A stretch of DNA of 64,000 nt from a virus, in the IMG/VR virus record IMGVR_UViG_3300020172_000530, positions 1-64,000 of that record; one strand, given 5' to 3'. Of the stretch, positions 1 through 64,000 are shown one piece after another. The notes under the pieces were generated by a model. The model made no database searches, was not told the DNA's origin, and saw only the letters and a program-made list of their open reading frames with translations. Every line of letters begins with the position of its first letter. Position 1 is the first letter of the stretch. Both the position numbers and the translations under genes were made by a program.

Positions 1-783
1 AAAATACCCTACATTACTAAACACCATATATGCTAAAGCATGTTGAGTAACTACTTTCATGAAATCTTGCTCCATTAATGTAGCAAACGACGCTCTTAAC
101 ACTGGTGATAGTAACGGTAACTTTTGATTGACCATAACCATTGCTTCGGATATCTTAGTTAATAGCTTTCCTCCAGCAATTACTCCTACGCCTGCCATAG
201 GTGATACCGTAGCAACTCCTAGTCCTGCAAATTGAACACCTTTACCCATCCATCCAATAAACTTTCCGATGAATCCCGAAGTTGTTATTATGCCAATTGT
301 AGCTTTGCCTAGTAGTGCCTGTCTATCGTTTTCTGCCCGTATAAGTGCTTCTTCATAAGGCATACCAGCAAACCTATTCGGCGGTTCTGCTGTGAAATTG
401 TTCTTCTTATATTCTTCCCAGTCTACTTCAACTAGCCCTACTGAATTAAAATAATCATTAACATAGTAAGCAACACCGCCAATACTGACTAAAGCGTTAG
501 CCGCACTAGGAATATTTGCTATCCTTTTTTCAGCATACTTTCTAGCAGCAACATCTTTAGCAGCCTTAGTTGCAGCAGCATCAGCTTTGTTCTTTTTAAG
601 AGTATCTCTGTAGTTTTTGCCTGCTTTTGATTTAGGACCTAGACCTTTGTTCGCAGAATTAGGCTTAATCAAGGATTTTCCTTTCTTAAGTGCCCATCTA
701 GCAGCATCGCCTCTCAAACCTTCATTGAAAGATTGCTCTTCATAAGGATAATATTTTTCAGCAATGATATCATAAACTTTCAT
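1..783 (-). CDS. Gly/Ala-rich phage protein with capsid-targeting-like N-terminus (3' end outside window)
   Basis: An open frame of 261 codons runs from an ATG at 783 off the left edge, so the protein is C-terminally incomplete here. It begins MKVYDIIAEKYYPYEEQ. Residues 35-85 are rich in Lys and Ala. Residues 85-110 and about 155-215 are hydrophobic and rich in Gly, Ala, Val and Ile, so they may insert in a membrane. The first nine residues resemble the capsid-targeting sequence of T4 internal proteins (MK, an aromatic residue, then I-x-E). T4-type prohead protease gp21 cuts after (L/I)-x-E, and I-A-E lies at residues 7-9. I infer, weakly, an internal virion protein delivered with the DNA. 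No family was recognised. An AATAAATA (790-797) lies 6 nt upstream, but no Shine-Dalgarno sequence is visible. Confidence 0.75.
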   Translation of the reverse strand, partial: MKVYDIIAEKYYPYEEQSFNEGLRGDAARWALKKGKSLIKPNSANKGLGPKSKAGKNYRDTLKKNKADAAATKAAKDVAARKYAEKRIANIPSAANALVSIGGVAYYVNDYFNSVGLVEVDWEEYKKNNFTAEPPNRFAGMPYEEALIRAENDRQALLGKATIGIITTSGFIGKFIGWMGKGVQFAGLGVATVSPMAGVGVIAGGKLLTKISEAMVMVNQKLPLLSPVLRASFATLMEQDFMKVVTQHALAYMVFSNVGYF

Positions 784-1084
784 AATTCATATTTATTAAA
801 AGATGAACTGAGTTCATCTGCTCTTCGCTTGAGCTCGAGCTTTTCTTTATATTAATTATAATTAGTGCGAAGCACTTAAGATATTATCTAGATTGTTCAG
901 TCACATTTTGCCCAGAGCGGGCAAAGAGTAGGACATTATCTGAGTTGAACATTGTCACTTAGCGTTACAGCATTGCAGAGGCGGTCGTCCGGTACCTCGA
1001 GCTGCGTCTTTATACGACGGCGGTATGTAAATTTACGCTAACAAACGTACATACGTAGGGTATTTCTCCCTTCCTTAGCCTTTT
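784..1084. other. Intergenic region with several hairpins, no gene recognised
   Basis: About 300 bases without a convincing ORF. The stretch is visibly less AT-rich than its neighbours, especially 970-1030. Inverted repeats seen: GATGAACT/AGTTCATC around 802-818; the 10-base palindrome AGCTCGAGCT near 833-842; AGTGC-GAA-GCACT at 874-886; and TTTGCCC-AGAGC-GGGCAAA at 907-925, a 7-bp stem with a 5-nt loop. None is followed by a T-tract on either strand, so they are poor intrinsic terminators. I searched by eye for a tRNA T-loop and cloverleaf and found none. A structured leader or small RNA for the minus-strand gene ending at the left edge is possible but unproven. Confidence 0.45.
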
Positions 1085-1219
1085 TTATTCTTGTTCAGAC
1101 AGCAAAATGAGTTGTATGAAGGCATATCTCATCGTCATCCTTTCGGGTAGTTGCTGAATACTCTTTAACGGCGAAGAGACTTCCATCCCTGCGATCTGAG
1201 ATCCAGGTATAGGGCGCAC
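1085..1219 (-). CDS. Possible 44-residue protein
   Basis: A GTG at 1219 opens 44 codons ending in TAA at 1085. The product contains Pro-Ile-Pro-Gly-Ser-Gln near its start and ends MRYAFIQLILLSEQE. It lies just downstream of the GIY-YIG gene stop at 1240, in the same direction. The frame stays open upstream to about 1310, but no ATG lies in that part. An in-frame ATG at residue 12 is an alternative start with a weak GGG upstream. There is no clear Shine-Dalgarno sequence at the GTG. The residue composition looks protein-like, but I recognise no family. It may be a real small phage gene or chance. Confidence 0.35.
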   Translation of the reverse strand: MRPIPGSQIAGMEVSSPLKSIQQLPERMTMRYAFIQLILLSEQE

Positions 1220-1239
1220 GAACTTGGCTTGCGCTGGCC

Positions 1240-1677
1240 TTAACCGTTTAACTGTTTGCCTTTGATGTGAGATCCGTGGACACGAACACTGATCTGACCA
1301 TTATAATAATCGTCTGATTCTAGTACTCGCCTTGTGAATTGCTCTCTTGCCTCTATGTAACTACACTCTGCTTTTGATTTGCAGTAGTAGAGTATCTCTC
1401 TGTGGAAGTTGTCTGTGCCTAATTGTGCTACGTCTTTGGTGAGTTCGTCGGATGATCCGTAGTATTCTTGCCAGTCTGAGTCTATTTTTGACTTGATGCG
1501 TTTCTTTTTCTTTGTACCGTTCTTAAGTTTAACTACTTTGTAGGTTGTTTTTGAGAATTTTGCTAGTTTTTTGCCTATATACATGCGCCCTGTGTCTGTG
1601 TTAGTGATAAGATATACAAATCCTATACAGTCTTCGGGCAATTGTTCGACGAGTTGATTTTGATAATACCACGACAT
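1240..1677 (-). CDS. SegE-like GIY-YIG endonuclease-family protein
   Basis: A 145-residue protein, taking the ATG at 1677 rather than the TTG one codon earlier. Its N-terminus carries the GIY-YIG signature: GFVYLIT near residue 19 and MYIGKK about 15 residues later. A lysine-rich loop follows, then the helical segment AECSYIEAREQF, whose glutamate could be the metal-binding residue. This matches the small GIY-YIG nucleases of T4-like phages related to T4 SegE. Such proteins may act as homing endonucleases or have become housekeeping nucleases. No DNA-binding C-terminal module is visible. It lies 8 bases after the preceding 79-residue gene in the gp46/gp47 operon, so it is probably expressed early. 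Activity is an inference. Confidence 0.7.
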   Translation of the reverse strand: MSWYYQNQLVEQLPEDCIGFVYLITNTDTGRMYIGKKLAKFSKTTYKVVKLKNGTKKKKRIKSKIDSDWQEYYGSSDELTKDVAQLGTDNFHREILYYCKSKAECSYIEAREQFTRRVLESDDYYNGQISVRVHGSHIKGKQLNG

Positions 1678-1685
1678 CAAGTTGT

Positions 1686-1925
1686 TTATGCCTTGTCATC
1701 GTCCTTGGCCTTTAAAAGTGATTCTCTATATTTTGGTGATTTAATTGGTGGTTTTTTGTGCCTGACTTCTTGTATCTCTGCTCTACGCTCACGTGCTATA
1801 ATACGTATTTCCGCTAGTAAATTGCGACATTTTATGCCAGCAACGTGAGTTTGTCTACTTTCCCACTCTTGATTGTATTTAAAATACTCTCTAAATAGGG
1901 TCATTAGCTGTTCGTGTGTGTCCAT
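1686..1925 (-). CDS. Small basic helical protein, conserved-type phage hypothetical
   Basis: A 79-residue protein beginning MDTHEQLMTLFREYFKYN. It is almost entirely helical by composition and rich in Arg, Lys and Glu, with the segment AEIRIIARERRAEIQEVR in the middle. It has no cysteine pair or catalytic motif. Its ATG shares one base with the gp46 stop codon (TAATG), so it is probably translationally coupled to gp46. Small proteins of this kind follow gp46 in related marine phages, from memory, without an established function. A nucleic-acid-binding accessory to recombination is possible but is only an inference from charge and position. Confidence 0.7.
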   Translation of the reverse strand: MDTHEQLMTLFREYFKYNQEWESRQTHVAGIKCRNLLAEIRIIARERRAEIQEVRHKKPPIKSPKYRESLLKAKDDDKA

Positions 1926-3703
1926 TATACTATAATATCTAAGTCTGTACTATAGCTAGTAAAGCCGTTCTCTTTAATAACCTTGAGAACATTGTTTACT
2001 CGCCCAATAAGCTCGTCTTTATGACTGATCAAATAGATATTCTTGTTGCGTTCACGAGCCATTTTCTTTAAAACACTCAGGGCATTCTCCACTCCACTGG
2101 CATCAAGCCCGTTGTCTATAAGTTCATCTACAAATAACAAGTTAATATTCTGGTATAAGCTCTCCCATACATCTCTAAAGGACCAGCTCAGGCCAAGGAT
2201 CAGTCTGTTACGTTCGCCACGACTTAAATTATCAAAGTCTAAGTCTTGACCTAGTTGTGTTATTTCTACATTTAGGTCATTTAGGAATGTAACTTGATGC
2301 GGTAATCCCATCTTATCAAGATAGTAAGTTAGTCTACTATTCAAGTAGCTAAGATTCTGATCAATAATTTTCTTTCTAATAAAACTATCTTTATTGGTTA
2401 ACAATTTTAGAAGAAATTCTTGATGATCTTTTAAACTAGACAGTTCATTTACAAGATTCCAGTTAAGTTCTTGTAGTGCTGTGTTCTGTAATTCTTCAAT
2501 TTGTTCTGTATAAGGATCAATCTCTTGCTGTCGTTTACCTAACGCATCTTCTAGACTGTTTAAATTATTTTGGTGACGTAGTGCTTCACCTAATGTATCA
2601 TAAAAAGTTTGAGGACGCCCATTTATGTCTCCGATTGAATCCAATTCTTGTATGACTATAGCGTAACTGTCGCTTATTCCTTGTAAGAATACATACGCAT
2701 CGTCTAAGTTTTTTTGCGCAACAGTGATCATCTCTTGATGTTTATCTGTATGAAGACCTTGTTCACAAGCTGGACATTTATTATCAGCCAGTTTTTCTAA
2801 TTCTTTTTTATATTTGTTTACAGTTTTATCCGCTTGCATCACAGATGTTTCTAGAGTTGCTTTTTGTTTGTTTAGTGCTTTTATTTTCTCACTTAGCTCA
2901 TTATAAGTTTTTAATTTGGCATGTTGCTCTAATTCTTTTTCTATATCAACTGACTGCAATTCTATTATTTTTTCAGCTAGTTTCAAACAGTCTGCTTCTC
3001 GCTGATTATACCAAGCACCTTTTTTAATTGCTAATCCGTCAATACTTTGTTGTATCTTTTCGTTAGATTTCTTGGCTGCTTCTATATTAGCTGTCTCTTG
3101 TTGTATTTGATCTCTGCTGATCTTAACTTGTTCTTTTAATCCTTCTGCTTTTTCACTTAATAAAGTAATACCCAACAATTGTTCAATAATTTCTCGTTGG
3201 TCATTTGCTCTCATACTAAGAAACGGCTCTGTATAAGTGTTAAGAGCTACAATGTGTTTAAACATGTCATGGCTCATACCTAGTATGTCTGCTAGATCTT
3301 TTTGCGTTTCTCTAACATCACCTTGACTATCGTCTACTTCTGAGTTTTCTTGCTCTATGTCATTGACATAAAATTTTAAGATATTAGGCTTACGTCCTCT
3401 TTCTATACGATAATTTACACTGTCTTTTTCAAAAGCCAGTGTAACAAGCATGTTCTTGTTATTAATTTTATTAATTAAGTTATCTTTTTTAATATTTGTA
3501 AGTGCTTGTCCAAATAATCCGTAACTTAATGCGTTAACTATGGTAGTTTTACCTGTACCATTGCGCGAACCGCTGTCATCGCCGCCCATGTCTAGGTTTT
3601 CCCCTAGTACCAGAGTTAGTTGTTCCCGCTCAAAATCTACTGCTTGAGTCTGATTGCCCACACTCAGAAAATTCTTTACTGTTAATGTTTTTAATCTAAT
3701 CAT
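1925..3703 (-). CDS. gp46: Recombination endonuclease subunit gp46 (SbcC/Rad50-like ATPase)
   Basis: A 592-residue SMC-type ATPase. With gp47 it forms the T4 SbcCD/Mre11-Rad50-like complex that resects double-strand ends for recombination-dependent replication and degrades host DNA. Visible motifs: Walker A with GTGKTT near residues 49-54, preceded by a Gly/Asp-rich loop; long coiled coils at about 180-300 and 315-450; a zinc-hook CPAC near 310; the ABC signature LSRGERNR near 493; and Walker B LLFVDE near 522, followed by the D-loop. The length is close to T4 gp46 (560). Its ATG overlaps the gp47 stop by four bases. The operon order gp55 > small gene > gp47 > gp46 supports the assignment. 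Confidence 0.96.
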   Translation of the reverse strand: MIRLKTLTVKNFLSVGNQTQAVDFEREQLTLVLGENLDMGGDDSGSRNGTGKTTIVNALSYGLFGQALTNIKKDNLINKINNKNMLVTLAFEKDSVNYRIERGRKPNILKFYVNDIEQENSEVDDSQGDVRETQKDLADILGMSHDMFKHIVALNTYTEPFLSMRANDQREIIEQLLGITLLSEKAEGLKEQVKISRDQIQQETANIEAAKKSNEKIQQSIDGLAIKKGAWYNQREADCLKLAEKIIELQSVDIEKELEQHAKLKTYNELSEKIKALNKQKATLETSVMQADKTVNKYKKELEKLADNKCPACEQGLHTDKHQEMITVAQKNLDDAYVFLQGISDSYAIVIQELDSIGDINGRPQTFYDTLGEALRHQNNLNSLEDALGKRQQEIDPYTEQIEELQNTALQELNWNLVNELSSLKDHQEFLLKLLTNKDSFIRKKIIDQNLSYLNSRLTYYLDKMGLPHQVTFLNDLNVEITQLGQDLDFDNLSRGERNRLILGLSWSFRDVWESLYQNINLLFVDELIDNGLDASGVENALSVLKKMARERNKNIYLISHKDELIGRVNNVLKVIKENGFTSYSTDLDIIV

Positions 3704-4710
3704 AAGTTATTGTATATTGAAAGTAAAACTTTTTTATCGTAAGTATCGCTGTCTATATTGACTAGCTGATTAGTTACAATTTGGTCTACACTTTCAAAGT
3801 CTTGTATTTCTAAAGTGCTAATCATCTCTATTTCTTTTTTTTCTGGAATTAGAGTTAGTTCTCTAATAGGATAATCGCCCATGAATTTTTCTTTGATAAA
3901 ATTAGCTTCTTCGTAGCTAATGTCAATGTCTAAGCTTACACGCAGATGTGTTTTAGGCAAGATAATATCACCAGCGCGGTCAATTAACTCGCTTAATTTT
4001 GTGGTTCTGTAAGTAGGTTGTCCAGGCCATGTATGATATGTAGGTTGCCCGCCCCATTCCATAATCATCATACCTCGATCTCCATCCCAATTGTCCGAAT
4101 AATTATGTGGGAAACAATTACCAATATATACCATGTTTCCTTTTTTCTGACGTTTATGAAAATGTCCGCTGAACCCTAGTTCATAATTGACAAAGTGATT
4201 TAATTGTATCTCTCCATGATCGGGCATCTGTACCATAGCGTTCATATAAAAGCTAGGTAATTCAAAATGACCAAACACATATCTTCCGCTTTGTTTAGCT
4301 ATAGTTTTCCATTCATCACCAATAAGCCATGGACATAGTGTGACGTCGTCTATAGTTGTAGGATGATGGATTACTGTAACACCTGGAATGTATTTTCCAA
4401 ACTCCACTGAGTGAATATCTCGTTTATCTTTATAGTACAGATCATGATTGCCAGGAAAAAAGAAAAACTGATCAAAGCTACTACCAAGTTTCTCCAATGC
4501 CCGGAGACTGAAATCCATAGTAGTAATATTAAGACTATTGCGATTGTGATGCCAATCGCCGAGAAAAATTCCAGTATCACAGCCTTCCTCCTTAGCTTTA
4601 GCAATATACCAATCTACAAAGTCTTCACAATCTTGATTATGTGTGTTGCTATTTGATTTTAATCCAAAATGTATGTCTGTTAAACATGCGACTTTTTTAA
4701 ATAGACCCAT
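3700..4710 (-). CDS. gp47: Recombination endonuclease subunit gp47 (SbcD/Mre11-like)
   Basis: A 336-residue calcineurin-like metallophosphoesterase, the nuclease partner of gp46. I chose the ATG at 4710, which gives MGLFKKVACLTDIHFG. It has AAGGA five bases upstream, and the metal motif then falls at the usual N-terminal place (D12, H14). An ATG ten codons earlier is less likely. Further phosphoesterase motifs in order are GIFLGDWHHNR, FFFPGNHDLYY, YVFGHFELPSF and GFSGHFHKRQ, which supply the Asp, Asn and His ligands for two metals. The length matches T4 gp47 (339). The gene starts inside the end of the 52-residue gene and overlaps gp46 by four bases. Confidence 0.95.
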   Translation of the reverse strand: MGLFKKVACLTDIHFGLKSNSNTHNQDCEDFVDWYIAKAKEEGCDTGIFLGDWHHNRNSLNITTMDFSLRALEKLGSSFDQFFFFPGNHDLYYKDKRDIHSVEFGKYIPGVTVIHHPTTIDDVTLCPWLIGDEWKTIAKQSGRYVFGHFELPSFYMNAMVQMPDHGEIQLNHFVNYELGFSGHFHKRQKKGNMVYIGNCFPHNYSDNWDGDRGMMIMEWGGQPTYHTWPGQPTYRTTKLSELIDRAGDIILPKTHLRVSLDIDISYEEANFIKEKFMGDYPIRELTLIPEKKEIEMISTLEIQDFESVDQIVTNQLVNIDSDTYDKKVLLSIYNNL

Positions 4711-4855
4711 AAAATCCTTGTCCAATAATTTTTTGTACATCTTTCATCATGTCGTCATCCATCTGACAAATCCAAGATTCGTCATCAACCATTCTTGTAA
4801 ACAATAATTTTACTAGATACCCTTCGGGCAATCGCAATGTGATATATTTGCTCAT
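4697..4855 (-). CDS. Small 52-residue protein between gp55 and gp47
   Basis: The ATG at 4855 overlaps the gp55 stop codon (ATGA). The 52-codon frame ends in TAA at 4697, inside the first codons of gp47. The product starts MSKYITLRLPEGYLVKLL and contains an acidic, Met-rich second half (a VDDESWICQMDDDMM stretch). The double overlap and the lack of any other reading for 4711-4851 make it a real operon member. I recognise no family. The first half could be a small beta hairpin or ribbon-helix-helix-like segment, but that is a guess. Because it sits in the gp55-gp47-gp46 operon it should be expressed from the sigma-70 promoter at 5693-5721. Confidence 0.7.
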   Translation of the reverse strand: MSKYITLRLPEGYLVKLLFTRMVDDESWICQMDDDMMKDVQKIIGQGFYGSI

Positions 4856-5673
4856 TCGTCTGATCCTTCATTTCTTTTTAAGGCAGCAGCATATTCGCCT
4901 TGCCCGGTTCGACTATAACTAGGATTCATTCCGTTAATTTCTAGTAAATCATCTCTAATAACTTGGTTACGCTTTTCAATGTTGATGATTCTAACAAAAC
5001 TATTAGTAACAGCAGCAGTAAAATAAGCAAAGGGATTATCTGATTTTGATTCATCGAATTGTAGTCCTATCTGAGTTAACTGTAAAATTGCTTGTCCCCG
5101 CATTTCGTCGTTGTACGTATAGCCACGAACATTACCTCGGGTAGCATAACGCTCGCAAAGTTTAATATACATGCGAGCTAGTGTATTTGTAATTTGCCCG
5201 TGCTCTTTATTAAACTTACCTTTTTCTAGTCCGCCCTTCCAATGACTTTTTCCTACACAAACAAGTTCATCATTTTCATCAAATTTCCAATGTTGAAAAG
5301 GAGGAAAGTTTACCTTGTCCCGCCCGTCTGCTACAGTCTTTGGATTCTTTTTTCTAGTGGTATTAAGTGGAACATGTTCGAATGTCATGATTCTGAAAAC
5401 TAAATCTGTTTTAGGAATCTTTTTGTAATCAACTTCACATTCGGCTAACTTTACCTTTTCTCCAGCAGTCTTTCGACTTTCGTATGCTTTTACACTAAGT
5501 CTTTTGGCATGCGCTCTCTTAGCTTCTGCTACAGTTCTGATGTTAATCTTGTCAATATTAGGCAAAATTAGATCATACCTGTGATATTCTACTTTGGTAA
5601 ACGAACAGTAGGTATTTTTAGATTTATGTATTTCTTCTAGTAAATCTTTGTTGTTTAAATAATTAACTTTCAT
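4852..5673 (-). CDS. gp55: Late-transcription sigma factor gp55
   Basis: A 273-residue protein. The C-terminal third (about 185-260) matches the gp55 sigma-2-like core: RGYTYNDEMRGQAILQL, then NPFAYFTAAVTNSFVRIIN and EKRNQVIRDDLLE. In T4, gp55 binds host RNA polymerase, recognises the late -10 element TATAAATA and works with gp33 and the sliding clamp. The N-terminal 180 residues, rich in Lys and Arg with a Trp/His-rich middle, are an extension compared with T4 gp55 (185 residues), as in marine T4-like phages. The gene starts 13 bases after the predicted transcription start of the TTGACA/TACAAT promoter, with AAGGA at 5680-5684. It heads the minus-strand operon and diverges from the structural genes. 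Confidence 0.92.
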   Translation of the reverse strand: MKVNYLNNKDLLEEIHKSKNTYCSFTKVEYHRYDLILPNIDKINIRTVAEAKRAHAKRLSVKAYESRKTAGEKVKLAECEVDYKKIPKTDLVFRIMTFEHVPLNTTRKKNPKTVADGRDKVNFPPFQHWKFDENDELVCVGKSHWKGGLEKGKFNKEHGQITNTLARMYIKLCERYATRGNVRGYTYNDEMRGQAILQLTQIGLQFDESKSDNPFAYFTAAVTNSFVRIINIEKRNQVIRDDLLEINGMNPSYSRTGQGEYAAALKRNEGSDE

Positions 5674-5692
5674 TTATAGTCCTTGTTGTAAT

Positions 5693-5721
5693 ATTGTAAA
5701 CTACGCACTTAATTTTGTCAA
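5693..5721 (-). promoter_or_regulatory. Sigma-70-type promoter for the gp55-gp47-gp46 operon
   Basis: Read on the minus strand, a perfect -35 TTGACA (5721-5716) and a -10 TACAAT (5698-5693) are separated by exactly 17 bases. Transcription would start near 5686, leaving a leader of about 13 bases that contains AAGGA before the gp55 ATG at 5673. This is a host-polymerase promoter in an early or middle gene context. It overlaps the opposing TACGCAC/CTAAATA promoter, so occupancy of one should hinder the other. Confidence 0.8.
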
Positions 5722-5728
5722 CTAAATA
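5702..5728 (+). promoter_or_regulatory. Two-part late-type promoter (TACGCAC ... TAAATA), copy 1
   Basis: TACGCAC starts at 5702 and TAAATA at 5723, a distance of 21 bases start to start. If TAAATA occupies the T4 late -10 position, transcription starts near 5734. That gives a leader of about 14 bases with AAAGGA before the ATG at 5748. The same arrangement recurs at 11754-11780 and 33938-33964. It is predicted to drive the tail tube cap and wedge/hub genes through gp55. Confidence 0.7.
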
Positions 5729-5747
5729 ATGAATAAAGGAAACCAAA

Positions 5748-6782
5748 ATGGCAAATTTGTTTGATACACTTAAATCCGGAGCTTCGTCTACTATTAGTAA
5801 CCTAGGAGGGTCTATAGGTTCTAATTTCAACAATACTGGATCGCCTCTAGGTATAGTAGGAAAATTATCAGGTGCTTTGAATAATCTTTCTGATCCTTCA
5901 AAACTATTATCCAATTTACGTAGCCTCAATCTGCCAGTGGGCGGCAATACTACCAACCCTTTAGGTAGTACTGGTGCTACCTGGGGAGGCACTGAAACAG
6001 ATAAAGACTGGCGTGTTAGATTAAGTTTACCAACTATAGGAGTATTTAAAGATAGTTGGGTTTTACAGCCATTGATAAGTGCCGGTGGAATGATTTTTCC
6101 TTATACTCCTTCGGTTAGTATTTCAAGCAGTGCCAATTATGATGAACAATCGTTAGTTCATCAAAACTTTCAATTCATAACTTATCAGAACAGTAAAGTT
6201 GATAAGATTGCTATCACCGCACCTTTTTATGTAGAAGATGCTGTTCAAGCACAGTACTGGTTAGCAGCAGTTCATTATTTTAGATCGGTAACTAAAATGT
6301 TTACAGGATCAGATGCAGGATCAACACAAGGAAATCCTCCTCCGATAGTGTATTTAAACGGGTATGGTGACTTTGTATTTAAAAATATCCCAGTAGTGGT
6401 AACAAGTTTTTCAGTAGACTTAGGCACAGATGTAAACTATATTTCTACCAGTTTAAGAAAAGGTGTAGGAAGACCAGCTGGCTCTCCAGCAGCAGCGCCT
6501 GTCGCACAATCAGGAGGATGGCTAAGTTTAGCAGGAGCAGCATTGCAAGCTGGTGGATTACGAAATGCAGGATCCTTTATAAGCGGATTAGATAATAAAA
6601 ATAAAAGTGGGTCTCCAGCACAATCGCAACAGTCTCAAGCAATGTATGGAGACAGTCATGTTCCTGTAAAAAGTACCTTCCAAATAGGATTACAACCAAT
6701 CTATAGTAGGCAGGCAATTAGAGATTTTAGTTTACAGGCCTTTGTACAAGGTGCGTATGTAGGTAATAAGATAGGATATTAA
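5748..6782 (+). CDS. Tail tube cap/initiator protein, gp48/gp54-like
   Basis: A 344-residue structural protein. The N-terminal 85 residues are Gly/Ser/Asn-rich and probably flexible. The core (about 85-240) is beta-rich and contains GDFVFKNIPVVVTSFSVDLG, as in tail-tube-fold proteins. A low-complexity Gly/Ala/Ser linker (245-300) precedes a C-terminal block with HVPVKSTFQIGLQPIYSR and FVQGAYV. In T4, gp48 and gp54 cap the baseplate and start tube polymerisation. Its place just before gp53 fits gp48 in marine T4-like phages. Choosing between gp48 and gp54 is inference. AAAGGA lies seven bases before the ATG, and the gene opens the plus-strand structural run. Confidence 0.65.
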   Translation: MANLFDTLKSGASSTISNLGGSIGSNFNNTGSPLGIVGKLSGALNNLSDPSKLLSNLRSLNLPVGGNTTNPLGSTGATWGGTETDKDWRVRLSLPTIGVFKDSWVLQPLISAGGMIFPYTPSVSISSSANYDEQSLVHQNFQFITYQNSKVDKIAITAPFYVEDAVQAQYWLAAVHYFRSVTKMFTGSDAGSTQGNPPPIVYLNGYGDFVFKNIPVVVTSFSVDLGTDVNYISTSLRKGVGRPAGSPAAAPVAQSGGWLSLAGAALQAGGLRNAGSFISGLDNKNKSGSPAQSQQSQAMYGDSHVPVKSTFQIGLQPIYSRQAIRDFSLQAFVQGAYVGNKIGY

Positions 6783-6784
6783 TA

Positions 6785-7084
6785 ATGGCAATTTACAAAA
6801 CTTCTAGTCCTTGGAAAGATACTCCGATTGAAAATAACTACCTTACAATTTTTAAAATACGCCCAGTCAGTTCCGAACCAGATGACTTTTTATATACTAT
6901 CGAACCTCAGTACACCTATAGACCAGATTTATTAGCTTACGATTTGTATGGCGATACTAAATTATGGTGGGTCTTTACACAACGTAACATGGATGTTATA
7001 CAAGATCCTGTTTATGATTTTATTGCCGGAACAAAAATCTACATACCCAAAGGCAACAGTTTAAAAACTATTTTAGGATTATAA
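6785..7084 (+). CDS. gp53: Baseplate wedge protein gp53
   Basis: A 99-residue protein of the gp53 wedge family. The diagnostic region is YTYRPDLLAYDLYGDTKLWW, followed by VFTQRNMDVIQDPVYDF and then GTKIYIP. In T4 gp53 (196 residues) the same LysM-like core holds wedges around the hub. This one is short, about half the T4 length, as in related marine phages. It starts three bases after the tube-cap gene and is followed after one base by the 843-residue hub candidate, so the cluster is read as one unit. Confidence 0.88.
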   Translation: MAIYKTSSPWKDTPIENNYLTIFKIRPVSSEPDDFLYTIEPQYTYRPDLLAYDLYGDTKLWWVFTQRNMDVIQDPVYDFIAGTKIYIPKGNSLKTILGL

Positions 7085-7085
7085 T

Positions 7086-9617
7086 ATGGTAGATTTTGTT
7101 AAAGAACTTAAACAAGGAGCAACTAATATTTCTGAAAAAGTAAGTAAAACTGTTTCAGATATAAAAACAAATAATGGAGGGTCGGCAATTGGTCCAGCAC
7201 TAGATTCTCTCAAACAATCAGTTTTAAGCGGAGCTCCAAACTTTGATTCTGCTGCTCTTGGAATACCTGGAGTAGAGAACTTTGGCGCAAGTTTTAATAG
7301 TTTACTACAGAGTAAAAAAGATTTAAGTTTAAAAACAGGATATGAAGTAGGACAAACTAAAACATCGCCTCCCCCTGATTTTAAACCTCCATTAGTTAAT
7401 ATGTTGAATCAGTATGTATCAGTAAATGCTATTTTCACTCTCAGTGTGCTCAGCGACGAAGATATAAATTTTCCAGACTTGACTTACAAAAAAGGAAATC
7501 TTGGCCCTATCATTTTAAAATCAGCAAATGGTGCTCCTCCTGATAAACTTATAAAAACAGCATTTGGATCCTATAATTTTTATCTAGATAATTTTAGGAT
7601 GAATACTATAATGGGTCTAAATAAAACTACAGGTGTTAGTAATGCTACTTCTGTGTCATTTACTGTTATAGAACCTTATAGTATGGGGTTATTTTTTCAA
7701 GCACTACAAATAGGAGCGTACCAAGTAGGTACATCCAACTACACGCAAGTACCTTTATTGTTAACTATTGAATGGAAAGGATGGACAGACGTTAGTCAGG
7801 AAGTTAATATAGTTACTAGACAAATTCCTATAAAGTTACGGGAATTAACCATGCAGGTTACAGGGAAAGGCTGCGAATATAGTGTAGAAGCGTTTCCTTG
7901 GAATGAACAAGGCCTGTCAAAATCTTTTAATGAAATTAAAACTGACATTGGTATAGAATGTGATAAAGGTGGTCCGTACACAATACAGAATGTATTACAA
8001 ACAGGCGCAAACAGTTTGCAGGCAGTGTTAAATCGACGATTACAAGAAGCAAAGAAAAATAAAACAGTGGATGCGCCCGATGAGATTCTTATACTTTTCC
8101 CTACTGATTTAACATCAGCCCCAAGCAACTCTCCAAGCACCTCACCGTGGTCCGGCAATGAACGTTCAGAAAAGAGTGCAACATCTACATCTGGAACCGG
8201 AGCCGCCAGTGCGTTTTATGGAAAGTTAGGCGTCAGTCAAGGTGCTAATTCAACAAAAGTACAAGGGGTGGATACCAAGTCAGTTAATTTGATTGGGCAA
8301 GCGTTGATAGGATTTAGTGAAAAATCCAAAGGCGAAACACCGTTTGCTAAAGATGCCGATAGCTATGATAAAGAAAAAGGAATAGTTAAAATAGGATCTA
8401 TTGAGATAGATCTTAACAATTCTAAATTTCACTTTACACAAAGTGCTTTGATTACAGACGTTATCACGAATGTAATCTTAAACAGTGACTATGGAAGAAA
8501 TGCGCTGAACCCAGCACAGTTAACACCAGATGGTAAGATTGTGTGGTTTAGAATAGAAACACAAGTTTATAATATACCACAAGAAGATTCTAAGACTGGA
8601 ACGAAACCAAAGTGTATTGTTTTCAGAGTTGTACCCTATACAGTTGATAGTTCAAGATTCATGCCTACCGAAGCTAAAAAACAAGGATTAGAACAAGCAA
8701 AAAAACAAGCATTAAAAGAGTACAATTATATCTATACAGGAAAAAATACAGACATTTTAAATTTTAACATTGATTTTAAAGCAGGGTTCTATACAGCTCT
8801 GTTTGCTGATAAAGGAAAGAACTCAGAAGGCGAAAGAATGAAAGAACATACAGGGCAATCAGCAGAAGAAGGTGACAGAATGAGAACACCTGGTAGTGCT
8901 GCTTCTGGAGGTGTTGGAATCATTTTACAACCAGTAAGGGGAACTTCAGCAGGCCTGCCAGAAAATCCTACTCAGATTAGACATGATCGAACAGAATCTA
9001 CTACAAGTAAATTAGGTGGTTCCGCTGCGTCTGATGACCCTGCTACAGCAGTAGCAAGACAGTTTCATGATGTCGTCACTAATCAAGCAGATATGATTAA
9101 TCTAGAAATGGAAATACTAGGCGATCCTTATTACATAGCAGACAGCGGAATGGGAAATTATAGTGCTAAAGAAGTTCAAGGATATGATAATATAACAGGA
9201 GATGGTTCTATAAATTATCAGAATGGAGAAGTAGTTGTAACGGTAAATTTTAAAACTCCAATTGATATCGACTTAGAAAAAGGAACTTGGGATTTTAGGG
9301 ATACAGAACCAGTAGCGCAATTTAGCGGCTTGTTCAACGTTATTAGTATCGATAATTCAATTGTTAGAAATAAATTTACTCAGATACTACACTTAATAAG
9401 ACTACCTGGACAAGACCCTAAGCTACTAGAGAAGTCTAGTGCTTCATTAGCAGATACTAAAACTTCAGGAACTGAATTCGTTCAAGCCACTAATAATGCT
9501 GTACTAAATAGTCCGTTTATGGCAGGTAGTGTAGTTAATCAAATTAATAACATTAACCCGTCGGCACCAAACCCTGGATTACCAGGTATAGTTGATACTA
9601 GAGGATTTCCCCCTTAA
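7086..9617 (+). CDS. Large baseplate hub-region structural protein (position of gp27)
   Basis: An 843-residue protein beginning MVDFVKELKQGATNISEK. The N-terminal 80 residues are low-complexity. About 105-340 is a beta-rich domain with a conserved-looking SVSFTVIEPYSMGLFFQAL and PLLLTIEWKGW. Residues 345-400 are a Ser/Thr/Pro/Gly linker. About 410-560 and 660-790 are further ordered domains, the last containing FSGLFNVISIDNSIVRNKFTQ, typical of hub proteins that contact the spike. It lies between gp53 and gp5, where a hub protein is expected, and ends with TAATG into gp5. I infer a gp27-type role from position and fold impression. No direct T4 gp27 match can be claimed by eye. Confidence 0.6.
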   Translation: MVDFVKELKQGATNISEKVSKTVSDIKTNNGGSAIGPALDSLKQSVLSGAPNFDSAALGIPGVENFGASFNSLLQSKKDLSLKTGYEVGQTKTSPPPDFKPPLVNMLNQYVSVNAIFTLSVLSDEDINFPDLTYKKGNLGPIILKSANGAPPDKLIKTAFGSYNFYLDNFRMNTIMGLNKTTGVSNATSVSFTVIEPYSMGLFFQALQIGAYQVGTSNYTQVPLLLTIEWKGWTDVSQEVNIVTRQIPIKLRELTMQVTGKGCEYSVEAFPWNEQGLSKSFNEIKTDIGIECDKGGPYTIQNVLQTGANSLQAVLNRRLQEAKKNKTVDAPDEILILFPTDLTSAPSNSPSTSPWSGNERSEKSATSTSGTGAASAFYGKLGVSQGANSTKVQGVDTKSVNLIGQALIGFSEKSKGETPFAKDADSYDKEKGIVKIGSIEIDLNNSKFHFTQSALITDVITNVILNSDYGRNALNPAQLTPDGKIVWFRIETQVYNIPQEDSKTGTKPKCIVFRVVPYTVDSSRFMPTEAKKQGLEQAKKQALKEYNYIYTGKNTDILNFNIDFKAGFYTALFADKGKNSEGERMKEHTGQSAEEGDRMRTPGSAASGGVGIILQPVRGTSAGLPENPTQIRHDRTESTTSKLGGSAASDDPATAVARQFHDVVTNQADMINLEMEILGDPYYIADSGMGNYSAKEVQGYDNITGDGSINYQNGEVVVTVNFKTPIDIDLEKGTWDFRDTEPVAQFSGLFNVISIDNSIVRNKFTQILHLIRLPGQDPKLLEKSSASLADTKTSGTEFVQATNNAVLNSPFMAGSVVNQINNINPSAPNPGLPGIVDTRGFPP

Positions 9618-11299
9618 TGGCCATAGAAACAAGACCACAGTCCGGCAGTACACCAGTTGATCCTGGTCCTTTTCTAGCAAAAGTTGTCAGTCACCTTGAC
9701 CCTACTTACATGGGCTGTTTAGAAGTACAGATCATGAGGGAAGTGGGCGGGGATGTAAATTCTGATGGACAATTAACCACAGTAAAATATCTTAATCCAT
9801 TTTATGGAGTCACTAGTGTAGAACATGTAACTGACACAGATGATTATAATAATACACAAAAAAGTTATGGTATGTGGTTTGTGCCACCAGATCCAGGAAG
9901 CTTAGTAGTTGTAATTTTTATTGGTGGCGATCCTCGTAAGGGATATTGGATAGGCTGTGTTCAAGACGAAGGCATGAATTTCATGGTGCCAGGATTAGCT
10001 GCTACAGAATACGCAGTTAGCGATACTAAAACAGATGACAGCGAACGTGTTCCTGTAGCAGAATATAATAAAATAGCCAACGAAAATACACAAGACCCTA
10101 CAAAACGTGCCAAGCCTCAGCATCCATTAGCTGACTTCCTGATTAGTCAAGGTCTTATAAAAGATGATACAAGGGGAGTAACAACTAGTTCAGCTCGTAG
10201 GGAAGTGCCTAGTGCTGTTTTTGGAATAAGTACGCCAGGCCCAGTAGACAAAAACGGTAAGAGAGGAAAGATTGGAAAAGCAGAGCATCTAATTGACGGT
10301 GCGTTTGTAAGTAGATTAGGTGGCAGCACATTTGTCATGGATGATGGTAATGACAAATATATCCGTAAAACTTCTGCTAGCGACGGTCCTCCTGAATATA
10401 GTAATTTACTCAACGGCGAAACAGATGGCGATCCTGCTATACCCCATAATGAATGTATTAGATTTAGAACCAGAACAGGTCATCAGATTTTATTACACAA
10501 TTCTGAAGATTTAATCTATGTAGGAAATAGTAAAGGAACTGCTTGGATAGAATTGACCAGTGACGGTAAAATAGATATCTATGCAGAGGATAGTATTAGT
10601 GTTCGTACAAAACAAGATCTAAATTTTTATGCTGATAGAGATATAAATTTAGAGGCTGTAAGAAATATGAACATTAAAGTTGGTGGCGAAATGCACACGC
10701 ATACTGTAGCAGATCATATTTTAATTGTTGATGGGAATCAAAAAATCCATGTAAAAAAAGCAGTAGATAAAACCTACGAAGACACCTATAAACATCATAT
10801 TAAAAAAGATGTAGAACAACTATATGATCTAAATTATAAATTAACTGTGTTGAAAGATTTAGATGTCAATACAGCAGGTCATAATTGGCTCACGGCAGGA
10901 AAAACTACTGAGATAAAGAGTGGCGGTAATCATATTGAAACCGCAGCATTGATTCATATGAATGGACCAGCTGCTTCAGATGCTGCTAAAGCCGCAGAAG
11001 CAGAATTGCCACAAAGATTAAAGCTACACACACTGCCGGATCAAGAAGAAATTCCTTTGAATAATTCTATTATGCGTCGGATTACTACACACGAGCCTTA
11101 TCCGCATCATGAAAATCTTGATCCTTTAAAAGTCAAACCCGAACAAACTGATAGGGACATCGAAGGAAGATACGAAGATACAGACGGCGAACAACTGGAA
11201 GATCAAGCAGCATTTTCTGTAACAATGCTAACTCCAGCAGAAAAATGGAAAACCTACAGCACCACTATAGACCCATTTAGAAAGCTTCAAAGCGATTAA
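9617..11299 (+). CDS. gp5: Baseplate central spike gp5-like, without a lysozyme domain
   Basis: A 560-residue spike protein. Residues 15-130 form the OB-fold: FLAKVVSHLDPTYMGCLEVQ, then the glycine-rich GMWFVPPDPGSLVVVIFIGG and KGYWIGCVQDE. From about 285 to 455 a series of short beta repeats, with alternating hydrophobic residues (for example IDIYAEDSISVRTKQDLNF), should form the triple-stranded beta-helix needle seen in T4 gp5 and VgrG. T4 gp5 carries a lysozyme domain between the OB-fold and helix. Here residues 130-260 show no such fold or catalytic E/D/T pattern. The last 100 residues are charged. The start overlaps the preceding stop (TAATG), and gp25 follows after 11 bases. Confidence 0.82.
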   Translation: MAIETRPQSGSTPVDPGPFLAKVVSHLDPTYMGCLEVQIMREVGGDVNSDGQLTTVKYLNPFYGVTSVEHVTDTDDYNNTQKSYGMWFVPPDPGSLVVVIFIGGDPRKGYWIGCVQDEGMNFMVPGLAATEYAVSDTKTDDSERVPVAEYNKIANENTQDPTKRAKPQHPLADFLISQGLIKDDTRGVTTSSARREVPSAVFGISTPGPVDKNGKRGKIGKAEHLIDGAFVSRLGGSTFVMDDGNDKYIRKTSASDGPPEYSNLLNGETDGDPAIPHNECIRFRTRTGHQILLHNSEDLIYVGNSKGTAWIELTSDGKIDIYAEDSISVRTKQDLNFYADRDINLEAVRNMNIKVGGEMHTHTVADHILIVDGNQKIHVKKAVDKTYEDTYKHHIKKDVEQLYDLNYKLTVLKDLDVNTAGHNWLTAGKTTEIKSGGNHIETAALIHMNGPAASDAAKAAEAELPQRLKLHTLPDQEEIPLNNSIMRRITTHEPYPHHENLDPLKVKPEQTDRDIEGRYEDTDGEQLEDQAAFSVTMLTPAEKWKTYSTTIDPFRKLQSD

Positions 11300-11310
11300 T
11301 AAATATCAGT

Positions 11311-11751
11311 ATGAGTGCTAATTCACGTTTATACGATAAAATTGTTCTTAAAGGCGATCTTACAGGGCAAAAAATTCCAGGTACAAAAACCTATAAGGGA
11401 TTCAGTACGATTAGTAGCGATGCTAACAGTTTTGCTTTATACGATTTAGCATTAATTAAGCAGGATATTTTAAATCATTTTCATATACGTCAAGGGGAAA
11501 GATTAGAAAATCCTGAATTTGGTACTATAATATGGGATTGTTTGTTCGAACCATTAACAGAAGAAATTAAAAGTGTAATTCAAAAAAACGTCGAAACGAT
11601 TATAAATTACGATCCTCGTGTGGTGCCAGATCAAATAATTGTAACCAGTTACGAAAGCGGTATACAAATTGAATGTAGATTAACCTACTTGCCCTACAAT
11701 ATTAGCGAAACATTACAGTTAAAATTTGATCAAGCTAACTCTATAATATAA
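11311..11751 (+). CDS. gp25: Baseplate wedge protein gp25
   Basis: A 146-residue gp25-like protein. The family core is YDLALIKQDILNHFHIRQGER followed by ENPEFGTIIWDCLFEPL, then a C-terminal YDPRVV and a beta strand pair. gp25 links wedge protein gp6 to the sheath and is conserved in contractile injection machines. The length is close to T4 gp25 (132). An AATAAATA at 11298-11305 precedes the ATG so closely that it would give a leaderless message. Readthrough from upstream is therefore more likely. The gp6 gene follows after 50 bases containing its own promoter. Confidence 0.92.
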   Translation: MSANSRLYDKIVLKGDLTGQKIPGTKTYKGFSTISSDANSFALYDLALIKQDILNHFHIRQGERLENPEFGTIIWDCLFEPLTEEIKSVIQKNVETIINYDPRVVPDQIIVTSYESGIQIECRLTYLPYNISETLQLKFDQANSII

Positions 11752-11753
11752 AG

Positions 11754-11780
11754 TACGCACATTTCAAAATACGCTAAATA
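11754..11780 (+). promoter_or_regulatory. Two-part late-type promoter, copy 2
   Basis: TACGCAC at 11754-11760 and TAAATA at 11775-11780, the same 21-base start-to-start spacing as at 5702. The predicted start near 11786 leaves about 16 bases, with GGGA, before the gp6 ATG at 11802. The bases AAA plus one more precede TACGCAC here as in the other two copies. Confidence 0.7.
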
Positions 11781-11801
11781 TTAGATAATTGGGAATAGCG
11801 T

Positions 11802-14800
11802 ATGTCAGCAACTGATAGACAAAACAGGCTACTAGTAGCCGAAGACTGGAAAAGAATATACCAAACATTTCGTACTGCAGATTTTCAGAGCTATGACTTT
11901 GAAAATCTTCGCAGGGTAATGATTAGTTATATCAGAGAAAATTATCCAGAAGATTTTAACGATTACATCGAATCCAGCGAATACCTTGCGCTGATTGATC
12001 TTATTGCCTTCTTAGGTCAAAGCATCAGTTTTCGTACAGACTTAAATGCTCGTGATAACTTTTTAGAGTTAGCCGAACGTCGTGAAAGTGTGTTGCGCCT
12101 AGCAAGACTACTAAGTTATAATCCTAAGAGAAATATTTCCGGTAACGGATTGCTAAAATTTAGCAGTGTTAGTACTACTCAAACTGTTATTGATTCTAAC
12201 GGAAGAAACATATCCGGACAGGTTGTATTATGGAATGATCCTGCTAATGCTAATTGGTACGATCAATTTATTAAAGTAATCAATGCCGCTCTTCCTGCCA
12301 GTCGTCAATTTGGAAATCCTGATGACAAAGCAACAGTTTATGGTATTCCTACTGAACAGTACAGATTTCAAAGTGCTAATACAGATGCTCCTGTTTACAG
12401 TTTCAACAAATCAGTAGATGGCAGAAGTATGCCTTTTGAAATTGTGTCAACAGTCTTTAGAAACTCGGAAGATATCTATGAAGAGCCTCCTGCTGTAGGT
12501 AACAGATTAGCTTTCATTTTCAAAAATGACGGTAAAGGCAATGCTAGTTCTAATACAGGATTCTTCCTACACTTTAGACAAGGCATATTAAGTCAAGGAA
12601 CATTTGATATACTTCAGCCAAGCACCAGCGAGAGTATAGATATCGATGCTGTAAATATCAATAATACTGATATATGGTTATATCGTCTAGATCAAAACGG
12701 ACTAGAAACAGAGTATTGGCAGAAAGTTCCGAGTCTAGAAGGTAATAATATTATCTATAACAGTCTTAAAAAATCTGTAAGAAATATTTACAGCGTTATT
12801 ACCCGGGCAGGCGATAGAGCTAGTTTACTGTTCAGTGACGGTACATTTGGAAATATTCCACGGGGAACTTTCAGAGTCTATTATAGAACTAGCAATGGTA
12901 TAAGCTATACAATTAATCCAAAAGATATAAGAAATATTAGTATATCTGTGCCTTATATTAGTAATAATGCTCAGGTGGAAACGCTGACAGTAAATCTAAG
13001 TTTGCAATCTAGTATAGATAACAGTTCAGAATCAGAATCTAGTGATAGTATTAAATCTAGAGCCCCTGCTACGTATTACACTCAGAACAGAATGATAACA
13101 GCTGAGGATTATAACATTAGTCCGTTAAGTGTTAACCAACAAGTTATTAAAATTAAAGCAGTTAATAGAAGTGCCAGCGGCATCAGCAGATATTTTGACC
13201 TAGTAGATCCAACAGGAAAATACAGTAAAACAAATTTATTTGCCGACGACGGTATCATGTATAAAGAAGAATTTACTGAAAGTTTTAAATTCAGTTATCA
13301 AAATAGAACGGATATTGAAGCTGTAATTTATAATCAAGTTATTGAAAATTTAAAATCTGTAGCATTACGAGATTTTTATTACAGTAATTTCTTTACAGTT
13401 GTAACTGATTCATTATCTGTATCTTGGTATAGTAGAACAGTTGATACAAATCAGTGTACAGGCTATATTAGTGATGTAAGAAATCCAAGCATATTTTACG
13501 ATACAGATCCTGTACCGTACAAATTAGGGTCTTACACTAGTACACTGTTAAGATATCTGACACCAGGTGCGTTAGTTGAATTTACACCGCCAAGCGGATA
13601 TTATTTTGATAAAAGTAATGATAATCAGTTAGTGAGAGGCACAGCGAATGTCAAAGACGCTGTAACAAGATTATGGTGTAAAGTAATTAGCGTGGCTGGA
13701 GATGGCACTGCCGGAGGCGATGGAGTGTTTGCCGATGGATCAGGACCAATTGTGTTCAATGATATTATACCACAAAATTCTCTATTAAATCAGATTATTC
13801 CAGCGTGGAGAACTACATTAGATACTAATACTATATCTACCATGATTGATTTAATCTTTGCTAATAAGCCTTTTGGATTAAGATATGATATACAAACCAA
13901 GTCATGGAAAATTGTTTTTGAAGTTAATCTCAATATTAATGACAGATTTAGTTTAGGTAAACAAGGAGACAACAGTAATCAACAGTTAGATTCAAGTTGG
14001 TTATTACTATTCACCACTGATACTGAATTTTATACAGTAAAATCTAGATTGTTACGTTATGTGTTTGAAAGTGAAAAACAAGTACGATTTTATTTTGATG
14101 CTAGTGATAAAATTTACGACACACGAAATAATTCTACTGTAAAAGACAAGATTAAAATCTTAAACATTAATACTCAGCCAGACAGTATTACACCATTTAC
14201 TATTGATAGAGAATGGGAAATAACAGAAGAATTTAAAGGGTTAGACGGTTACGTGGATACTAAAAAAATTCAAGTTACCTTTAGTGATACTGATGATGAC
14301 GGAGTAGTGGATAATCCTATATTATTTGAAGAAGTGGTTGCCCCAACAATTTCACCAACTACTAAAAAGATTGTTTTAGAAAAATATGAAATTTCAGCAG
14401 GACAAGAGGATTATCGTTACATAGATAATAGTAATCAAACAGTTATCTTTGTATCATCTTTGAGCTTTTTGACAAATCTAGGAACTATATCCGATGGGCA
14501 GTATGTTTACGCTGAAGATACAGATTCAGTTTATAAGTTTACATTAGCCAGTGCTACATTTGAACCTTCTATAGACTACAAAGTGTATGTTGGTCGACCT
14601 GATTTGAAATTTCAATATATTCATAACGCTGATTATGAGTCAAGAATTGATCCCGGCATTACAAACTTAATTGACATCTATGTATTAACTAAACAGTACG
14701 ATCAAAATTTTAGACAGTGGTTAAACAACTCTTTAGAGAATGAGCCGTACCCTCCTAGTCAAGATTCTTTGTTTAGTTTAATGAGTACAGATCTTAATAA

Positions 14801-15281
14801 AATTAAATCTATAAGCGATGAAATTATATATCATCCGGTAAAATATAAAGTTCTTTTCGGAGAGAAATCCACCCAGGATGTACAAGGAACATTTAAGATA
14901 GTAAAAAATTCTGAATTAGTATTAAGTGACAACGATATCAAGTCAAGCACACTATCTGCGATAAATGAATTTTTTAGTATAGAAAATTGGGAATTTGGAG
15001 AAAGTTTTTATTTTACCGAGTTAGCCACTTATGTAATGAATAGATTAAGTCCTTATGTAGTGAATTTTGTTTTAGTACCAAAACAAACAGGATTAACTTT
15101 TGGAGCATTGTACGAAATTAAATGCGAAAAAGATCAAATCTTTGTTAACGGTGCTACCGTCAATGACATAGAAGTCATAACTGCGATTACAGCGAGTAAA
15201 TTAAGAGCAAGCGGAGCAATCGTAGCAAGTAATACAGCAACAGGACAACAGATTATAACTAGCGCAGGGATTGAAGACTAA
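11802..15281 (+). CDS. gp6: Baseplate wedge protein gp6
   Basis: A 1159-residue protein, larger than T4 gp6 (660). The N-terminal 130 residues carry the family pattern: YDFENLRRVMISYIRENYPE, then SSEYLALIDLIAFLGQSISF and NARDNFLELAERRESVLRLA. A baseplate-J-like beta region follows, with RAPATYYTQNRMITAEDYN near 430. gp6 forms the inner ring that cross-links baseplate wedges. The central 500-900 region is an expansion with many short strands. The C-terminal part ends in a domain with ENWEFGESFYFTELATYV, typical of gp6/J proteins. It overlaps the next gene by one base (TAATG). Confidence 0.88.
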   Translation: MSATDRQNRLLVAEDWKRIYQTFRTADFQSYDFENLRRVMISYIRENYPEDFNDYIESSEYLALIDLIAFLGQSISFRTDLNARDNFLELAERRESVLRLARLLSYNPKRNISGNGLLKFSSVSTTQTVIDSNGRNISGQVVLWNDPANANWYDQFIKVINAALPASRQFGNPDDKATVYGIPTEQYRFQSANTDAPVYSFNKSVDGRSMPFEIVSTVFRNSEDIYEEPPAVGNRLAFIFKNDGKGNASSNTGFFLHFRQGILSQGTFDILQPSTSESIDIDAVNINNTDIWLYRLDQNGLETEYWQKVPSLEGNNIIYNSLKKSVRNIYSVITRAGDRASLLFSDGTFGNIPRGTFRVYYRTSNGISYTINPKDIRNISISVPYISNNAQVETLTVNLSLQSSIDNSSESESSDSIKSRAPATYYTQNRMITAEDYNISPLSVNQQVIKIKAVNRSASGISRYFDLVDPTGKYSKTNLFADDGIMYKEEFTESFKFSYQNRTDIEAVIYNQVIENLKSVALRDFYYSNFFTVVTDSLSVSWYSRTVDTNQCTGYISDVRNPSIFYDTDPVPYKLGSYTSTLLRYLTPGALVEFTPPSGYYFDKSNDNQLVRGTANVKDAVTRLWCKVISVAGDGTAGGDGVFADGSGPIVFNDIIPQNSLLNQIIPAWRTTLDTNTISTMIDLIFANKPFGLRYDIQTKSWKIVFEVNLNINDRFSLGKQGDNSNQQLDSSWLLLFTTDTEFYTVKSRLLRYVFESEKQVRFYFDASDKIYDTRNNSTVKDKIKILNINTQPDSITPFTIDREWEITEEFKGLDGYVDTKKIQVTFSDTDDDGVVDNPILFEEVVAPTISPTTKKIVLEKYEISAGQEDYRYIDNSNQTVIFVSSLSFLTNLGTISDGQYVYAEDTDSVYKFTLASATFEPSIDYKVYVGRPDLKFQYIHNADYESRIDPGITNLIDIYVLTKQYDQNFRQWLNNSLENEPYPPSQDSLFSLMSTDLNKIKSISDEIIYHPVKYKVLFGEKSTQDVQGTFKIVKNSELVLSDNDIKSSTLSAINEFFSIENWEFGESFYFTELATYVMNRLSPYVVNFVLVPKQTGLTFGALYEIKCEKDQIFVNGATVNDIEVITAITASKLRASGAIVASNTATGQQIITSAGIED

Positions 15282-18200
15282 TGGCAAATAACGATCAAGA
15301 AGAATTTGGACTTCCAATAGACGGCAATGAACCAAGAAAAACTTCCAACTTACTACCAAGGACTTATAGAACTGATAGTAATAAAAAGTTTTTACAAGCA
15401 ACATTGGATCAGCTTACCCAGCCCGGAAAAGTAAAAAAACTCAACGGGTATATTGGTCAGCAAAATGCCAAGTCAGCTAAATCAGACGATATCTATATTG
15501 ACGCAAGCGATCAGATAAGGCAGCAATATCAATTAGAGCCTGGTGCTGTTATACAAGATAAGTTTGAAAATGTAACCTTTTATAAAGATTATATTGACTA
15601 TATTAATCAAATTGATGTATTTGGCGGCGATACAAAAAATCACGAGCGTATTAACCGACAGGAATTTTACAGTTGGAATCCTCATATAGAGTGGGACAAG
15701 TTTGTAAACTTTCAAAATTATTATTGGTTAGCCTATGGGCCTGATGTAATTAAGGTGTTCGGCCAACAACTGGAAATAGAAAGTACGTATACTGTAGATT
15801 TGGTTGACGAAGACGATAATTATGCTTTTTTATTCTCTCCAAATGGTCTTACAAGAAATCCTACCCTAAGACTTTACAGAGGTCAGACTTACAATTTTAC
15901 AGTTAACAGTCCAGGAAATCCTTTTAGTTTTAAATTATCAAGAACAGCCGGTGACCTTGATAGATATCTTAAAGGAGTTTCCGCAGTCTCTGTAGAAAGC
16001 GGAACTATTACATTTAAAGTAAGAAAAGATGCTCCGGATCTGATATACTATGTAAATGAAAAAGATCCTACTGCTGGCGGTGTTATTCAAATTTTAGATA
16101 TTGAAGAAAATACTTTCTTAGATCTAGAAAAAGATATCTTAGGAAAAAAAGATTATACATTAACATCGGGTGTAAAAATTTCCAATGGTATGAAATTAAA
16201 TTTCGAAGGAAATGTAAGCCCTGCTGAATACAAAGATGGTAATTGGTATGTAGATGGAGTAGGCTCGGCCATTACTCTGATTCCAGAATCTGCCTTAGAA
16301 ATTATAAGCACTTATACACAAGAATCTGAACTTTTATTTGATGATACACCTTTTGATAAGGATCCTTTTAGTGTAGCAAGTGCGTATCCTAGAGATAATG
16401 ATTATATAGTCATGGCTAGAGGTTCTAAAGATAGAAACCCTTGGAGTAGATATAATCGATGGTTTCATGAAGATGTAATCAAAGTTTCAGCACAGGCTAA
16501 TGGTAAAATACCAGATATTGATCAATCTTTGCGAGCCGTACGACCAATTATAGAATATGAAGCAAACATCAAATTATACAACTTCGGGCACGAAGCTAAA
16601 AAAGATGTTGATTTGATTGACACATTCACAACTGATGTATTTTCTATTATCGAAGGAAGCACTGGCTATAACATAGATGGAGCAAATCTTGCTCCTAATA
16701 TGCGGGTTTTATTTACAGCTGATCCGGACATATTAGTAAAAGACAAAATCTTTAAAGTAACATTTGTTGATATCATAGTCCCTCAACGACAGATAGAATT
16801 TGTAGCAGACTCTACAGTAAATCCAAATACAGATGTTATTACATTTGAAACAGACCATTTTTTAAATACAGGAGTCCAAGTAACGTATCTGAATAATGGA
16901 AATAATGACATTAGTGGATTGAGTAACAGACAACAATATTATGTTTATGTTGTTAGTGCTACACAAATCAAGCTGTTTACTGATAGTAAATTAACGAAGC
17001 AAGTAGACATACTAACCAGAGGAACTAGTACTCATAAGTTTGAGGTTTTTGTTGGAAAGAAAAGACAAATTAATCTAGTAGAAGAACCAGATACTATACC
17101 TATTCATTATGAAACTGTTATAATTAAAAGCGGAGATAAAAATAAAGGTTCGATGTTTTGGTATAATGGTGTTGATTGGAAATTAGCGCAGACCAAAACT
17201 ACAGTGAATCAACCTATTTTATTCGATGTGTTTGATTCTAATAGTAATAGTTACAGCGATATAACAGTATACGAAGGGTCTACCTTTATAGGAAATAAAA
17301 TTTTTAGTTACAAGCAAGGTCCAGGCTTGCCAGATAAAATTTTAGGATTTCCACTCAGTTATAAAAACATCAATAATGTAGGCGATATTGTTTTCACCTT
17401 TGATCTTTTACAGGATACTTTCAATTATAAAACATCAACGTTTATTCAGAGCAAACGTACTGACATAGGATTTTTGAGAAAAATCTCTAACTTAGATACT
17501 TGGAGTTATGAAAACGGATGGAAAAAATCTGAAATTAATAGTACTCAGCCTATTATAAGAATTTTCAAAGAATCTGGATTAGTAAATAATTTTCCGGTTG
17601 ATGTATATGATAACACCGATCAGTTATCTGATTTAGAGGTCAGAGTATATGTAAATGGAAAACGACTGAATAGAGAATTATACACTTTAGAAAGAGGTGT
17701 AGTTCGTTTCTCTATTGTATTAGATAATGATGTTACTGTTAATGATATCGTTACTTTAAAATGCTTTTCGCAACAAGCAAAAAATAGTAACGGGTATTAT
17801 GAAATTCCAATCTCTTTACAAAATAACCCTCTTAACAATAATCTTGAATCGTTTACTTTAGGCGAAGTAGTCGATCATGTAAATTCAATAGTTGATAACA
17901 TTTTGGATTTTAAAGGAATGTATCCAGGTCCTGGTAATCTAAGAGATTTAGGGAACCTTACTGCCTATGGAACAAGAATAGTTCAACATAGTAGTCCGTT
18001 AAATTTACCGTTATATCATTTAACAAACACCGATACAAATATAGTAAAATCCATAATACAAGCACAAGAAGATTACGCTACTTTTAAACGAACATTTTTA
18101 ATTACGTCTGGAAACACAGGTGTAGACATGGATTCTAAAAGACATGTTGACTTGATTCTTGAAATGATGTTGAAAGACAGACCTAGCACAACTTCGTATT

Positions 18201-21200
18201 ATTTGTCTGACATGTTTGGATACGCTGGTTCTACTAGATTAGAATATTTGGTAGAAGACGGTAGATTTCAAAGAATATTTTCTATTTCTCGGTCTTTTAG
18301 TTTAGATACTTTAAGTAATCAAGCTGTGTATGTTTATAGAAATGGACAGCAGTTAATTGAAGGCATAGATTATATATTTGAAAACAATGATGTTTTCTTC
18401 ACCATCATAGGAGAACTTAATGATGATGATATTATTGAAGTCTACGAGTACGAGACAACAGACGGAAGTTTTTGTCCGCCTACGCCTACAAAATTAGGAT
18501 TATACCCTAAGTTTAAACCTAGTAAGTATATAGATGACACGTACTTAGAGCCCAGGGAAGTTATACAAGGACATGACGGTAGTATCACTTTTGCCTATGG
18601 TGATTATCGAGATGACTTATTGCTTGAACTTGAGTTAAGAATTTACAATAATATTAAACAAAAATATGATCCGTCAATATTTGATATTTGGAGTTTTATT
18701 CCTGGCTATAATAGAAAAACTAATTATACCAAAGAAGAATTCGAGCGTGCGTTAAGTCCGAGCTTCTTCCAATGGACAAGTAATATTAATCAAGATTTTA
18801 CAAAACAAACTTATTGGGACAGCACACAACCATTTACATTTAACTACAGAGATAATTATTATCCAGATGGTACAGATAGTCAAGCGTTTTGGAGAGGAAT
18901 CTACTGCTGGTTATTTGATACTGATAGGCCTCACACTGATCCTTGGGAGTGTTTAGGATTCAGTGTTCAACCAACGTGGTGGCAAGAAGTATACGGTGCT
19001 GCTCCTTATACTAAAGACAATCAATTGTTATGGGAAGATTTGTCGCAAGGCATTATAAGAGAACCAGGAAAGCCGCCAAGATATCATGAAAAATTTGCTC
19101 GACCTTTATTAGCTAACAGCGCACCGGTTGACGAGTTAGGCAACTTAATCAGTCCTTTAAATTCAAATTATGTATCCGGCCCAATTAAATCAACGCCAGA
19201 AGGTTTTTATTCTTTTGGAGACAGAAGTCCTGTTGAAACTGCTTGGCGTAGAAGCAGTTACTATCCGTTTGCTTTAATAAAAACAATTTTACTTTTATAT
19301 CCTAATATTATGATGTCGGTTGGGTTTGATAGAAGTAGACAAGTTAAAAATAATACTAATCAGATTGTATATTCTCCATCTGGATTGAGAATCAGGTTGT
19401 CTGATATAGTTATACCTTCTACAGTTAATGATGCTACGAGAATTTTCTCTTCCGGGCTAGTAAATTATATTGTTGAATATGCCACATCCGATGTTACATT
19501 TAAAATAACTAATTACCAAGAAGATCTTCGATTACTTACAAATAAAATCTCTCATAAGCTAGGAGGATTTACAAGTAAAACTAAATTTAACATACTGTTA
19601 GATAGTAAAAATCCTACAAGCTCTGGCGGAGTCTTTGTGCCAGATGATAATTTTAATATTTTCTTAAACACATCTAGTCCTGTTAAAAAGTTAGCATACA
19701 GTGGTGTAGTTGTTAGCAGATATTCTGATGGGTTTGAAGTTAGAGGTTATAATTTTGACGAACCATTTTTCACTTACTATTCTTATAGACAAAATGAAAG
19801 AGTTATCAGAGTAGGGGGTATCTCAGAAAGTTATGTAACTTGGGATTCTAATAAAACCTATGTTGCTGGAAAAATAGTTCTAAATGGAAATGTATATTTT
19901 AGAACTAAAATTACACACCAGTCAGGCGATGTGTTTGACGATACGTTATTTGCTAAACTTCCAGGACTGCCTATGACTGGCGGCGCAGAAGCAATTTTAA
20001 GAAAGAGCTGGGATACAAGTCAAGAATTATTTTTAGCTTACGGTACTAAACTGGCTACTATACAAGAAGTTATAGATTTTTTACAAGGATATGGAACGTA
20101 CTTACAAGAGCAAGGCTTTGTATTCGATCAATATAACCCAAAAATTAAGTCTGTTACAAATTGGGAAACTAGTATTAATGAATTTTTATTTTGGACTACA
20201 CAGAATTGGGGCGAAGGATCTGCTCTATCGTTAAGTCCTGCTGCGTCTAAGTTAGTGATAAAAAGCGACAGAGCAGTTGTTGATGATATACGAAATGCGT
20301 TTTATGGTTATAAAATATTTAAAGTAGATGGACAACTATTAGGACCAGAATTTGTAAGTACCTTTAGAGGCGACAACGAATTTTCAATAATTCCTCAAAA
20401 CACTGTTCATGGTATTTACGGAGGAATTTTTTATCTAGTTCAGAAAGAACATGTATTATTATTAGATAACACAACTTTATTCAATGATGTAATTTATGAT
20501 CAAGAACCGGGTTATAGACAAGAGCGTATTAAAATTATTGGTTATATAACCACAAACTGGAATGGAGGACTGTCTATTCCAGGATTTATATTTGATCAAG
20601 CGTATATCAATGATTATCAATCGTGGACAGATTATAATTTAGGGGACATAGTAAAATATAAAGAATATTATTATAGTGCCTCAAAATTTGTTGTAGGTAC
20701 CGAAACGTTTAATTCAGAAGATTGGGTATTATTACGTGAAAAACCTACACCTAAACTAATACCAAATTGGGATTACAAAGCTGAGCAGTTTACAGATTTT
20801 TATGACTTAGATACAGATAATTTTGATAGCGAACAACAAAGAATGGCTCAGCACCTTATTGGCTATCAAAATAGACAATACCTCGAGAACATTATTAAAG
20901 ACGATGTTAGTCAATATAAATTCTATCAAGGTATGATTATAGAAAAAGGAACTCAGAACGTTTTAAATAAATTATTTGACGTTCTTAGTGCTGATAATCA
21001 AGAAAGTTTAACCTTTAACGAAGAATGGGCTGTGCGTGTTGGAGAGTACGGCGCGAGCGGAGTTTATGAAGAAATAGAATTTAAATTAGATGAATCTAAA
21101 TTTAGAATTAATCCACAACCGATACAATTACTAACTCAAGCTCCTGATTCTAATATAGACTTAATTTATAGAATTACTTTAGGGGAAGTACATGTTAGAC

Positions 21201-24200
21201 CACTAGGATATAACAATAATCCGTGGCCTACTTTAGGAATGAAAAAAGCACTACGATCTCCAGGTTATGTAAGATATGAAGATGTAAAAATTAATATTGA
21301 CACTCTTGACGAAGTACTTGATACTCCTATTGACGAGTTTGAGGAAGGCGATTATGTTTGGACAGCATTTGAAAACAGAGATTGGAATGTATATAGATTT
21401 ACTAAAAATATCTTTCGTATAGAAGATGTGGAATATAGTGATGGCACGCTTACGTTACAGTGCGAAACATTTCCTGATGTAACAGCAGGTAGTATTATAG
21501 GAATAACCCACTCTGAAAAAATTAAGGGATTCTATAAAGTTGAATCCGTTTCGGCTAGGAAAATAATAATTAAAACAGTTGTTAAAGATTGGAATCCTCC
21601 ATTCGCTGATAGTTCCGAGATTCTCACTTATAAATTTACATCTAGTAGATTAGATTCGATAGATAATGCCAATGCGCAATTACCACCTTATATAAAAGAT
21701 AAAGAATTATTATGGGCAGATATTGGTAGTAAGAATTTATCATATAACGGAGTTGTTCCTTACACTGTATATTCCAATGAAAAAATATTTTTAAGAAATA
21801 CTTTAGAAAATACAGATCCAATGATTGATATAAAGTTTGGATCAAAAGTTTCATTGTGTAAAAACGGAAAATTTTTAGCTGTATCGACTGCTGCTAACGA
21901 AGTATACATTTATGAAAAATCACCAGCGACTGATGTATGGTACCAGCATCAATTAATTACACCTAATTTAAAATTAGCTAGTACAACTAATTTAAATTTT
22001 GGTGACGAGATAGCATTCAGCGCAGATGGAAAATGGTTAGCTATAGCTGCTTCTACTGCGTCTAATATCAAATCAAATTGGAAAGGAGATTTTTATAATT
22101 CTAATTCTTATGCGTTTGGAGATGTCGTACAGGTACGAAATACACACTTCAGTGCCAGACGTAGTGCGGTAGCTAATGATTTGTCCACTGTAGATAGATT
22201 CAGTCAAGACTGGGCGCCGACATATCTTGTGACTACAGAAGAATCAAAATCTGCTAGTTCTAATATTAATCAAGGATATGTAAATCTTTATCTAAGAACA
22301 TCAGGAGGAAACTATGGATTATTACACAGCTTTGTAAGCCCAACTCCGACTGCTGGGGAACTGTTCGGTTCTAAAATGACGTTTGCTCAAAACGGTAACG
22401 AGTATATTTTATCAGTTACTAGTTCGGGATATAACGAGAACCAAGGCCGTGTGTATATGTTTAGATACGCAGAGTTAGAAGAAGACAGTACACAATCCGG
22501 ATGGCACATGGATTATCGTAGATCTTATGTAGGAATTTTTAGCCCAGGTAAACAATATTATCCTGGCGATATAGTGTTTTATAATTATGAGCTGTATCAG
22601 TGTATAACAGAACAAGATCCTAATAGTTTCGAAGCAAATGCCAGCGGCTGGCAAATATTAGACGATACTAGTATATTAGGATATTTCCCACAAGATGTTG
22701 CTACTAATGTAACTGATGTAACTCCGATTGTAATTACGAACATTGTTCCTAACACACCGGTTACTACAGGTTCTATAAAATTTAGAAGAGCTACTATTTC
22801 TTATGCTACACAAGCAAGTGCCCCGTTTACAGCAGGTCAATTTATAGAAATAAGAAATGCCAATCCAGAAGTATATAATGGTGACTGGCTCGTTTATAGC
22901 GCATCTGCTACGCAAACAGTTATAGTGTGTCCATTTCCAAGATTTTTACCTGCTCCTAATATAACAGTTGAAGATCCATTATACAAGTATGTTGCCGGCG
23001 GCATATTAACTTTAGCTATAGTTTCACCAACACGAGAACAAAATGTAGAATCTGTATTACCTGGAGATTTATTCGGATATGATGTGTCTATGAGCGGCGA
23101 CGGTAGCAAACTAGTGATTAGTGCTCCTAACGCAGATCAAAATACATATAATAATTACAAAGGTAAATTTAGATCTACTGAGAAATACGATGTCAATGAT
23201 GTAGTATATTATACTGGTGGTGTTGATCCTGCAGGATACTATAGTTATAAGAAAATATTTGATAGTTCTATAGCAGGTACCTTTAATTCAGCAGATTGGA
23301 GATTACTGACTACTACACAGTTTAATAATACAGGCAAGATTTTTACTTACGAATACGACGGTGACGCATTTGTGTTAATTGATACATTGGGTGCTCAGAA
23401 CTTAAATCTAACTTATGAACAACGATTTGGAGAAAGTTTATCTGTTAGTGATTCTGGAAGTCATTTAGCGGTAGGGTCTACACTTTATTCTGCTGACTTT
23501 TCATTACAAGGATCAGTAAAAGTATTCGAAGCCTATTCCGGGTCTTGGGCTCCTTATCAAACTTTAACTAGTACTGTTCCAGGAACAAATCATAAATTTG
23601 GACACTTTGTGGAATTTATGAATGATTCTGAAACGTTAGTTGTTTATAATGTCAACGCAGATATTAAAAACGAAACTACATTTGATGATTCTTTAACTAA
23701 ATTTGATAATTCAACCTTACGAGTTATTGATTTACAAATATTATCTGGTAGAGTAGACATTTTTGACAAATATAATACAAATTACGTGTTCGGGGAAAGT
23801 CTAACTACAAATTCAACTAACGATTTTTCAGATGGTTATGGAAAGAGTATAGCTGTTGGTAGTAATAATATAGTAGTTTCTGCCGCTAAAGAACATAATC
23901 AAGGATACGAAGATGCTGGAATAGTATATTCTTACCGCAAGCCAGCTGGAAAAACAAGCTGGAGTGTCTTACATTACGAGCGTGCTAGACCAAATGTACA
24001 ACAAATTAAAAAAGCTTTCTTATATAATCGTCGAGAAAACATATTAATAAAATATCTTGATATAGTAGATCCAGTTCAAGGTAAGATACCTGGACCAGCA
24101 GATCAAGAGATTAAATTTAAAACTTACTACGATCCAGCTACGTACACGGTTGGCAATGCCAGTGTAAATGTAGACGATGGCATGTCTTGGACTAATACGT

Positions 24201-27200
24201 ATAATGGTATGCTATGGTGGGATTTAACCACTGCTAAATTTTTAGAGAATCAAGGAGGAGAGATTGTTTTCAGATCTACTACTTGGAATACTCTTTACGA
24301 AACAGCCAGCATAGATATTTACGAATGGATAGAAAGTAAACTACTACCTTCTGAAAGAGATAAAATTTCCGACACAGAAAAAGGATTAATATCCGGCATA
24401 AGCGGAAAGTCCAAATATGGTGATAGTGTATATAGTATAAAACAAAAATATGATACTATAAGCAAGACATTCAATAAAACTTATTATTATTGGGTCAAAA
24501 ATTCTACAATTGTTCCAAATAAAGAAGGCAGATTAATGTCTGCTGATTTAGTGTCAAGATTAATTTCTGATCCAAGAAATTATGGATATCCATGTTTAGT
24601 ATTATTAGGACCTGACAGTTTCAGTTTAGTGAACGTCGATAGTTACTTAGAAGATAAAGATGTGGTATTAAGTGTTCAATACTGGACAGTGGAAAATAAA
24701 GAGAACAATGCTCACACCCAATGGAAAATAATCAGTGAACATCCTAATACTGTTATCCCTTACGAAATAGAACAAAAATGGTTAGACAGTTTATTAGGCA
24801 GAGACAAGAACGGACGCACAGTTCCTGATTTAAAACTTCCAGTAAAACAACGATTTGGTATCGAAAATCGTCCAAGACAAAGTATGTTTGTTAATAGAAT
24901 CGAAGCACTCAAGCAATTTATTGAACGTGTTAACGCTATTCTTAAACCAACTTTAATTGTTGACGAGTTTGACTTAACACCATTAACTAAGCTAGAAGAA
25001 CCTCCTAGCGCAGTAAGTGGAGCATGGGATATAATAATCGACACTGACGAAGAATTTAGATTCGTAGGTACTAGTAATTTAGAGCAAATTAAATTATTGC
25101 CTGTTATTGAAGATGGTAAAATCGTAGATATAGAAGTCGCCCAGAGAGGAAAAGGATATGTTAATCCTCCAACTTCTGTTATTACAGGTAAAGGCAAGAA
25201 CGCAGAGATTCAAATTTATCTAAATGATACAGGCGGTGTAGAATCAGTTAGTATATTAAATCAAGGCTTCGGCTATAAATCAGATACTATTATTACTGTA
25301 AGACCTTTCAGTGTACTTGTTCAAAGCGATAGCGATAGTTACGATAAATGGAGTATCTATCATTTTAACAGAACAAATAGAAGCTGGACAAAAAATAGAT
25401 CACAAAGTTATGATGTAACGAAATTTTGGAATTACGCAGATTGGTATCTGTCAGGATATGATCAATTTACTAAATTTAATTACATAGTTGAAAATACTTA
25501 CGAATTAGCTTTCTTAGAATCTAATATTGGTAATATAGTAAAAGTCAAGAATGTGGGCACTGGTGGATGGATATTGTTCGAGAAATATAACGACGTAATA
25601 ACCACAGATTATACACAAAATTATAAAGTGATAGGAAGACAAAACGGAACAATACAATTTTTGGATCTTTTATATAATTTTAAAGGCCGCGCACAAGGGT
25701 TTGACGCACTGTTATATGACGCAGCACAGTATGATGCTGTTCCAAGTGCCGAATTAAGTATAATCTTAGATACTATAAAAACAAAATTATTAGTAGATAA
25801 TTTGAGAGTAGAATATCTCAAGTTATTTTTCTCTAACGTAAGATATGCGTTATCTGAGCAGCCATTTTTAGATTGGGTTATGAAAACCAGTTTTGTTAAA
25901 GCTACTCATAATGCTGGAGAATTACAACAGAAAACAAATTATAATAGTGATAATCTACAAGACTTTGAAAGTTATGTAAATGAAGTAAAACCTTATAGAA
26001 CTAAAGTAAGAGAATATATTAGCGGATATACTCGATTAGATAATGCTGCTCTTTCTGTAACAGATTTTGATTTACCTCCTATTATAGATGAGGATTATAA
26101 AATAAATCCGCTAACTGTAATGTTAAATGAAAATTATGCTATAAGTTCTTCATACAGTCAGTTATTAGATTATCCGTGGAAACATTGGTATGATAATGCT
26201 TCCTATTCTGTTGAAACTTTAGAATTAGTCGATGGAGGCAAAGGGTACATAGATCCTCCAGTAATAAACATTGTAGACGATTACGGAATAGTGACTTCGA
26301 CTAATACCTTACAATCTAATTTTGATGGTCCAAACAGCTTCTGGAATCTGGGTGAAGGTACTATGAAAGTAGTGGCTACAGGATTACCTTGCCATAGTTA
26401 TGGTATTCAAGATGCTGAAAACATAGCAACTGATCAAGATTATAGCCAAATACTACCGCTAAGAGGAGGCACTTATGCTGCCGGAATCCACGCAAGTATT
26501 CCTCAAGGCATAATTGGTTACTGGCTTAATGGTGTAGCAGTATTCAATCCTAGTGCAGGCGACACAGTACCTGAAGGCTTTGAATCTGTAATGGATTATA
26601 ATTTTAATGCTGCCTATGCCAGTGCTGAAGTTTTAGAATACAATTTTGGACATGACAGGGCTGGCGGACTTGTAACTGCTGACGGAGAATATTCTTACAG
26701 AGACTTCAGTTTTAAAGATGCTTGGTTATCGGGCATAGGGAATGACCTAGCAGATGTTAATAAAATAGATACAATAGAAATACCTTACTTGAGAAGCGGG
26801 TTTGAGCACGCCGACGGCCATAGTAAGATTATTGGATTCGCATTAGATGGTTATCCTATATACGGACCAGATGGATATAGTACTGCCACAGATCCTTCAA
26901 GCGGTATTGTAAGAATGACTTCTAGCTATGGATTACGAGTAGTTAGTTACAGGCCTCAAATACTACAAGATACATCAGTATATCCAATGGGTATATTCAT
27001 TCAGGACTACGAATATATAGGTAATGGATCACTTGATAAACACAACGGAAGATATTGTATAACTCCTGACTATCCAAATGGAACCTATGCCTACTTTGTA
27101 ACAACTACAAGCGCAGGCACTCCTGCTTATCCGTATGTAATAGGTCCTACATTCTTTGGAGATGCTGCTCCTCAAGACAGAAATGATGCTACTAACGGCA

Positions 27201-30200
27201 AAGGAACAGCACCAAGAACATACAATCTATATAACAGTAGTGCTATTCAAGCTACTGCAAAGGCTTATATTACTAATGGAAAAGTATCTAGAGTAGTGTT
27301 GACCACATCTGGGTCAGGATATCTTAAAGCACCTAGAGTAGTATTCGATGGCGGGCTAGATACGAATATAGAAAATTCTCCTGCTCAAGCAGTGGCCGTG
27401 TTAAAAAATAATGTAGTAAGGTCAAACAAGACTATTATTAAATTTGATAGAAACACAAGAAATTATTTTGTAACAGAATTAACGCAGGTTGAGAATTTTG
27501 TAGGAACAGGCAGTAGAAAGCAATACTCTTTAAGATTTAGTCCAATTTTAACTATAGGTCATACTTCAGTTAAAATCAACGGTAATGAAATCCTAAGAGA
27601 TGATTATGCTCTTTCCATCAAGAAATCTAATGTTAAAGGATTTACTACCTACTACGGAGTATTAACGTTAGAAACTGCTCCTGCTATAGGTGACGAAATT
27701 GAAATTACTTACGATAAGAATTTTGAACATCTAAATGCTGCTGACAGGATTAATTTTTATTACAATCCTCAAACAGGCCAACTAGGAAAAGATCTAGCTC
27801 AGCTAATGACAGGTATTGACTATGGAGGTGTTATTGTCAGCGGATTAGGACTTAGTATTGGCGGCGGCTGGGATAGCCAACCCTGGTTCAGTGAAGGATG
27901 GGACGGATATGATGTTGGGTTTACAGACTATATTGTGTCAGTTAGTGATAGCACTTATGTATTTGACTTGCCTTATGTACCTGCTGCAGGTGAGCAAATT
28001 AATGTATATGTCAATGGTGTAAGATTAGATGATGAGTATTTTGATAGCTATGACGGAGTCACTGTACAACCTAATGGAAGAACTACTGCTCCTGAAGGCC
28101 GAGCAATGCAGACTTGGGTAGGCGATGGAATTGATTTCACTATTGAATTACCAAATTTAACTAGTAATGTTCCTGTTGACATAAATGACGGAGATAAAAT
28201 AATTTTCCGTAAGAGTACTAGTGATGGAAGTATTAATCCGGATCCAAAGAGTTTTGATACACAACTGCAAGGCGGTAACTTAGGATATACGACAGCCACA
28301 GGATTTGCTCCAGATGACGTAGTATTGGACGGCGGCGGTAGATTTGTTACTCCTGATACTAGTCATGCTCCTGAGGAAATTGTACCTGGGCATATCACTG
28401 ATGCTCTAAATATTAAAGTTTTCTGCTTACCAAGTTCTGGGTCTTCTAAGATAATTTCTAAAAATTATATCTGCGATGGTATTACAACCCAGTTTAGTGT
28501 CGGACAATTTCCTAACAACACTGCAGGATTATTTGTTAATCTTGATAATCAAATTTTAAAACAAGATGTAGATTATACGCTGGATTGGCAAACAAAGATT
28601 GTTACCATGGTAACAGCGCCAGCAGATAAAAAAATTATTAATATAACCAGTTTTGGAACAGCTACTGAAAATCTTTTAGATTCTAATTTCTTTGTAGCAG
28701 ACGGAAGCACTTCTGATTATATTACCAATGCGCCTTGGCCACAGTTAGCTTTAGATGAAGACTTTCAACAGAGCATAGACAGATTAGGTTCTATTGTACT
28801 GGTAAACAATCAGACTGTTGAATATGAATTATTTAGAACAGACGAATCTTATGAAACTACAGGGTTTGTTGGAATAAGATTTCCAGCTCCGCCTCAAGAA
28901 GACTCTATAATAAATTATATAATGACAGGCGATGCTAATAGCACTATATCATTAATTAATTCCCAAGCACTTAATATAGACGGATCGTCTGTTTCATATA
29001 GTTTAGGAACGGTACCTGAAGGATATTCCAACCCTTATGAAAATTATATTTTAGTTGTATCTGACGGTAATTTATTAAGACCGGCAGAGTCACTTTATTG
29101 GAAAATGTCCGATAATGAATATGTGTATGAAATTCCAAATTATAAGGTACTGCCATTTACTTTGGATCCAAGTACTATTAAGGTTTATATTAATGGGGTA
29201 CAATTATCATCCTTGGATTATACGTTAAACAATTCTAATTTAACTATTGAAGTTAGAGATTTTGTTTACGAAGATGGCGCTATCTTAACATTAACCCGTT
29301 TTGAAGACACTGATTATACTATAAGTGGTAATAATATAATTTTTGACATAGCACCTACAAGCAATGTAGATGTGGTTACTTTCTTTAATCACTCAGTACA
29401 AAATATTGTTAGAAGTAGAGAATATTTTAATATAACTTCTGCGTTAGTTCCAGGAAGCACTTCTTATTACCAGTATCAGAGTATAAAAGGGGGTGCGTTA
29501 AAATTATTTAGACTAGTACAATCTGATGATTACATCTGGGTGGCTAAAAACAGGGAGTTGTTAGTTCACAGTGTAGATTATTATCTAGATGACGATCACA
29601 GAACGATTAAATTTAAAGATACATTTACAGATTCTGATGTAATTGATGTTATTTTATTCGGAGATAAAAACGTTACAAACAGCTTTGGATTTATGCAGTT
29701 CAAAGACATGCTGAATAGAACACATTATAAGAGAATAAGTAAAAACAAATCTACACGTTTAGCTAAAGATCTTAATCAGCGTGATTTGACAATAGAAGTA
29801 GAAAATGGAGCTGTACTTAGTGACCCTAACAGAGCACTAAATCTACCAGGAATTGTAGAAATAAATGGAGAACGAATAGAATATCTAACTAAAAATGTTA
29901 ATGTTTTAGGACAATTACGCAGGGCAACATTAGGCACAGGTAGCCCAGCAATACATAGAGTTACATCTGTAGTATTAGATATCGGCCCAACGGAAACGAT
30001 TCCGTACAACGACGAATTCATAGTTGAATCCAGCATCGGAGATAGTAATACCAAGAATATTGGATTAAGTTATGCTCCTACTAAAGTTAATACAGATTGG
30101 TATACTGAAACTATTCCTGCTAATTATGGACGTAGTGATGAACTCGAAGTGTTTGTTGGAGGGTACCGTTTAAAGAAAACTCCTTACAGCTTGTTTGATG

Positions 30201-30790
30201 AAACTAATCAATATCAGAATAGTCCAGAAGGAGACAATCAGTACGAAGCAGAATTTAGTGTTGATGGTACAGAACAAGTTAGGTTAACCAATGAGGTAGC
30301 TGAAAATGTTAAGATTACGGTGATAAAGAAAATAGGCAGAGTTTGGGAAGATCCTGCTCCTCCTGCTATAGTGTTTAGAAATATCCCAGTAGGTAGTGGT
30401 GGCGCAGTATTCGATGCAAATAAAAATGGATTAACTTATACGTTAACTTTACGTAAAGGCGGTATAAACTACTCTGTAGGCGATGTATTAATTATATTAG
30501 GTTCTCGTTTAGGGGGAGCCACTCCTGAAAATGATATAGTGATTACAGTAACAGACGTTTCTGACGATAGTTCTGCTAGTATTTTAGGATATACATATAC
30601 CGGTATTGGAGCAAGTTCAGGATTTACCACAGTTAGTTTATTAGATTCTGATAATCCTGTGGCTAATTTCCTTAAAAATACTGAAGCAGTTTGGCCACAA
30701 TACTTTGCTGATAAATATCAATATGTATTATTAACAGATACAGGCGAATCTATAACCGTAGACGGCGAAGAACCTCTGGAGCTTGATTAA
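15281..30790 (+). CDS. Giant 5169-residue baseplate/tail protein with beta-propeller-like and YHYH domains
   Basis: One uninterrupted 15.5-kb frame following gp6, in the T4 gp7/gp8 position. The N-terminus (about 130-155) has a WDKFVNFQNYYWL block known to me from large virion proteins of marine T4-like phages. About 2185-2885 holds at least six FG-GAP/WD-like blades such as GDEIAFSADGKWLAIAA, DLFGYDVSMSGDGSKLVI and GYGKSIAVGSNNIVV. These are interspersed with short Tyr/Trp modules resembling chitin-binding type 3 modules (YPGDIVFYNYELYQC). About 3700-3960 matches a YHYH domain (IIGFALDGYPIYGPDGY). The motif GxGYxxPP recurs near 3286, 3650 and 4010. A recurring module V-x-V-N-G-x-x-L...DY...I-x-F occurs eight or more times, mostly after 3900. 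It is probably a baseplate-periphery scaffold that holds fibres and binds glycans. Confidence 0.85.
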   Translation: MANNDQEEFGLPIDGNEPRKTSNLLPRTYRTDSNKKFLQATLDQLTQPGKVKKLNGYIGQQNAKSAKSDDIYIDASDQIRQQYQLEPGAVIQDKFENVTFYKDYIDYINQIDVFGGDTKNHERINRQEFYSWNPHIEWDKFVNFQNYYWLAYGPDVIKVFGQQLEIESTYTVDLVDEDDNYAFLFSPNGLTRNPTLRLYRGQTYNFTVNSPGNPFSFKLSRTAGDLDRYLKGVSAVSVESGTITFKVRKDAPDLIYYVNEKDPTAGGVIQILDIEENTFLDLEKDILGKKDYTLTSGVKISNGMKLNFEGNVSPAEYKDGNWYVDGVGSAITLIPESALEIISTYTQESELLFDDTPFDKDPFSVASAYPRDNDYIVMARGSKDRNPWSRYNRWFHEDVIKVSAQANGKIPDIDQSLRAVRPIIEYEANIKLYNFGHEAKKDVDLIDTFTTDVFSIIEGSTGYNIDGANLAPNMRVLFTADPDILVKDKIFKVTFVDIIVPQRQIEFVADSTVNPNTDVITFETDHFLNTGVQVTYLNNGNNDISGLSNRQQYYVYVVSATQIKLFTDSKLTKQVDILTRGTSTHKFEVFVGKKRQINLVEEPDTIPIHYETVIIKSGDKNKGSMFWYNGVDWKLAQTKTTVNQPILFDVFDSNSNSYSDITVYEGSTFIGNKIFSYKQGPGLPDKILGFPLSYKNINNVGDIVFTFDLLQDTFNYKTSTFIQSKRTDIGFLRKISNLDTWSYENGWKKSEINSTQPIIRIFKESGLVNNFPVDVYDNTDQLSDLEVRVYVNGKRLNRELYTLERGVVRFSIVLDNDVTVNDIVTLKCFSQQAKNSNGYYEIPISLQNNPLNNNLESFTLGEVVDHVNSIVDNILDFKGMYPGPGNLRDLGNLTAYGTRIVQHSSPLNLPLYHLTNTDTNIVKSIIQAQEDYATFKRTFLITSGNTGVDMDSKRHVDLILEMMLKDRPSTTSYYLSDMFGYAGSTRLEYLVEDGRFQRIFSISRSFSLDTLSNQAVYVYRNGQQLIEGIDYIFENNDVFFTIIGELNDDDIIEVYEYETTDGSFCPPTPTKLGLYPKFKPSKYIDDTYLEPREVIQGHDGSITFAYGDYRDDLLLELELRIYNNIKQKYDPSIFDIWSFIPGYNRKTNYTKEEFERALSPSFFQWTSNINQDFTKQTYWDSTQPFTFNYRDNYYPDGTDSQAFWRGIYCWLFDTDRPHTDPWECLGFSVQPTWWQEVYGAAPYTKDNQLLWEDLSQGIIREPGKPPRYHEKFARPLLANSAPVDELGNLISPLNSNYVSGPIKSTPEGFYSFGDRSPVETAWRRSSYYPFALIKTILLLYPNIMMSVGFDRSRQVKNNTNQIVYSPSGLRIRLSDIVIPSTVNDATRIFSSGLVNYIVEYATSDVTFKITNYQEDLRLLTNKISHKLGGFTSKTKFNILLDSKNPTSSGGVFVPDDNFNIFLNTSSPVKKLAYSGVVVSRYSDGFEVRGYNFDEPFFTYYSYRQNERVIRVGGISESYVTWDSNKTYVAGKIVLNGNVYFRTKITHQSGDVFDDTLFAKLPGLPMTGGAEAILRKSWDTSQELFLAYGTKLATIQEVIDFLQGYGTYLQEQGFVFDQYNPKIKSVTNWETSINEFLFWTTQNWGEGSALSLSPAASKLVIKSDRAVVDDIRNAFYGYKIFKVDGQLLGPEFVSTFRGDNEFSIIPQNTVHGIYGGIFYLVQKEHVLLLDNTTLFNDVIYDQEPGYRQERIKIIGYITTNWNGGLSIPGFIFDQAYINDYQSWTDYNLGDIVKYKEYYYSASKFVVGTETFNSEDWVLLREKPTPKLIPNWDYKAEQFTDFYDLDTDNFDSEQQRMAQHLIGYQNRQYLENIIKDDVSQYKFYQGMIIEKGTQNVLNKLFDVLSADNQESLTFNEEWAVRVGEYGASGVYEEIEFKLDESKFRINPQPIQLLTQAPDSNIDLIYRITLGEVHVRPLGYNNNPWPTLGMKKALRSPGYVRYEDVKINIDTLDEVLDTPIDEFEEGDYVWTAFENRDWNVYRFTKNIFRIEDVEYSDGTLTLQCETFPDVTAGSIIGITHSEKIKGFYKVESVSARKIIIKTVVKDWNPPFADSSEILTYKFTSSRLDSIDNANAQLPPYIKDKELLWADIGSKNLSYNGVVPYTVYSNEKIFLRNTLENTDPMIDIKFGSKVSLCKNGKFLAVSTAANEVYIYEKSPATDVWYQHQLITPNLKLASTTNLNFGDEIAFSADGKWLAIAASTASNIKSNWKGDFYNSNSYAFGDVVQVRNTHFSARRSAVANDLSTVDRFSQDWAPTYLVTTEESKSASSNINQGYVNLYLRTSGGNYGLLHSFVSPTPTAGELFGSKMTFAQNGNEYILSVTSSGYNENQGRVYMFRYAELEEDSTQSGWHMDYRRSYVGIFSPGKQYYPGDIVFYNYELYQCITEQDPNSFEANASGWQILDDTSILGYFPQDVATNVTDVTPIVITNIVPNTPVTTGSIKFRRATISYATQASAPFTAGQFIEIRNANPEVYNGDWLVYSASATQTVIVCPFPRFLPAPNITVEDPLYKYVAGGILTLAIVSPTREQNVESVLPGDLFGYDVSMSGDGSKLVISAPNADQNTYNNYKGKFRSTEKYDVNDVVYYTGGVDPAGYYSYKKIFDSSIAGTFNSADWRLLTTTQFNNTGKIFTYEYDGDAFVLIDTLGAQNLNLTYEQRFGESLSVSDSGSHLAVGSTLYSADFSLQGSVKVFEAYSGSWAPYQTLTSTVPGTNHKFGHFVEFMNDSETLVVYNVNADIKNETTFDDSLTKFDNSTLRVIDLQILSGRVDIFDKYNTNYVFGESLTTNSTNDFSDGYGKSIAVGSNNIVVSAAKEHNQGYEDAGIVYSYRKPAGKTSWSVLHYERARPNVQQIKKAFLYNRRENILIKYLDIVDPVQGKIPGPADQEIKFKTYYDPATYTVGNASVNVDDGMSWTNTYNGMLWWDLTTAKFLENQGGEIVFRSTTWNTLYETASIDIYEWIESKLLPSERDKISDTEKGLISGISGKSKYGDSVYSIKQKYDTISKTFNKTYYYWVKNSTIVPNKEGRLMSADLVSRLISDPRNYGYPCLVLLGPDSFSLVNVDSYLEDKDVVLSVQYWTVENKENNAHTQWKIISEHPNTVIPYEIEQKWLDSLLGRDKNGRTVPDLKLPVKQRFGIENRPRQSMFVNRIEALKQFIERVNAILKPTLIVDEFDLTPLTKLEEPPSAVSGAWDIIIDTDEEFRFVGTSNLEQIKLLPVIEDGKIVDIEVAQRGKGYVNPPTSVITGKGKNAEIQIYLNDTGGVESVSILNQGFGYKSDTIITVRPFSVLVQSDSDSYDKWSIYHFNRTNRSWTKNRSQSYDVTKFWNYADWYLSGYDQFTKFNYIVENTYELAFLESNIGNIVKVKNVGTGGWILFEKYNDVITTDYTQNYKVIGRQNGTIQFLDLLYNFKGRAQGFDALLYDAAQYDAVPSAELSIILDTIKTKLLVDNLRVEYLKLFFSNVRYALSEQPFLDWVMKTSFVKATHNAGELQQKTNYNSDNLQDFESYVNEVKPYRTKVREYISGYTRLDNAALSVTDFDLPPIIDEDYKINPLTVMLNENYAISSSYSQLLDYPWKHWYDNASYSVETLELVDGGKGYIDPPVINIVDDYGIVTSTNTLQSNFDGPNSFWNLGEGTMKVVATGLPCHSYGIQDAENIATDQDYSQILPLRGGTYAAGIHASIPQGIIGYWLNGVAVFNPSAGDTVPEGFESVMDYNFNAAYASAEVLEYNFGHDRAGGLVTADGEYSYRDFSFKDAWLSGIGNDLADVNKIDTIEIPYLRSGFEHADGHSKIIGFALDGYPIYGPDGYSTATDPSSGIVRMTSSYGLRVVSYRPQILQDTSVYPMGIFIQDYEYIGNGSLDKHNGRYCITPDYPNGTYAYFVTTTSAGTPAYPYVIGPTFFGDAAPQDRNDATNGKGTAPRTYNLYNSSAIQATAKAYITNGKVSRVVLTTSGSGYLKAPRVVFDGGLDTNIENSPAQAVAVLKNNVVRSNKTIIKFDRNTRNYFVTELTQVENFVGTGSRKQYSLRFSPILTIGHTSVKINGNEILRDDYALSIKKSNVKGFTTYYGVLTLETAPAIGDEIEITYDKNFEHLNAADRINFYYNPQTGQLGKDLAQLMTGIDYGGVIVSGLGLSIGGGWDSQPWFSEGWDGYDVGFTDYIVSVSDSTYVFDLPYVPAAGEQINVYVNGVRLDDEYFDSYDGVTVQPNGRTTAPEGRAMQTWVGDGIDFTIELPNLTSNVPVDINDGDKIIFRKSTSDGSINPDPKSFDTQLQGGNLGYTTATGFAPDDVVLDGGGRFVTPDTSHAPEEIVPGHITDALNIKVFCLPSSGSSKIISKNYICDGITTQFSVGQFPNNTAGLFVNLDNQILKQDVDYTLDWQTKIVTMVTAPADKKIINITSFGTATENLLDSNFFVADGSTSDYITNAPWPQLALDEDFQQSIDRLGSIVLVNNQTVEYELFRTDESYETTGFVGIRFPAPPQEDSIINYIMTGDANSTISLINSQALNIDGSSVSYSLGTVPEGYSNPYENYILVVSDGNLLRPAESLYWKMSDNEYVYEIPNYKVLPFTLDPSTIKVYINGVQLSSLDYTLNNSNLTIEVRDFVYEDGAILTLTRFEDTDYTISGNNIIFDIAPTSNVDVVTFFNHSVQNIVRSREYFNITSALVPGSTSYYQYQSIKGGALKLFRLVQSDDYIWVAKNRELLVHSVDYYLDDDHRTIKFKDTFTDSDVIDVILFGDKNVTNSFGFMQFKDMLNRTHYKRISKNKSTRLAKDLNQRDLTIEVENGAVLSDPNRALNLPGIVEINGERIEYLTKNVNVLGQLRRATLGTGSPAIHRVTSVVLDIGPTETIPYNDEFIVESSIGDSNTKNIGLSYAPTKVNTDWYTETIPANYGRSDELEVFVGGYRLKKTPYSLFDETNQYQNSPEGDNQYEAEFSVDGTEQVRLTNEVAENVKITVIKKIGRVWEDPAPPAIVFRNIPVGSGGAVFDANKNGLTYTLTLRKGGINYSVGDVLIILGSRLGGATPENDIVITVTDVSDDSSASILGYTYTGIGASSGFTTVSLLDSDNPVANFLKNTEAVWPQYFADKYQYVLLTDTGESITVDGEEPLELD

Positions 30791-33619
30791 ATGGCAAAAA
30801 TATCGGACTTAGTAAAAGTTATCAGTCCTACTGACGGGAACGTTTTACCAATTAGTGATGGGTTAACTACTAAGAAAATTAGTTTCTTAGATCTAAAAAC
30901 ATCTATTAATACAGTAGCTACGTCTACACAACTCGGTACAATCAAAATTGGAAACGGATTGTTAATTGACGATACCGGTAGAGTAAGTGTTCGTGATTAT
31001 GACGAATTTAGTTTGCCTGCTGCAACAACCAGTCAATTAGGTGGTGTAATTATAGGCAGTGGTTTAACTGTAAATGAGTCAGGAGTACTTACTTCTGCGT
31101 ATACTTTGCCCACGGCTACTCCTACAGTACTAGGTGGAATAAAAGTTGGCGAAGGTCTTACTATTTCAAACGGTATACTTTCTACAATTCCAATCAGTGT
31201 AGACGCATTTGATGATTCTGGAATAACAATTGGGAATCAAAGTGATTTCTTATTTTATATAGAAAATAGCAATACTCCTACAATTAAAGATGAAGTCAAT
31301 GGTGTAATCGTTTTAAGTGTTAGAGATACTAGTATGGCAGGCAATCTTGCTGATATCAGACTATTATCACGTAGTAAAACAACTGGCCTAGGAGACGACA
31401 CTGCTCCTGCTCTAGTTCCAGATTTTAGCGGTCAACCTATGAATTTAGGAGCTCCAAGTTTAAAATGGAGTAAGATCTATGCTAATAATTTTATAGGTAA
31501 TGTTACCGGAACCGCAGAAAAAAGTACACAATCAGATACATTATTAGTTGGATCGAGTTATTTTCCTGCTAGTACAAGTGCTATTGCTAACACAATTATG
31601 GTTAGAGATAGTATAGGTAATATTAATGCTAATAATTTTACTGGCAACGTAACAGGCAACGTAACAGGTAATGCCACTACTGCTACACAATTACAAACAT
31701 CAAGATTAATTAATGGCGAACCATTTAACGGTACTCAAGATATTACTATTTTATCGGCGAATCCATTTGCTTTAACTAGAGGAAGTTACATAACAGGCGG
31801 TTCAGCTACATATAACGGAAGTGCTGCTAGCACATGGAATATAAACGCTACTCCTACAGCAACAGCTAATACTGTTGTTGCTAGAGATACTAATGGAGAT
31901 TTCTTAGCCAGCACAATTACTGCCAGCAATTTTATCGGATCGGTGACTGGAAATGTAACTGGAAGCTTATTTGGATTAGCAGATAGGACTAGTCGACTGG
32001 ATGTTGCTAGAAAGATTAATGGTATAGATTTTGACGGAACGCAAGATATCCAATTGCCATCCAGCGCGGCAAAGGTAGATGAATTAGCAGGTAGCATTAA
32101 AATGTGGGGTAGTGCCACGCCACCGAGTAATTGGTTATTGTGTAATGGACAAAGTGTTAGTAAAAACACTTATCCTACATTATTTTCAAGAATTGGATAT
32201 ACATTTGGCGGAATTGGAGACTTTTTTAATCTTCCTAATTTAATTAATAGATTTCCAATAGGCGCCGGCGAGCTGTATACTGCTAATTCAACCGGGGGAA
32301 ATAAAGATCAGATTGTTGTTGGTCACCAACATACTGCTACTGCTCAATCTATATTTACAGGCAATGTTCTACCAAATCATTCTCATCAGATGTCGGGTAG
32401 TACAAATTCAGCAGGATCTCATGCGCACGCCGGCGTACTGCAAGTTGCTGCGAATCCAGATGGTAGACGAGTTACATCGAATCGAGCAATTGGTCGTAAT
32501 GCCGATGATGCTACAGGCGGAAATTTAGGAACAACTACGACCGTTGCAGGCTTGCACAGCCATACAATTGATGCTACCATCAATTCGGCCAGTTCTGGTG
32601 TACCTAGTGGAACCGTTAATACACTTGTAGCTATTTCAACAGTAGGTGCCAGCGGTACAAATGCTAACCTTCCTCCATATATTGGTGTATATTATATTAT
32701 TAAAGTCAGCGACGACGGATCGGGTGGTGGCACATTACAAGCTGGTACTGGCATTGATATTCAAACAAGTGGGTCTTATACTATAATAACTGCTACTGGT
32801 GGCGGTGGTGGTGGCGCTTTTGTGCCTACATCCGGCGGCACAATGTCAGGATATTTGACGTTAAATGCTTCACCAACAAGCAGTCTTCATGCTGCAACTA
32901 AATCTTATGTTGATTCTCAGGACAATATTGTACTTTCAACTGTTAATACTAAACTTCCATTAGCAGGTGGCGCATTAACTGGACCAGTGTATCTACATGC
33001 TAAACCAGCAGCAGCACTACAAGCAGCTACAAAAAATTACGTAGATGATCAAATATCTAGTATTATTTCAAATAGAGTATCGCAGATAAAAACTTTTGTT
33101 TGGGGTGCAGGTAAGAATAGATCTGACGAACAGTGGAACAGTTTAACAAATGAATTTTCTCAAGAAATACTTTCTACAACTCCGCAAGCTGTTGGAAGAA
33201 ATGGCAAATATTTTCAAATTAGTATTAGACCAACATACTCTAACAGTAAAATTATGGTTGTGCTTGATTTAACAGTCAATGCTCCTTACGTAAGCTGGTT
33301 TCAACTTAAAAGATCTATTAATGGCGGATCATTTGTAAACACAGTAGACACAACAGCTTATGGTGTTAGCGCAAATGGCGTTCAAGACTGTAATGTTGTG
33401 ACATATCTTCAAGGATCTGTTTCTCCTGATTTTATGCAGCGGGTACATTTTACGTTTGCTGACCCTGATAATCTTAATACTGATGACACATACACATATC
33501 GATTGTATGCTTGTTCTAAATGGAGCAACACTGCTTATAGATTAATGTTTAACAACAGATATACTTATAACGATATGCCTAATTACAGTACAATCTACGC
33601 TATGGAATATGGATCATAA
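30791..33619 (+). CDS. Collar-domain tail fibre/receptor-binding protein
   Basis: A 942-residue fibre starting directly after the giant gene. The N-terminal 140 residues contain three repeats of the type TSQLGGVIIGSGLTV. The middle (about 230-410) has Asn/Gly/Thr repeats (FTGNVTGNVTGN) and RxINGxxFxGTQDI motifs of short-fibre shafts. A phage tail collar domain occupies about 435-520 (GSIKMWGSATPPSNWLLCNG to NRFPIGAG), followed by a His-rich stretch (HQHTATAQ, HSHQM, HAHAG). T4 gp12 binds metal in such a His-rich head. A Gly run precedes two copies of a GGTMSGYLTLNA-type shaft motif with AATKSYVDSQ. The last 170 residues form a separate beta-rich tip. The assignment as an adhesin is by domain architecture. 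Confidence 0.8.
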   Translation: MAKISDLVKVISPTDGNVLPISDGLTTKKISFLDLKTSINTVATSTQLGTIKIGNGLLIDDTGRVSVRDYDEFSLPAATTSQLGGVIIGSGLTVNESGVLTSAYTLPTATPTVLGGIKVGEGLTISNGILSTIPISVDAFDDSGITIGNQSDFLFYIENSNTPTIKDEVNGVIVLSVRDTSMAGNLADIRLLSRSKTTGLGDDTAPALVPDFSGQPMNLGAPSLKWSKIYANNFIGNVTGTAEKSTQSDTLLVGSSYFPASTSAIANTIMVRDSIGNINANNFTGNVTGNVTGNATTATQLQTSRLINGEPFNGTQDITILSANPFALTRGSYITGGSATYNGSAASTWNINATPTATANTVVARDTNGDFLASTITASNFIGSVTGNVTGSLFGLADRTSRLDVARKINGIDFDGTQDIQLPSSAAKVDELAGSIKMWGSATPPSNWLLCNGQSVSKNTYPTLFSRIGYTFGGIGDFFNLPNLINRFPIGAGELYTANSTGGNKDQIVVGHQHTATAQSIFTGNVLPNHSHQMSGSTNSAGSHAHAGVLQVAANPDGRRVTSNRAIGRNADDATGGNLGTTTTVAGLHSHTIDATINSASSGVPSGTVNTLVAISTVGASGTNANLPPYIGVYYIIKVSDDGSGGGTLQAGTGIDIQTSGSYTIITATGGGGGGAFVPTSGGTMSGYLTLNASPTSSLHAATKSYVDSQDNIVLSTVNTKLPLAGGALTGPVYLHAKPAAALQAATKNYVDDQISSIISNRVSQIKTFVWGAGKNRSDEQWNSLTNEFSQEILSTTPQAVGRNGKYFQISIRPTYSNSKIMVVLDLTVNAPYVSWFQLKRSINGGSFVNTVDTTAYGVSANGVQDCNVVTYLQGSVSPDFMQRVHFTFADPDNLNTDDTYTYRLYACSKWSNTAYRLMFNNRYTYNDMPNYSTIYAMEYGS

Positions 33620-33629
33620 TAGGATAAAA

Positions 33630-33935
33630 ATGAACAAAACAAATATTTCAATTTCGGATGCAATTCTATCTTTGAGACCAAATGCTGAGTTTAGTATTTT
33701 TGGAAACTCGTATAATGACATAGAATGGTATTCAGAAAATATACCAAAACCCACAATTCAAGAAATCGATGCCGAACTTCAAAAATTACAGGCAGAATAT
33801 GATAGAAAGTCTTATCAAAGACAGCGAGTAGACGCATATCCTAGTATAGAAGAACAATTAGATTTAATGTTTCACGGTGGATATGATTCATGGAAAGCAG
33901 CTATACAAGCAGTAAAAGATCAATATCCTAAGTAA
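33630..33935 (+). CDS. XkdW-like small tail protein (fibre assembly candidate)
   Basis: A 101-residue protein, taking the ATG at 33630 with AGGA six bases upstream. The ATG seven codons earlier lies inside the previous gene and lacks such a site. It starts MNKTNISISDAILSLRPNA and ends YPSIEEQLDLMFHGGYDSW plus a short basic helix. That C-terminal motif, with a preceding Glu/Gln-rich helix (IQEIDAELQKLQAEYDRK), matches the XkdW-like small proteins next to tail-fibre genes in phages. They are thought to help fibre assembly or attachment. It overlaps nothing downstream. A late-type promoter starts three bases after its stop. Confidence 0.75.
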   Translation: MNKTNISISDAILSLRPNAEFSIFGNSYNDIEWYSENIPKPTIQEIDAELQKLQAEYDRKSYQRQRVDAYPSIEEQLDLMFHGGYDSWKAAIQAVKDQYPK

Positions 33936-33937
33936 AA

Positions 33938-33964
33938 TACGCACTTTATACTTTTAGGTAAATA
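33938..33964 (+). promoter_or_regulatory. Two-part late-type promoter, copy 3
   Basis: TACGCAC at 33938-33944 and TAAATA at 33959-33964, again 21 bases start to start. The predicted start near 33970 gives a 15-base leader containing AAAGAGAAA before the ATG at 33985. It begins the transcription unit for the 203-residue protein and the fibre paralogues. Confidence 0.68.
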
Positions 33965-33984
33965 TTCAAATAAAGAGAAAACTT

Positions 33985-34596
33985 ATGCAAGGTAGAGATT
34001 TATCAGGAATACATATTGAGGGCCATATTAAAATTTATGACCCCGCCACTCAAGAAGTTTATATTAATAAACGTAATGCTATTCATTATGAAAATATGAG
34101 TATAGCTCTTGCTGAATCGATCGCTAATTCCGGACAAGGATTTATTTACGAAATGGCATTCGGTAATGGAGGAACTACTGTTGATCCTACTGGTATCATT
34201 ACATATCTTACACCTAATAGTACCGGTACAAATGCTGCCTTATATAATCAAACATACACTAAAGTTGTAGATGATCGTAGTGTAAGCAATGTTGACCCTA
34301 TACGTAACAAGATAGAAACAAGACATGTGACAGGTGTAAATTATACAGATGTGTTTATAACCTGCTTATTAGATTATGGCGAGCCAAACGGGCAAGAAGC
34401 ATTTGATAATACTAGCGATAATAAAAGCGATTACGTATTCGATGAACTAGGCTTACGAAGCTACAGTACTACAGGAACCAGCAGATTATTAACTCACGTG
34501 GTGTTTCATCCTGTACAAAAAAGTTTAAACAGATTAATTCAGATTGATTACACTGTAAGAATACAAAGTTTAACTGGTTTAAGTGAGGTTCAATAA
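33985..34596 (+). CDS. Virion structural protein of unknown class
   Basis: A 203-residue protein beginning MQGRDLSGIHIEGHIKIYDP. It is beta-rich, with MSIALAESIANSGQGFIYEM then a Gly-rich FGNGGTTVDPTG segment. Near the C-terminus it has YVFDELGLRS and LLTHVVFHPVQKSLNRLIQI. The last block resembles phage tail proteins that adopt a jelly-roll-like attachment fold. No motif is catalytic. Its position between the collar-type fibre and the three fibre paralogues, and the shared TAATG overlap with the next gene, suggest an adaptor joining fibres to the baseplate. I do not recognise a named T4 homologue. Confidence 0.65.
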   Translation: MQGRDLSGIHIEGHIKIYDPATQEVYINKRNAIHYENMSIALAESIANSGQGFIYEMAFGNGGTTVDPTGIITYLTPNSTGTNAALYNQTYTKVVDDRSVSNVDPIRNKIETRHVTGVNYTDVFITCLLDYGEPNGQEAFDNTSDNKSDYVFDELGLRSYSTTGTSRLLTHVVFHPVQKSLNRLIQIDYTVRIQSLTGLSEVQ

Positions 34597-36728
34597 TGGC
34601 ATATCAAATTGATCATACAGATAAACCTAACAACGGTAGTATAACAGTAGAAGATCAAACGGTAAATGTTGAAAAAAGTATTGGATTTGTAGGAAAAAAC
34701 TATACAGGTTACAGCAAAGTTATTGCTGAAGATTTCTTACACATACTAGAGAATTTCGCCAGTGCTACAGCGCCTAGCAATCCAGTTCAAGGACAGCTAT
34801 GGTATGATTCCGAAGCTGATGTTATAGAAGAAAATAGACAACCGCAATTAAAAATTTATGATGGCACCAGTTGGGTACCAGCCGGGAATGTTGTAAAAGC
34901 ATCCAGTCCTCCTATCAGCGCAGTTAAAGGAGATTTATGGACAGATACTACTAATCAACAATTATATTTGTATTCGGGATCTAACTGGGTACTAGTTGGT
35001 CCACAATTTAGTGAAGGTACACTAACTGGCCCTACAATTGAAACTATTGTTGATACAGGCAATGCTACACATTTATTGATAAATTTTTATGTTAGCAATC
35101 GAGTTATAGTAATATTCAGCAAGGATGAGTTTACTCCTAAGGCTGCTATTCCTGGATTTAGCATTGTTAAAAAAGGTATCAACATAAGTTCCATCGACGA
35201 TGGCGGAAATATAACAACACTGAACAAATTATGGGGCACAGCAGAAAAAGCAGATGCTCTTGTTGTATCAGGAGAAACGATATCCTCTAGTAATTTTTTA
35301 AGATCCGATAAACCAAGCACATCTAATAATAGTCTGAGTATTCGAACAGATTTAGGACTAACGATAGGATCTGACTTAGCCACTAGTTTAACAATTGACA
35401 GTGCTGGTGCTACTGTTCTTTATAATAAAACTGAAGGCTCAAGCATCTTTATCCGAACTAATCAAGCAGGTACTGCTAAGGACGTATTAAGTATTACTGG
35501 AACTAACATTGGTATTAATAAAACTAATCCTACTGCTACATTAGATGTTTCAGGAAACATTCAGACTAATGACCAGATAATAGTAACAGGAACAACTAAT
35601 GCTGTTGATTTGACAACAGGCAGTATTAAAACCGCCGGCGGCCTTAGTGTAGCAAAAAGTCTATACGTAGGATCTGGCGCTACAATTACAGGTCAGACTA
35701 ATACTAACAGCATAGTACCAATCGCAACCAATACATATAATTTAGGATCTACCGCTAGTAGATACAAGACTGTATATGGTAAAGAAATATTTGCGGATAC
35801 TTTTTTTGGTAGTTTTTCAGGGCAATTAGCAGGTAGCGTTTCAGGAACCTCTAGTAAATTAGCCAGTGCTACGAAATTTAAACTACAAGGTGACGTTAGT
35901 AGTAATGAAATTAATTTTAACGGTCAACAAACTAACGGCGAAGCATTCTTCAGCACTACTATAACGTCTGATCTTATTAATGCTAAAGCTGCTGTAGAAA
36001 CTGCGACATCGAATACTCAGTTATTAATTAATATTCCTAGTGTTGGTTTAAGAAAAATAACTAAAACAAACTTTTTATCTAATGCTGGTGTTATGCCTGC
36101 TGGAGTCATTTTACCTTTCGCAGGTTCAACGCCACCGAACGGATTTTTATTATGTGATGGTAGTGAACAGTTAATTAGTGCTTACCCTGCGTTATTTTCA
36201 GTTATTGGAACAACTTATAACGGCTCTGCTCCTTTACAAGGCGCCTCTACATTTAGAGTACCTGATTTAAGAGGTCGATTCGCTCTTGGTGCTGATAATA
36301 TGGATAACGGAACATTAGTTCCTACTTCATTAGGCACCTTTGTTAGTACAACATTAGATAAAAACGGTAATCCTGGTAGCACAGCTAATAGAGTAACTGA
36401 CGTTACAGCAGATAATATTGGATCAGGCAACGGTAACGAAGAAACTACACTTACAGTATCTCAACTACCAGATCACAAACATGATTTAAGAGGTACAACT
36501 TCAACAGGCGACAAAGGTAATCAGTATTATGCTATTAGAAATACTCCTGACTCGATTACAGATATTGATGCAGTTCCGCATACAACTAATGGTCCTGATA
36601 GTTTAGCGAATGGCCAATATTTAACCAACAGTGGAGGAATCGCTAGTCCTACTATAGGACAACCTGTAAACAAGATGAATCCATACTTGACTATCAATCA
36701 CATTATTTTTACCGGCACTTACATTTAA
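34596..36728 (+). CDS. Tail fibre paralogue 1, shared anchor module plus collar domain
   Basis: A 710-residue fibre. The N-terminal module (1-130) has VGKNYTGYSKVIAEDFLHIL, then NPVQGQLWYDS and a second strand pair with GDLWTDTTNQQLYLY. It recurs in the next two genes and probably docks to the virion. The shaft (about 200-480) has Gly/Ser/Thr beta repeats. A second phage collar domain lies at about 502-575: VILPFAGSTPPNGFLLCDG to RFALGAD. A His-containing tip follows (LPDHKHDLRG). The architecture is that of short tail fibres such as T4 gp12. It begins with the TAATG overlap, and the next gene follows after 10 bases. Confidence 0.8.
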   Translation: MAYQIDHTDKPNNGSITVEDQTVNVEKSIGFVGKNYTGYSKVIAEDFLHILENFASATAPSNPVQGQLWYDSEADVIEENRQPQLKIYDGTSWVPAGNVVKASSPPISAVKGDLWTDTTNQQLYLYSGSNWVLVGPQFSEGTLTGPTIETIVDTGNATHLLINFYVSNRVIVIFSKDEFTPKAAIPGFSIVKKGINISSIDDGGNITTLNKLWGTAEKADALVVSGETISSSNFLRSDKPSTSNNSLSIRTDLGLTIGSDLATSLTIDSAGATVLYNKTEGSSIFIRTNQAGTAKDVLSITGTNIGINKTNPTATLDVSGNIQTNDQIIVTGTTNAVDLTTGSIKTAGGLSVAKSLYVGSGATITGQTNTNSIVPIATNTYNLGSTASRYKTVYGKEIFADTFFGSFSGQLAGSVSGTSSKLASATKFKLQGDVSSNEINFNGQQTNGEAFFSTTITSDLINAKAAVETATSNTQLLINIPSVGLRKITKTNFLSNAGVMPAGVILPFAGSTPPNGFLLCDGSEQLISAYPALFSVIGTTYNGSAPLQGASTFRVPDLRGRFALGADNMDNGTLVPTSLGTFVSTTLDKNGNPGSTANRVTDVTADNIGSGNGNEETTLTVSQLPDHKHDLRGTTSTGDKGNQYYAIRNTPDSITDIDAVPHTTNGPDSLANGQYLTNSGGIASPTIGQPVNKMNPYLTINHIIFTGTYI

Positions 36729-36738
36729 GGATTACTCA

Positions 36739-38601
36739 ATGGCTTATCAAATTAATAAAACAGACGGTACATTGTTAACGGAGATAGTAGATAGTGCTAT
36801 TGATCAAACCGCTACAGATTTAACTCTGATTGGAAAAAACGTTTCTGGTTACGGTGAGTATATTAATGAGAATTTTATTAAACTTCTGGAAAATTTCTCG
36901 TCCGAAAGTCCTCCTTCTAATCCGTTAAAAGGACAATTGTGGTATGATACTACAGAGAACAGATTAAAAGCGTATGATGGCGGTGGGTTCAGATTAGGCA
37001 GTGGTCCAATTGTATCAGGAGAAGCTCCTCTTAATCTAGTCCAAGGGGATTTATGGATAGATAGTGCGGAGAATCAGTTATATTTTTATGATGGGACAGA
37101 CTTACAATTAGCTGGTCCGATATATAAAGACAGTCAAGGAATTTCTGGTGAAACAGTAGAGACGATATTTGATACAAATAATATTTCACGGACTATTGTA
37201 AAACAATGGGTAGGATCTACTTTATTAGGTATATGGAGTAAGGAAGTCCTACAATTTTTTCCTAAAAATTCAATTCCTGGGTTTAGTGGTGCTATCGGGC
37301 CTGGATTTAATGCCAGTACGTTAAACGGATTAAAATTTAATGTAACTGCTACACGAGCAAACAATTTAATTGATGATGTTGGTAATGTTATTAGTCCGAA
37401 TTTTTTCATGAGGACTAACCAGTCTACTGGTACAACCGGAACAGTACAGATTACTAATACGTTGCCTTTAATTTTAGGACCCTTTAGTAATAATGAAATA
37501 CTGGTAGATCAAAATAATTTCCAGATAAAATCAAACATTACTAATCAGAACTTTAGAATTTCTGTTAAAAATAGTATCACTACCGCCGATGCGATTACTA
37601 TAAATGCTGCTTCCAACAATATTGGAATATATCAATCTACTCCTGCTTATACATTAGATGTTGGAGGCAGTGTAAGAATTACTGGAAATCTGTTAGTTGA
37701 AGGAGCCACTACTTCTATAGATAGTGTGAACCTTACTATACAAGACCATATAATAGAGTTGGCAGCAGCTACTGACAGTACTTCTTCTGACAGCTATGCT
37801 GATCAAGGCGGTATCGTACTTAAAGGCACCACAGATCACAGTATTATATGGAATAAAGCACCAGCTAGTGCCTGGAGAAGTAGTGAAAATTGGGATCTAG
37901 ACTCTGGTAGGGAGTATCGAATAAATGGTGTAAAAGTAATCGATGGTACCTCTTTAGGATCGTCAATTACTTCTGCCCCCGGTATTACTTCCTTGAGTGG
38001 GTTAACAACACTCACAGTTGACGACATTACTCTAAATGGAAATACTATAAGCACACTGCCTAGTTCAGTTCAAGATTTAGTGTTAAGTCCAGACGGTTCA
38101 GCTAATGTAAGTGTAGCAAACTCTAGAATTGTCAATGTAAGCGCACCTACAGATCCTACAGATGCTGTTAATTTAGTTACACTAGAATCTGTAGTCAGTA
38201 CAAAGCCTCTTGCTTTAAGCATGGACTGCACTGGGTTATCTGATCCTGGCATCGCTTTGGTGTTAGATGAAATAGCACCATATCCTGATTTTGGAGAAGG
38301 CACTATAGCCAGAGTTCATTGTACATATCAAGTAATTACATATCCTTCGGCATCATTCTCATCTACTACTGGGCCATTAAATACATCCGGAGATTTTGTA
38401 AAATATTATATCTCGGTAGATAATAGTGCTAATATTGGAGCGAAACCAAATGAGCCAGTGTTACAAGATTTTGACATAGCAAATAGTATAGATTTAGGTA
38501 GTGCAACAGTTCAAGTAACAAGAATAACTAAAGAATTTCAGATATCAAGCGGAGTATGGGTGTGGACTGCTGATTTAAGCGGCCCAGTAACAACACCATA
38601 A
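36739..38601 (+). CDS. Tail fibre paralogue 2, shared anchor module, no collar domain
   Basis: A 620-residue protein with the same N-terminal module (IGKNVSGYGEYINENFIKLL, NPLKGQLWYDT, GDLWIDSAENQLYFYDG). A beta-strand shaft contains AYTLDVGGSVRITGNLLV, an adhesin-like motif found before fibre tips, and IQDHIIELAAATDS. The C-terminal 150 residues form a different tip from its neighbours, including YPDFGEGTIARVHCTYQV. AAGGA lies 10 bases before the ATG. The tip is likely to be the variable, host- or partner-facing part, while the anchor is shared. The function as an adhesin is inferred from architecture. Confidence 0.75.
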   Translation: MAYQINKTDGTLLTEIVDSAIDQTATDLTLIGKNVSGYGEYINENFIKLLENFSSESPPSNPLKGQLWYDTTENRLKAYDGGGFRLGSGPIVSGEAPLNLVQGDLWIDSAENQLYFYDGTDLQLAGPIYKDSQGISGETVETIFDTNNISRTIVKQWVGSTLLGIWSKEVLQFFPKNSIPGFSGAIGPGFNASTLNGLKFNVTATRANNLIDDVGNVISPNFFMRTNQSTGTTGTVQITNTLPLILGPFSNNEILVDQNNFQIKSNITNQNFRISVKNSITTADAITINAASNNIGIYQSTPAYTLDVGGSVRITGNLLVEGATTSIDSVNLTIQDHIIELAAATDSTSSDSYADQGGIVLKGTTDHSIIWNKAPASAWRSSENWDLDSGREYRINGVKVIDGTSLGSSITSAPGITSLSGLTTLTVDDITLNGNTISTLPSSVQDLVLSPDGSANVSVANSRIVNVSAPTDPTDAVNLVTLESVVSTKPLALSMDCTGLSDPGIALVLDEIAPYPDFGEGTIARVHCTYQVITYPSASFSSTTGPLNTSGDFVKYYISVDNSANIGAKPNEPVLQDFDIANSIDLGSATVQVTRITKEFQISSGVWVWTADLSGPVTTP

Positions 38602-38604
38602 ACA

Positions 38605-38612
38605 AATAAATA
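38605..38612 (+). promoter_or_regulatory. T4-like late promoter (AATAAATA) before fibre paralogue 3
   Basis: AATAAATA at 38605-38612 lies 22 bases before the ATG at 38635. With the usual T4 late spacing, transcription would start near 38618 and keep AAGGGG in the leader. It lacks the TACGCAC box at 21 bases upstream (the sequence there is AGTAACA), so it is a plain late-type element. Confidence 0.55.
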
Positions 38613-38634
38613 TATAGAGTTAAGGGGTAATTAG

Positions 38635-40119
38635 ATGCCATATAGCATTGACAGATTTAATGGTACAACATTGACAGTAATAGAAGATGGTACCATTGAT
38701 ACTACATTAGATATTAAATTAATTGGCAAAAATTATGCCGGTTACGGAGAAGTGCAGAATGAAAACTTTTTGCACATGTTGGAAAGTTTTTCAGGAACAA
38801 GTCCACCGCCTAGACCAATAAGTGGTCAAATATGGTTTGATAGTGGTACTAAAAAGTTGAAATTTTACGATGCTGTACGCTGGCGAACAACAGGCGGAGC
38901 AGAAGTATCAACGTTTGCTCCTTCCGGATTAACAACAGGCGACTTCTGGTGGGATTCTGCCAATGATCAATTATACGCTAACAAGAATGGAACTGAATTT
39001 ATTTTAATTGGCCCACAAGGCGTAGCAGGTTTTGCATTCACTGGAATGAAGTCTAGGGGTCTTAAAGATCTTGGCAATGTTAGTCACGGTGTGATTGAAG
39101 GTATAGCAGACGGTGATGTAGTATGTATTATAAATTCTGACCCAGAATTTACCCTTGATCCTGCTTTTGATTCACATCAGGTTGAATTAACCGCTCTAGG
39201 TTTTGGAAAAATTAAAACTGGTATCACTATGGCTAATACTGGTGATTCAGGTATCACTTCATCTGCTCACAGATTCTGGGGTACAGCTAGTAATGCCTTA
39301 AAATTAAATGGCGAATCGGCTGCAAATTATGTAAAGGCAGACACTGCTCAATTTACAGCAGTAGCAAAATTTGCGGATCCTGGATTAAATGTAGGAGCGA
39401 GTGACGACCTAAGTATTTTAATCGACGTGGACGGTGTTACACCAATTATTAAAAATAATTTATCTAATACAATTAAATTTCAAACTCAAAGTGCTGGTAT
39501 CAAAACTCCATTGACTTTAGTTGGTAATGATATATTGCCCGGAGCCAATGTTGTATCGAATATTGGTAGTGACATATTAAAATATAATACAGTATTTGCT
39601 TTGACTTTTAACGGTACTGCTACACAATCTAGTACTTTAGATGTCGGTGGAACTTTTAGAGCAGCATCAACAGCAGCTAGTCCTAACACTATAGCTGCAA
39701 GAGATTCATCAGGTAATCTAACTGCTATATTATTTCAAGGAACAGCTACATCTGCTTATTTTGCTGACTTAGCAGAAAAATATCTAGCAGACACGCAATA
39801 TGATGTAGGAACAGTAGTATGTATTGGCGGATCGCACGAAGTTACCGCAGCCACATACGGTAATAGAGCTATCGGTATTGTGTCAGGTAAGCCAGGATTT
39901 ATAATGAATTCGCATCTTGAGGGCGGAACACTAGTGGCATTAAAAGGTCGTGTGCCTGTGAAAGTACAAGGCACAGTTAAGAAAGGCGATAAATTAGTTC
40001 CAGCACAAAATATGTTTGGATCTGCATCAAGTGCTAATGACTCTGATACAGATTACTTTGCTATAGCTCTTCAAGATCATCAGTCTGGTGCGGGTGTTAT
40101 TGAATGTTTAGTCCTGTAA
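38635..40119 (+). CDS. Tail fibre paralogue 3, anchor module plus peptidase G2-like C-terminal domain
   Basis: A 494-residue protein with the third copy of the anchor module (IGKNYAGYGEVQNENFLHML, RPISGQIWFDS, GDFWWDSANDQLYAN). The last 140 residues contain YFADLAEKYLADTQYDVGTV, then RAIGIVSGKPGF and ALKGRVPVKVQGTVKKGDKL. This resembles the C-terminal domain of phage fibres with an intramolecular chaperone or autoproteolytic (peptidase G2-type) fold. I cannot see whether it cleaves. AAGGGG precedes the ATG. It closes the set of three anchor-sharing fibres. Confidence 0.75.
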   Translation: MPYSIDRFNGTTLTVIEDGTIDTTLDIKLIGKNYAGYGEVQNENFLHMLESFSGTSPPPRPISGQIWFDSGTKKLKFYDAVRWRTTGGAEVSTFAPSGLTTGDFWWDSANDQLYANKNGTEFILIGPQGVAGFAFTGMKSRGLKDLGNVSHGVIEGIADGDVVCIINSDPEFTLDPAFDSHQVELTALGFGKIKTGITMANTGDSGITSSAHRFWGTASNALKLNGESAANYVKADTAQFTAVAKFADPGLNVGASDDLSILIDVDGVTPIIKNNLSNTIKFQTQSAGIKTPLTLVGNDILPGANVVSNIGSDILKYNTVFALTFNGTATQSSTLDVGGTFRAASTAASPNTIAARDSSGNLTAILFQGTATSAYFADLAEKYLADTQYDVGTVVCIGGSHEVTAATYGNRAIGIVSGKPGFIMNSHLEGGTLVALKGRVPVKVQGTVKKGDKLVPAQNMFGSASSANDSDTDYFAIALQDHQSGAGVIECLVL

Positions 40120-40129
40120 CGGAAATACT

Positions 40130-41047
40130 ATGTCAACCAATATAACCGCATCCACGTACAACAATCTAAGAGACAGACTTAACCTAGTTTTGGGTGTAGG
40201 TTCTACTGGTTATGGACAGAATTTAGCAAGTACAGTAGTACAATCTGGTCAAACTTTTACAAATGCTATGTGGAACAACTTACGGTCAGACATGCTGAAA
40301 GCTAGACAGCATCAAACTGGTGTTGACGAAAGCAGCAATCTTACTACAGTAACTACTTCAACACAGATTACTTCGTCTCTTATTGCTCAATATGATAATT
40401 TTGTAACTTTAATAACAACCAATCAGCGTGTTTGCGCATCTAATCAAGCAACAGTCGAAACAATGTCTGCGGCGGTAAGATCCTTAGCATGGAATGGAGT
40501 AATAGCACATAGTTTAACATTAAGTTTTACAGACACACTAAGGGCTAGATATTTTTTTAATGCTGGAGGCCAAATAAGATTTACTGCGTCTAGAACTGGA
40601 GCAGCAGCAACTACTAAAGATACCGATTGGACTAATGTATTAAGTAGTATGGGTACTATCAGAATGGATCATAATTCAACAGCATTCTTAGCTGGAGGAA
40701 GTGGTTCAGGTAGTGCTAGGGGATTTTATAATTTAACTGTTGCTTCGCAACAGATATATAGCAAAGGCTCAAGCGTTTATGCGTATACTGAAAATGATTA
40801 CAATATCGCAGCAGGTGTGAATAATTCTACAACTCCTTCTAATATTATTTTAAGAATTGAATTTAGAGATGACGACACAGGCAATCAACCTCAGCCTCCT
40901 CCAGGACCTCCTCCGTTCGGCCCAAAAGTTGACGAAACAGTTACAGGAACATTCACTAGTACAGTGTTTATTTTTAGACCTTCTGGATCAAACGTGTCTG
41001 TAGTAGCTCCGACAGTTCAGGGTGTTGGTACAAATACTATAGTTTAA
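40130..41047 (+). CDS. Tandem structural paralogue A
   Basis: A 305-residue protein beginning MSTNITASTYNNLRDRLN. It contains GYGQNLASTVV, MWNNLRSDMLKARQHQTGVD and ARYFFNAGGQIRFTASRTGA. The C-terminus has a Pro-rich hinge (QPQPPPGPPPFGP) and then VDETVTG...IFRPSGSNVSV. The next gene has the same plan, so this is a tandem duplication. Similar proteins sit among fibre genes of marine T4-like phages, from memory, with no established role. It may be a decoration or fibre-tip protein, with the shared end as an attachment tag. That last point is inference. Confidence 0.7.
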   Translation: MSTNITASTYNNLRDRLNLVLGVGSTGYGQNLASTVVQSGQTFTNAMWNNLRSDMLKARQHQTGVDESSNLTTVTTSTQITSSLIAQYDNFVTLITTNQRVCASNQATVETMSAAVRSLAWNGVIAHSLTLSFTDTLRARYFFNAGGQIRFTASRTGAAATTKDTDWTNVLSSMGTIRMDHNSTAFLAGGSGSGSARGFYNLTVASQQIYSKGSSVYAYTENDYNIAAGVNNSTTPSNIILRIEFRDDDTGNQPQPPPGPPPFGPKVDETVTGTFTSTVFIFRPSGSNVSVVAPTVQGVGTNTIV

Positions 41048-41056
41048 GGATATGCT

Positions 41057-42034
41057 ATGACAATAGCTGTTGGCAGCAAAATCCAGGCAAGTGATTACAA
41101 TCTCATTTATGATAAAATTAATGCGGTAATGGGAACTAATTCTGATGGCTATGGACAAGCTCTATCTAGCTCAACACAAGCGACCAACGGTGATATCTCA
41201 GTAGCCATATGGAATAGTTTAAGAAATGATTTAATAAAAGCAAGATATCATCAAACAGGAGTAGATCCATCTGGTAGTCTTAATATTATTTCATCAGCAG
41301 ATAAAATTACTTATACAGTGTGGAATCAAGCAAATGTATTTGCTGATACAGTAACAACAAACAAACGAGTTGTAGCAGCCAATCAAGGAAGTTCAGAATC
41401 TTTAACATCAGTAACTAGAAGTACTGCCTGGTCAGTAAGTTTAACTCATACAGTTACTATTGAGTTTACAACAAATACCAACGCAAGATATTTCTTTAAT
41501 TCGGGTGGTGATATCAGAATACGAGCTTATCGATCTGGCACAGCCGCTACTTCTAAAGATACTGAATGGAGTACCATGTTAGGTAATAATTCTACCTTAA
41601 ACGGGCAAGGCACTATATATATGAATTATACATTAACAGATACTGTAGCAGGGAGTTATGATACATCACCATCTGATCAAAGAGGAACTGGTAGTGCTAT
41701 TGGATTTTATGATTTAACTACAACAAATCAGCAAATTTATATAAAAAATGCGCCTTCTGGCGCATACTCAGAAAATTATTATCAAATACAAGCTAGGGTA
41801 AATGTATCACCAAATCCAACTCAAGTTATAATTACAGTTAATTTTGTTGACGCAGATACCGGCGGCCCGGCACTTCCACCTGGTCCTGGATCAAGCCCAG
41901 GACAACCACCGGGGCCTGTAGTAGACGAAACAGTTACCGGAGATACAGGTAGTGTGATAACCATGTTTAGACCCTCTGGTGCTAATGTATCAGTTACAGG
42001 CCCGACCGCTTCTGGTTCTCTGACAGGCTCATAA
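41057..42034 (+). CDS. Tandem structural paralogue B
   Basis: A 325-residue paralogue of the preceding gene. Matching blocks are SDYNLIYDKINAVMG, GYGQALSSSTQ, IWNSLRNDLIKARYHQTGVD and NARYFFNSGGDIRI. It also ends with a Pro/Gly hinge (GPGSSPGQPPGP) and VDETVTGDTGSVITMFRPSG. AAGGA lies before the ATG nine bases after the previous stop. It is the last gene of the structural run. The divergence between the copies is mainly in the middle, where surface loops would lie. Confidence 0.7.
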   Translation: MTIAVGSKIQASDYNLIYDKINAVMGTNSDGYGQALSSSTQATNGDISVAIWNSLRNDLIKARYHQTGVDPSGSLNIISSADKITYTVWNQANVFADTVTTNKRVVAANQGSSESLTSVTRSTAWSVSLTHTVTIEFTTNTNARYFFNSGGDIRIRAYRSGTAATSKDTEWSTMLGNNSTLNGQGTIYMNYTLTDTVAGSYDTSPSDQRGTGSAIGFYDLTTTNQQIYIKNAPSGAYSENYYQIQARVNVSPNPTQVIITVNFVDADTGGPALPPGPGSSPGQPPGPVVDETVTGDTGSVITMFRPSGANVSVTGPTASGSLTGS

Positions 42035-42059
42035 TCTAGCTCACTGTCCAAAAAAAAGC

Positions 42060-42086
42060 ATAATTATAGTATACTATTGTAATTAT
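42060..42086 (+). promoter_or_regulatory. Nested AT-rich palindrome and possible promoter at the head of the radical SAM island
   Basis: ATAATTA (42060-42066) and TAATTAT (42080-42086) flank the perfect palindrome TAGTATACTA (42067-42076). TATACT at 42070-42075 could be a -10 element, but the -35 position (TCCAAA at 42047-42052) is poor. A GGAG at 42087-42090 serves the GTG start at 42096. No late TAAATA element is present. It could be an operator/promoter or a weak hairpin. It is the only gap longer than a few bases before the island. Confidence 0.45.
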
Positions 42087-42095
42087 GGAGTTTTT

Positions 42096-42446
42096 GTGGA
42101 TCAAAATATTGAAAAAGCATTTGAAGTAAGTAATCTAATGGTCACAGTGGCCAATCAAAAACGTGCTCTAAAAGAAGAATACGAGCAATCTCTTCTCTAC
42201 TTTGAATATGGTGGTATTTTCAAGGCAGATAACAACACTATAACTTATATAAAAACTATAAAAGATTTGACTAAGGAAAAAAGGATAGTAATAGTTGATA
42301 CTAATCTGACGCCAGTGCTTGTATTAGATATTGACAAATTTTTAGAATCCTTGCTAGACAGACATTTCCAAGCAAACAATTCTTATTTTGCCAAGTTTGA
42401 TCTACTTAAGAAAAGTAGAAATATTAAAAATATACTAGATCTATGA
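42096..42446 (+). CDS. Conserved-type small phage protein of unknown function
   Basis: A 116-residue protein with a GTG start preceded by GGAG at a good distance. It opens with a helix (FEVSNLMVTVANQKRALKEEY), followed by a beta segment with YFEYGGIFKAD and IVIVDTNLTPVLVLDIDKF. It ends in a Lys-rich helix (YAKFDLLKKSRNIKNIL-like). Related small proteins occur beside fibre or glycosyltransferase genes of marine T4-like phages, from memory. No catalytic motif is seen. It heads the overlapping gene chain that runs to 59699, and its stop overlaps the next start by four bases. Confidence 0.65.
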   Translation: MDQNIEKAFEVSNLMVTVANQKRALKEEYEQSLLYFEYGGIFKADNNTITYIKTIKDLTKEKRIVIVDTNLTPVLVLDIDKFLESLLDRHFQANNSYFAKFDLLKKSRNIKNILDL

Positions 42447-43279
42447 GCAAGGGAATATTATTATTTGCTTTGAATTCAGAAATGAATTATGTTAAGTTAG
42501 CGGTAAGACTAACCGAACGTATTAAGTATTATCTTGATTTACCTGTGACTATCGTAACTAATAGTGATGAATATCTACTCAAGAATTTTACTTCAAGTTC
42601 TGAATTATTTGATCGTGTTATTAAGAAAGACGATGATACTACTCAAACGAAGAAATTTAGCGACGGTTATGGAGTTTCAGAAAGGTATGTATGGAAAAAC
42701 TCTAATAGAGCAAGTGCTTTTGACATAAGCCCGTATGATCAGACGTTAGTGATGGATGTTGATTATGTAATTAATTCTAATTTTTTACTTAATGTGTTCG
42801 ATCAAAATAAAGATTTTTTATGTTTTAAAGATTCTTATGATTTGGCAGGATGGAGAAATACAGCAGAGTTTGAATATATTAATCAGTATTCCATACCTTT
42901 TTATTGGGCAACTGTGTTCTATTTTACAAAGACTAAACTAAACGAGTTGTTTTTTAGATTGGTAGAGTATATTAGAGATAATTGGGAGTATTACAGATTA
43001 CTTTATCAAATTAATGACAAGAAATACAGAAATGATTATGCCTTCAGTATAGCAATTCATATTTTAAATGGAACCGACTGTAATCTATTTTCTGATACGA
43101 TTCCTGGAAAGATGTATTATACATTAGATAAAGATATTCTTGTGAAAATAAAGAATAACTCGATGTCTTTTTTAGTTGAAAAAGAAAGAATGTTAGGAGA
43201 ATTTACCGGAATCAAAATTAATGATTTAGATGTACATGTTATGAATAAGTTTAGTTTGTTAAGGGCATACGATGAGTAA
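42443..43279 (+). CDS. Glycosyltransferase-like protein, pair 1 member A
   Basis: A 278-residue protein with a GT-A-like start (GILLFALNSEMNYVKLAVRL, VTIVTN) and FDISPYDQTLVMDVDYV. D105-x-D107 is a DxD metal/nucleotide-sugar motif. The later part has SIPFYWATVFYFTKTKLNEL, like the acceptor-side strand and loop of family-8-like enzymes. It is followed by a similar protein, with which it overlaps by eight bases. It probably transfers a sugar from a nucleotide sugar to a phage or host glycan. Donor and acceptor are unknown. The length (about 280) fits phage GT-A enzymes. Confidence 0.6.
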   Translation: MSKGILLFALNSEMNYVKLAVRLTERIKYYLDLPVTIVTNSDEYLLKNFTSSSELFDRVIKKDDDTTQTKKFSDGYGVSERYVWKNSNRASAFDISPYDQTLVMDVDYVINSNFLLNVFDQNKDFLCFKDSYDLAGWRNTAEFEYINQYSIPFYWATVFYFTKTKLNELFFRLVEYIRDNWEYYRLLYQINDKKYRNDYAFSIAIHILNGTDCNLFSDTIPGKMYYTLDKDILVKIKNNSMSFLVEKERMLGEFTGIKINDLDVHVMNKFSLLRAYDE

Positions 43280-44105
43280 TAGAGGACATTTATTTTTTGC
43301 TCAGAATTCTGGAGTAGATTATGTAACACAAGCATATATCGCTGCTTTAATGATTAAAAAATTTAACAAATATAATAAAACCTGTCTAGTTACTAATGAT
43401 ACAGTACCGATGAAATATTTGAAAGCATTTGATAAGATAGAAACTATTCCATGGTCAGATGATGCTGCTCAAAGTGACTGGAAAATAGAAAATCGTTGGA
43501 AACTAATACATGTCAGTCCTTTTGATGAAACATTAGTATACGATACTGACATGTTATTATTGTCTTCAAATGATCATTGGTGGGATTATTTAAAGAGCCA
43601 AAGTGTTTCACTTACAAGCAAAGTTGTAAATTATAAAAATAATATTATTCAAGATACAGTTTACAGAAAAACTTTTATTGATAATACCTTACCTAATGTA
43701 TATTTTGGTCTTCATTTCTTTAAGAAAAATAGAAGAGCTTATGAATTTTATAAATGGTTGGAAATTATTGTTAAAAATTGGAGATTGTTTTATAATGAAC
43801 ACACTCTGAATAATACACAAAAATTTTGTAGTATGGATGTCACGGCTGCTATAGCAACAAAAATAATGAATGCTGAAGAAGAATTTTCCACAGCTAACCC
43901 GTTGACATTCGTACATATGAAATCAGCAATACAAGGATGGTACCCAGCTCCTGCTACATGGCAGTCTGCTGTAAGTGTACACTTAAATCACAAATTAGAA
44001 CTTAGAATTAATAATTTCCTTCAGCAAGGTGTATTTCATTATACAGAAGATAATTTTTTAACAGAAAACATTTTTAACACAGTAGAGGCAAGTTGTGGGA
44101 TTTAA
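43272..44105 (+). CDS. Glycosyltransferase-like protein, pair 1 member B
   Basis: A 277-residue paralogue of the preceding gene. It starts GHLFFAQNSGVDYVTQAYIAA, has CLVTND, and then VSPFDETLVYDTDMLLL, where D91-T-D93 is the DxD motif. Downstream LPNVYFGLHFFKKNRRAYEF matches the equivalent region of member A. A C-terminal AIQGWYPAPATW may form part of the acceptor site. The two genes are a clear tandem duplication with diverged specificity regions. The start overlaps the previous stop by eight bases. Confidence 0.62.
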   Translation: MSNRGHLFFAQNSGVDYVTQAYIAALMIKKFNKYNKTCLVTNDTVPMKYLKAFDKIETIPWSDDAAQSDWKIENRWKLIHVSPFDETLVYDTDMLLLSSNDHWWDYLKSQSVSLTSKVVNYKNNIIQDTVYRKTFIDNTLPNVYFGLHFFKKNRRAYEFYKWLEIIVKNWRLFYNEHTLNNTQKFCSMDVTAAIATKIMNAEEEFSTANPLTFVHMKSAIQGWYPAPATWQSAVSVHLNHKLELRINNFLQQGVFHYTEDNFLTENIFNTVEASCGI

Positions 44106-44598
44106 ATTTTTTGTATATCATGATGAAGAAGGAAACATAACATCTATTACCAATGAAAAAAGATCTACTGGAGAGTATATTGAAGCAGAAGAGTCTGAGA
44201 TATCAGATTTTCTAAATGGTGTAAAAGATTTTACCAAATTTAAAATTAATAGTTTATCATCTGGGTCAAAACAGATCAAATTAACACACGATTCCTCTGC
44301 TCTTGTATACAAGGACTTTTATATTGTTAGTAATAGTATCGAAAATGAACAAGTTATTATTACTCATAATAACAAAACTAAATCCTGGAATATAAAATTA
44401 AATGACGATGCACAACTGTTAAACTTTAGTTTTTACGTATGTAGAAAGGATAATTTAAATTTTTTAATTAGAGAAGTAACAGTGCCTCCTAAAAAAACTT
44501 TTTCGATACCGTTCTCTTATGTAGTCGAACAACAATCAGACGAACTAATTGTATTAGCAAAAAGAGTTCATGAATCTTATGGAATAAATTATGTATAA
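44095..44598 (+). CDS. Beta-rich protein of unknown function in the island
   Basis: A 167-residue protein from a GTG with AGAGG eight bases upstream. It starts MGFKFFVYHDEEGNITSITN. Most of the rest is predicted beta strand: IKLTHDSSALVYKDFYIV, then VIITHNNKTKSWNIKL and REVTVPPKKTFSIPFSYV. No Cys or catalytic motif is visible. It lies between two glycosyltransferase-like pairs with overlaps on both sides. It could be a small binding protein or virion decoration. I recognise no family. Confidence 0.6.
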   Translation: MGFKFFVYHDEEGNITSITNEKRSTGEYIEAEESEISDFLNGVKDFTKFKINSLSSGSKQIKLTHDSSALVYKDFYIVSNSIENEQVIITHNNKTKSWNIKLNDDAQLLNFSFYVCRKDNLNFLIREVTVPPKKTFSIPFSYVVEQQSDELIVLAKRVHESYGINYV

Positions 44599-45499
44599 AG
44601 TCAAAGTAGCAGATTGTGATGTGGTATATTTAAGTTATGATGAACCTAACGCAGAACAAAATTACTCTGATTTATTGACTAAAATACCTTGGGCTAAACG
44701 TGTACACGGAGTCGAGGGCAGTGATAGTGCCCATAAGGCCTGTGCTAGATTAGCAGATACAGAACGAGTCGTTATCATCGATGGTGATAATATAGTTAGA
44801 CCTGATTTAATTAACCAAGAAGTAGAGTTTTATAACGATGCCAATACTAATTGTGTGATTAGTTGGGGAGCAAGAAATATCATTAATGGTCTAGTTTATG
44901 GCAATGGCGGTGTAAAATGTTGGCCAACAGATTTGATACTTGATATGCGAACACATGAAAATGCCGAAGATACTAATACTAAGACACAAGTAGATTTTTG
45001 TTGGGATATAAATTATATCCAAATGGATACATGTATGAGCGACGTATACAATAACGGTAGTCCACAACAAGCATGGAGAGCAGGGTTTCGAGAAGGAGTG
45101 AAAATGAGTTTATTAGAAGGATCTAAACCTGTTAATGATAGACCATTTGATAGACAAATACATTGGAAAAATTTACATAGATTGTTGATCTGGATGACAG
45201 CAGGTTCTGAAATCACAAACGGACTATACGCTATATTAGGAGCAAGACAAGGGTGTTACAAAACAAATTGTACAGATTGGGATTTCACTAATGTTAGAGA
45301 TTTTAAGTATCTGAATAATCTGTATGAGGAAATTGTATCTGAAGTAAACTTAGATAAAGACATAACACGTTTAGGAATTGAAATTACATCTCGATTAAAG
45401 ATTCCTTGCCCTGCCCCATTTACTTCGGATCAGAGTATATTTTTTAAAACAGTGTATACGAATCCTCCTCGTATGAAAAATAAATCGGTTGTATCCTAA
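44591..45499 (+). CDS. Glycosyltransferase-like protein, pair 2 member A
   Basis: A 302-residue protein with VVYLSYDEPNAEQNY, IPWAKRVHGVEGSDSAHKAC and VVIIDGDNIV. D64-G-D66 is a DxD-type motif at the end of a Rossmann-like half, as in GT-2/GT-A enzymes. A further conserved block is VISWGARNIINGLVYGNGGV, and then PQQAWRAGFREGVKM. The following gene shares all four blocks, so this is a second tandem duplicate pair. The likely reaction is transfer of a sugar from a nucleotide sugar; the substrate is unknown. It overlaps both neighbours. Confidence 0.6.
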   Translation: MYKVKVADCDVVYLSYDEPNAEQNYSDLLTKIPWAKRVHGVEGSDSAHKACARLADTERVVIIDGDNIVRPDLINQEVEFYNDANTNCVISWGARNIINGLVYGNGGVKCWPTDLILDMRTHENAEDTNTKTQVDFCWDINYIQMDTCMSDVYNNGSPQQAWRAGFREGVKMSLLEGSKPVNDRPFDRQIHWKNLHRLLIWMTAGSEITNGLYAILGARQGCYKTNCTDWDFTNVRDFKYLNNLYEEIVSEVNLDKDITRLGIEITSRLKIPCPAPFTSDQSIFFKTVYTNPPRMKNKSVVS

Positions 45500-46185
45500 T
45501 GTACGATATCGCATTTATAAGCTACAAAGAACCCAATGCTGATAAAAATTGGGAGAATTTAACTAGTAGATTTCCTTGGGCAAAACGTATTAGTCGTGTA
45601 CGAGGAATACATATGGCGCACATCGCTGCCGCCAGCAAATGTTTTACAAACATGTTTTGGGTAGTAGATGGTGATGCTGAAGTTTTAGAAAGTTTTGATT
45701 TTAGTTTTACTACGAAAGAAACTAATTTCGTACATGTGTGGCGTAGTCGTAATCCTGTTAATGATTTAGAATACGGATATGGAGGTGTAAAATTACTTCC
45801 AAGATTAGCTACACTTAATATGGATACTACTAAGCCTGATATGACTACTAGTATTAGTCAACACTTCAGGCCAATGCCCGAAGTTAGTAATATTACTGCT
45901 TTTAATACAGATCCTTTCAGTGCGTGGAGAAGTGCCTTTAGAGAATGTTGTAAATTATCAAGTAAAGTGATTGATAGACAGAAAACAGACGAGACAGACC
46001 ATCGATTGTTATCGTGGAAAATTAAAGGATTAGATAGACCATATGGTGAATATGCGATTCAAGGTGCCAAGGAAGGCGAAGAGTATGGTAAATTTTACAG
46101 CGGAAATTTAGAAGCACTGTCTAAGATTAATGATTTTGGCTGGCTGAAAGAACGATTCGAAAGGAATTCTAATGGAAGAAATTGA
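45499..46185 (+). CDS. Glycosyltransferase-like protein, pair 2 member B (shorter)
   Basis: A 228-residue paralogue of the preceding protein: IAFISYKEPNADKNWENL, FPWAKRISRVRGIHMAH, FWVVDGDAEVL (D57-G-D59) and VHVWRSRNPVNDLEYGYGGV. It also shares FSAWRSAFRECCKL and EYAIQGAKEG. It lacks about 60 residues of the C-terminal part of member A. The start shares one base with the previous stop (TAATG). The shared DGD and AWRxxFRE motifs suggest the same fold and related substrates. Confidence 0.6.
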   Translation: MYDIAFISYKEPNADKNWENLTSRFPWAKRISRVRGIHMAHIAAASKCFTNMFWVVDGDAEVLESFDFSFTTKETNFVHVWRSRNPVNDLEYGYGGVKLLPRLATLNMDTTKPDMTTSISQHFRPMPEVSNITAFNTDPFSAWRSAFRECCKLSSKVIDRQKTDETDHRLLSWKIKGLDRPYGEYAIQGAKEGEEYGKFYSGNLEALSKINDFGWLKERFERNSNGRN

Positions 46186-47023
46186 TAAGAGTGCGATATC
46201 TTGGTTACATGGATTACAAGAATTTTTTAAATTTCAAAACGATGAAATTTCCAGCAATTATGTAGATTTTATTTTAAAACTACTGTATGCTAATAATCCC
46301 GCTATCACAATAACAGAAGAAGCTGATATCGTAGAATTTATTGGTACATTAAGAAAGTTTGCTGACAATAATATTTTTAACGCTTTTCACAAATATTATA
46401 GAGAAGAGCACAATCCTAAGCATTTACAAGATGCGTTCAGTAGAGGGCAAGTTCAGAGTAAAATTTGGTTAGCACACGAATTACAAAAGATTCGAACAGA
46501 GCACAAGAATGTTTTAATTTTAGCAGGGTGGTATGGACAATTGCTTCAGTATTTTAAAGAAATAAAATTTGATAAAGTAAGAATAGTAGACATGGATAAG
46601 GAAGCTTGTTTAATTAGCGACGATATTTTCAACTTACATTTAATTGAAAATTATAGAGTTAAGGCCATATGTGCTGATATAAACAATATTATCATTCGTA
46701 AATCTGGATATATGCTTAATGTTGAAAACTTTAAGAATCTAGAAGCAAAGATTTTTAGTGAAAACTTTATGCCGGATCTTATTGTTAATACATCTGCTGA
46801 ACATATGAGCGAGAAATGGTTCAATGATATACGTTTTAAGGATTTTGAAACTAAACCTCTTGTAGTAATCCAAAGTAATAATTTATTCGATGTAGAAGAG
46901 CATATTAATTGTGTTCACAGTATCGATCATATGAAAAAAAATTATCCTATGAGTGAAATTTTCTATGAAGGAGAATTACAGCTAAAAGGGTACAAACGCA
47001 TAATGCTTATTGGATTACCATGA
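46172..47023 (+). CDS. SAM-dependent methyltransferase-like protein
   Basis: A 283-residue protein. Residues 1-105 are helical. The second half is Rossmann-like: VLILAGWYGQLLQYF (about 114-128) as motif I, VRIVDMDKEACLISDD as motif II with an acidic residue for the ribose, then VKAICADINNI and PDLIVNTSAEHMSEKWF as the motif IV region. This pattern fits class I methyltransferases, although the glycine loop GWYGQ is atypical. It may methylate the island's product, or bind SAM for another purpose. It overlaps the glycosyltransferase-like gene by 14 bases and the next gene by four. Confidence 0.55.
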   Translation: MEEIDKSAISWLHGLQEFFKFQNDEISSNYVDFILKLLYANNPAITITEEADIVEFIGTLRKFADNNIFNAFHKYYREEHNPKHLQDAFSRGQVQSKIWLAHELQKIRTEHKNVLILAGWYGQLLQYFKEIKFDKVRIVDMDKEACLISDDIFNLHLIENYRVKAICADINNIIIRKSGYMLNVENFKNLEAKIFSENFMPDLIVNTSAEHMSEKWFNDIRFKDFETKPLVVIQSNNLFDVEEHINCVHSIDHMKKNYPMSEIFYEGELQLKGYKRIMLIGLP

Positions 47024-47247
47024 TAGATTTAGATCAGTTAGATCTTAGAACTTTACAAAAGGAATGTGCCCGTGCTGTTGCTACTATGGAAGCAACTAAT
47101 AATAACATTTATAAGTTTAATAAACAAGCACACCATAATAGTCAAAACTGGTATAAAGCAGTGATTAAATGGTATATTGAACAGCATGGAGATTTACCAA
47201 GCCGTGTTGGACCAGGAGTAGCTGTTAAATTTGTAATGGATTATTAA
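47020..47247 (+). CDS. Small 75-residue protein of unknown function
   Basis: It starts with ATGA overlap and ends TAATG into the next tiny ORF. Its sequence is mostly helical (LRTLQKECARAVATMEATNN), then NWYKAVIKWYIEQHG and a C-terminal PSRVGPGVAVKFVMDY. There is one Cys and no leader-core pattern typical of a known RiPP precursor. Its place immediately before the first radical SAM gene means it could be a substrate, carrier or chaperone for these enzymes. That is only positional inference. Confidence 0.55.
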   Translation: MIDLDQLDLRTLQKECARAVATMEATNNNIYKFNKQAHHNSQNWYKAVIKWYIEQHGDLPSRVGPGVAVKFVMDY

Positions 47248-47336
47248 TGGAAGAAGTTGACTTATCTACTATCGCTCATAGAGAACTAGAAGGGTATATG
47301 ATATCAAAGAAAATTGGCATGCGACAATATGTATAG
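47247..47336 (+). CDS. Very short ORF (29 residues) before the first radical SAM gene
   Basis: ATG at 47247 shares a base with the preceding TAA. The 29-codon frame, which begins MEEVDLSTIAHRELEGYM and ends in Gly-Met-Arg-Gln-Tyr-Val, stops with TAG at 47336, overlapping the radical SAM start by eight bases. Both overlaps match the style of all other junctions in this gene chain, which favours translation. Without it there would be an 80-base gap in an otherwise gapless operon. It may be only a coupling ORF. No homologue can be named. Confidence 0.45.
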   Translation: MEEVDLSTIAHRELEGYMISKKIGMRQYV

Positions 47337-48501
47337 ATATAACGAAATACAAACAGTTCATTTAGAAATGACAGATAATTGTAATGCTGCCTGTCCTATG
47401 TGTGCAAGAAATATAAATGGTGGCGAAGATAATCCACAGTTGCCAAAAACTGAACTAAGCCTGGATCATTGTAAAACTATATTTGAGCCCAAGTTTATCG
47501 CACAATTAAAACGCATGTATATGTGTGGTAACTATGGAGATCCTATTGCTGCTCAAGATACACTAGAAGTATTTGATTATTTTAGACAACATAATACTAA
47601 AATGAATCTTAGTATGTACACTAATGGCAGTGCTAAAAAGACTGATTGGTGGAAACAATTAGCTCAGGTATTAGGAAAAAACAGTTATGTAGTGTTCAGT
47701 ATAGATGGGTTAGAAGACACTAATCATTTATATAGACAAAATACTGTATGGTCTAAGATAATGGAAAATGCTCAAGCATTTATTGATGCAGGTGGCAACG
47801 CCCGCTGGGATTATATTGTGTTCGCCCATAATGAACATCAAGTAGATCAAGCAGATGCTCTCAGTAAAAAAATGGGTTTTACAAAATTTCAGTATAAAAA
47901 GAGTGCAAGATTTTTTAGTAATGTTAGTGGTACTACGAAAGAGATACATCAAGCAACTAATCGTAAGGGTGTGGCTACTACTTTGTTACAGTCTCCTACA
48001 GATCCTAAGTATAGAAATAGTACTTTACAGGAGTTAAGTAAAATTGCTAGTGATAATGTTACCGAAGTGAAATTTTTGCCTAGTACTGCTAAAGACGCTG
48101 AATTACTACTAGGTAAACAGGTGTTTAGTTTCGATTTTAATAAAAAGAAAGAAATGGAAAAATATTGGGATTCGGTAGAAATTAAATGCAAAGTAGCAGA
48201 AGAAAAGTCAGTTTATATTAGCGCAGAAGGCATAGTTCAACCTTGTTGTTGGACAGCAGGTCAAATGTATGTGTGGTATTGGGAACCGTTAGGCGGCCAA
48301 ATTTGGAAAGCAATTAATGAAGTGGGTAAAGATAATTTAAACGCCAAATATCACAGATTAGAAGATATAATTGACGGACGTTATTTTACTGAAGTTGTTC
48401 CAGAAAGTTGGAAAAAATCAAGTTGTGCTGATGGGAAATTAGCTGTCTGTGCTAAAACCTGCGGTGCTAAATATGATGCCTTTAGTGCCCAGTTCAAATG
48501 A
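47329..48501 (+). CDS. Radical SAM protein 1 (class A: C-terminal extra cysteines)
   Basis: A 390-residue protein from the ATG at 47329; an in-frame TTG at 47314 is an alternative. The core CNAACPMC (C18, C22, C25) is the CX3CX2C site for the SAM-cleaving [4Fe-4S] cluster. The usual GGE strand is replaced by CGNYGDPIAA. Later motifs SMYTNGS and VFSIDGLEDTNHLYRQN are typical of the barrel. The C-terminal 110 residues hold VQPCCWTAG, SSCADG and AVCAKTCG, a SPASM-like region that could bind one or two auxiliary clusters. The next gene is the same class. Substrate unknown. Confidence 0.85.
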   Translation: MYRYNEIQTVHLEMTDNCNAACPMCARNINGGEDNPQLPKTELSLDHCKTIFEPKFIAQLKRMYMCGNYGDPIAAQDTLEVFDYFRQHNTKMNLSMYTNGSAKKTDWWKQLAQVLGKNSYVVFSIDGLEDTNHLYRQNTVWSKIMENAQAFIDAGGNARWDYIVFAHNEHQVDQADALSKKMGFTKFQYKKSARFFSNVSGTTKEIHQATNRKGVATTLLQSPTDPKYRNSTLQELSKIASDNVTEVKFLPSTAKDAELLLGKQVFSFDFNKKKEMEKYWDSVEIKCKVAEEKSVYISAEGIVQPCCWTAGQMYVWYWEPLGGQIWKAINEVGKDNLNAKYHRLEDIIDGRYFTEVVPESWKKSSCADGKLAVCAKTCGAKYDAFSAQFK

Positions 48502-49574
48502 ATATAGATAATATTAAAAAAGTAGAATTAGAAATTACCAGTAATTGTAATGCTGCTTGTCCTGGTTGCGCACGAACACAAAATTCTGATATCTTAGAAA
48601 TACATAGTTTTGGATTAGAAGACCTAGTACGGATGTTCCCTACTCCAAGACATATACAAGGTAAAGAATTTAAATTCTGCGGTGTATTAGGCGATCCTAT
48701 TGCTAATAAAGAATGTTATGATATGATAGAATATCTAGTTAGTAATAATGGGTATTGTCAAATTAGCACTAATGGTGGATTAAATTCAACAATCTGGTGG
48801 AGTAAACTAGGAGAGCTAAGTAAGAAAACTAATTTAGTCGATGTTAATTTCTGTGTTGATGGACATAAGGAAACTAACCATATCTATCGAGTTAATACAC
48901 TGTTCAGTGTTATAGAAAAGAATATGGCAGCTTATTCCCAGGCACAAGGACAAGCTACGTGGATTTACATAGTATTTGATCATAACGAGCACGAATTAAC
49001 AACAGCACAGCATCATGCTGAACAATTAGGTTTCAAATTTGCCACAAGAACAGGTATGAGAAATAGTTATCATAACTGGGTAGCAGAAATTAGAAATAAA
49101 GATAAAACCAAAGAACAAGTGGTAATTACTACAACAGGTAGTAAAGAACATAGTAAGAAAAATTTAGTAAAAGATCTAGATAAGTTTATTTCAACGTATA
49201 ATAAAGGAATGTTTATGCTTCCTATAGTTGATAAAAAGCAAGAAATACTGAATTCAATTACTTGTAAGTTAGTTCACGAAGGCGAAATCTTTATTGCTAG
49301 TAATCAAACCATGTGGCCCTGTTGTTTTTTATGGGATAGCATGTTTAAAAATAAAGAAAGTATTGTAGAAAAATTAAATGAATACAGCGAAGGATGGAAC
49401 AGTTTACGCAATTACACTATTGATGAAGTGTTAGCTCATCCGTGGTTTGATCATATACTCGCTGAAAGTTGGAATCCCGCTCACGCTAAACATTTTATAA
49501 GATGTATTAGAACTTGCGCATATAACAAAGCATATCAAAATGAAATCAATTATGTCAATAAAGAAACTACCTAG
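48498..49574 (+). CDS. Radical SAM protein 2 (class A: C-terminal extra cysteines)
   Basis: A 358-residue paralogue of protein 1. The cluster motif is CNAACPGC (C17, C21, C24), and the GGE position again reads GVLGDPIAN. VNFCVDGHKETNHIYRVN parallels the equivalent block of protein 1, as does WIYIVFDHNEHEL (protein 1 has DYIVFAHNEHQV). The C-terminal region has TCKLV, MWPCCFLW and IRCIRTCAYN as likely auxiliary-cluster ligands. It overlaps protein 1 by ATGA and protein 3 by about 20-35 bases, depending on the start of protein 3. Confidence 0.85.
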   Translation: MNIDNIKKVELEITSNCNAACPGCARTQNSDILEIHSFGLEDLVRMFPTPRHIQGKEFKFCGVLGDPIANKECYDMIEYLVSNNGYCQISTNGGLNSTIWWSKLGELSKKTNLVDVNFCVDGHKETNHIYRVNTLFSVIEKNMAAYSQAQGQATWIYIVFDHNEHELTTAQHHAEQLGFKFATRTGMRNSYHNWVAEIRNKDKTKEQVVITTTGSKEHSKKNLVKDLDKFISTYNKGMFMLPIVDKKQEILNSITCKLVHEGEIFIASNQTMWPCCFLWDSMFKNKESIVEKLNEYSEGWNSLRNYTIDEVLAHPWFDHILAESWNPAHAKHFIRCIRTCAYNKAYQNEINYVNKETT

Positions 49575-50958
49575 CAAAACATTTTGTATTTTACCTTGGG
49601 TACATTTAAGCACACGGCCAGACGGCAGTATGCGAGTATGTTGTACAGCCAATGCTAGTAGCGTAGGTCCTACTAACGATAAACAGCATGGAGGGATGGT
49701 AGGAGTATTAAAAACAGATGAAGGAAAGCCCAGTAATCTGAATGTCAGTGATTTCTTAAGTAGTTGGAATAGCGATTACATGCGTAATGTTCGTAAACAG
49801 ATGCTGAATGGTGAGCAGCCTCCAAGTTGTACTAAGTGCTACAAAGAAGAAGCCGCAGGGCACAATAGTAAACGGATGTGGGAAACTGCTTATTGGGCTG
49901 ATCGTGTTGATCTGGACAAGCTAATTGCTGACACTGCTGAAGATGGATCTGTACCACCCCAATTAAATTATATTGATTTGCGGTTTGGAACTAAATGCCA
50001 ACTCGCTTGTGTTATGTGTAGTCCTCATGATAGTTCAGGATGGATTAAAGATTGGCAAGCAATATATCCTCAGATACAAAATAGCAGCTTAAAGGAAACA
50101 TCTCAATGGTCAAATAAAGGCAGCACTAATGGCAGTAGTTATAATTGGCACAAAAATAATCCTGTGTTTTGGAAACAGTTCAATGAACAAATTCCTAATA
50201 TGCAACAGTTATACTTTGCCGGTGGAGAGAGCTTAATTATCGAAGAGCATTACGAAATATTGGAGGAAGCAATAAGGCAAGGACATGCTAAGAATTTAGA
50301 ATTGCGTTATAATAGTAATGGAGTAGAATGGCGTGATGATCTGTTTGAATTGTGGAAAGAATTTAAATTAGTGCGTTTTCACTATAGTGTGGACAGTATT
50401 GAAGAAATGAACAGCTATATTCGTTACCCAAGCGAATGGGAAAGAACACATGAAGTATTTCATATATTAGATAAAGCAACACCACCGAATACAGAAATTA
50501 CTGTTGCTTGTGCCGTTCAGGCGTTAAACGTATATTATTTGCCAGACTTTTTAAAATGGAAGCTTAATCAAAATTTTAAAAAAGTAAACATGTGGCCACT
50601 AGGCGCAGGGGGAATTAACTATCACTTTGTGTATCATCCTCCGCACCTAAATGTTAAAGTTCTTCCAAAATGGTTCAAAGAAAAATGTAGACAAAAATAT
50701 GAAGAATTTTATCCATGGTGGGAAGCTAATTGGCAGAAAGGTATTCCTGCTTCTAAAACAGATCAAGTAACTTATGATATGTGGCGTGATGCTAGTTACG
50801 GTATTAATAGATTAGAAGGTATGCTACAATTTATGGAAAGCGAAGATTGGAGCATACGATTGCCCGAACTAAAAGAATATATTCAGTTGATTGATAATCA
50901 AAGGGGATTAAACTTTGCTGAAACATTTCCTGAAATGAAGGATATTTTCGATGAGTAA
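49540..50958 (+). CDS. Radical SAM protein 3 (class B: N-terminal twitch-like domain)
   Basis: A 472-residue protein. The N-terminal domain has FCILPWVHL with C16, then MRVCCTAN (C34, C35) and later SCTKCYKEE. These Cys residues could hold an auxiliary cluster in a twitch-like domain placed before the barrel. The core CX3CX2C, CQLACVMC, lies near 152-159. Barrel motifs include YFAGGESLIIEEHYEILEE (GGE) and FHYSVDSIEEMNSYIRYP. A WPLGAGGINYHFVYHPPHL block in the C-terminal part has a counterpart in protein 5. The start at 49540 or 49552 is uncertain; neither has a good Shine-Dalgarno. N-terminal-twitch radical SAM families are known from marine phages, without established substrates. Confidence 0.88.
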   Translation: MKSIMSIKKLPSKTFCILPWVHLSTRPDGSMRVCCTANASSVGPTNDKQHGGMVGVLKTDEGKPSNLNVSDFLSSWNSDYMRNVRKQMLNGEQPPSCTKCYKEEAAGHNSKRMWETAYWADRVDLDKLIADTAEDGSVPPQLNYIDLRFGTKCQLACVMCSPHDSSGWIKDWQAIYPQIQNSSLKETSQWSNKGSTNGSSYNWHKNNPVFWKQFNEQIPNMQQLYFAGGESLIIEEHYEILEEAIRQGHAKNLELRYNSNGVEWRDDLFELWKEFKLVRFHYSVDSIEEMNSYIRYPSEWERTHEVFHILDKATPPNTEITVACAVQALNVYYLPDFLKWKLNQNFKKVNMWPLGAGGINYHFVYHPPHLNVKVLPKWFKEKCRQKYEEFYPWWEANWQKGIPASKTDQVTYDMWRDASYGINRLEGMLQFMESEDWSIRLPELKEYIQLIDNQRGLNFAETFPEMKDIFDE

Positions 50959-52288
50959 AAAAATAGCCTGTTGGTACACATTAGGTGGACTAAATTATAA
51001 AAATGGATTTGCTACTTCTTGTCCGCAGCAAAGCGATAAACTCCATATTATGGAAGGCACTCAGATAATTAAACCTTCTGAAATTATCAATTCAGAAGGA
51101 TTCAGGAAACATCGATTAGATATGATGTCCGGTAAATGGAGTCCTGGGTGCCACTTATGTAAAAATGTAGAAGAAGCTAAAGCAGGTAATAGTATGCGTA
51201 TGGACTACCCAGTAGACGAAACTAATTACGATGATTTAACTGGTGCGATAGATTTTAACGGACTTACTCATGTAGAGTTTAGATTTAGTAACGCCTGTAA
51301 TATGGCATGCCTGCACTGTAGTGAAGTGTTTAGTAGCGGCTGGATGGCAAAACTCAAACACTATGAACCTGACAAAGATGATTGGAATCACAGACTTATA
51401 CAATTGACCAAAACTATGCATCGTGCCGGATTTAACGACACGTTAAGCATAGATATGAGTCTCGAAGACATGTATAAGATTGTAGACGATTTGAACACGA
51501 ATTTTCTTAATCTACAAAAAATCGACTTTACTGGTGGCGAAGTATTATATCAGAAACAGTTTATACCTTGTCTAAAAGCATTAGCTAAACATCCACATGC
51601 TGAAAACATACACATTAGTTTCCATACTAATTTTAATGCTAAATTTGATCCAGAAGAGTTATCAAAAGCACTTGAACCTTTTCGATATGTGACTATCATG
51701 ATGAGCATTGATTCTGGAACTAACATTTATAGTTATTTTAGAACAGGTGATTGGAACGTGTTAACAGACAACATTAGAAGATTTAAAATAGCAAACACGA
51801 GTAAAAACGTTGATCTTAATGTTGTCTGTACAACCAGTGTTTATCAAATGATGGATATTGAAAATGTATTTGAAAGTTTTTTAAATTTAGATATAGACTG
51901 GATTGATAGTTCTATTGTTTATACTCCAGATTATCTAAATCCTGCTATTTTAATGTTTGATTATAAAGATTATGTTATTCAGGATATTAAAAATACATAC
52001 AGTATGATTGATAGAGTGAAACAAGAACGTATGGATAATTTTGAAGAAAGTCAAAAAATGCGTACTTGGCGTAAAGGTAAGGAGATATTTCAAGATATAG
52101 AAAGTGCTTATAGAGCATTAAAAGGCATTGAGGACTATGTGATAAATCATAAACCGCAATATAAACACTGGGAAGCCTTTATGGTATATGTTAGAAAAAC
52201 AGATGAAATATGGCAACAAGATTTTAATACTCATTTTGAAAATTACAAATTTTTAGATTATAAAGTTCTAAGAAAGGAGATGTTATGA
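50951..52288 (+). CDS. Radical SAM protein 4 (class B, diverged N-terminal domain)
   Basis: A 445-residue member. Its N-terminus has ACWYTLGGLNYKNG and TSCPQQSD instead of the CC pair, followed by GCHLCKNVEEAKAGNSMR, so one of the usual ligands differs. The core is CNMACLHC near residue 116. The barrel has DFTGGEVLYQKQFIPCLKAL and IHISFHTNFNAK. It is the most diverged of the five class B proteins and may have a distinct N-terminal cluster or none. It overlaps protein 3 by eight bases and the PP-loop gene by four. Confidence 0.85.
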   Translation: MSKKIACWYTLGGLNYKNGFATSCPQQSDKLHIMEGTQIIKPSEIINSEGFRKHRLDMMSGKWSPGCHLCKNVEEAKAGNSMRMDYPVDETNYDDLTGAIDFNGLTHVEFRFSNACNMACLHCSEVFSSGWMAKLKHYEPDKDDWNHRLIQLTKTMHRAGFNDTLSIDMSLEDMYKIVDDLNTNFLNLQKIDFTGGEVLYQKQFIPCLKALAKHPHAENIHISFHTNFNAKFDPEELSKALEPFRYVTIMMSIDSGTNIYSYFRTGDWNVLTDNIRRFKIANTSKNVDLNVVCTTSVYQMMDIENVFESFLNLDIDWIDSSIVYTPDYLNPAILMFDYKDYVIQDIKNTYSMIDRVKQERMDNFEESQKMRTWRKGKEIFQDIESAYRALKGIEDYVINHKPQYKHWEAFMVYVRKTDEIWQQDFNTHFENYKFLDYKVLRKEML

Positions 52289-53142
52289 AATTTAGAGATA
52301 ACAACGCAATTTATGAACAGTTAGATACTAACAGTGGAATAGAACTATTTAGATTTAACGGGTTGGACATTCCATTCAATCCAACTTGGAGAAAGATAGG
52401 TATCAATCTTAGTGGGGGTGCTGATAGTAGTTGCCTACTAACATTATTATGTAATATTATTACAAGGAATAAATTACGTTGTGTAATACATGTGATTAGT
52501 CATGTTCGTTGTTATAACACTAGACCTTGGCAAGGACCAATCGCGCTTGATGTCTTTGAAAAATTTGTTAAAGATTATTATCCTAGTATTCATTTTATAA
52601 GACACACTAATTTTATACCACCAGAATTAGAATGGGGAGCCATTGGTCCTATAACACATGATGAAGACGGTCGCCCTAGAAGTGGTGATCAAATCTGTGT
52701 CGGAAGTTTTAACAACTATATTATACATAAAGAAAAATTAGACGTAGTTTATAATGCTACTAGTGCCAATCCTCAAGGAAGTAATTGGGTCGGAGGAATG
52801 GCTAATAGGGAAAAGCCTGCTAGTGAAGGCGTTCTTAAAGATTTAGTAATGAGCAAAGAAGGACACACAATTTGTCATCCTTTTAGATTCGTAGATAAGT
52901 CTTATATTTTGGCTCAGTATCATTTATTTGACAAACTTGATCTTTATAATATGACACGCAGTTGTGAAGGCGATATTAACGATCCAAAAATTAAAGAAAT
53001 AGTACCGACGCTGCAAGCCTATGATTCAGTTGACCATACGGTAGATACTTTACCTAAGTGTGGGCATTGCTGGTGGTGTAAAGAAAGAGATTGGGCGGAA
53101 AGTGTAGTCGATCAAGTAGTGGAAGAATTAAGAAATGCTTGA
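52285..53142 (+). CDS. QueC-like PP-loop ATPase with zinc-binding cysteines
   Basis: A 285-residue adenine nucleotide alpha-hydrolase. The PP-loop INLSGGADSSCLLTLL (SGGADSS at 43-49) binds ATP for adenylation of a substrate carboxyl or carbonyl group. C227 (in TRSCEGD) and C259, C262, C265 (CGHCWWCKERDW) form a C...CxxCxxC set with Arg, like the zinc site of QueC (preQ0 synthase). QueC turns carboxy-deazaguanine into the nitrile using ammonia. This protein is longer (QueC about 230) and no queD, queE or queF is seen nearby. It may amidate or activate another acid in the pathway. It is embedded between radical SAM genes with overlaps on both sides. Fold assignment is firm; substrate is unknown. 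Confidence 0.78.
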   Translation: MKFRDNNAIYEQLDTNSGIELFRFNGLDIPFNPTWRKIGINLSGGADSSCLLTLLCNIITRNKLRCVIHVISHVRCYNTRPWQGPIALDVFEKFVKDYYPSIHFIRHTNFIPPELEWGAIGPITHDEDGRPRSGDQICVGSFNNYIIHKEKLDVVYNATSANPQGSNWVGGMANREKPASEGVLKDLVMSKEGHTICHPFRFVDKSYILAQYHLFDKLDLYNMTRSCEGDINDPKIKEIVPTLQAYDSVDHTVDTLPKCGHCWWCKERDWAESVVDQVVEELRNA

Positions 53143-54436
53143 TACATTCTGTCCTATTCCTTGGATATTTCAAGCAGTAAGAGCCAACGGAGATATCCGT
53201 GTTTGTTGTCAGGCTAACGTGACTAAGAATCAAGGAGTAATCAGAAAGCTAGATGGTTCAGCTTATAATGCTGGGCAAGATACATTAGAAGATAGCAGAA
53301 ACGCAGAGATGATGAAAGCAATTCGTCTTAACATGCTGAACGGTGTGTGGAGTGAAGAATGCGGCCGTTGTAAAAAAGAAGAGGAAACTGGGTTAGTGAG
53401 TCGTAGGACTTATGAAAATCAACAATGGAAATTTACTATAGATGAAGCACGAGCTAAGACAGCAGAAGATGGTAGTATAGCAGATGTTCCTATCATTTAT
53501 TATGATTTAAGATTTGGTAATTTTTGTAATTTAAAATGTCGTATGTGTGGCCCAACAGATAGTAGTGCTTGGTACGATGATTGGATTAAACTCACAGGCA
53601 GCAACAAATTTAAAGACACATCAGGAGAAGTATCTATACTAGAAAATTCTAAAGGATACTATGCCACAGAGTTTGATTGGCCTAACTATGAACCATTTTG
53701 GCAGCAACTGGAGTCAAACGCACATAACATTCAGCATGTATATTTTGCTGGCGGTGAACCTATGCTTATAGAACGTCACTACGATTTTTTGGAAAGATGT
53801 ATTGAACAAAATGTTGCTAAAAATATAATTATTGAGTATAATACTAATATGAGTACCTTACCCGCTCGAGTGACTAACTTATGGAAAAGTTTTAAACAAG
53901 TTCGAGTTGGCGCGAGTGTAGACGGAATGGATAAGATGCAGGAATATCAACGTTATCCTGCTAAATGGCAAAAGACTTTAGATAATTTGCGCAAAGTCGA
54001 TGAACTACCTGATAATATTATTGCTTGGTTAGCCTTTACTGTTACTGCTTACAATATTAATCATATGATTGATTTTATGAAATGGAAGTTACAATTAAGT
54101 GGATTTAAAAAAATTAATAGTACAAATAGAAGACCAATAATCACACATCATGTCGCTCATCATCCTAAACATTTAAATGTCAGAGTGTTGCCCGACGAAT
54201 ATAAAAAAGAGCTTACTGAAAAATTTTATGAATTTTTAGAATGGGTTAAAAATAACCACCCAAGTGTTATTATACAAGCTACAGATATAGTAAATGGTGT
54301 AGTGAATTATATGAATAGCGAAAGTTATTACAAAGAATATTGGAACGAGTTTTTAAGTTATACTAAAAAATTAGATGATATTAGACAAGAAAGTATAGCT
54401 GATGTAGAACCAAAGTTTAAGGAATACATAAAGTGA
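53135..54436 (+). CDS. Radical SAM protein 5 (class B: N-terminal twitch-like domain)
   Basis: A 433-residue paralogue of protein 3. It starts FCPIPWIFQAVRANGDIRVC (ending at the CC pair) and then has ECGRCKKEEETGLVSRRTYE. The core CNLKCRMC lies near residue 130. Shared barrel blocks are YFAGGEPMLIERHYDFLERC and GASVDGMDKMQEYQRYPAKW, and a late THHVAHHPKHLNVRVLP block with its counterpart in protein 3. The strong likeness to protein 3 suggests a recent duplication. It overlaps the PP-loop gene by eight bases and protein 6 by four. Confidence 0.9.
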   Translation: MLDTFCPIPWIFQAVRANGDIRVCCQANVTKNQGVIRKLDGSAYNAGQDTLEDSRNAEMMKAIRLNMLNGVWSEECGRCKKEEETGLVSRRTYENQQWKFTIDEARAKTAEDGSIADVPIIYYDLRFGNFCNLKCRMCGPTDSSAWYDDWIKLTGSNKFKDTSGEVSILENSKGYYATEFDWPNYEPFWQQLESNAHNIQHVYFAGGEPMLIERHYDFLERCIEQNVAKNIIIEYNTNMSTLPARVTNLWKSFKQVRVGASVDGMDKMQEYQRYPAKWQKTLDNLRKVDELPDNIIAWLAFTVTAYNINHMIDFMKWKLQLSGFKKINSTNRRPIITHHVAHHPKHLNVRVLPDEYKKELTEKFYEFLEWVKNNHPSVIIQATDIVNGVVNYMNSESYYKEYWNEFLSYTKKLDDIRQESIADVEPKFKEYIK

Positions 54437-55641
54437 GTTTTGATACAGTAGATTTGTTAGACGGCAATGTATTCCAAGTTACCTGGGATTTAGGACGTAG
54501 ATGTAACTATGATTGTAGTTATTGTCCTAGTCACAGACATGATAATTTTAGTCCCCATGCTAGTTTGGAAACATTAAAAGCAAATGTAGATTTTTTGTAC
54601 AAGTATATTGATTTGTATATGAATCATAGACACTTCAAAGAAACTAGTATTAGTTTTACTGGCGGAGAGCCTACTGTTAATCCTAATTTCATCCCATTCA
54701 TAAAATACCTAAAAGAACAATATCAAGAAAAATACCAAAGTAAGTGGAGAGCGGGATTTGCTTTGACAAGTAACGGTGCGATGAGTTCCAAAATGGCTGA
54801 CTCTGTTATGGAGCATATGGATCATATTACTATCAGTTATCATACTGAAGCAGATAATAAACTGAAAAAACAAGTAGTTGATCGTATCGAACAGTTTAGC
54901 AAGTATGGATCAGAACGAAATTGTACTATAAGCATCAATGTGATGTTTCACGCAGGATATTTTGAAGAGTGTCAAGATCTTTGTGCTTATTTTGATGCCA
55001 ACGGTATTAAATATGTTCCCCGTGTTATAGGCGAAGAGCCCGACAGTCGTAGTAATTTTGCTCATCAATATTCGGAGCATCAACTAATATGGATGAAGGA
55101 TTACTGGAAGAATAACACAGATAAGATTAATAATCCTAGTGTGGAAGAAGTACGACAAAATACAGATTTTGGAATCAGTGCTGCTACAGAAGATAGTTCA
55201 ACACCACAGAAACAATTAGGATTAACAATTGGACGTCCTTGTTGTGGTAGTCGTACTATGTGTTTAAGTAATCAAAGTGAAAGTCGTAAGAGTAAGTTTG
55301 TAGATCTAAGAGAATTTAAAGGATGGCACTGTAGCGTTAACTGGTTCTTTATGCATATTGAACAACAAACAGACAGTGTATTTCATCATCAAACTTGCCA
55401 AGCACAGTTCGGACAAACACGAGGCCCTATTGGTAAGTTAAGCGAAAGCGATAAGATTTTAGAAAATTTAGAACGTAATTTACGTGAACAAACTATGCCT
55501 ACAATCATTTGTCCTAAACATACATGTGGATGCGGCCTATGTGCTCCTAAGAGTAAATTTGAGGAAAAGTATAAAACTGTGTTGTTTAATCATGTTGACA
55601 AAACTGTTTTTAAAAATACATTGCTAAATGAAAAACAGTAA
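54433..55641 (+). CDS. Radical SAM protein 6 (class C: CNYxCSYC core, C-terminal cysteines)
   Basis: A 402-residue protein with a GTG start. The core CNYDCSYC (C24, C28, C31) is very near the N-terminus; there is no N-terminal domain. The barrel has ISFTGGEPTVNPNFIPFI and the variant HITISYHTEADNK. The C-terminal 150 residues have RPCCGSRTMC, GWHCSVNWFFMHIEQ, HHQTCQAQ and CPKHTCGCGLC, probable ligands for auxiliary clusters. The same GWxCS block occurs in protein 9, its only class C partner. It overlaps both neighbours (four and 14 bases). Confidence 0.88.
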   Translation: MSFDTVDLLDGNVFQVTWDLGRRCNYDCSYCPSHRHDNFSPHASLETLKANVDFLYKYIDLYMNHRHFKETSISFTGGEPTVNPNFIPFIKYLKEQYQEKYQSKWRAGFALTSNGAMSSKMADSVMEHMDHITISYHTEADNKLKKQVVDRIEQFSKYGSERNCTISINVMFHAGYFEECQDLCAYFDANGIKYVPRVIGEEPDSRSNFAHQYSEHQLIWMKDYWKNNTDKINNPSVEEVRQNTDFGISAATEDSSTPQKQLGLTIGRPCCGSRTMCLSNQSESRKSKFVDLREFKGWHCSVNWFFMHIEQQTDSVFHHQTCQAQFGQTRGPIGKLSESDKILENLERNLREQTMPTIICPKHTCGCGLCAPKSKFEEKYKTVLFNHVDKTVFKNTLLNEKQ

Positions 55642-56860
55642 CACATATTGTCTTCAACCCTTTAGGGAAATAACTATAAAAGATTTCACCGGCGACAAGC
55701 TAAAAACATTCTGGCCTTGTTGTATGATGGCTAATCAAATTACGGAAAATCGAGACACCAATGTTTTAGAAATTAAAAATGCTAATGAGCTAACTCCGCA
55801 AGAAATGTATGATCATCCGAGGATGGTATTATTAAGAAACAATTTGCTGAATGGTATTAAAGATTCTGCTTGTGAAGTTTGCTGGCACCAAGAAGAAAGA
55901 GGTCTCAAATCGTTTAGGCAATTTAATAATGAAAATTCAAGCGTTCACTCCGACGACGGATTGTCTAGCATTGATATAACTGCTTCTAATATATGTAATC
56001 TAAGATGTCGAATGTGTACTCCTACGAGTAGCCATCAATTAATGATAGATCATCAATTCTTCGAACAGAATCAGTTATTGGATAAAGTTAAATCTGTTAC
56101 TAAGAGATGGGGTATTTTAAATAAAGCATATAAGACAACGGAATCTGTTCAATGGAAATGGATGCTAGAAAATACCGATAAAATTAAATTGCTAAAGGCC
56201 AGCGGCGGCGAGCCATTTTACGACAATAAGATTGTTAAACTTCTTGAAAAATATATAGAAACAGATAACGCAAAAAATACTATATTAAGTTTTCACACTA
56301 ATGCTACACTATTTGACGATAACATGATCAATATATTAAATCAATTTAAAATGAATGACCATGTGTTTAGTGTAGACGGTGTTGGAAAAACTTATGAATA
56401 CATAAGGTATCCTGCTACGTTTGATCAACTTGAAAACAGTGTAATTAAATATTTGAAAAATGTTCGAAATTATAAAACTCCGATACAATTTACAGTAATT
56501 GTTTCTGCTCAAAATTTATTAATTTTAAATCAATATATAGAATGGACACGATCACTTCCAGCTATCACATCGCCTCATTTTTCAGAAATATATGATCTTA
56601 ATCGTGGGATTGCTATAAAGCATTTACCTAAAAAACTTTTACTTCAAGCTAAAACAAATTTAGAAAAATACACATTGAATTTAAACAATCATTCTGATTT
56701 TGAGGTAGAAAGTTTAATAAAGTCGATTGATAATGCAATTGCTGAAAATGCTGAAAATAAACAATTAGTCAAGGAGGAATGTCAATTGTTCGACTTATCT
56801 AGAAATCAATCTTACAGAAGTTATCTTCATCCTGATTTAGTAAATTGGCTAGACTCATGA
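55628..56860 (+). CDS. Radical SAM protein 7 (class B: N-terminal twitch-like domain)
   Basis: A 410-residue class B protein. The N-terminal domain has YCLQPFREITIKDFTGDKL, FWPCCMMAN and SACEVCWHQEERGLKSFRQF. The core CNLRCRMC lies near residue 123. The barrel has LLKASGGEPFYDNKIVKLLE and HVFSVDGVGKTYEYIRYPA. It lacks the HHPKHLNV block of proteins 3 and 5, so the substrate side differs. It is followed by a small SDR whose ATG overlaps its stop (ATGA). Confidence 0.88.
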   Translation: MKNSNTYCLQPFREITIKDFTGDKLKTFWPCCMMANQITENRDTNVLEIKNANELTPQEMYDHPRMVLLRNNLLNGIKDSACEVCWHQEERGLKSFRQFNNENSSVHSDDGLSSIDITASNICNLRCRMCTPTSSHQLMIDHQFFEQNQLLDKVKSVTKRWGILNKAYKTTESVQWKWMLENTDKIKLLKASGGEPFYDNKIVKLLEKYIETDNAKNTILSFHTNATLFDDNMINILNQFKMNDHVFSVDGVGKTYEYIRYPATFDQLENSVIKYLKNVRNYKTPIQFTVIVSAQNLLILNQYIEWTRSLPAITSPHFSEIYDLNRGIAIKHLPKKLLLQAKTNLEKYTLNLNNHSDFEVESLIKSIDNAIAENAENKQLVKEECQLFDLSRNQSYRSYLHPDLVNWLDS

Positions 56861-57426
56861 AAGTATTAATTACCGGAAATAAAAATTTTGGGATTGCTAA
56901 AGAGCTATTCCAGTTGTATCCAGATGCTACCTTTGTAAGCAAGACTGCAGGAGTTGATTTGACTACACAAACAGGACACACTCACTGCGCTGAATTATGT
57001 CTAGAACATGATATCTTTATTAATTGTGCTGCTTTATGGAAATTTAATCAAACAGTTCTTTTAGAAACAGTTTATAAGGCCTGTATTAATGTTAATCATG
57101 ATATACATATCATAAATGTAGGAAGCACTACAGACAGAGTCAAAAATGGAAAATCATGGTTATATAATGCTGAGAAAAAAGCATTAAGAGATTATTCCAA
57201 CACTTTAGGAATAGCAGGTGTATGGGACAAAGGACCGAAAGTCAGTTATATAAGTTTTGGAACATTAAGTAATAATCAGGACAAGCATCCTGACAGACGA
57301 ACGATGGATATAAATTTAGCAGCACAGTATATCAAATGGATCATAGATCAGCCTAAAGAAATCAACATCAACGAACTTAGTGTAGATCCTTTACAGAATG
57401 AAAGGTGGTATAAAAATGAGTCTTGA
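56857..57426 (+). CDS. Small SDR/epimerase-like NAD(P)-binding protein
   Basis: A 189-residue protein, taking the ATG at 56857 that overlaps the previous stop (ATGA); a TTG four codons earlier is less likely. The N-terminus MKVLITGNKNFGIAKELF is an SDR-type Rossmann loop with slightly irregular glycine spacing. IINVGS supplies a candidate catalytic Ser (S90), and WLYNAEKKAL contains Y103-x3-K107. The protein is shorter than classic SDRs (about 250), so the substrate domain is reduced. It may reduce, oxidise or epimerise a nucleotide sugar or the island's intermediate. It is flanked by two class B radical SAM genes. Confidence 0.72.
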   Translation: MKVLITGNKNFGIAKELFQLYPDATFVSKTAGVDLTTQTGHTHCAELCLEHDIFINCAALWKFNQTVLLETVYKACINVNHDIHIINVGSTTDRVKNGKSWLYNAEKKALRDYSNTLGIAGVWDKGPKVSYISFGTLSNNQDKHPDRRTMDINLAAQYIKWIIDQPKEININELSVDPLQNERWYKNES

Positions 57427-58534
57427 AAATGTAATCTGTCCTTTACCATGGCATCATATCGCTATAAGACCTAACGGTAGAGTATATCCGTGTTGTTATT
57501 TTAGACATGAAGATACTCCCGAAGAGTTTAATCTATCTCATACAGATGTGTTTAATCATCCATTCTTATTAGATGTCAGAGAACAAATTAAAAATGGTAA
57601 TCCTGTATCTGGATGTAAACAATGTTATCAGAATGAAAAAACTTCTGGAAGAAGTATGAGATTAGAGTCCTTAGAAAACTCAAAAGAAATTACAGGAAAA
57701 CCTTTTACTATTCCAGATCAGCCAACTCTAATTTATATTGATTTAGCACTAAGTAACGTATGTAACAATAGATGTAGAATGTGTGGTCCTGAGCTTAGTA
57801 CTAATTGGTATCCGGATGCCAAGGCTTTAGGAATACCAATAAACAAAGGTATTATAGAAAATAAAGATCCAGTGGAAAAGATAGATCTTTCTCGATTACA
57901 ATATTTAAAATTAATAGGCGGTGAGCCTATGTTAGAACAAGAAAAATTTATCAAAATTCTTGAACGTTGTGATTTACCACAGTTGTCAATATTTCTTGCT
58001 ACTAATGTTACTACAAGGCCTAATGATGATCTAATGAAATTATTTAGACGTTGTAAACAAGTAAAAATTGCCTGTAGTATTGATGCTTACGGAAAATTAA
58101 ATGACTTCCTACGTAAAGGCAGTGTATGGGAAGAGATAGATAACAATTTAAGATGGTATTCTAACAATTTTGAAGTTGTGATGATTCACTCTGTTATCAG
58201 TATCTACAATATAAATCAAATAGAGCTATTGTTAAAATATGTTAAAGACGAATATCCAAATGTTCATTTTCAATTTGTAATGGTAGATGGTCCTGATTGG
58301 ATGCGTCCTTCTAATCTACCAGTTGAAATTAAAGATAAAATAATGAAACGAATTAACAAATTAGATTATGAAGAAATAATAGAGCTGAGAGGGTTAGTAT
58401 ATGATCATATTGCCATGCAAGGAAATTTTGCCAAGTTTAAAGAAATGGACGATAAATTAAACCAATTAAGAAATGAACATTGGAAAGATTCTAATCCAGA
58501 ACTGTACGAAATGTTAAAAAAATATTATGAGTGA
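57416..58534 (+). CDS. Radical SAM protein 8 (class B: N-terminal twitch-like domain)
   Basis: A 372-residue protein from the ATG at 57416, with AAAGGTGG upstream; an ATG six codons earlier is less likely. It begins with ICPLPWHHIAIRPNGRVYPC, then the CC pair and SGCKQCYQNEKTSGRSMRLE. The core CNNRCRMC lies near residue 116. The barrel has LIGGEPMLEQEKFIKILERC and KIACSIDAYGKLNDFLRKG. It overlaps the SDR by 11 bases and protein 9 by eight. It is the shortest class B member. Confidence 0.9.
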   Translation: MSLENVICPLPWHHIAIRPNGRVYPCCYFRHEDTPEEFNLSHTDVFNHPFLLDVREQIKNGNPVSGCKQCYQNEKTSGRSMRLESLENSKEITGKPFTIPDQPTLIYIDLALSNVCNNRCRMCGPELSTNWYPDAKALGIPINKGIIENKDPVEKIDLSRLQYLKLIGGEPMLEQEKFIKILERCDLPQLSIFLATNVTTRPNDDLMKLFRRCKQVKIACSIDAYGKLNDFLRKGSVWEEIDNNLRWYSNNFEVVMIHSVISIYNINQIELLLKYVKDEYPNVHFQFVMVDGPDWMRPSNLPVEIKDKIMKRINKLDYEEIIELRGLVYDHIAMQGNFAKFKEMDDKLNQLRNEHWKDSNPELYEMLKKYYE

Positions 58535-59699
58535 TCTAAAGAAAAGCAGCTATGATTTTACCAAAGTTCCTTACGACGATATCGTTCGTGTTGGACAGCG
58601 TACCATGCTGTACAAAGACATGTTCACTGTAAGTTGGTTGCTTGGCAGGTATTGTAATTATCGCTGTAGTTACTGTTGGCCATACGCTCGTAGTGATAGT
58701 AAGGACCATAGACCTACAGAACTATGTCTGAAAACTATCGACGAAATAAAACGTCAAGCAAGAGAACGGAATTTTAATAGTTTTCATTTTAGCCTAAGTG
58801 GAGGCGAACCTACTTTTCATCCTGGATATATAGATATTTTATCTCATCTCAATAGTGACGTAGAGAATACTAATTACACTAGCGTTCATATGACTAGTAA
58901 TATGAGTAGATCTGTAGAATGGTTTGAAACTAAGTATTGTCCGGCAGTGAACAAATTCCATAGAGCTAGTATAACAGCCAGTCTACACACAGAACATGTA
59001 AACACTAAAGAAAAAATGCAGGACTTTGCAGACAAACTTATGCTTTGTCAAAAGTATGATGTACAGGTAACTATCAATATGGTTATGGTACCAGAATGGT
59101 TTGATAAGGATTATGATAATGCATTATTTTTTCATGAACAAGGTATCAATGTTACATTAAAACCACAGAGCGATCCTACAGCTAGTTTTGTTGTTGACGG
59201 GTATACTTCTGAAATGTTAGAAAAATTACACAATGGTATGCCACAAAGAGCGTTTACAGAAAGTAAAGCACAGTTATACAATCTTGTAAAAAGACCAGAA
59301 CCAAAATTTTACAAAACACCAGATCCAATTTATAAAGAAGAAAATTCTACAGTCCCGCAACATTTTCAAGTTGAATTTGTAGACAAGAATAAAAAAGTAT
59401 GGTATATGGATCAAGCAGAACGATTTAATGCTTTTAATTTTAATAAATTCCAAGGTTGGGAATGTTCAAGCGGGTATCGTAGTATCATTATACGCGAGCC
59501 GGATGGTAGTATAAAACGTAGTTATAGTTGTTATGATGTTCCTTTAGGTAATATCGAAACAGGATTTCAACTGTTCGATGGACCAAAAACTTGTATTAGT
59601 CCAAGTTGTGTAAGCAGTGCCGATAGTAAGATTCCTAAACGTGCTCCTGGTACAGATCTGCCCTTGTGGCCAGGTGATAACACTTTTAAATCAGATTAG
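58527..59699 (+). CDS. Radical SAM protein 9 (class C: CNYxCSYC core, C-terminal cysteines)
   Basis: A 390-residue paralogue of protein 6. The core CNYRCSYC is at C43, C47, C50, and the barrel has FSLSGGEPTFHPGYIDILSH and ASITASLHTEHVN. The C-terminal region has GWECSSGYRSIIIREPDG, SYSCYDVPLG and TCISPSCVSSAD, similar in layout to the GWHCS region of protein 6. It ends the island; its last nine bases overlap the stop of the convergent gene. No terminator is visible between the two convergent genes. Confidence 0.88.
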   Translation: MSDLKKSSYDFTKVPYDDIVRVGQRTMLYKDMFTVSWLLGRYCNYRCSYCWPYARSDSKDHRPTELCLKTIDEIKRQARERNFNSFHFSLSGGEPTFHPGYIDILSHLNSDVENTNYTSVHMTSNMSRSVEWFETKYCPAVNKFHRASITASLHTEHVNTKEKMQDFADKLMLCQKYDVQVTINMVMVPEWFDKDYDNALFFHEQGINVTLKPQSDPTASFVVDGYTSEMLEKLHNGMPQRAFTESKAQLYNLVKRPEPKFYKTPDPIYKEENSTVPQHFQVEFVDKNKKVWYMDQAERFNAFNFNKFQGWECSSGYRSIIIREPDGSIKRSYSCYDVPLGNIETGFQLFDGPKTCISPSCVSSADSKIPKRAPGTDLPLWPGDNTFKSD

Positions 59700-61052
59700 T
59701 CCCCTATAACCTCCACGTATTGATTTTATCCACCATTCTCCTACGTTTATTGTAGCGTACCGATCATAATTAAACATTATTGTTTCTTTCCAGCTTTCGT
59801 TTAAATTGTTCTTTGCTTTAATATCTAGACTATCTATCCATTTCATTTTTTCAATAACTTGATCTAATTCTATATGCAGGATAGGATGAGGATTAAAATC
59901 TAAATGTTCGTAAGTCTTAAATCCAAAGTATTTGATCATTCTACTAAGATGCTGGCCGCCGAAAGTTAAAAATGGTAATCCTTCTACGATAGGTTTTGCG
60001 GTTTTTTCTGTCAGCATGGAGGAAGTAAATCCGTCTTCAGTGTAACCAAACCCTATTGGAAAATCAAAAGTCTCTAGTACTACATTATACATGATATCTT
60101 CTACTTGGTTTCTTGAAACTATTTCACCGACCCACGGCTTTCTGGAACCAGTTTCGTCTATTGGATCAATAATTTTAATATCGTCTAGAATATTTTCTAA
60201 CTCAGGAGTAACCCATTTGAGTTGATCTGGTATTTCTTTTGCATATTCTAAAAATAAATTTTTTAGTGGTTTAAGAAGACTGTATTTTCCCTTTCCTTCG
60301 ACCAGATTTTCTTTGTGCACTCTCATAAAAAATAGCATTCTGTTCAATCGTTCTGTGTAAGAATATGCTACCCACTGCGTTGTATTTTCTGTTATTTTTT
60401 TCTTTTTTATAGAATCAAATAGCATGTCTCTATTACTAATAATATCTTTTGAAATTTTAGGCTTGTAGTAAAAGAAAGGTAATGGAAACCATACATTAGT
60501 AAGATAAGGAGACGTGATAAAATAATTTTGACTTTCTGGAACAGGTCTATATATAGGATGCACAACAATTATAGGATGCCGGTCTAGACCATGAAAAAAC
60601 TGATCGCATTCAGTAAGATCATTGCCTTTTTGCATAATTTTACTGTGATAGCCTGTGCTCATAAAGTCGTGCGGGTTAGTAATTTCCATTGAGCTATCGA
60701 TGATAATTGGAATGTTGTGTTTTTTAATAAACTTAATAATTTCGTAGTCAATTCCTAATAAGTTTAAAAAATGAAATGTTTGAAATGCGTGCATAACATT
60801 AATAAAATAATAGACTTCATAGTCTTTGGATATCTCAGTATGCCCTACTTCTTTAATAAAATCTTTAGCTGAAACGAATTCTATAGTTTTGTACAAGTCA
60901 CTTCTAAGAGTATCAACAATTTCGTCAAAATTTGGCACCCCAATAAATTCTCTTCTATTAACATCCATGGCAGATTTATAAAGTTTTTCTAGAAGTGTAA
61001 TTGGTCTGCCATCACTGGCGATTTCTTCTACAAGTAAAATTATTTTTTTCAT
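59691..61052 (-). CDS. Probable glycosyltransferase-like protein, convergent to the island
   Basis: A 453-residue protein with no DxD motif of the GT-A type. The N-terminus (KIILLVEEIASDG) looks like the first strand of a GT-B-like half. The clearest block is FTSSMLTEKTAKPIVEGLPF, followed by FGGQHLSRMIKYFGFKTYEH. A ...TEKT.KPI..G.PF... plus GFKT(F/Y) signature occurs in glycosyltransferase-like proteins of phages and marine bacteria (GT10/exostosin-like region). The function is thus inferred as sugar transfer. It overlaps the DegT-like gene by four bases upstream and the radical SAM island 3' end by nine. Confidence 0.5.
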   Translation of the reverse strand: MKKIILLVEEIASDGRPITLLEKLYKSAMDVNRREFIGVPNFDEIVDTLRSDLYKTIEFVSAKDFIKEVGHTEISKDYEVYYFINVMHAFQTFHFLNLLGIDYEIIKFIKKHNIPIIIDSSMEITNPHDFMSTGYHSKIMQKGNDLTECDQFFHGLDRHPIIVVHPIYRPVPESQNYFITSPYLTNVWFPLPFFYYKPKISKDIISNRDMLFDSIKKKKITENTTQWVAYSYTERLNRMLFFMRVHKENLVEGKGKYSLLKPLKNLFLEYAKEIPDQLKWVTPELENILDDIKIIDPIDETGSRKPWVGEIVSRNQVEDIMYNVVLETFDFPIGFGYTEDGFTSSMLTEKTAKPIVEGLPFLTFGGQHLSRMIKYFGFKTYEHLDFNPHPILHIELDQVIEKMKWIDSLDIKAKNNLNESWKETIMFNYDRYATINVGEWWIKSIRGGYRGLI

Positions 61053-61696
61053 CGTATGTATGGAGCAAACACTGATTGTTTGCTTAGATCTTTGTATGTA
61101 AGATTGCTGCCTGTATCTGGATTGTATTCGCTTATATTTTCCATCAATAATAACCCTTTAGCTGCTTCTTCTGGAGTCATATACATATGATACCCAATAC
61201 AAGAATAATCATCAGAATCGTGTGGAATATCTTTGTGTCTACCGTCGTAGATCATAGGCCTACACCACTCTACAAAAGCAGCATCGTTAGTAAGTATAAC
61301 ACCCCCTTTTCCTATCTTTAACGTTTTTCTATGATGAAAACTTACACAAAAATACGAATTGTCAATATACATTCCTTGACAAAATCTAGTAGCAGCATCA
61401 ATGATACTTGTGAAGCCAATTTTATACCAGCCCGACCACTCTTTATCTATAAATCGAATATAATTTCCAGCATGAATGGCTTGCATAACAGGGCTTGAAT
61501 AAGTGTGTTTGGGGAATTCTAAAACTTGACCTTTGATGTCAAGATATTTAAGACAAAGAAATATACCGTTGCTACAGCTATCTACGCATACAGCATAACG
61601 ACTTCCTGCGTATTCTGCTAGACGTTGTTCGAATAGTGTAACAGCGTCCCAAGGATCATTTATCTGGTATCCTTTATTTGTGAGCTCGGTTATCAT
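61049..61696 (-). CDS. Short DegT/DnrJ/EryC1-type PLP aminotransferase
   Basis: A 215-residue protein. The N-terminal pattern FEQRLAEYAGSRYAVCVDSC matches the DegT/StrS sugar aminotransferases. VSFHHRKTLKIGKGGVILTN contains K124 at the place of the PLP Schiff-base lysine, with GKGG instead of the usual GEGG. About 150-180 residues of the C-terminal domain are absent (family about 370-400). The short form may still be active as an oligomer or be a degenerate enzyme. It would make an amino sugar or a related nitrogen-bearing group. The gene overlaps its neighbours by 23 and four bases. Confidence 0.75.
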   Translation of the reverse strand: MITELTNKGYQINDPWDAVTLFEQRLAEYAGSRYAVCVDSCSNGIFLCLKYLDIKGQVLEFPKHTYSSPVMQAIHAGNYIRFIDKEWSGWYKIGFTSIIDAATRFCQGMYIDNSYFCVSFHHRKTLKIGKGGVILTNDAAFVEWCRPMIYDGRHKDIPHDSDDYSCIGYHMYMTPEEAAKGLLLMENISEYNPDTGSNLTYKDLSKQSVFAPYIR

Positions 61697-62408
61697 AAGC
61701 GATATCGTTATCGTGCCAGTACAAGCTTCTATGTGGCGGATCGTCTTCTAAATATTGACTATTACTCACATAGTAAAATAATCTAAGTGTGTTTCTACTT
61801 ACTCTATCCGGACATTGGATTGGTGTCGGATAACCATGGAATCCTGTTTTATGATACTGCCAAATTACACAACGATTGAATTTTGTAAAAACGCTTTGTA
61901 CTAGATTTTTATTTGTATCGTCGTAAAATTCAATATGTCCACCAAACTCCTCTTGCCATTCTTCAGTGAGATATACAATTAGTGTCAACTTTCTATGTAG
62001 TTTAAGTTCGTCATTCCAGTTAAAATCTGTATGAACTTTTAAACTATCACCGTTAAAGCTTCGACTATATCCTGCTCCAGTTAGATGAGGATCGGGTAAC
62101 AGACCTTGTATGCCAGTAATTTTTTCTAACCACTTTAATCCTGTAGTGCTGTGTAATTGATTAACTATGTTAACTGCTTCTGGACTATAATCCAAATTCT
62201 TACATTCCTTCATATAGCTACCACGACGTGTGAATTCAGTCCAGTGTTCAGTAGGTACACTCTCACATTCTGCTTGTAGTTTTTTTGCTGTTGATATAGG
62301 TAAAAAATCATCCAACACAAGTATTGGATGAGGTTGAGTTTTTACAAATGTTGAATGAAGTTCTTGAAAATTCGAAAACTTATTTTTTATATATTGTATA
62401 TCATACAT
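61674..62408 (-). CDS. 2-oxoglutarate/Fe(II)-dependent dioxygenase
   Basis: A 244-residue protein with the prolyl-hydroxylase-like fold. GDSLKVHTDFNWNDELKLHR gives the iron ligands H126 and D128. TGFHGYPTPIQCPDRVSRNT gives the third ligand H191, and an Arg near 202-205 binds 2-oxoglutarate. LIVYLTEEWQEEFGGHIEFY is the conserved strand pair between them. Such enzymes hydroxylate peptides, sugars or nucleic-acid bases and are frequent in marine T4-like phages. The start overlaps the thyX stop (TGATG). Its target may be shared with the nearby glycan and radical SAM genes, by position only. Confidence 0.85.
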   Translation of the reverse strand: MYDIQYIKNKFSNFQELHSTFVKTQPHPILVLDDFLPISTAKKLQAECESVPTEHWTEFTRRGSYMKECKNLDYSPEAVNIVNQLHSTTGLKWLEKITGIQGLLPDPHLTGAGYSRSFNGDSLKVHTDFNWNDELKLHRKLTLIVYLTEEWQEEFGGHIEFYDDTNKNLVQSVFTKFNRCVIWQYHKTGFHGYPTPIQCPDRVSRNTLRLFYYVSNSQYLEDDPPHRSLYWHDNDIAYDNRAHK

Positions 62409-63073
62409 CAGTTATTTATAGTGCTAATCATAGGAAATACATTGGATATAACTTCTGCACATGCCTTTGCCACTTCCTGATGTTCTTTTTGGGTACCATT
62501 AGCACTACGTAGCTCAATAAAATGTACCCAACTTCGCAGTGTACCATTCATATACAATCGACTCACTGTATTACCTTCTGGTAAGATAGCACGAGCTTGT
62601 TCCTTGGCAATACCTTTAGCAATTGCTTCAGCATAAGTTTCTTTTACATATTGAATAAGGAATTGCTGTTTAGCGTTCCACCAAGATTGTAATTCAACAT
62701 CCTCAGTTTCTATACTATTTTGTCTATTCTTGGTGTCTTGTAATCTTGCTTCTCGAAGAACAAAGTCAAGATCTTTAGTTGGGTCTGCATATCGTTGCGA
62801 GAACTCTTGGAATGAAAAGCTACGGTGCCGTAAAATCTGTCTGGCAATATCTCTTGTGGTTTCAATTTCGATACAGGCAGAGACCATTTCGAGTGGCGAC
62901 CAGTGCTGATGTTTGATGAGGTATCGTATAAGTTTTTCGCTTGTCTCAGTGTTAAGCTGGTTGCTTGGATTGCTAACACGGGCGCAATATGCGATAAGTT
63001 CTTGTGCGTCGCCGATACCCAGTTGTTCGAATTCTCTAGTTGGTTGACTGTAGGATAAAAGTTTGACATTCAT
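62408..63073 (-). CDS. thyX: Flavin-dependent thymidylate synthase ThyX
   Basis: A 221-residue ThyX. The defining RHRX7S motif is RHRSFSFQEFS (R82, H83, R84 and S92), which binds FAD and dUMP. HWSPLEMVSACIEIETTRDI before it, and the C-terminal RAILPEGNTVSRLYMNGTLR with WVHFIELRS, are also family features. It methylates dUMP to dTMP with CH2-THF and NAD(P)H, supplying thymidine for phage DNA. The length is normal for phage ThyX. It overlaps the oxygenase gene downstream and starts one base after the previous gene's stop. Confidence 0.97.
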   Translation of the reverse strand: MNVKLLSYSQPTREFEQLGIGDAQELIAYCARVSNPSNQLNTETSEKLIRYLIKHQHWSPLEMVSACIEIETTRDIARQILRHRSFSFQEFSQRYADPTKDLDFVLREARLQDTKNRQNSIETEDVELQSWWNAKQQFLIQYVKETYAEAIAKGIAKEQARAILPEGNTVSRLYMNGTLRSWVHFIELRSANGTQKEHQEVAKACAEVISNVFPMISTINN

Positions 63074-63382
63074 TTATTTAAGCTTTCTTTTCTTTAAAAA
63101 TTTGTTTGTGTGTTTAATAATATCTTTTTTAATTCTCTCTGTGTCTAATTTAAAGTCTACATTATCGATATCACTTTCGTAAGTGGATAACATATCTTTG
63201 AGGCTTGGCTCAAATATTTCCCAGTCTTTTCCTGCTAAGTTGACTTCCCAAATTTTTCCGTTTTTAAACTTGACCGTAACCGAATCTAAATATCGTAAAG
63301 GCACGACATTTAGATTAATTTCTCCAAAAACTTCTGGCCAATGTTCGATTACGTCGTTAGGAAATTTCTTTCCTTGTGTCAC
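63074..63382 (-). CDS. Conserved phage protein of unknown function (102 residues)
   Basis: It begins MTQGKKFPNDVIEHWPEVFG and continues NVVPLRYLDSVTVKFKNGKI, a beta-rich domain with conserved WP and F residues. The last 25 residues are a lysine-rich helix (KKDIIKHTNKFLKKRKLK). Proteins of this kind are shared by many marine T4-like phages with no assigned role, from memory. The basic tail suggests nucleic-acid or nucleoid contact, but this is inference. It overlaps the upstream gene by four bases (ATGA). Confidence 0.75.
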   Translation of the reverse strand: MTQGKKFPNDVIEHWPEVFGEINLNVVPLRYLDSVTVKFKNGKIWEVNLAGKDWEIFEPSLKDMLSTYESDIDNVDFKLDTERIKKDIIKHTNKFLKKRKLK

Positions 63383-63993
63383 GTAATCGATACAACCTTT
63401 TTCTTTGTAGGAACTAACTCTTCAGCCATTCTTCTTAGTTGAGCAGCCTCTTTACTCAATCTGTCAGCATCGCTTCTGTACTTTTTAGCTAAGTCTTCAT
63501 CATTTAGTGGACTTTGATCTACAAGCGGTTCTGTGCTCTGTGTTTTAGGACTAATGTCTTTAGCAGTAGCCACTTCTTTTACTTCTGTAGCAGGATTAGG
63601 CACATCAGGTTGAAGGGCTAAATCTTGCACGCTGATGCCTCGTTGTTCTGCAATTATCTGATTTAACTCAGATAATAAGATATTTACAGAAGAATTTGGA
63701 GTCATTTCTACAGCACTAGTAGGAAGCTTAGTGAATAGCTGTTTAGCATGTAACGATGGTAGCATAGTACTACCGTCTGAAAATACAGCTCTTGCTAGTA
63801 CTTCACTGAGTTCGGAGTTTGATTGTGCAGCATTTGATTCTACGAGATTTATCAAAGAATCATGATAACTGTCAGTTAGTGATTCAGTCATTATTACTAA
63901 GCAACTAAATGCGTCTCCAGGAAGTGTTCTAAAAACAACAATACACTTCCTACCGTTATCTTTAATTCTACCTATATGTTTGATATCAGCCAT
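63379..63993 (-). CDS. Conserved phage protein with C-terminal coiled coil (204 residues)
   Basis: A complete frame that ends within the window and starts at an ATG seven bases from the right edge. The N-terminal half is compact: IGRIKDNGRKCIVVFRTLPG, SYHDSLINLVESNAAQ and SELSEVLARAVFSDG. A Pro/Thr/Glu-rich linker (about 130-165) leads to a charged coiled coil, DLAKKYRSDADRLSKEAAQL. This layout is familiar from marine T4-like phages without a known function. A small scaffold or complex-assembly role is possible. It starts the visible part of the minus-strand operon leading to thyX. Confidence 0.75.
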   Translation of the reverse strand: MADIKHIGRIKDNGRKCIVVFRTLPGDAFSCLVIMTESLTDSYHDSLINLVESNAAQSNSELSEVLARAVFSDGSTMLPSLHAKQLFTKLPTSAVEMTPNSSVNILLSELNQIIAEQRGISVQDLALQPDVPNPATEVKEVATAKDISPKTQSTEPLVDQSPLNDEDLAKKYRSDADRLSKEAAQLRRMAEELVPTKKKVVSIT

Positions 63994-64000
63994 ATTAGGC

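Follow-up and report, generated by a model that had tools for sequence, protein, structure and literature searches.

A genome fragment of 64,000 nucleotides (the window) from an aquatic bacteriophage carries a modular gene cassette, in which a near-constant core of glycosyltransferase(s), a methyltransferase-like protein (MT), a 75-aa protein (s75) and two radical SAM (rSAM) enzymes, A and C, is accompanied by an exchangeable set of tailoring enzymes. Our best explanation, to which we give a probability of roughly 0.4, is a biosynthetic cassette, probably expressed late, that makes a glycosyl conjugate; radical enzymes would rework this product, which is probably displayed at the surface of the virion or the cell and for which s75 is the candidate carrier or precursor. 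Radical SAM enzymes carry out chemistry accessible to few other enzymes, and biosynthetic clusters usually contain one to three of them; this array contains nine.

Nine radical SAM genes behind the tail fibres

Nine of the eleven consecutive genes at 47329-59699 are full-length, in-frame rSAM ORFs (A-I), with a PP-loop ATPase and an SDR-like protein interspersed (Table 1). Every gene lies on the plus strand. The run of nine overlapping CX3CX2C radical SAM genes described in the initial annotation is therefore borne out, although overlaps between adjoining genes extend from 4 to about 35 bases. Each protein contains exactly one CX3CX2C motif and matches Pfam Radical_SAM (PF04055) at E<1e-4; seven exceed the curated cut-off of 29.5 bits, while A falls just under it (29.4 bits) and B clearly under it (23.2 bits). 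By motif and domain, all nine are members of the Radical SAM superfamily. Alternative starts exist for A (47314, TTG, or 47329, ATG), C (49540 or 49552) and H (57398 or 57416). C, D, E, G and H share conserved C...C(C)...CxxC cysteines in their N-terminal region. By these cysteines and by score against NF033640 (N_Twi_rSAM; curated cut-off 170 bits), C (418.9 bits), E (392), H (257.7), G (222.6) and D (201.3) belong to that family, whereas A (49.3), I (37.2), B (33.3) and F (25.9) fall short. NF033640 is a sequence family only, for which we found no described pathway.

Table 1. Features of the cassette and the genes preceding it
Feature	Position	Strand	Remarks
Tail-fibre and virion structural genes	34596..42034	+	Directly upstream; PHROG tail/collar fibre matches for most
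GT1 (provisional label)	42443..43279	+	With GT2/GT3 in closest relatives
GT2 (provisional label)	43272..44105	+	Weak match to phrog_1903 (unknown function); position conserved
GT3, predicted GT-A-like glycosyltransferase	44591..45499	+	Paralogue of GT4; DxD motif (DGDN); weak Pfam family-2 GT match
GT4, predicted GT-A-fold glycosyltransferase	45499..46185	+	AF2 model pLDDT 93; top Foldseek PDB matches are glycosyltransferases
MT, putative SAM-methyltransferase-like protein	46172..47023	+	Judged by eye only
s75, 75-aa ORF	47020..47247	+	Overlaps preceding gene by 4 bases
rSAM A (core)	47329..48501	+	CX3CX2C and C-terminal auxiliary-cluster cysteines
rSAM B	48498..49574	+	Sister family of A (tree)
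rSAM C (core)	49540..50958	+	N-terminal twitch and rSAM; most conserved cassette gene
rSAM D	50951..52288	+	N-terminal twitch; almost always alongside PP-loop gene
PP-loop N-type ATP pyrophosphatase	52285..53142	+	Conserved four-cysteine motif; not QueC
rSAM E	53135..54436	+	N-terminal twitch; sister family of C (tree)
rSAM F	54433..55641	+	Cysteine-rich C-terminal region; groups with I (tree)
rSAM G	55628..56860	+	N-terminal twitch; rare in relatives (4/43 loci)
SDR-like protein	56857..57426	+	TGxxxxGI and YxxxK motifs; weak adh_short match
rSAM H	57398..58534	+	N-terminal twitch, NF033640
rSAM I	58527..59699	+	C-terminal cysteines; in Bdellovibrionota, orthologues lie next to C and A

The array cannot be put down to chance, since rSAM genes make up nearly all of it and dozens of other viral contigs contain the same families, with gene order largely preserved. 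Upstream of A it extends via MT, GT4 and GT3 (44591-47023), and by gene content it occupies the tail-fibre (host-recognition) region of a T4-like phage. Because the array follows on from the tail-fibre genes without a change of strand, its product is probably made late and displayed on the virion or cell surface; we infer this from position only. No T4 late promoter (TATAAATA) was found on the plus strand before the array, a sigma-70 promoter scan performed no better than shuffled sequence, and the window contains no tRNAs.

The enzymes appear intact and old. CX3CX2C is retained in 688 of 689 relatives, and in alignments of all nine families further cysteines are near-invariant, from which SPASM/twitch-type auxiliary clusters are predicted throughout. 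Loss of cluster cysteines in relatives, which the initial annotation had named as an argument against a common pathway, is clearly not seen. With dN/dS values of 0.02-0.13, the data support strong purifying selection on nine distinct, intact enzymes. In the tree each family groups together, and bacterial sequences fall within A, B, C, E, F and I; on this basis the nine are old paralogues that diverged before the phage/bacteria split. So many homologous genes at one site could suggest an accumulation of tandem duplicates with no common role, a view rendered highly improbable by the early separation of the families, by their intact cysteines and by the selection acting on them. Recent tandem duplication as the origin of the array is ruled out by the tree and the dN/dS values.

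A near-constant core with exchangeable tailoring enzymes

Relatives of the cassette are found in hundreds of aquatic viral contigs, among which the gene row is shuffled and rSAM C shares 70-91% identity. One such contig is titled Chloroflexi (L070); it also carries a T4 portal and was taken as a phage contig. We counted gene presence in 43 viral loci selected by gene C. A (41 loci), MT (38), GT4 (35) and s75 (31) are near-constant, while B, the PP-loop gene, D and H vary together as a block: the PP-loop gene and B are both present in 17 loci and both missing from 23, B occurs without the PP-loop gene in 3, and the reverse is never seen. When relatedness was controlled for, the covariation test gave p of about 0.06, on only 5 independent pairs. 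E, I and the SDR gene vary freely, independent of both the core and this block. Each of the 43 loci holds 4-12 rSAM ORFs.

Because E, I and SDR are independent of the constant and co-varying genes, the cassette is a core plus an exchangeable tailoring set, the latter comprising the B/PP-loop/D/H block and, separately, F, E, I, G and SDR. A single fixed nine-step pathway is ruled out by these presence/absence data, and with it fails the proposal of the initial annotation that nine rSAM enzymes and an ATP-activating enzyme imply one long dedicated pathway. Independent variation, which it had foreseen as evidence against such a pathway, is confined to part of the gene set, and the core and the linked block escape it. 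The aquatic viral contigs with relatives typically carry 4-12 rSAM ORFs per locus, with metal sites that are intact by their cysteines and under strong selection, and up to 22 rSAM genes occur in one viral record. The constant core represents a small, testable gene set.

Predicted glycosyl transfer, proposed ATP-dependent activation and the possible role of s75

GT4, and GT3 by homology, are predicted GT-A glycosyltransferases on the strength of fold and of a D-x-D motif that is invariant in the alignment, with Foldseek TM-scores of only about 0.4. GT3 is fused to GT4 in one locus (L213), and MT to GT3-GT4 in two others (L239/L234). Family searches assigned no family to MT or GT2, Pfam and PHROG searches gave no match for GT1, and no family was found for the genes at 44095-44598 and 59691-61052. 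A bacterial homologue of the SDR-like protein matches adh_short_C2.

The initial annotation correctly placed a PP-loop ATPase and a small SDR among the rSAM genes; its description of the former as QueC-like does not hold. The protein conserves SGGADS and TRSCEGD..CGxCWWCxER in relatives, and its model (pLDDT 89) lies nearest to TilS, NcsA, TtuA, YcfA and NAD synthetase. It shares the N-type ATP pyrophosphatase fold with QueC, TilS, NcsA and YcfA, but no sequence model of these matches it above cut-off; the QueC models PF06508 and TIGR00364 give no match, and QueC is not among the nearest structures listed. By sequence and predicted structure it resembles QueC only in its cysteine motif and is not QueC. 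The record does encode a tenth rSAM, QueE-like, outside the window (69866-70714), with FolE nearby (69866-72919 for the two), and these genes, together with the CGxCxxCxxR motif of the PP-loop protein, could point to 7-deazaguanine-type DNA modification. This is very unlikely and was rejected for lack of a QueC match; furthermore, the PP-loop gene co-varies with rSAM B, and eight further rSAMs would be left with no role.

In the glycosyl-conjugate reading that we prefer, the GT-A enzymes and MT would build a glycosyl unit on an acceptor or transfer one to it. This unit would undergo its initial radical chemistry at the hands of A and C, both of which would have a [4Fe-4S] cluster that cleaves SAM as well as an auxiliary cluster. 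The PP-loop enzyme may then adenylate a carboxyl or carbonyl group for N or S addition, and the remaining rSAMs and the SDR would finish the product, for example by epimerisation, dehydrogenation or C-C/C-S bond formation. Differing tailoring sets would give differing displayed variants. We favour this explanation on account of the position behind the tail-fibre genes, on the same strand and with overlapping starts, and the precedent of pelagimyophages, in which radical SAM cassettes and glycosyltransferases occur in the hypervariable host-recognition (tail-fibre) cluster (PMC7029224). It is further favoured by the GT4 glycosyltransferase match, the GT and MT fusions, the core and variable counts and the placement of s75 beside MT or GT, as well as by intact enzymes under selection, the nine families with their bacterial members, and co-location in Bdellovibrionota with no T4 portal. 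Counted against it were the absences of s75, the lack of a family for GT1, GT2 and MT, the TM-scores and the 5-pair covariation test. Display of the product on virions or on the surface of the host, if confirmed, would add a new layer to phage-host recognition.

The small protein s75, missed by the initial annotation along with the upstream glycosyltransferase link and the bacterial chromosomal counterparts, shows 50-88% identity across 30 aligned relatives, with 20 invariant residues and dN/dS of about 0.06. It is essentially confined to clusters of such rSAM genes. Of 80 loci selected independently, 78 have MT or GT immediately before it. The gene that directly follows s75 is A, or I in three cases (L031/L074/L080). 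Family model searches matched it to no known family. It is absent from 12 of the 43 C-selected loci, and searches of Bdellovibrionota and distant phage clusters with an s75 HMM and for conserved small ORFs found nothing comparable; these absences imply that s75 is dispensable for the core chemistry. An apparent fusion of s75 into MT (L019) was checked and is not so. In this phage lineage s75 is a candidate carrier, precursor or protein substrate.

In PQQ biosynthesis a small conserved peptide, PqqA, is encoded beside the rSAM/SPASM enzyme PqqE. The cassette could by analogy be RiPP-like, with s75 as ribosomal precursor, A and C initiating, other rSAMs and the GTs modifying, and a short peptide or cofactor released. 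Consistent with this, s75 is small, co-encoded, conserved and next to an rSAM gene; A, B and the N-twitch families bear auxiliary cysteines of the SPASM/twitch type seen in enzymes that modify peptides; and the rSAMs weakly match many peptide maturases. The analogy is nonetheless doubtful, although the strongest of the alternatives. PQQ requires one rSAM rather than nine, s75 is conserved throughout with no leader/variable-core pattern, and A and C persist in the clusters that lack it, namely those of bacteria and of the distant phage group and the viral loci just described. Pfam/NCBIfam scans of the scanned proteins gave no PqqD/RRE match, and the cassette has no recognised peptidase or transporter.

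Somewhat less probable is a peptide-free nucleotide-sugar or surface-glycan pathway, in which rSAMs would remodel sugars, as in BtrN, DesII and AprD4, GTs would add them to LPS or fibre, and s75 would be an accessory subunit. GTs are almost always nearby, the Bdellovibrionota versions retain GT, MT, A, C and I with no s75, and a DegT aminotransferase and a UDP-sugar dehydrogenase neighbour the array in the record; these two lie outside the operon, however, and sugar-active rSAM models were not matched above cut-off. We regard as a comparably long shot that s75 is a ribosomally made scaffold, matured by the two core rSAMs, the GTs and exchangeable rSAMs into a virion-displayed glycopeptide, with an enzyme core common to predatory bacteria. 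We found no such multi-radical protein-maturation system described for any virus.

Known systems and bacterial counterparts

T4-like marine phages with more than one radical SAM gene are not new, as two papers already mention them. The T4-like marine viral genome TARA_ERS488813_N000010 has 12 radical SAM genes (PMC5332604); the passage on these genes concerns Fe-S supply and describes neither the anatomy of a cluster nor a core, a small protein or a counterpart in bacteria. The pelagimyophage study names its elements merely as added cassettes, with no analysis (PMC7029224). As the initial annotation had suspected, we found no described pathway with the gene set of the cassette.

Among 50,697 phage records searched for cultured phages, no orthologues of C, PP-loop protein, I, GT4 or s75 were found; only two Vibrio phages match C, at about 22% identity. 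A distant relative of C also occurs in one single-cell marine virus record (26% identity). Most bacterial MAG matches to C show 59-65% identity. Bdellovibrionota chromosomes also carry the core, in the form of GT, MT, A, C and I plus some of E/F/B, and a T4 portal was detected in 0 of 8 genomes tested. These counterparts provide a bacterial setting in which the same product could be sought. On one such chromosome, homologues of A, B, C, E, F, I, PP-loop protein, SDR, GT4 and MT occur together.

The array and its phage setting

The nine radical SAM (rSAM) genes, A to I, form part of a real, selected, modular and widely shared biosynthetic cassette. Its plus-strand genes stand in one nearly gapless row with the order GT3, GT4, MT, s75, A, B, C, D, PP, E, F, G, SDR, H, I. 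Here GT3 and GT4 are glycosyltransferase genes, PP encodes a PP-loop ATPase, SDR is a small SDR-like gene and MT, from a reading of its sequence by eye, is putatively methyltransferase-like. Genes to the left are T4-like (baseplate hub/wedge, tail-fibre and collar-fibre families, SbcC/SbcD-like), and position and gene content suggest surface display of the cassette product. One paper reports a T4-like TARA genome carrying 12 radical SAM genes (PMC5332604), and pelagimyophage host-recognition clusters contain radical SAM cassettes (PMC7029224); our literature search found no account of the cluster itself.

The full record spans 76,689 bases, the window being its first 64,000. Elsewhere in this phage genome are a 5169-residue ORF immediately downstream of the baseplate wedge genes, an Rfam RF01718 Polynucleobacter-1 RNA match (106.8 bits), and a short DegT/DnrJ aminotransferase match (215 residues), whose gene has homologues in the two closest relatives.

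Coordinates of the features discussed
Feature	Sequence	Positions	Strand
RF01718 match	window	1097-1239	-
5169-residue ORF	window	15281-30790	+
Cassette row, GT3 to I	window	44591-59699	+
s75	window	47020-47247	+
DegT/DnrJ match	window	61049-61696	-
QueE-like and FolE genes	record, beyond window	69866-70714 and 72152-72919	-
Second rSAM array	L154/L155	G003:C1:743000-781000
Amidinotransferase-like	L155	7166-8242
Amidinotransferase-like	L142	5868-6938
Amidinotransferase-like	L108	11054-12268
Tat-like signal	L061	945-1352
Tat-like signal	L066	8122-8595

Constituent proteins

All nine rSAM genes have the CX3CX2C motif, as initially annotated, and a Radical_SAM match. C, D, E, G and H pass the NCBIfam NF033640 cut-off; A, B, F and I fall below it. 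Loss of cluster cysteines in relatives, which would have counted against one pathway, was nearly absent: CX3CX2C is kept in 688/689 proteins longer than 300 residues, and auxiliary cysteines are near-invariant. Against the comparison loci L010 and L011, dN/dS of the cassette genes was 0.02-0.13 where dS was estimable, values that are rough because dS is high. In a quickly built tree of 65 short, divergent rSAM domains, a branch separates each of the nine families from the rest; A pairs with B, C with E and F with I, and six families (A, B, C, E, F and I) include bacterial sequences. The nine are thus old paralogues.

The initial annotation overlooked s75, a 75-residue protein encoded between MT and A, which was detected because its reading frame stayed open through the supposed leader. 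Relatives were present in 67 of the loci collected at that stage; identity was 50-88% among 30 aligned relatives, and dN/dS was ~0.06 against the closest. Scanning with s75 alone returned 458 viral relatives, 80 of which were retained for a neighbourhood check. MT or a glycosyltransferase lay immediately upstream in 78/80, and a cassette rSAM within 6 kb in all but one, which ends at a contig end. No Pfam or NCBIfam family and no cultured phage matched s75; three low E-value PDB matches were engineered repeat proteins and were taken as spurious. The cassette may alternatively be RiPP-like.

Another candidate reading is sugar-only. The GT4 model (pLDDT 93) lies nearest the fucosyltransferase WrtF, polypeptide GalNAc-transferases and ArnC, with TM-scores of ~0.4 that support the predicted glycosyltransferase fold class but not a substrate. 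GT3 and GT4 form a single ORF in the related locus L213, as do GT3, GT4 and MT in L239 and L234.

The PP-loop protein had been called QueC-like, an assignment our model (pLDDT 89) did not support: its closest structures were TilS, NcsA/TtuA, YcfA and NAD synthetase. Together with invariant SGGADS and cysteine motifs, the model places it among N-type ATP pyrophosphatases. No QueC was recognised among the genes inspected in the record. A tenth rSAM, away from the array, is QueE-like, and a FolE gene also lies beyond the window.

Core and exchangeable genes

Viral contigs were chosen by four separate genes (E, PP, s75 and C), and presence was counted in 43 C-selected loci with complete 9-kb flanks; absences are upper bounds because genes more than 9 kb away are missed. 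Near-constant genes were A (41), MT (38), GT4 (35) and s75 (31), followed by I (28), E (26), F (24) and B (20), and then PP (17), SDR (16), D (12), H (11) and G (4). These loci hold 4 to 12 rSAM ORFs (median 9); whole records of the group have 0 to 22 Radical_SAM matches, commonly 6-16.

The array had been read as one long dedicated pathway. Its genes do vary independently in the case of E, I and SDR, which show no association with B, but not in that of PP, B and H: PP never occurs without B, nor H without B and PP, and D lacks PP once. Fisher p-values for co-occurrence ignore relatedness among loci; a pairwise test respecting it gives the same direction for PP and B in every differing pair, of which there are only five.

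Bacterial and distant phage relatives

Cassette orthologues were absent across 50,697 phage genome records. A distant phage group (L102-L152) retains PP, C, A, I, MT and GT; its E and F are weakly related. Orthologues of C (59-65% identity) occur in Bdellovibrionota MAGs, on contigs of up to 936 kb, and at E <1e-120 in 15/291 sampled genomes. One such genome holds homologues of A, B, C, E, F, I, PP, SDR, GT4 and MT and several H-like rSAMs within 38 kb. We take these copies as chromosomal because no T4 portal was found in the eight genomes tested.

Short proteins with Tat-like N-terminal signals, recognised by eye, adjoin the bacterial cassette. A Bdellovibrionota MAG carries a second, distinct array of about ten or more N-twitch-like rSAM genes over ~30 kb. 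In phages and Bdellovibrionota alike, rSAM clusters repeatedly have nearby proteins that look amidinotransferase-like, again by eye; those scanned had no family-model match. Both a T4 portal and a dense rSAM array lie on the contig L070 (PAAV01000055.1), which is titled as a Chloroflexi MAG and is likely a misbinned phage.
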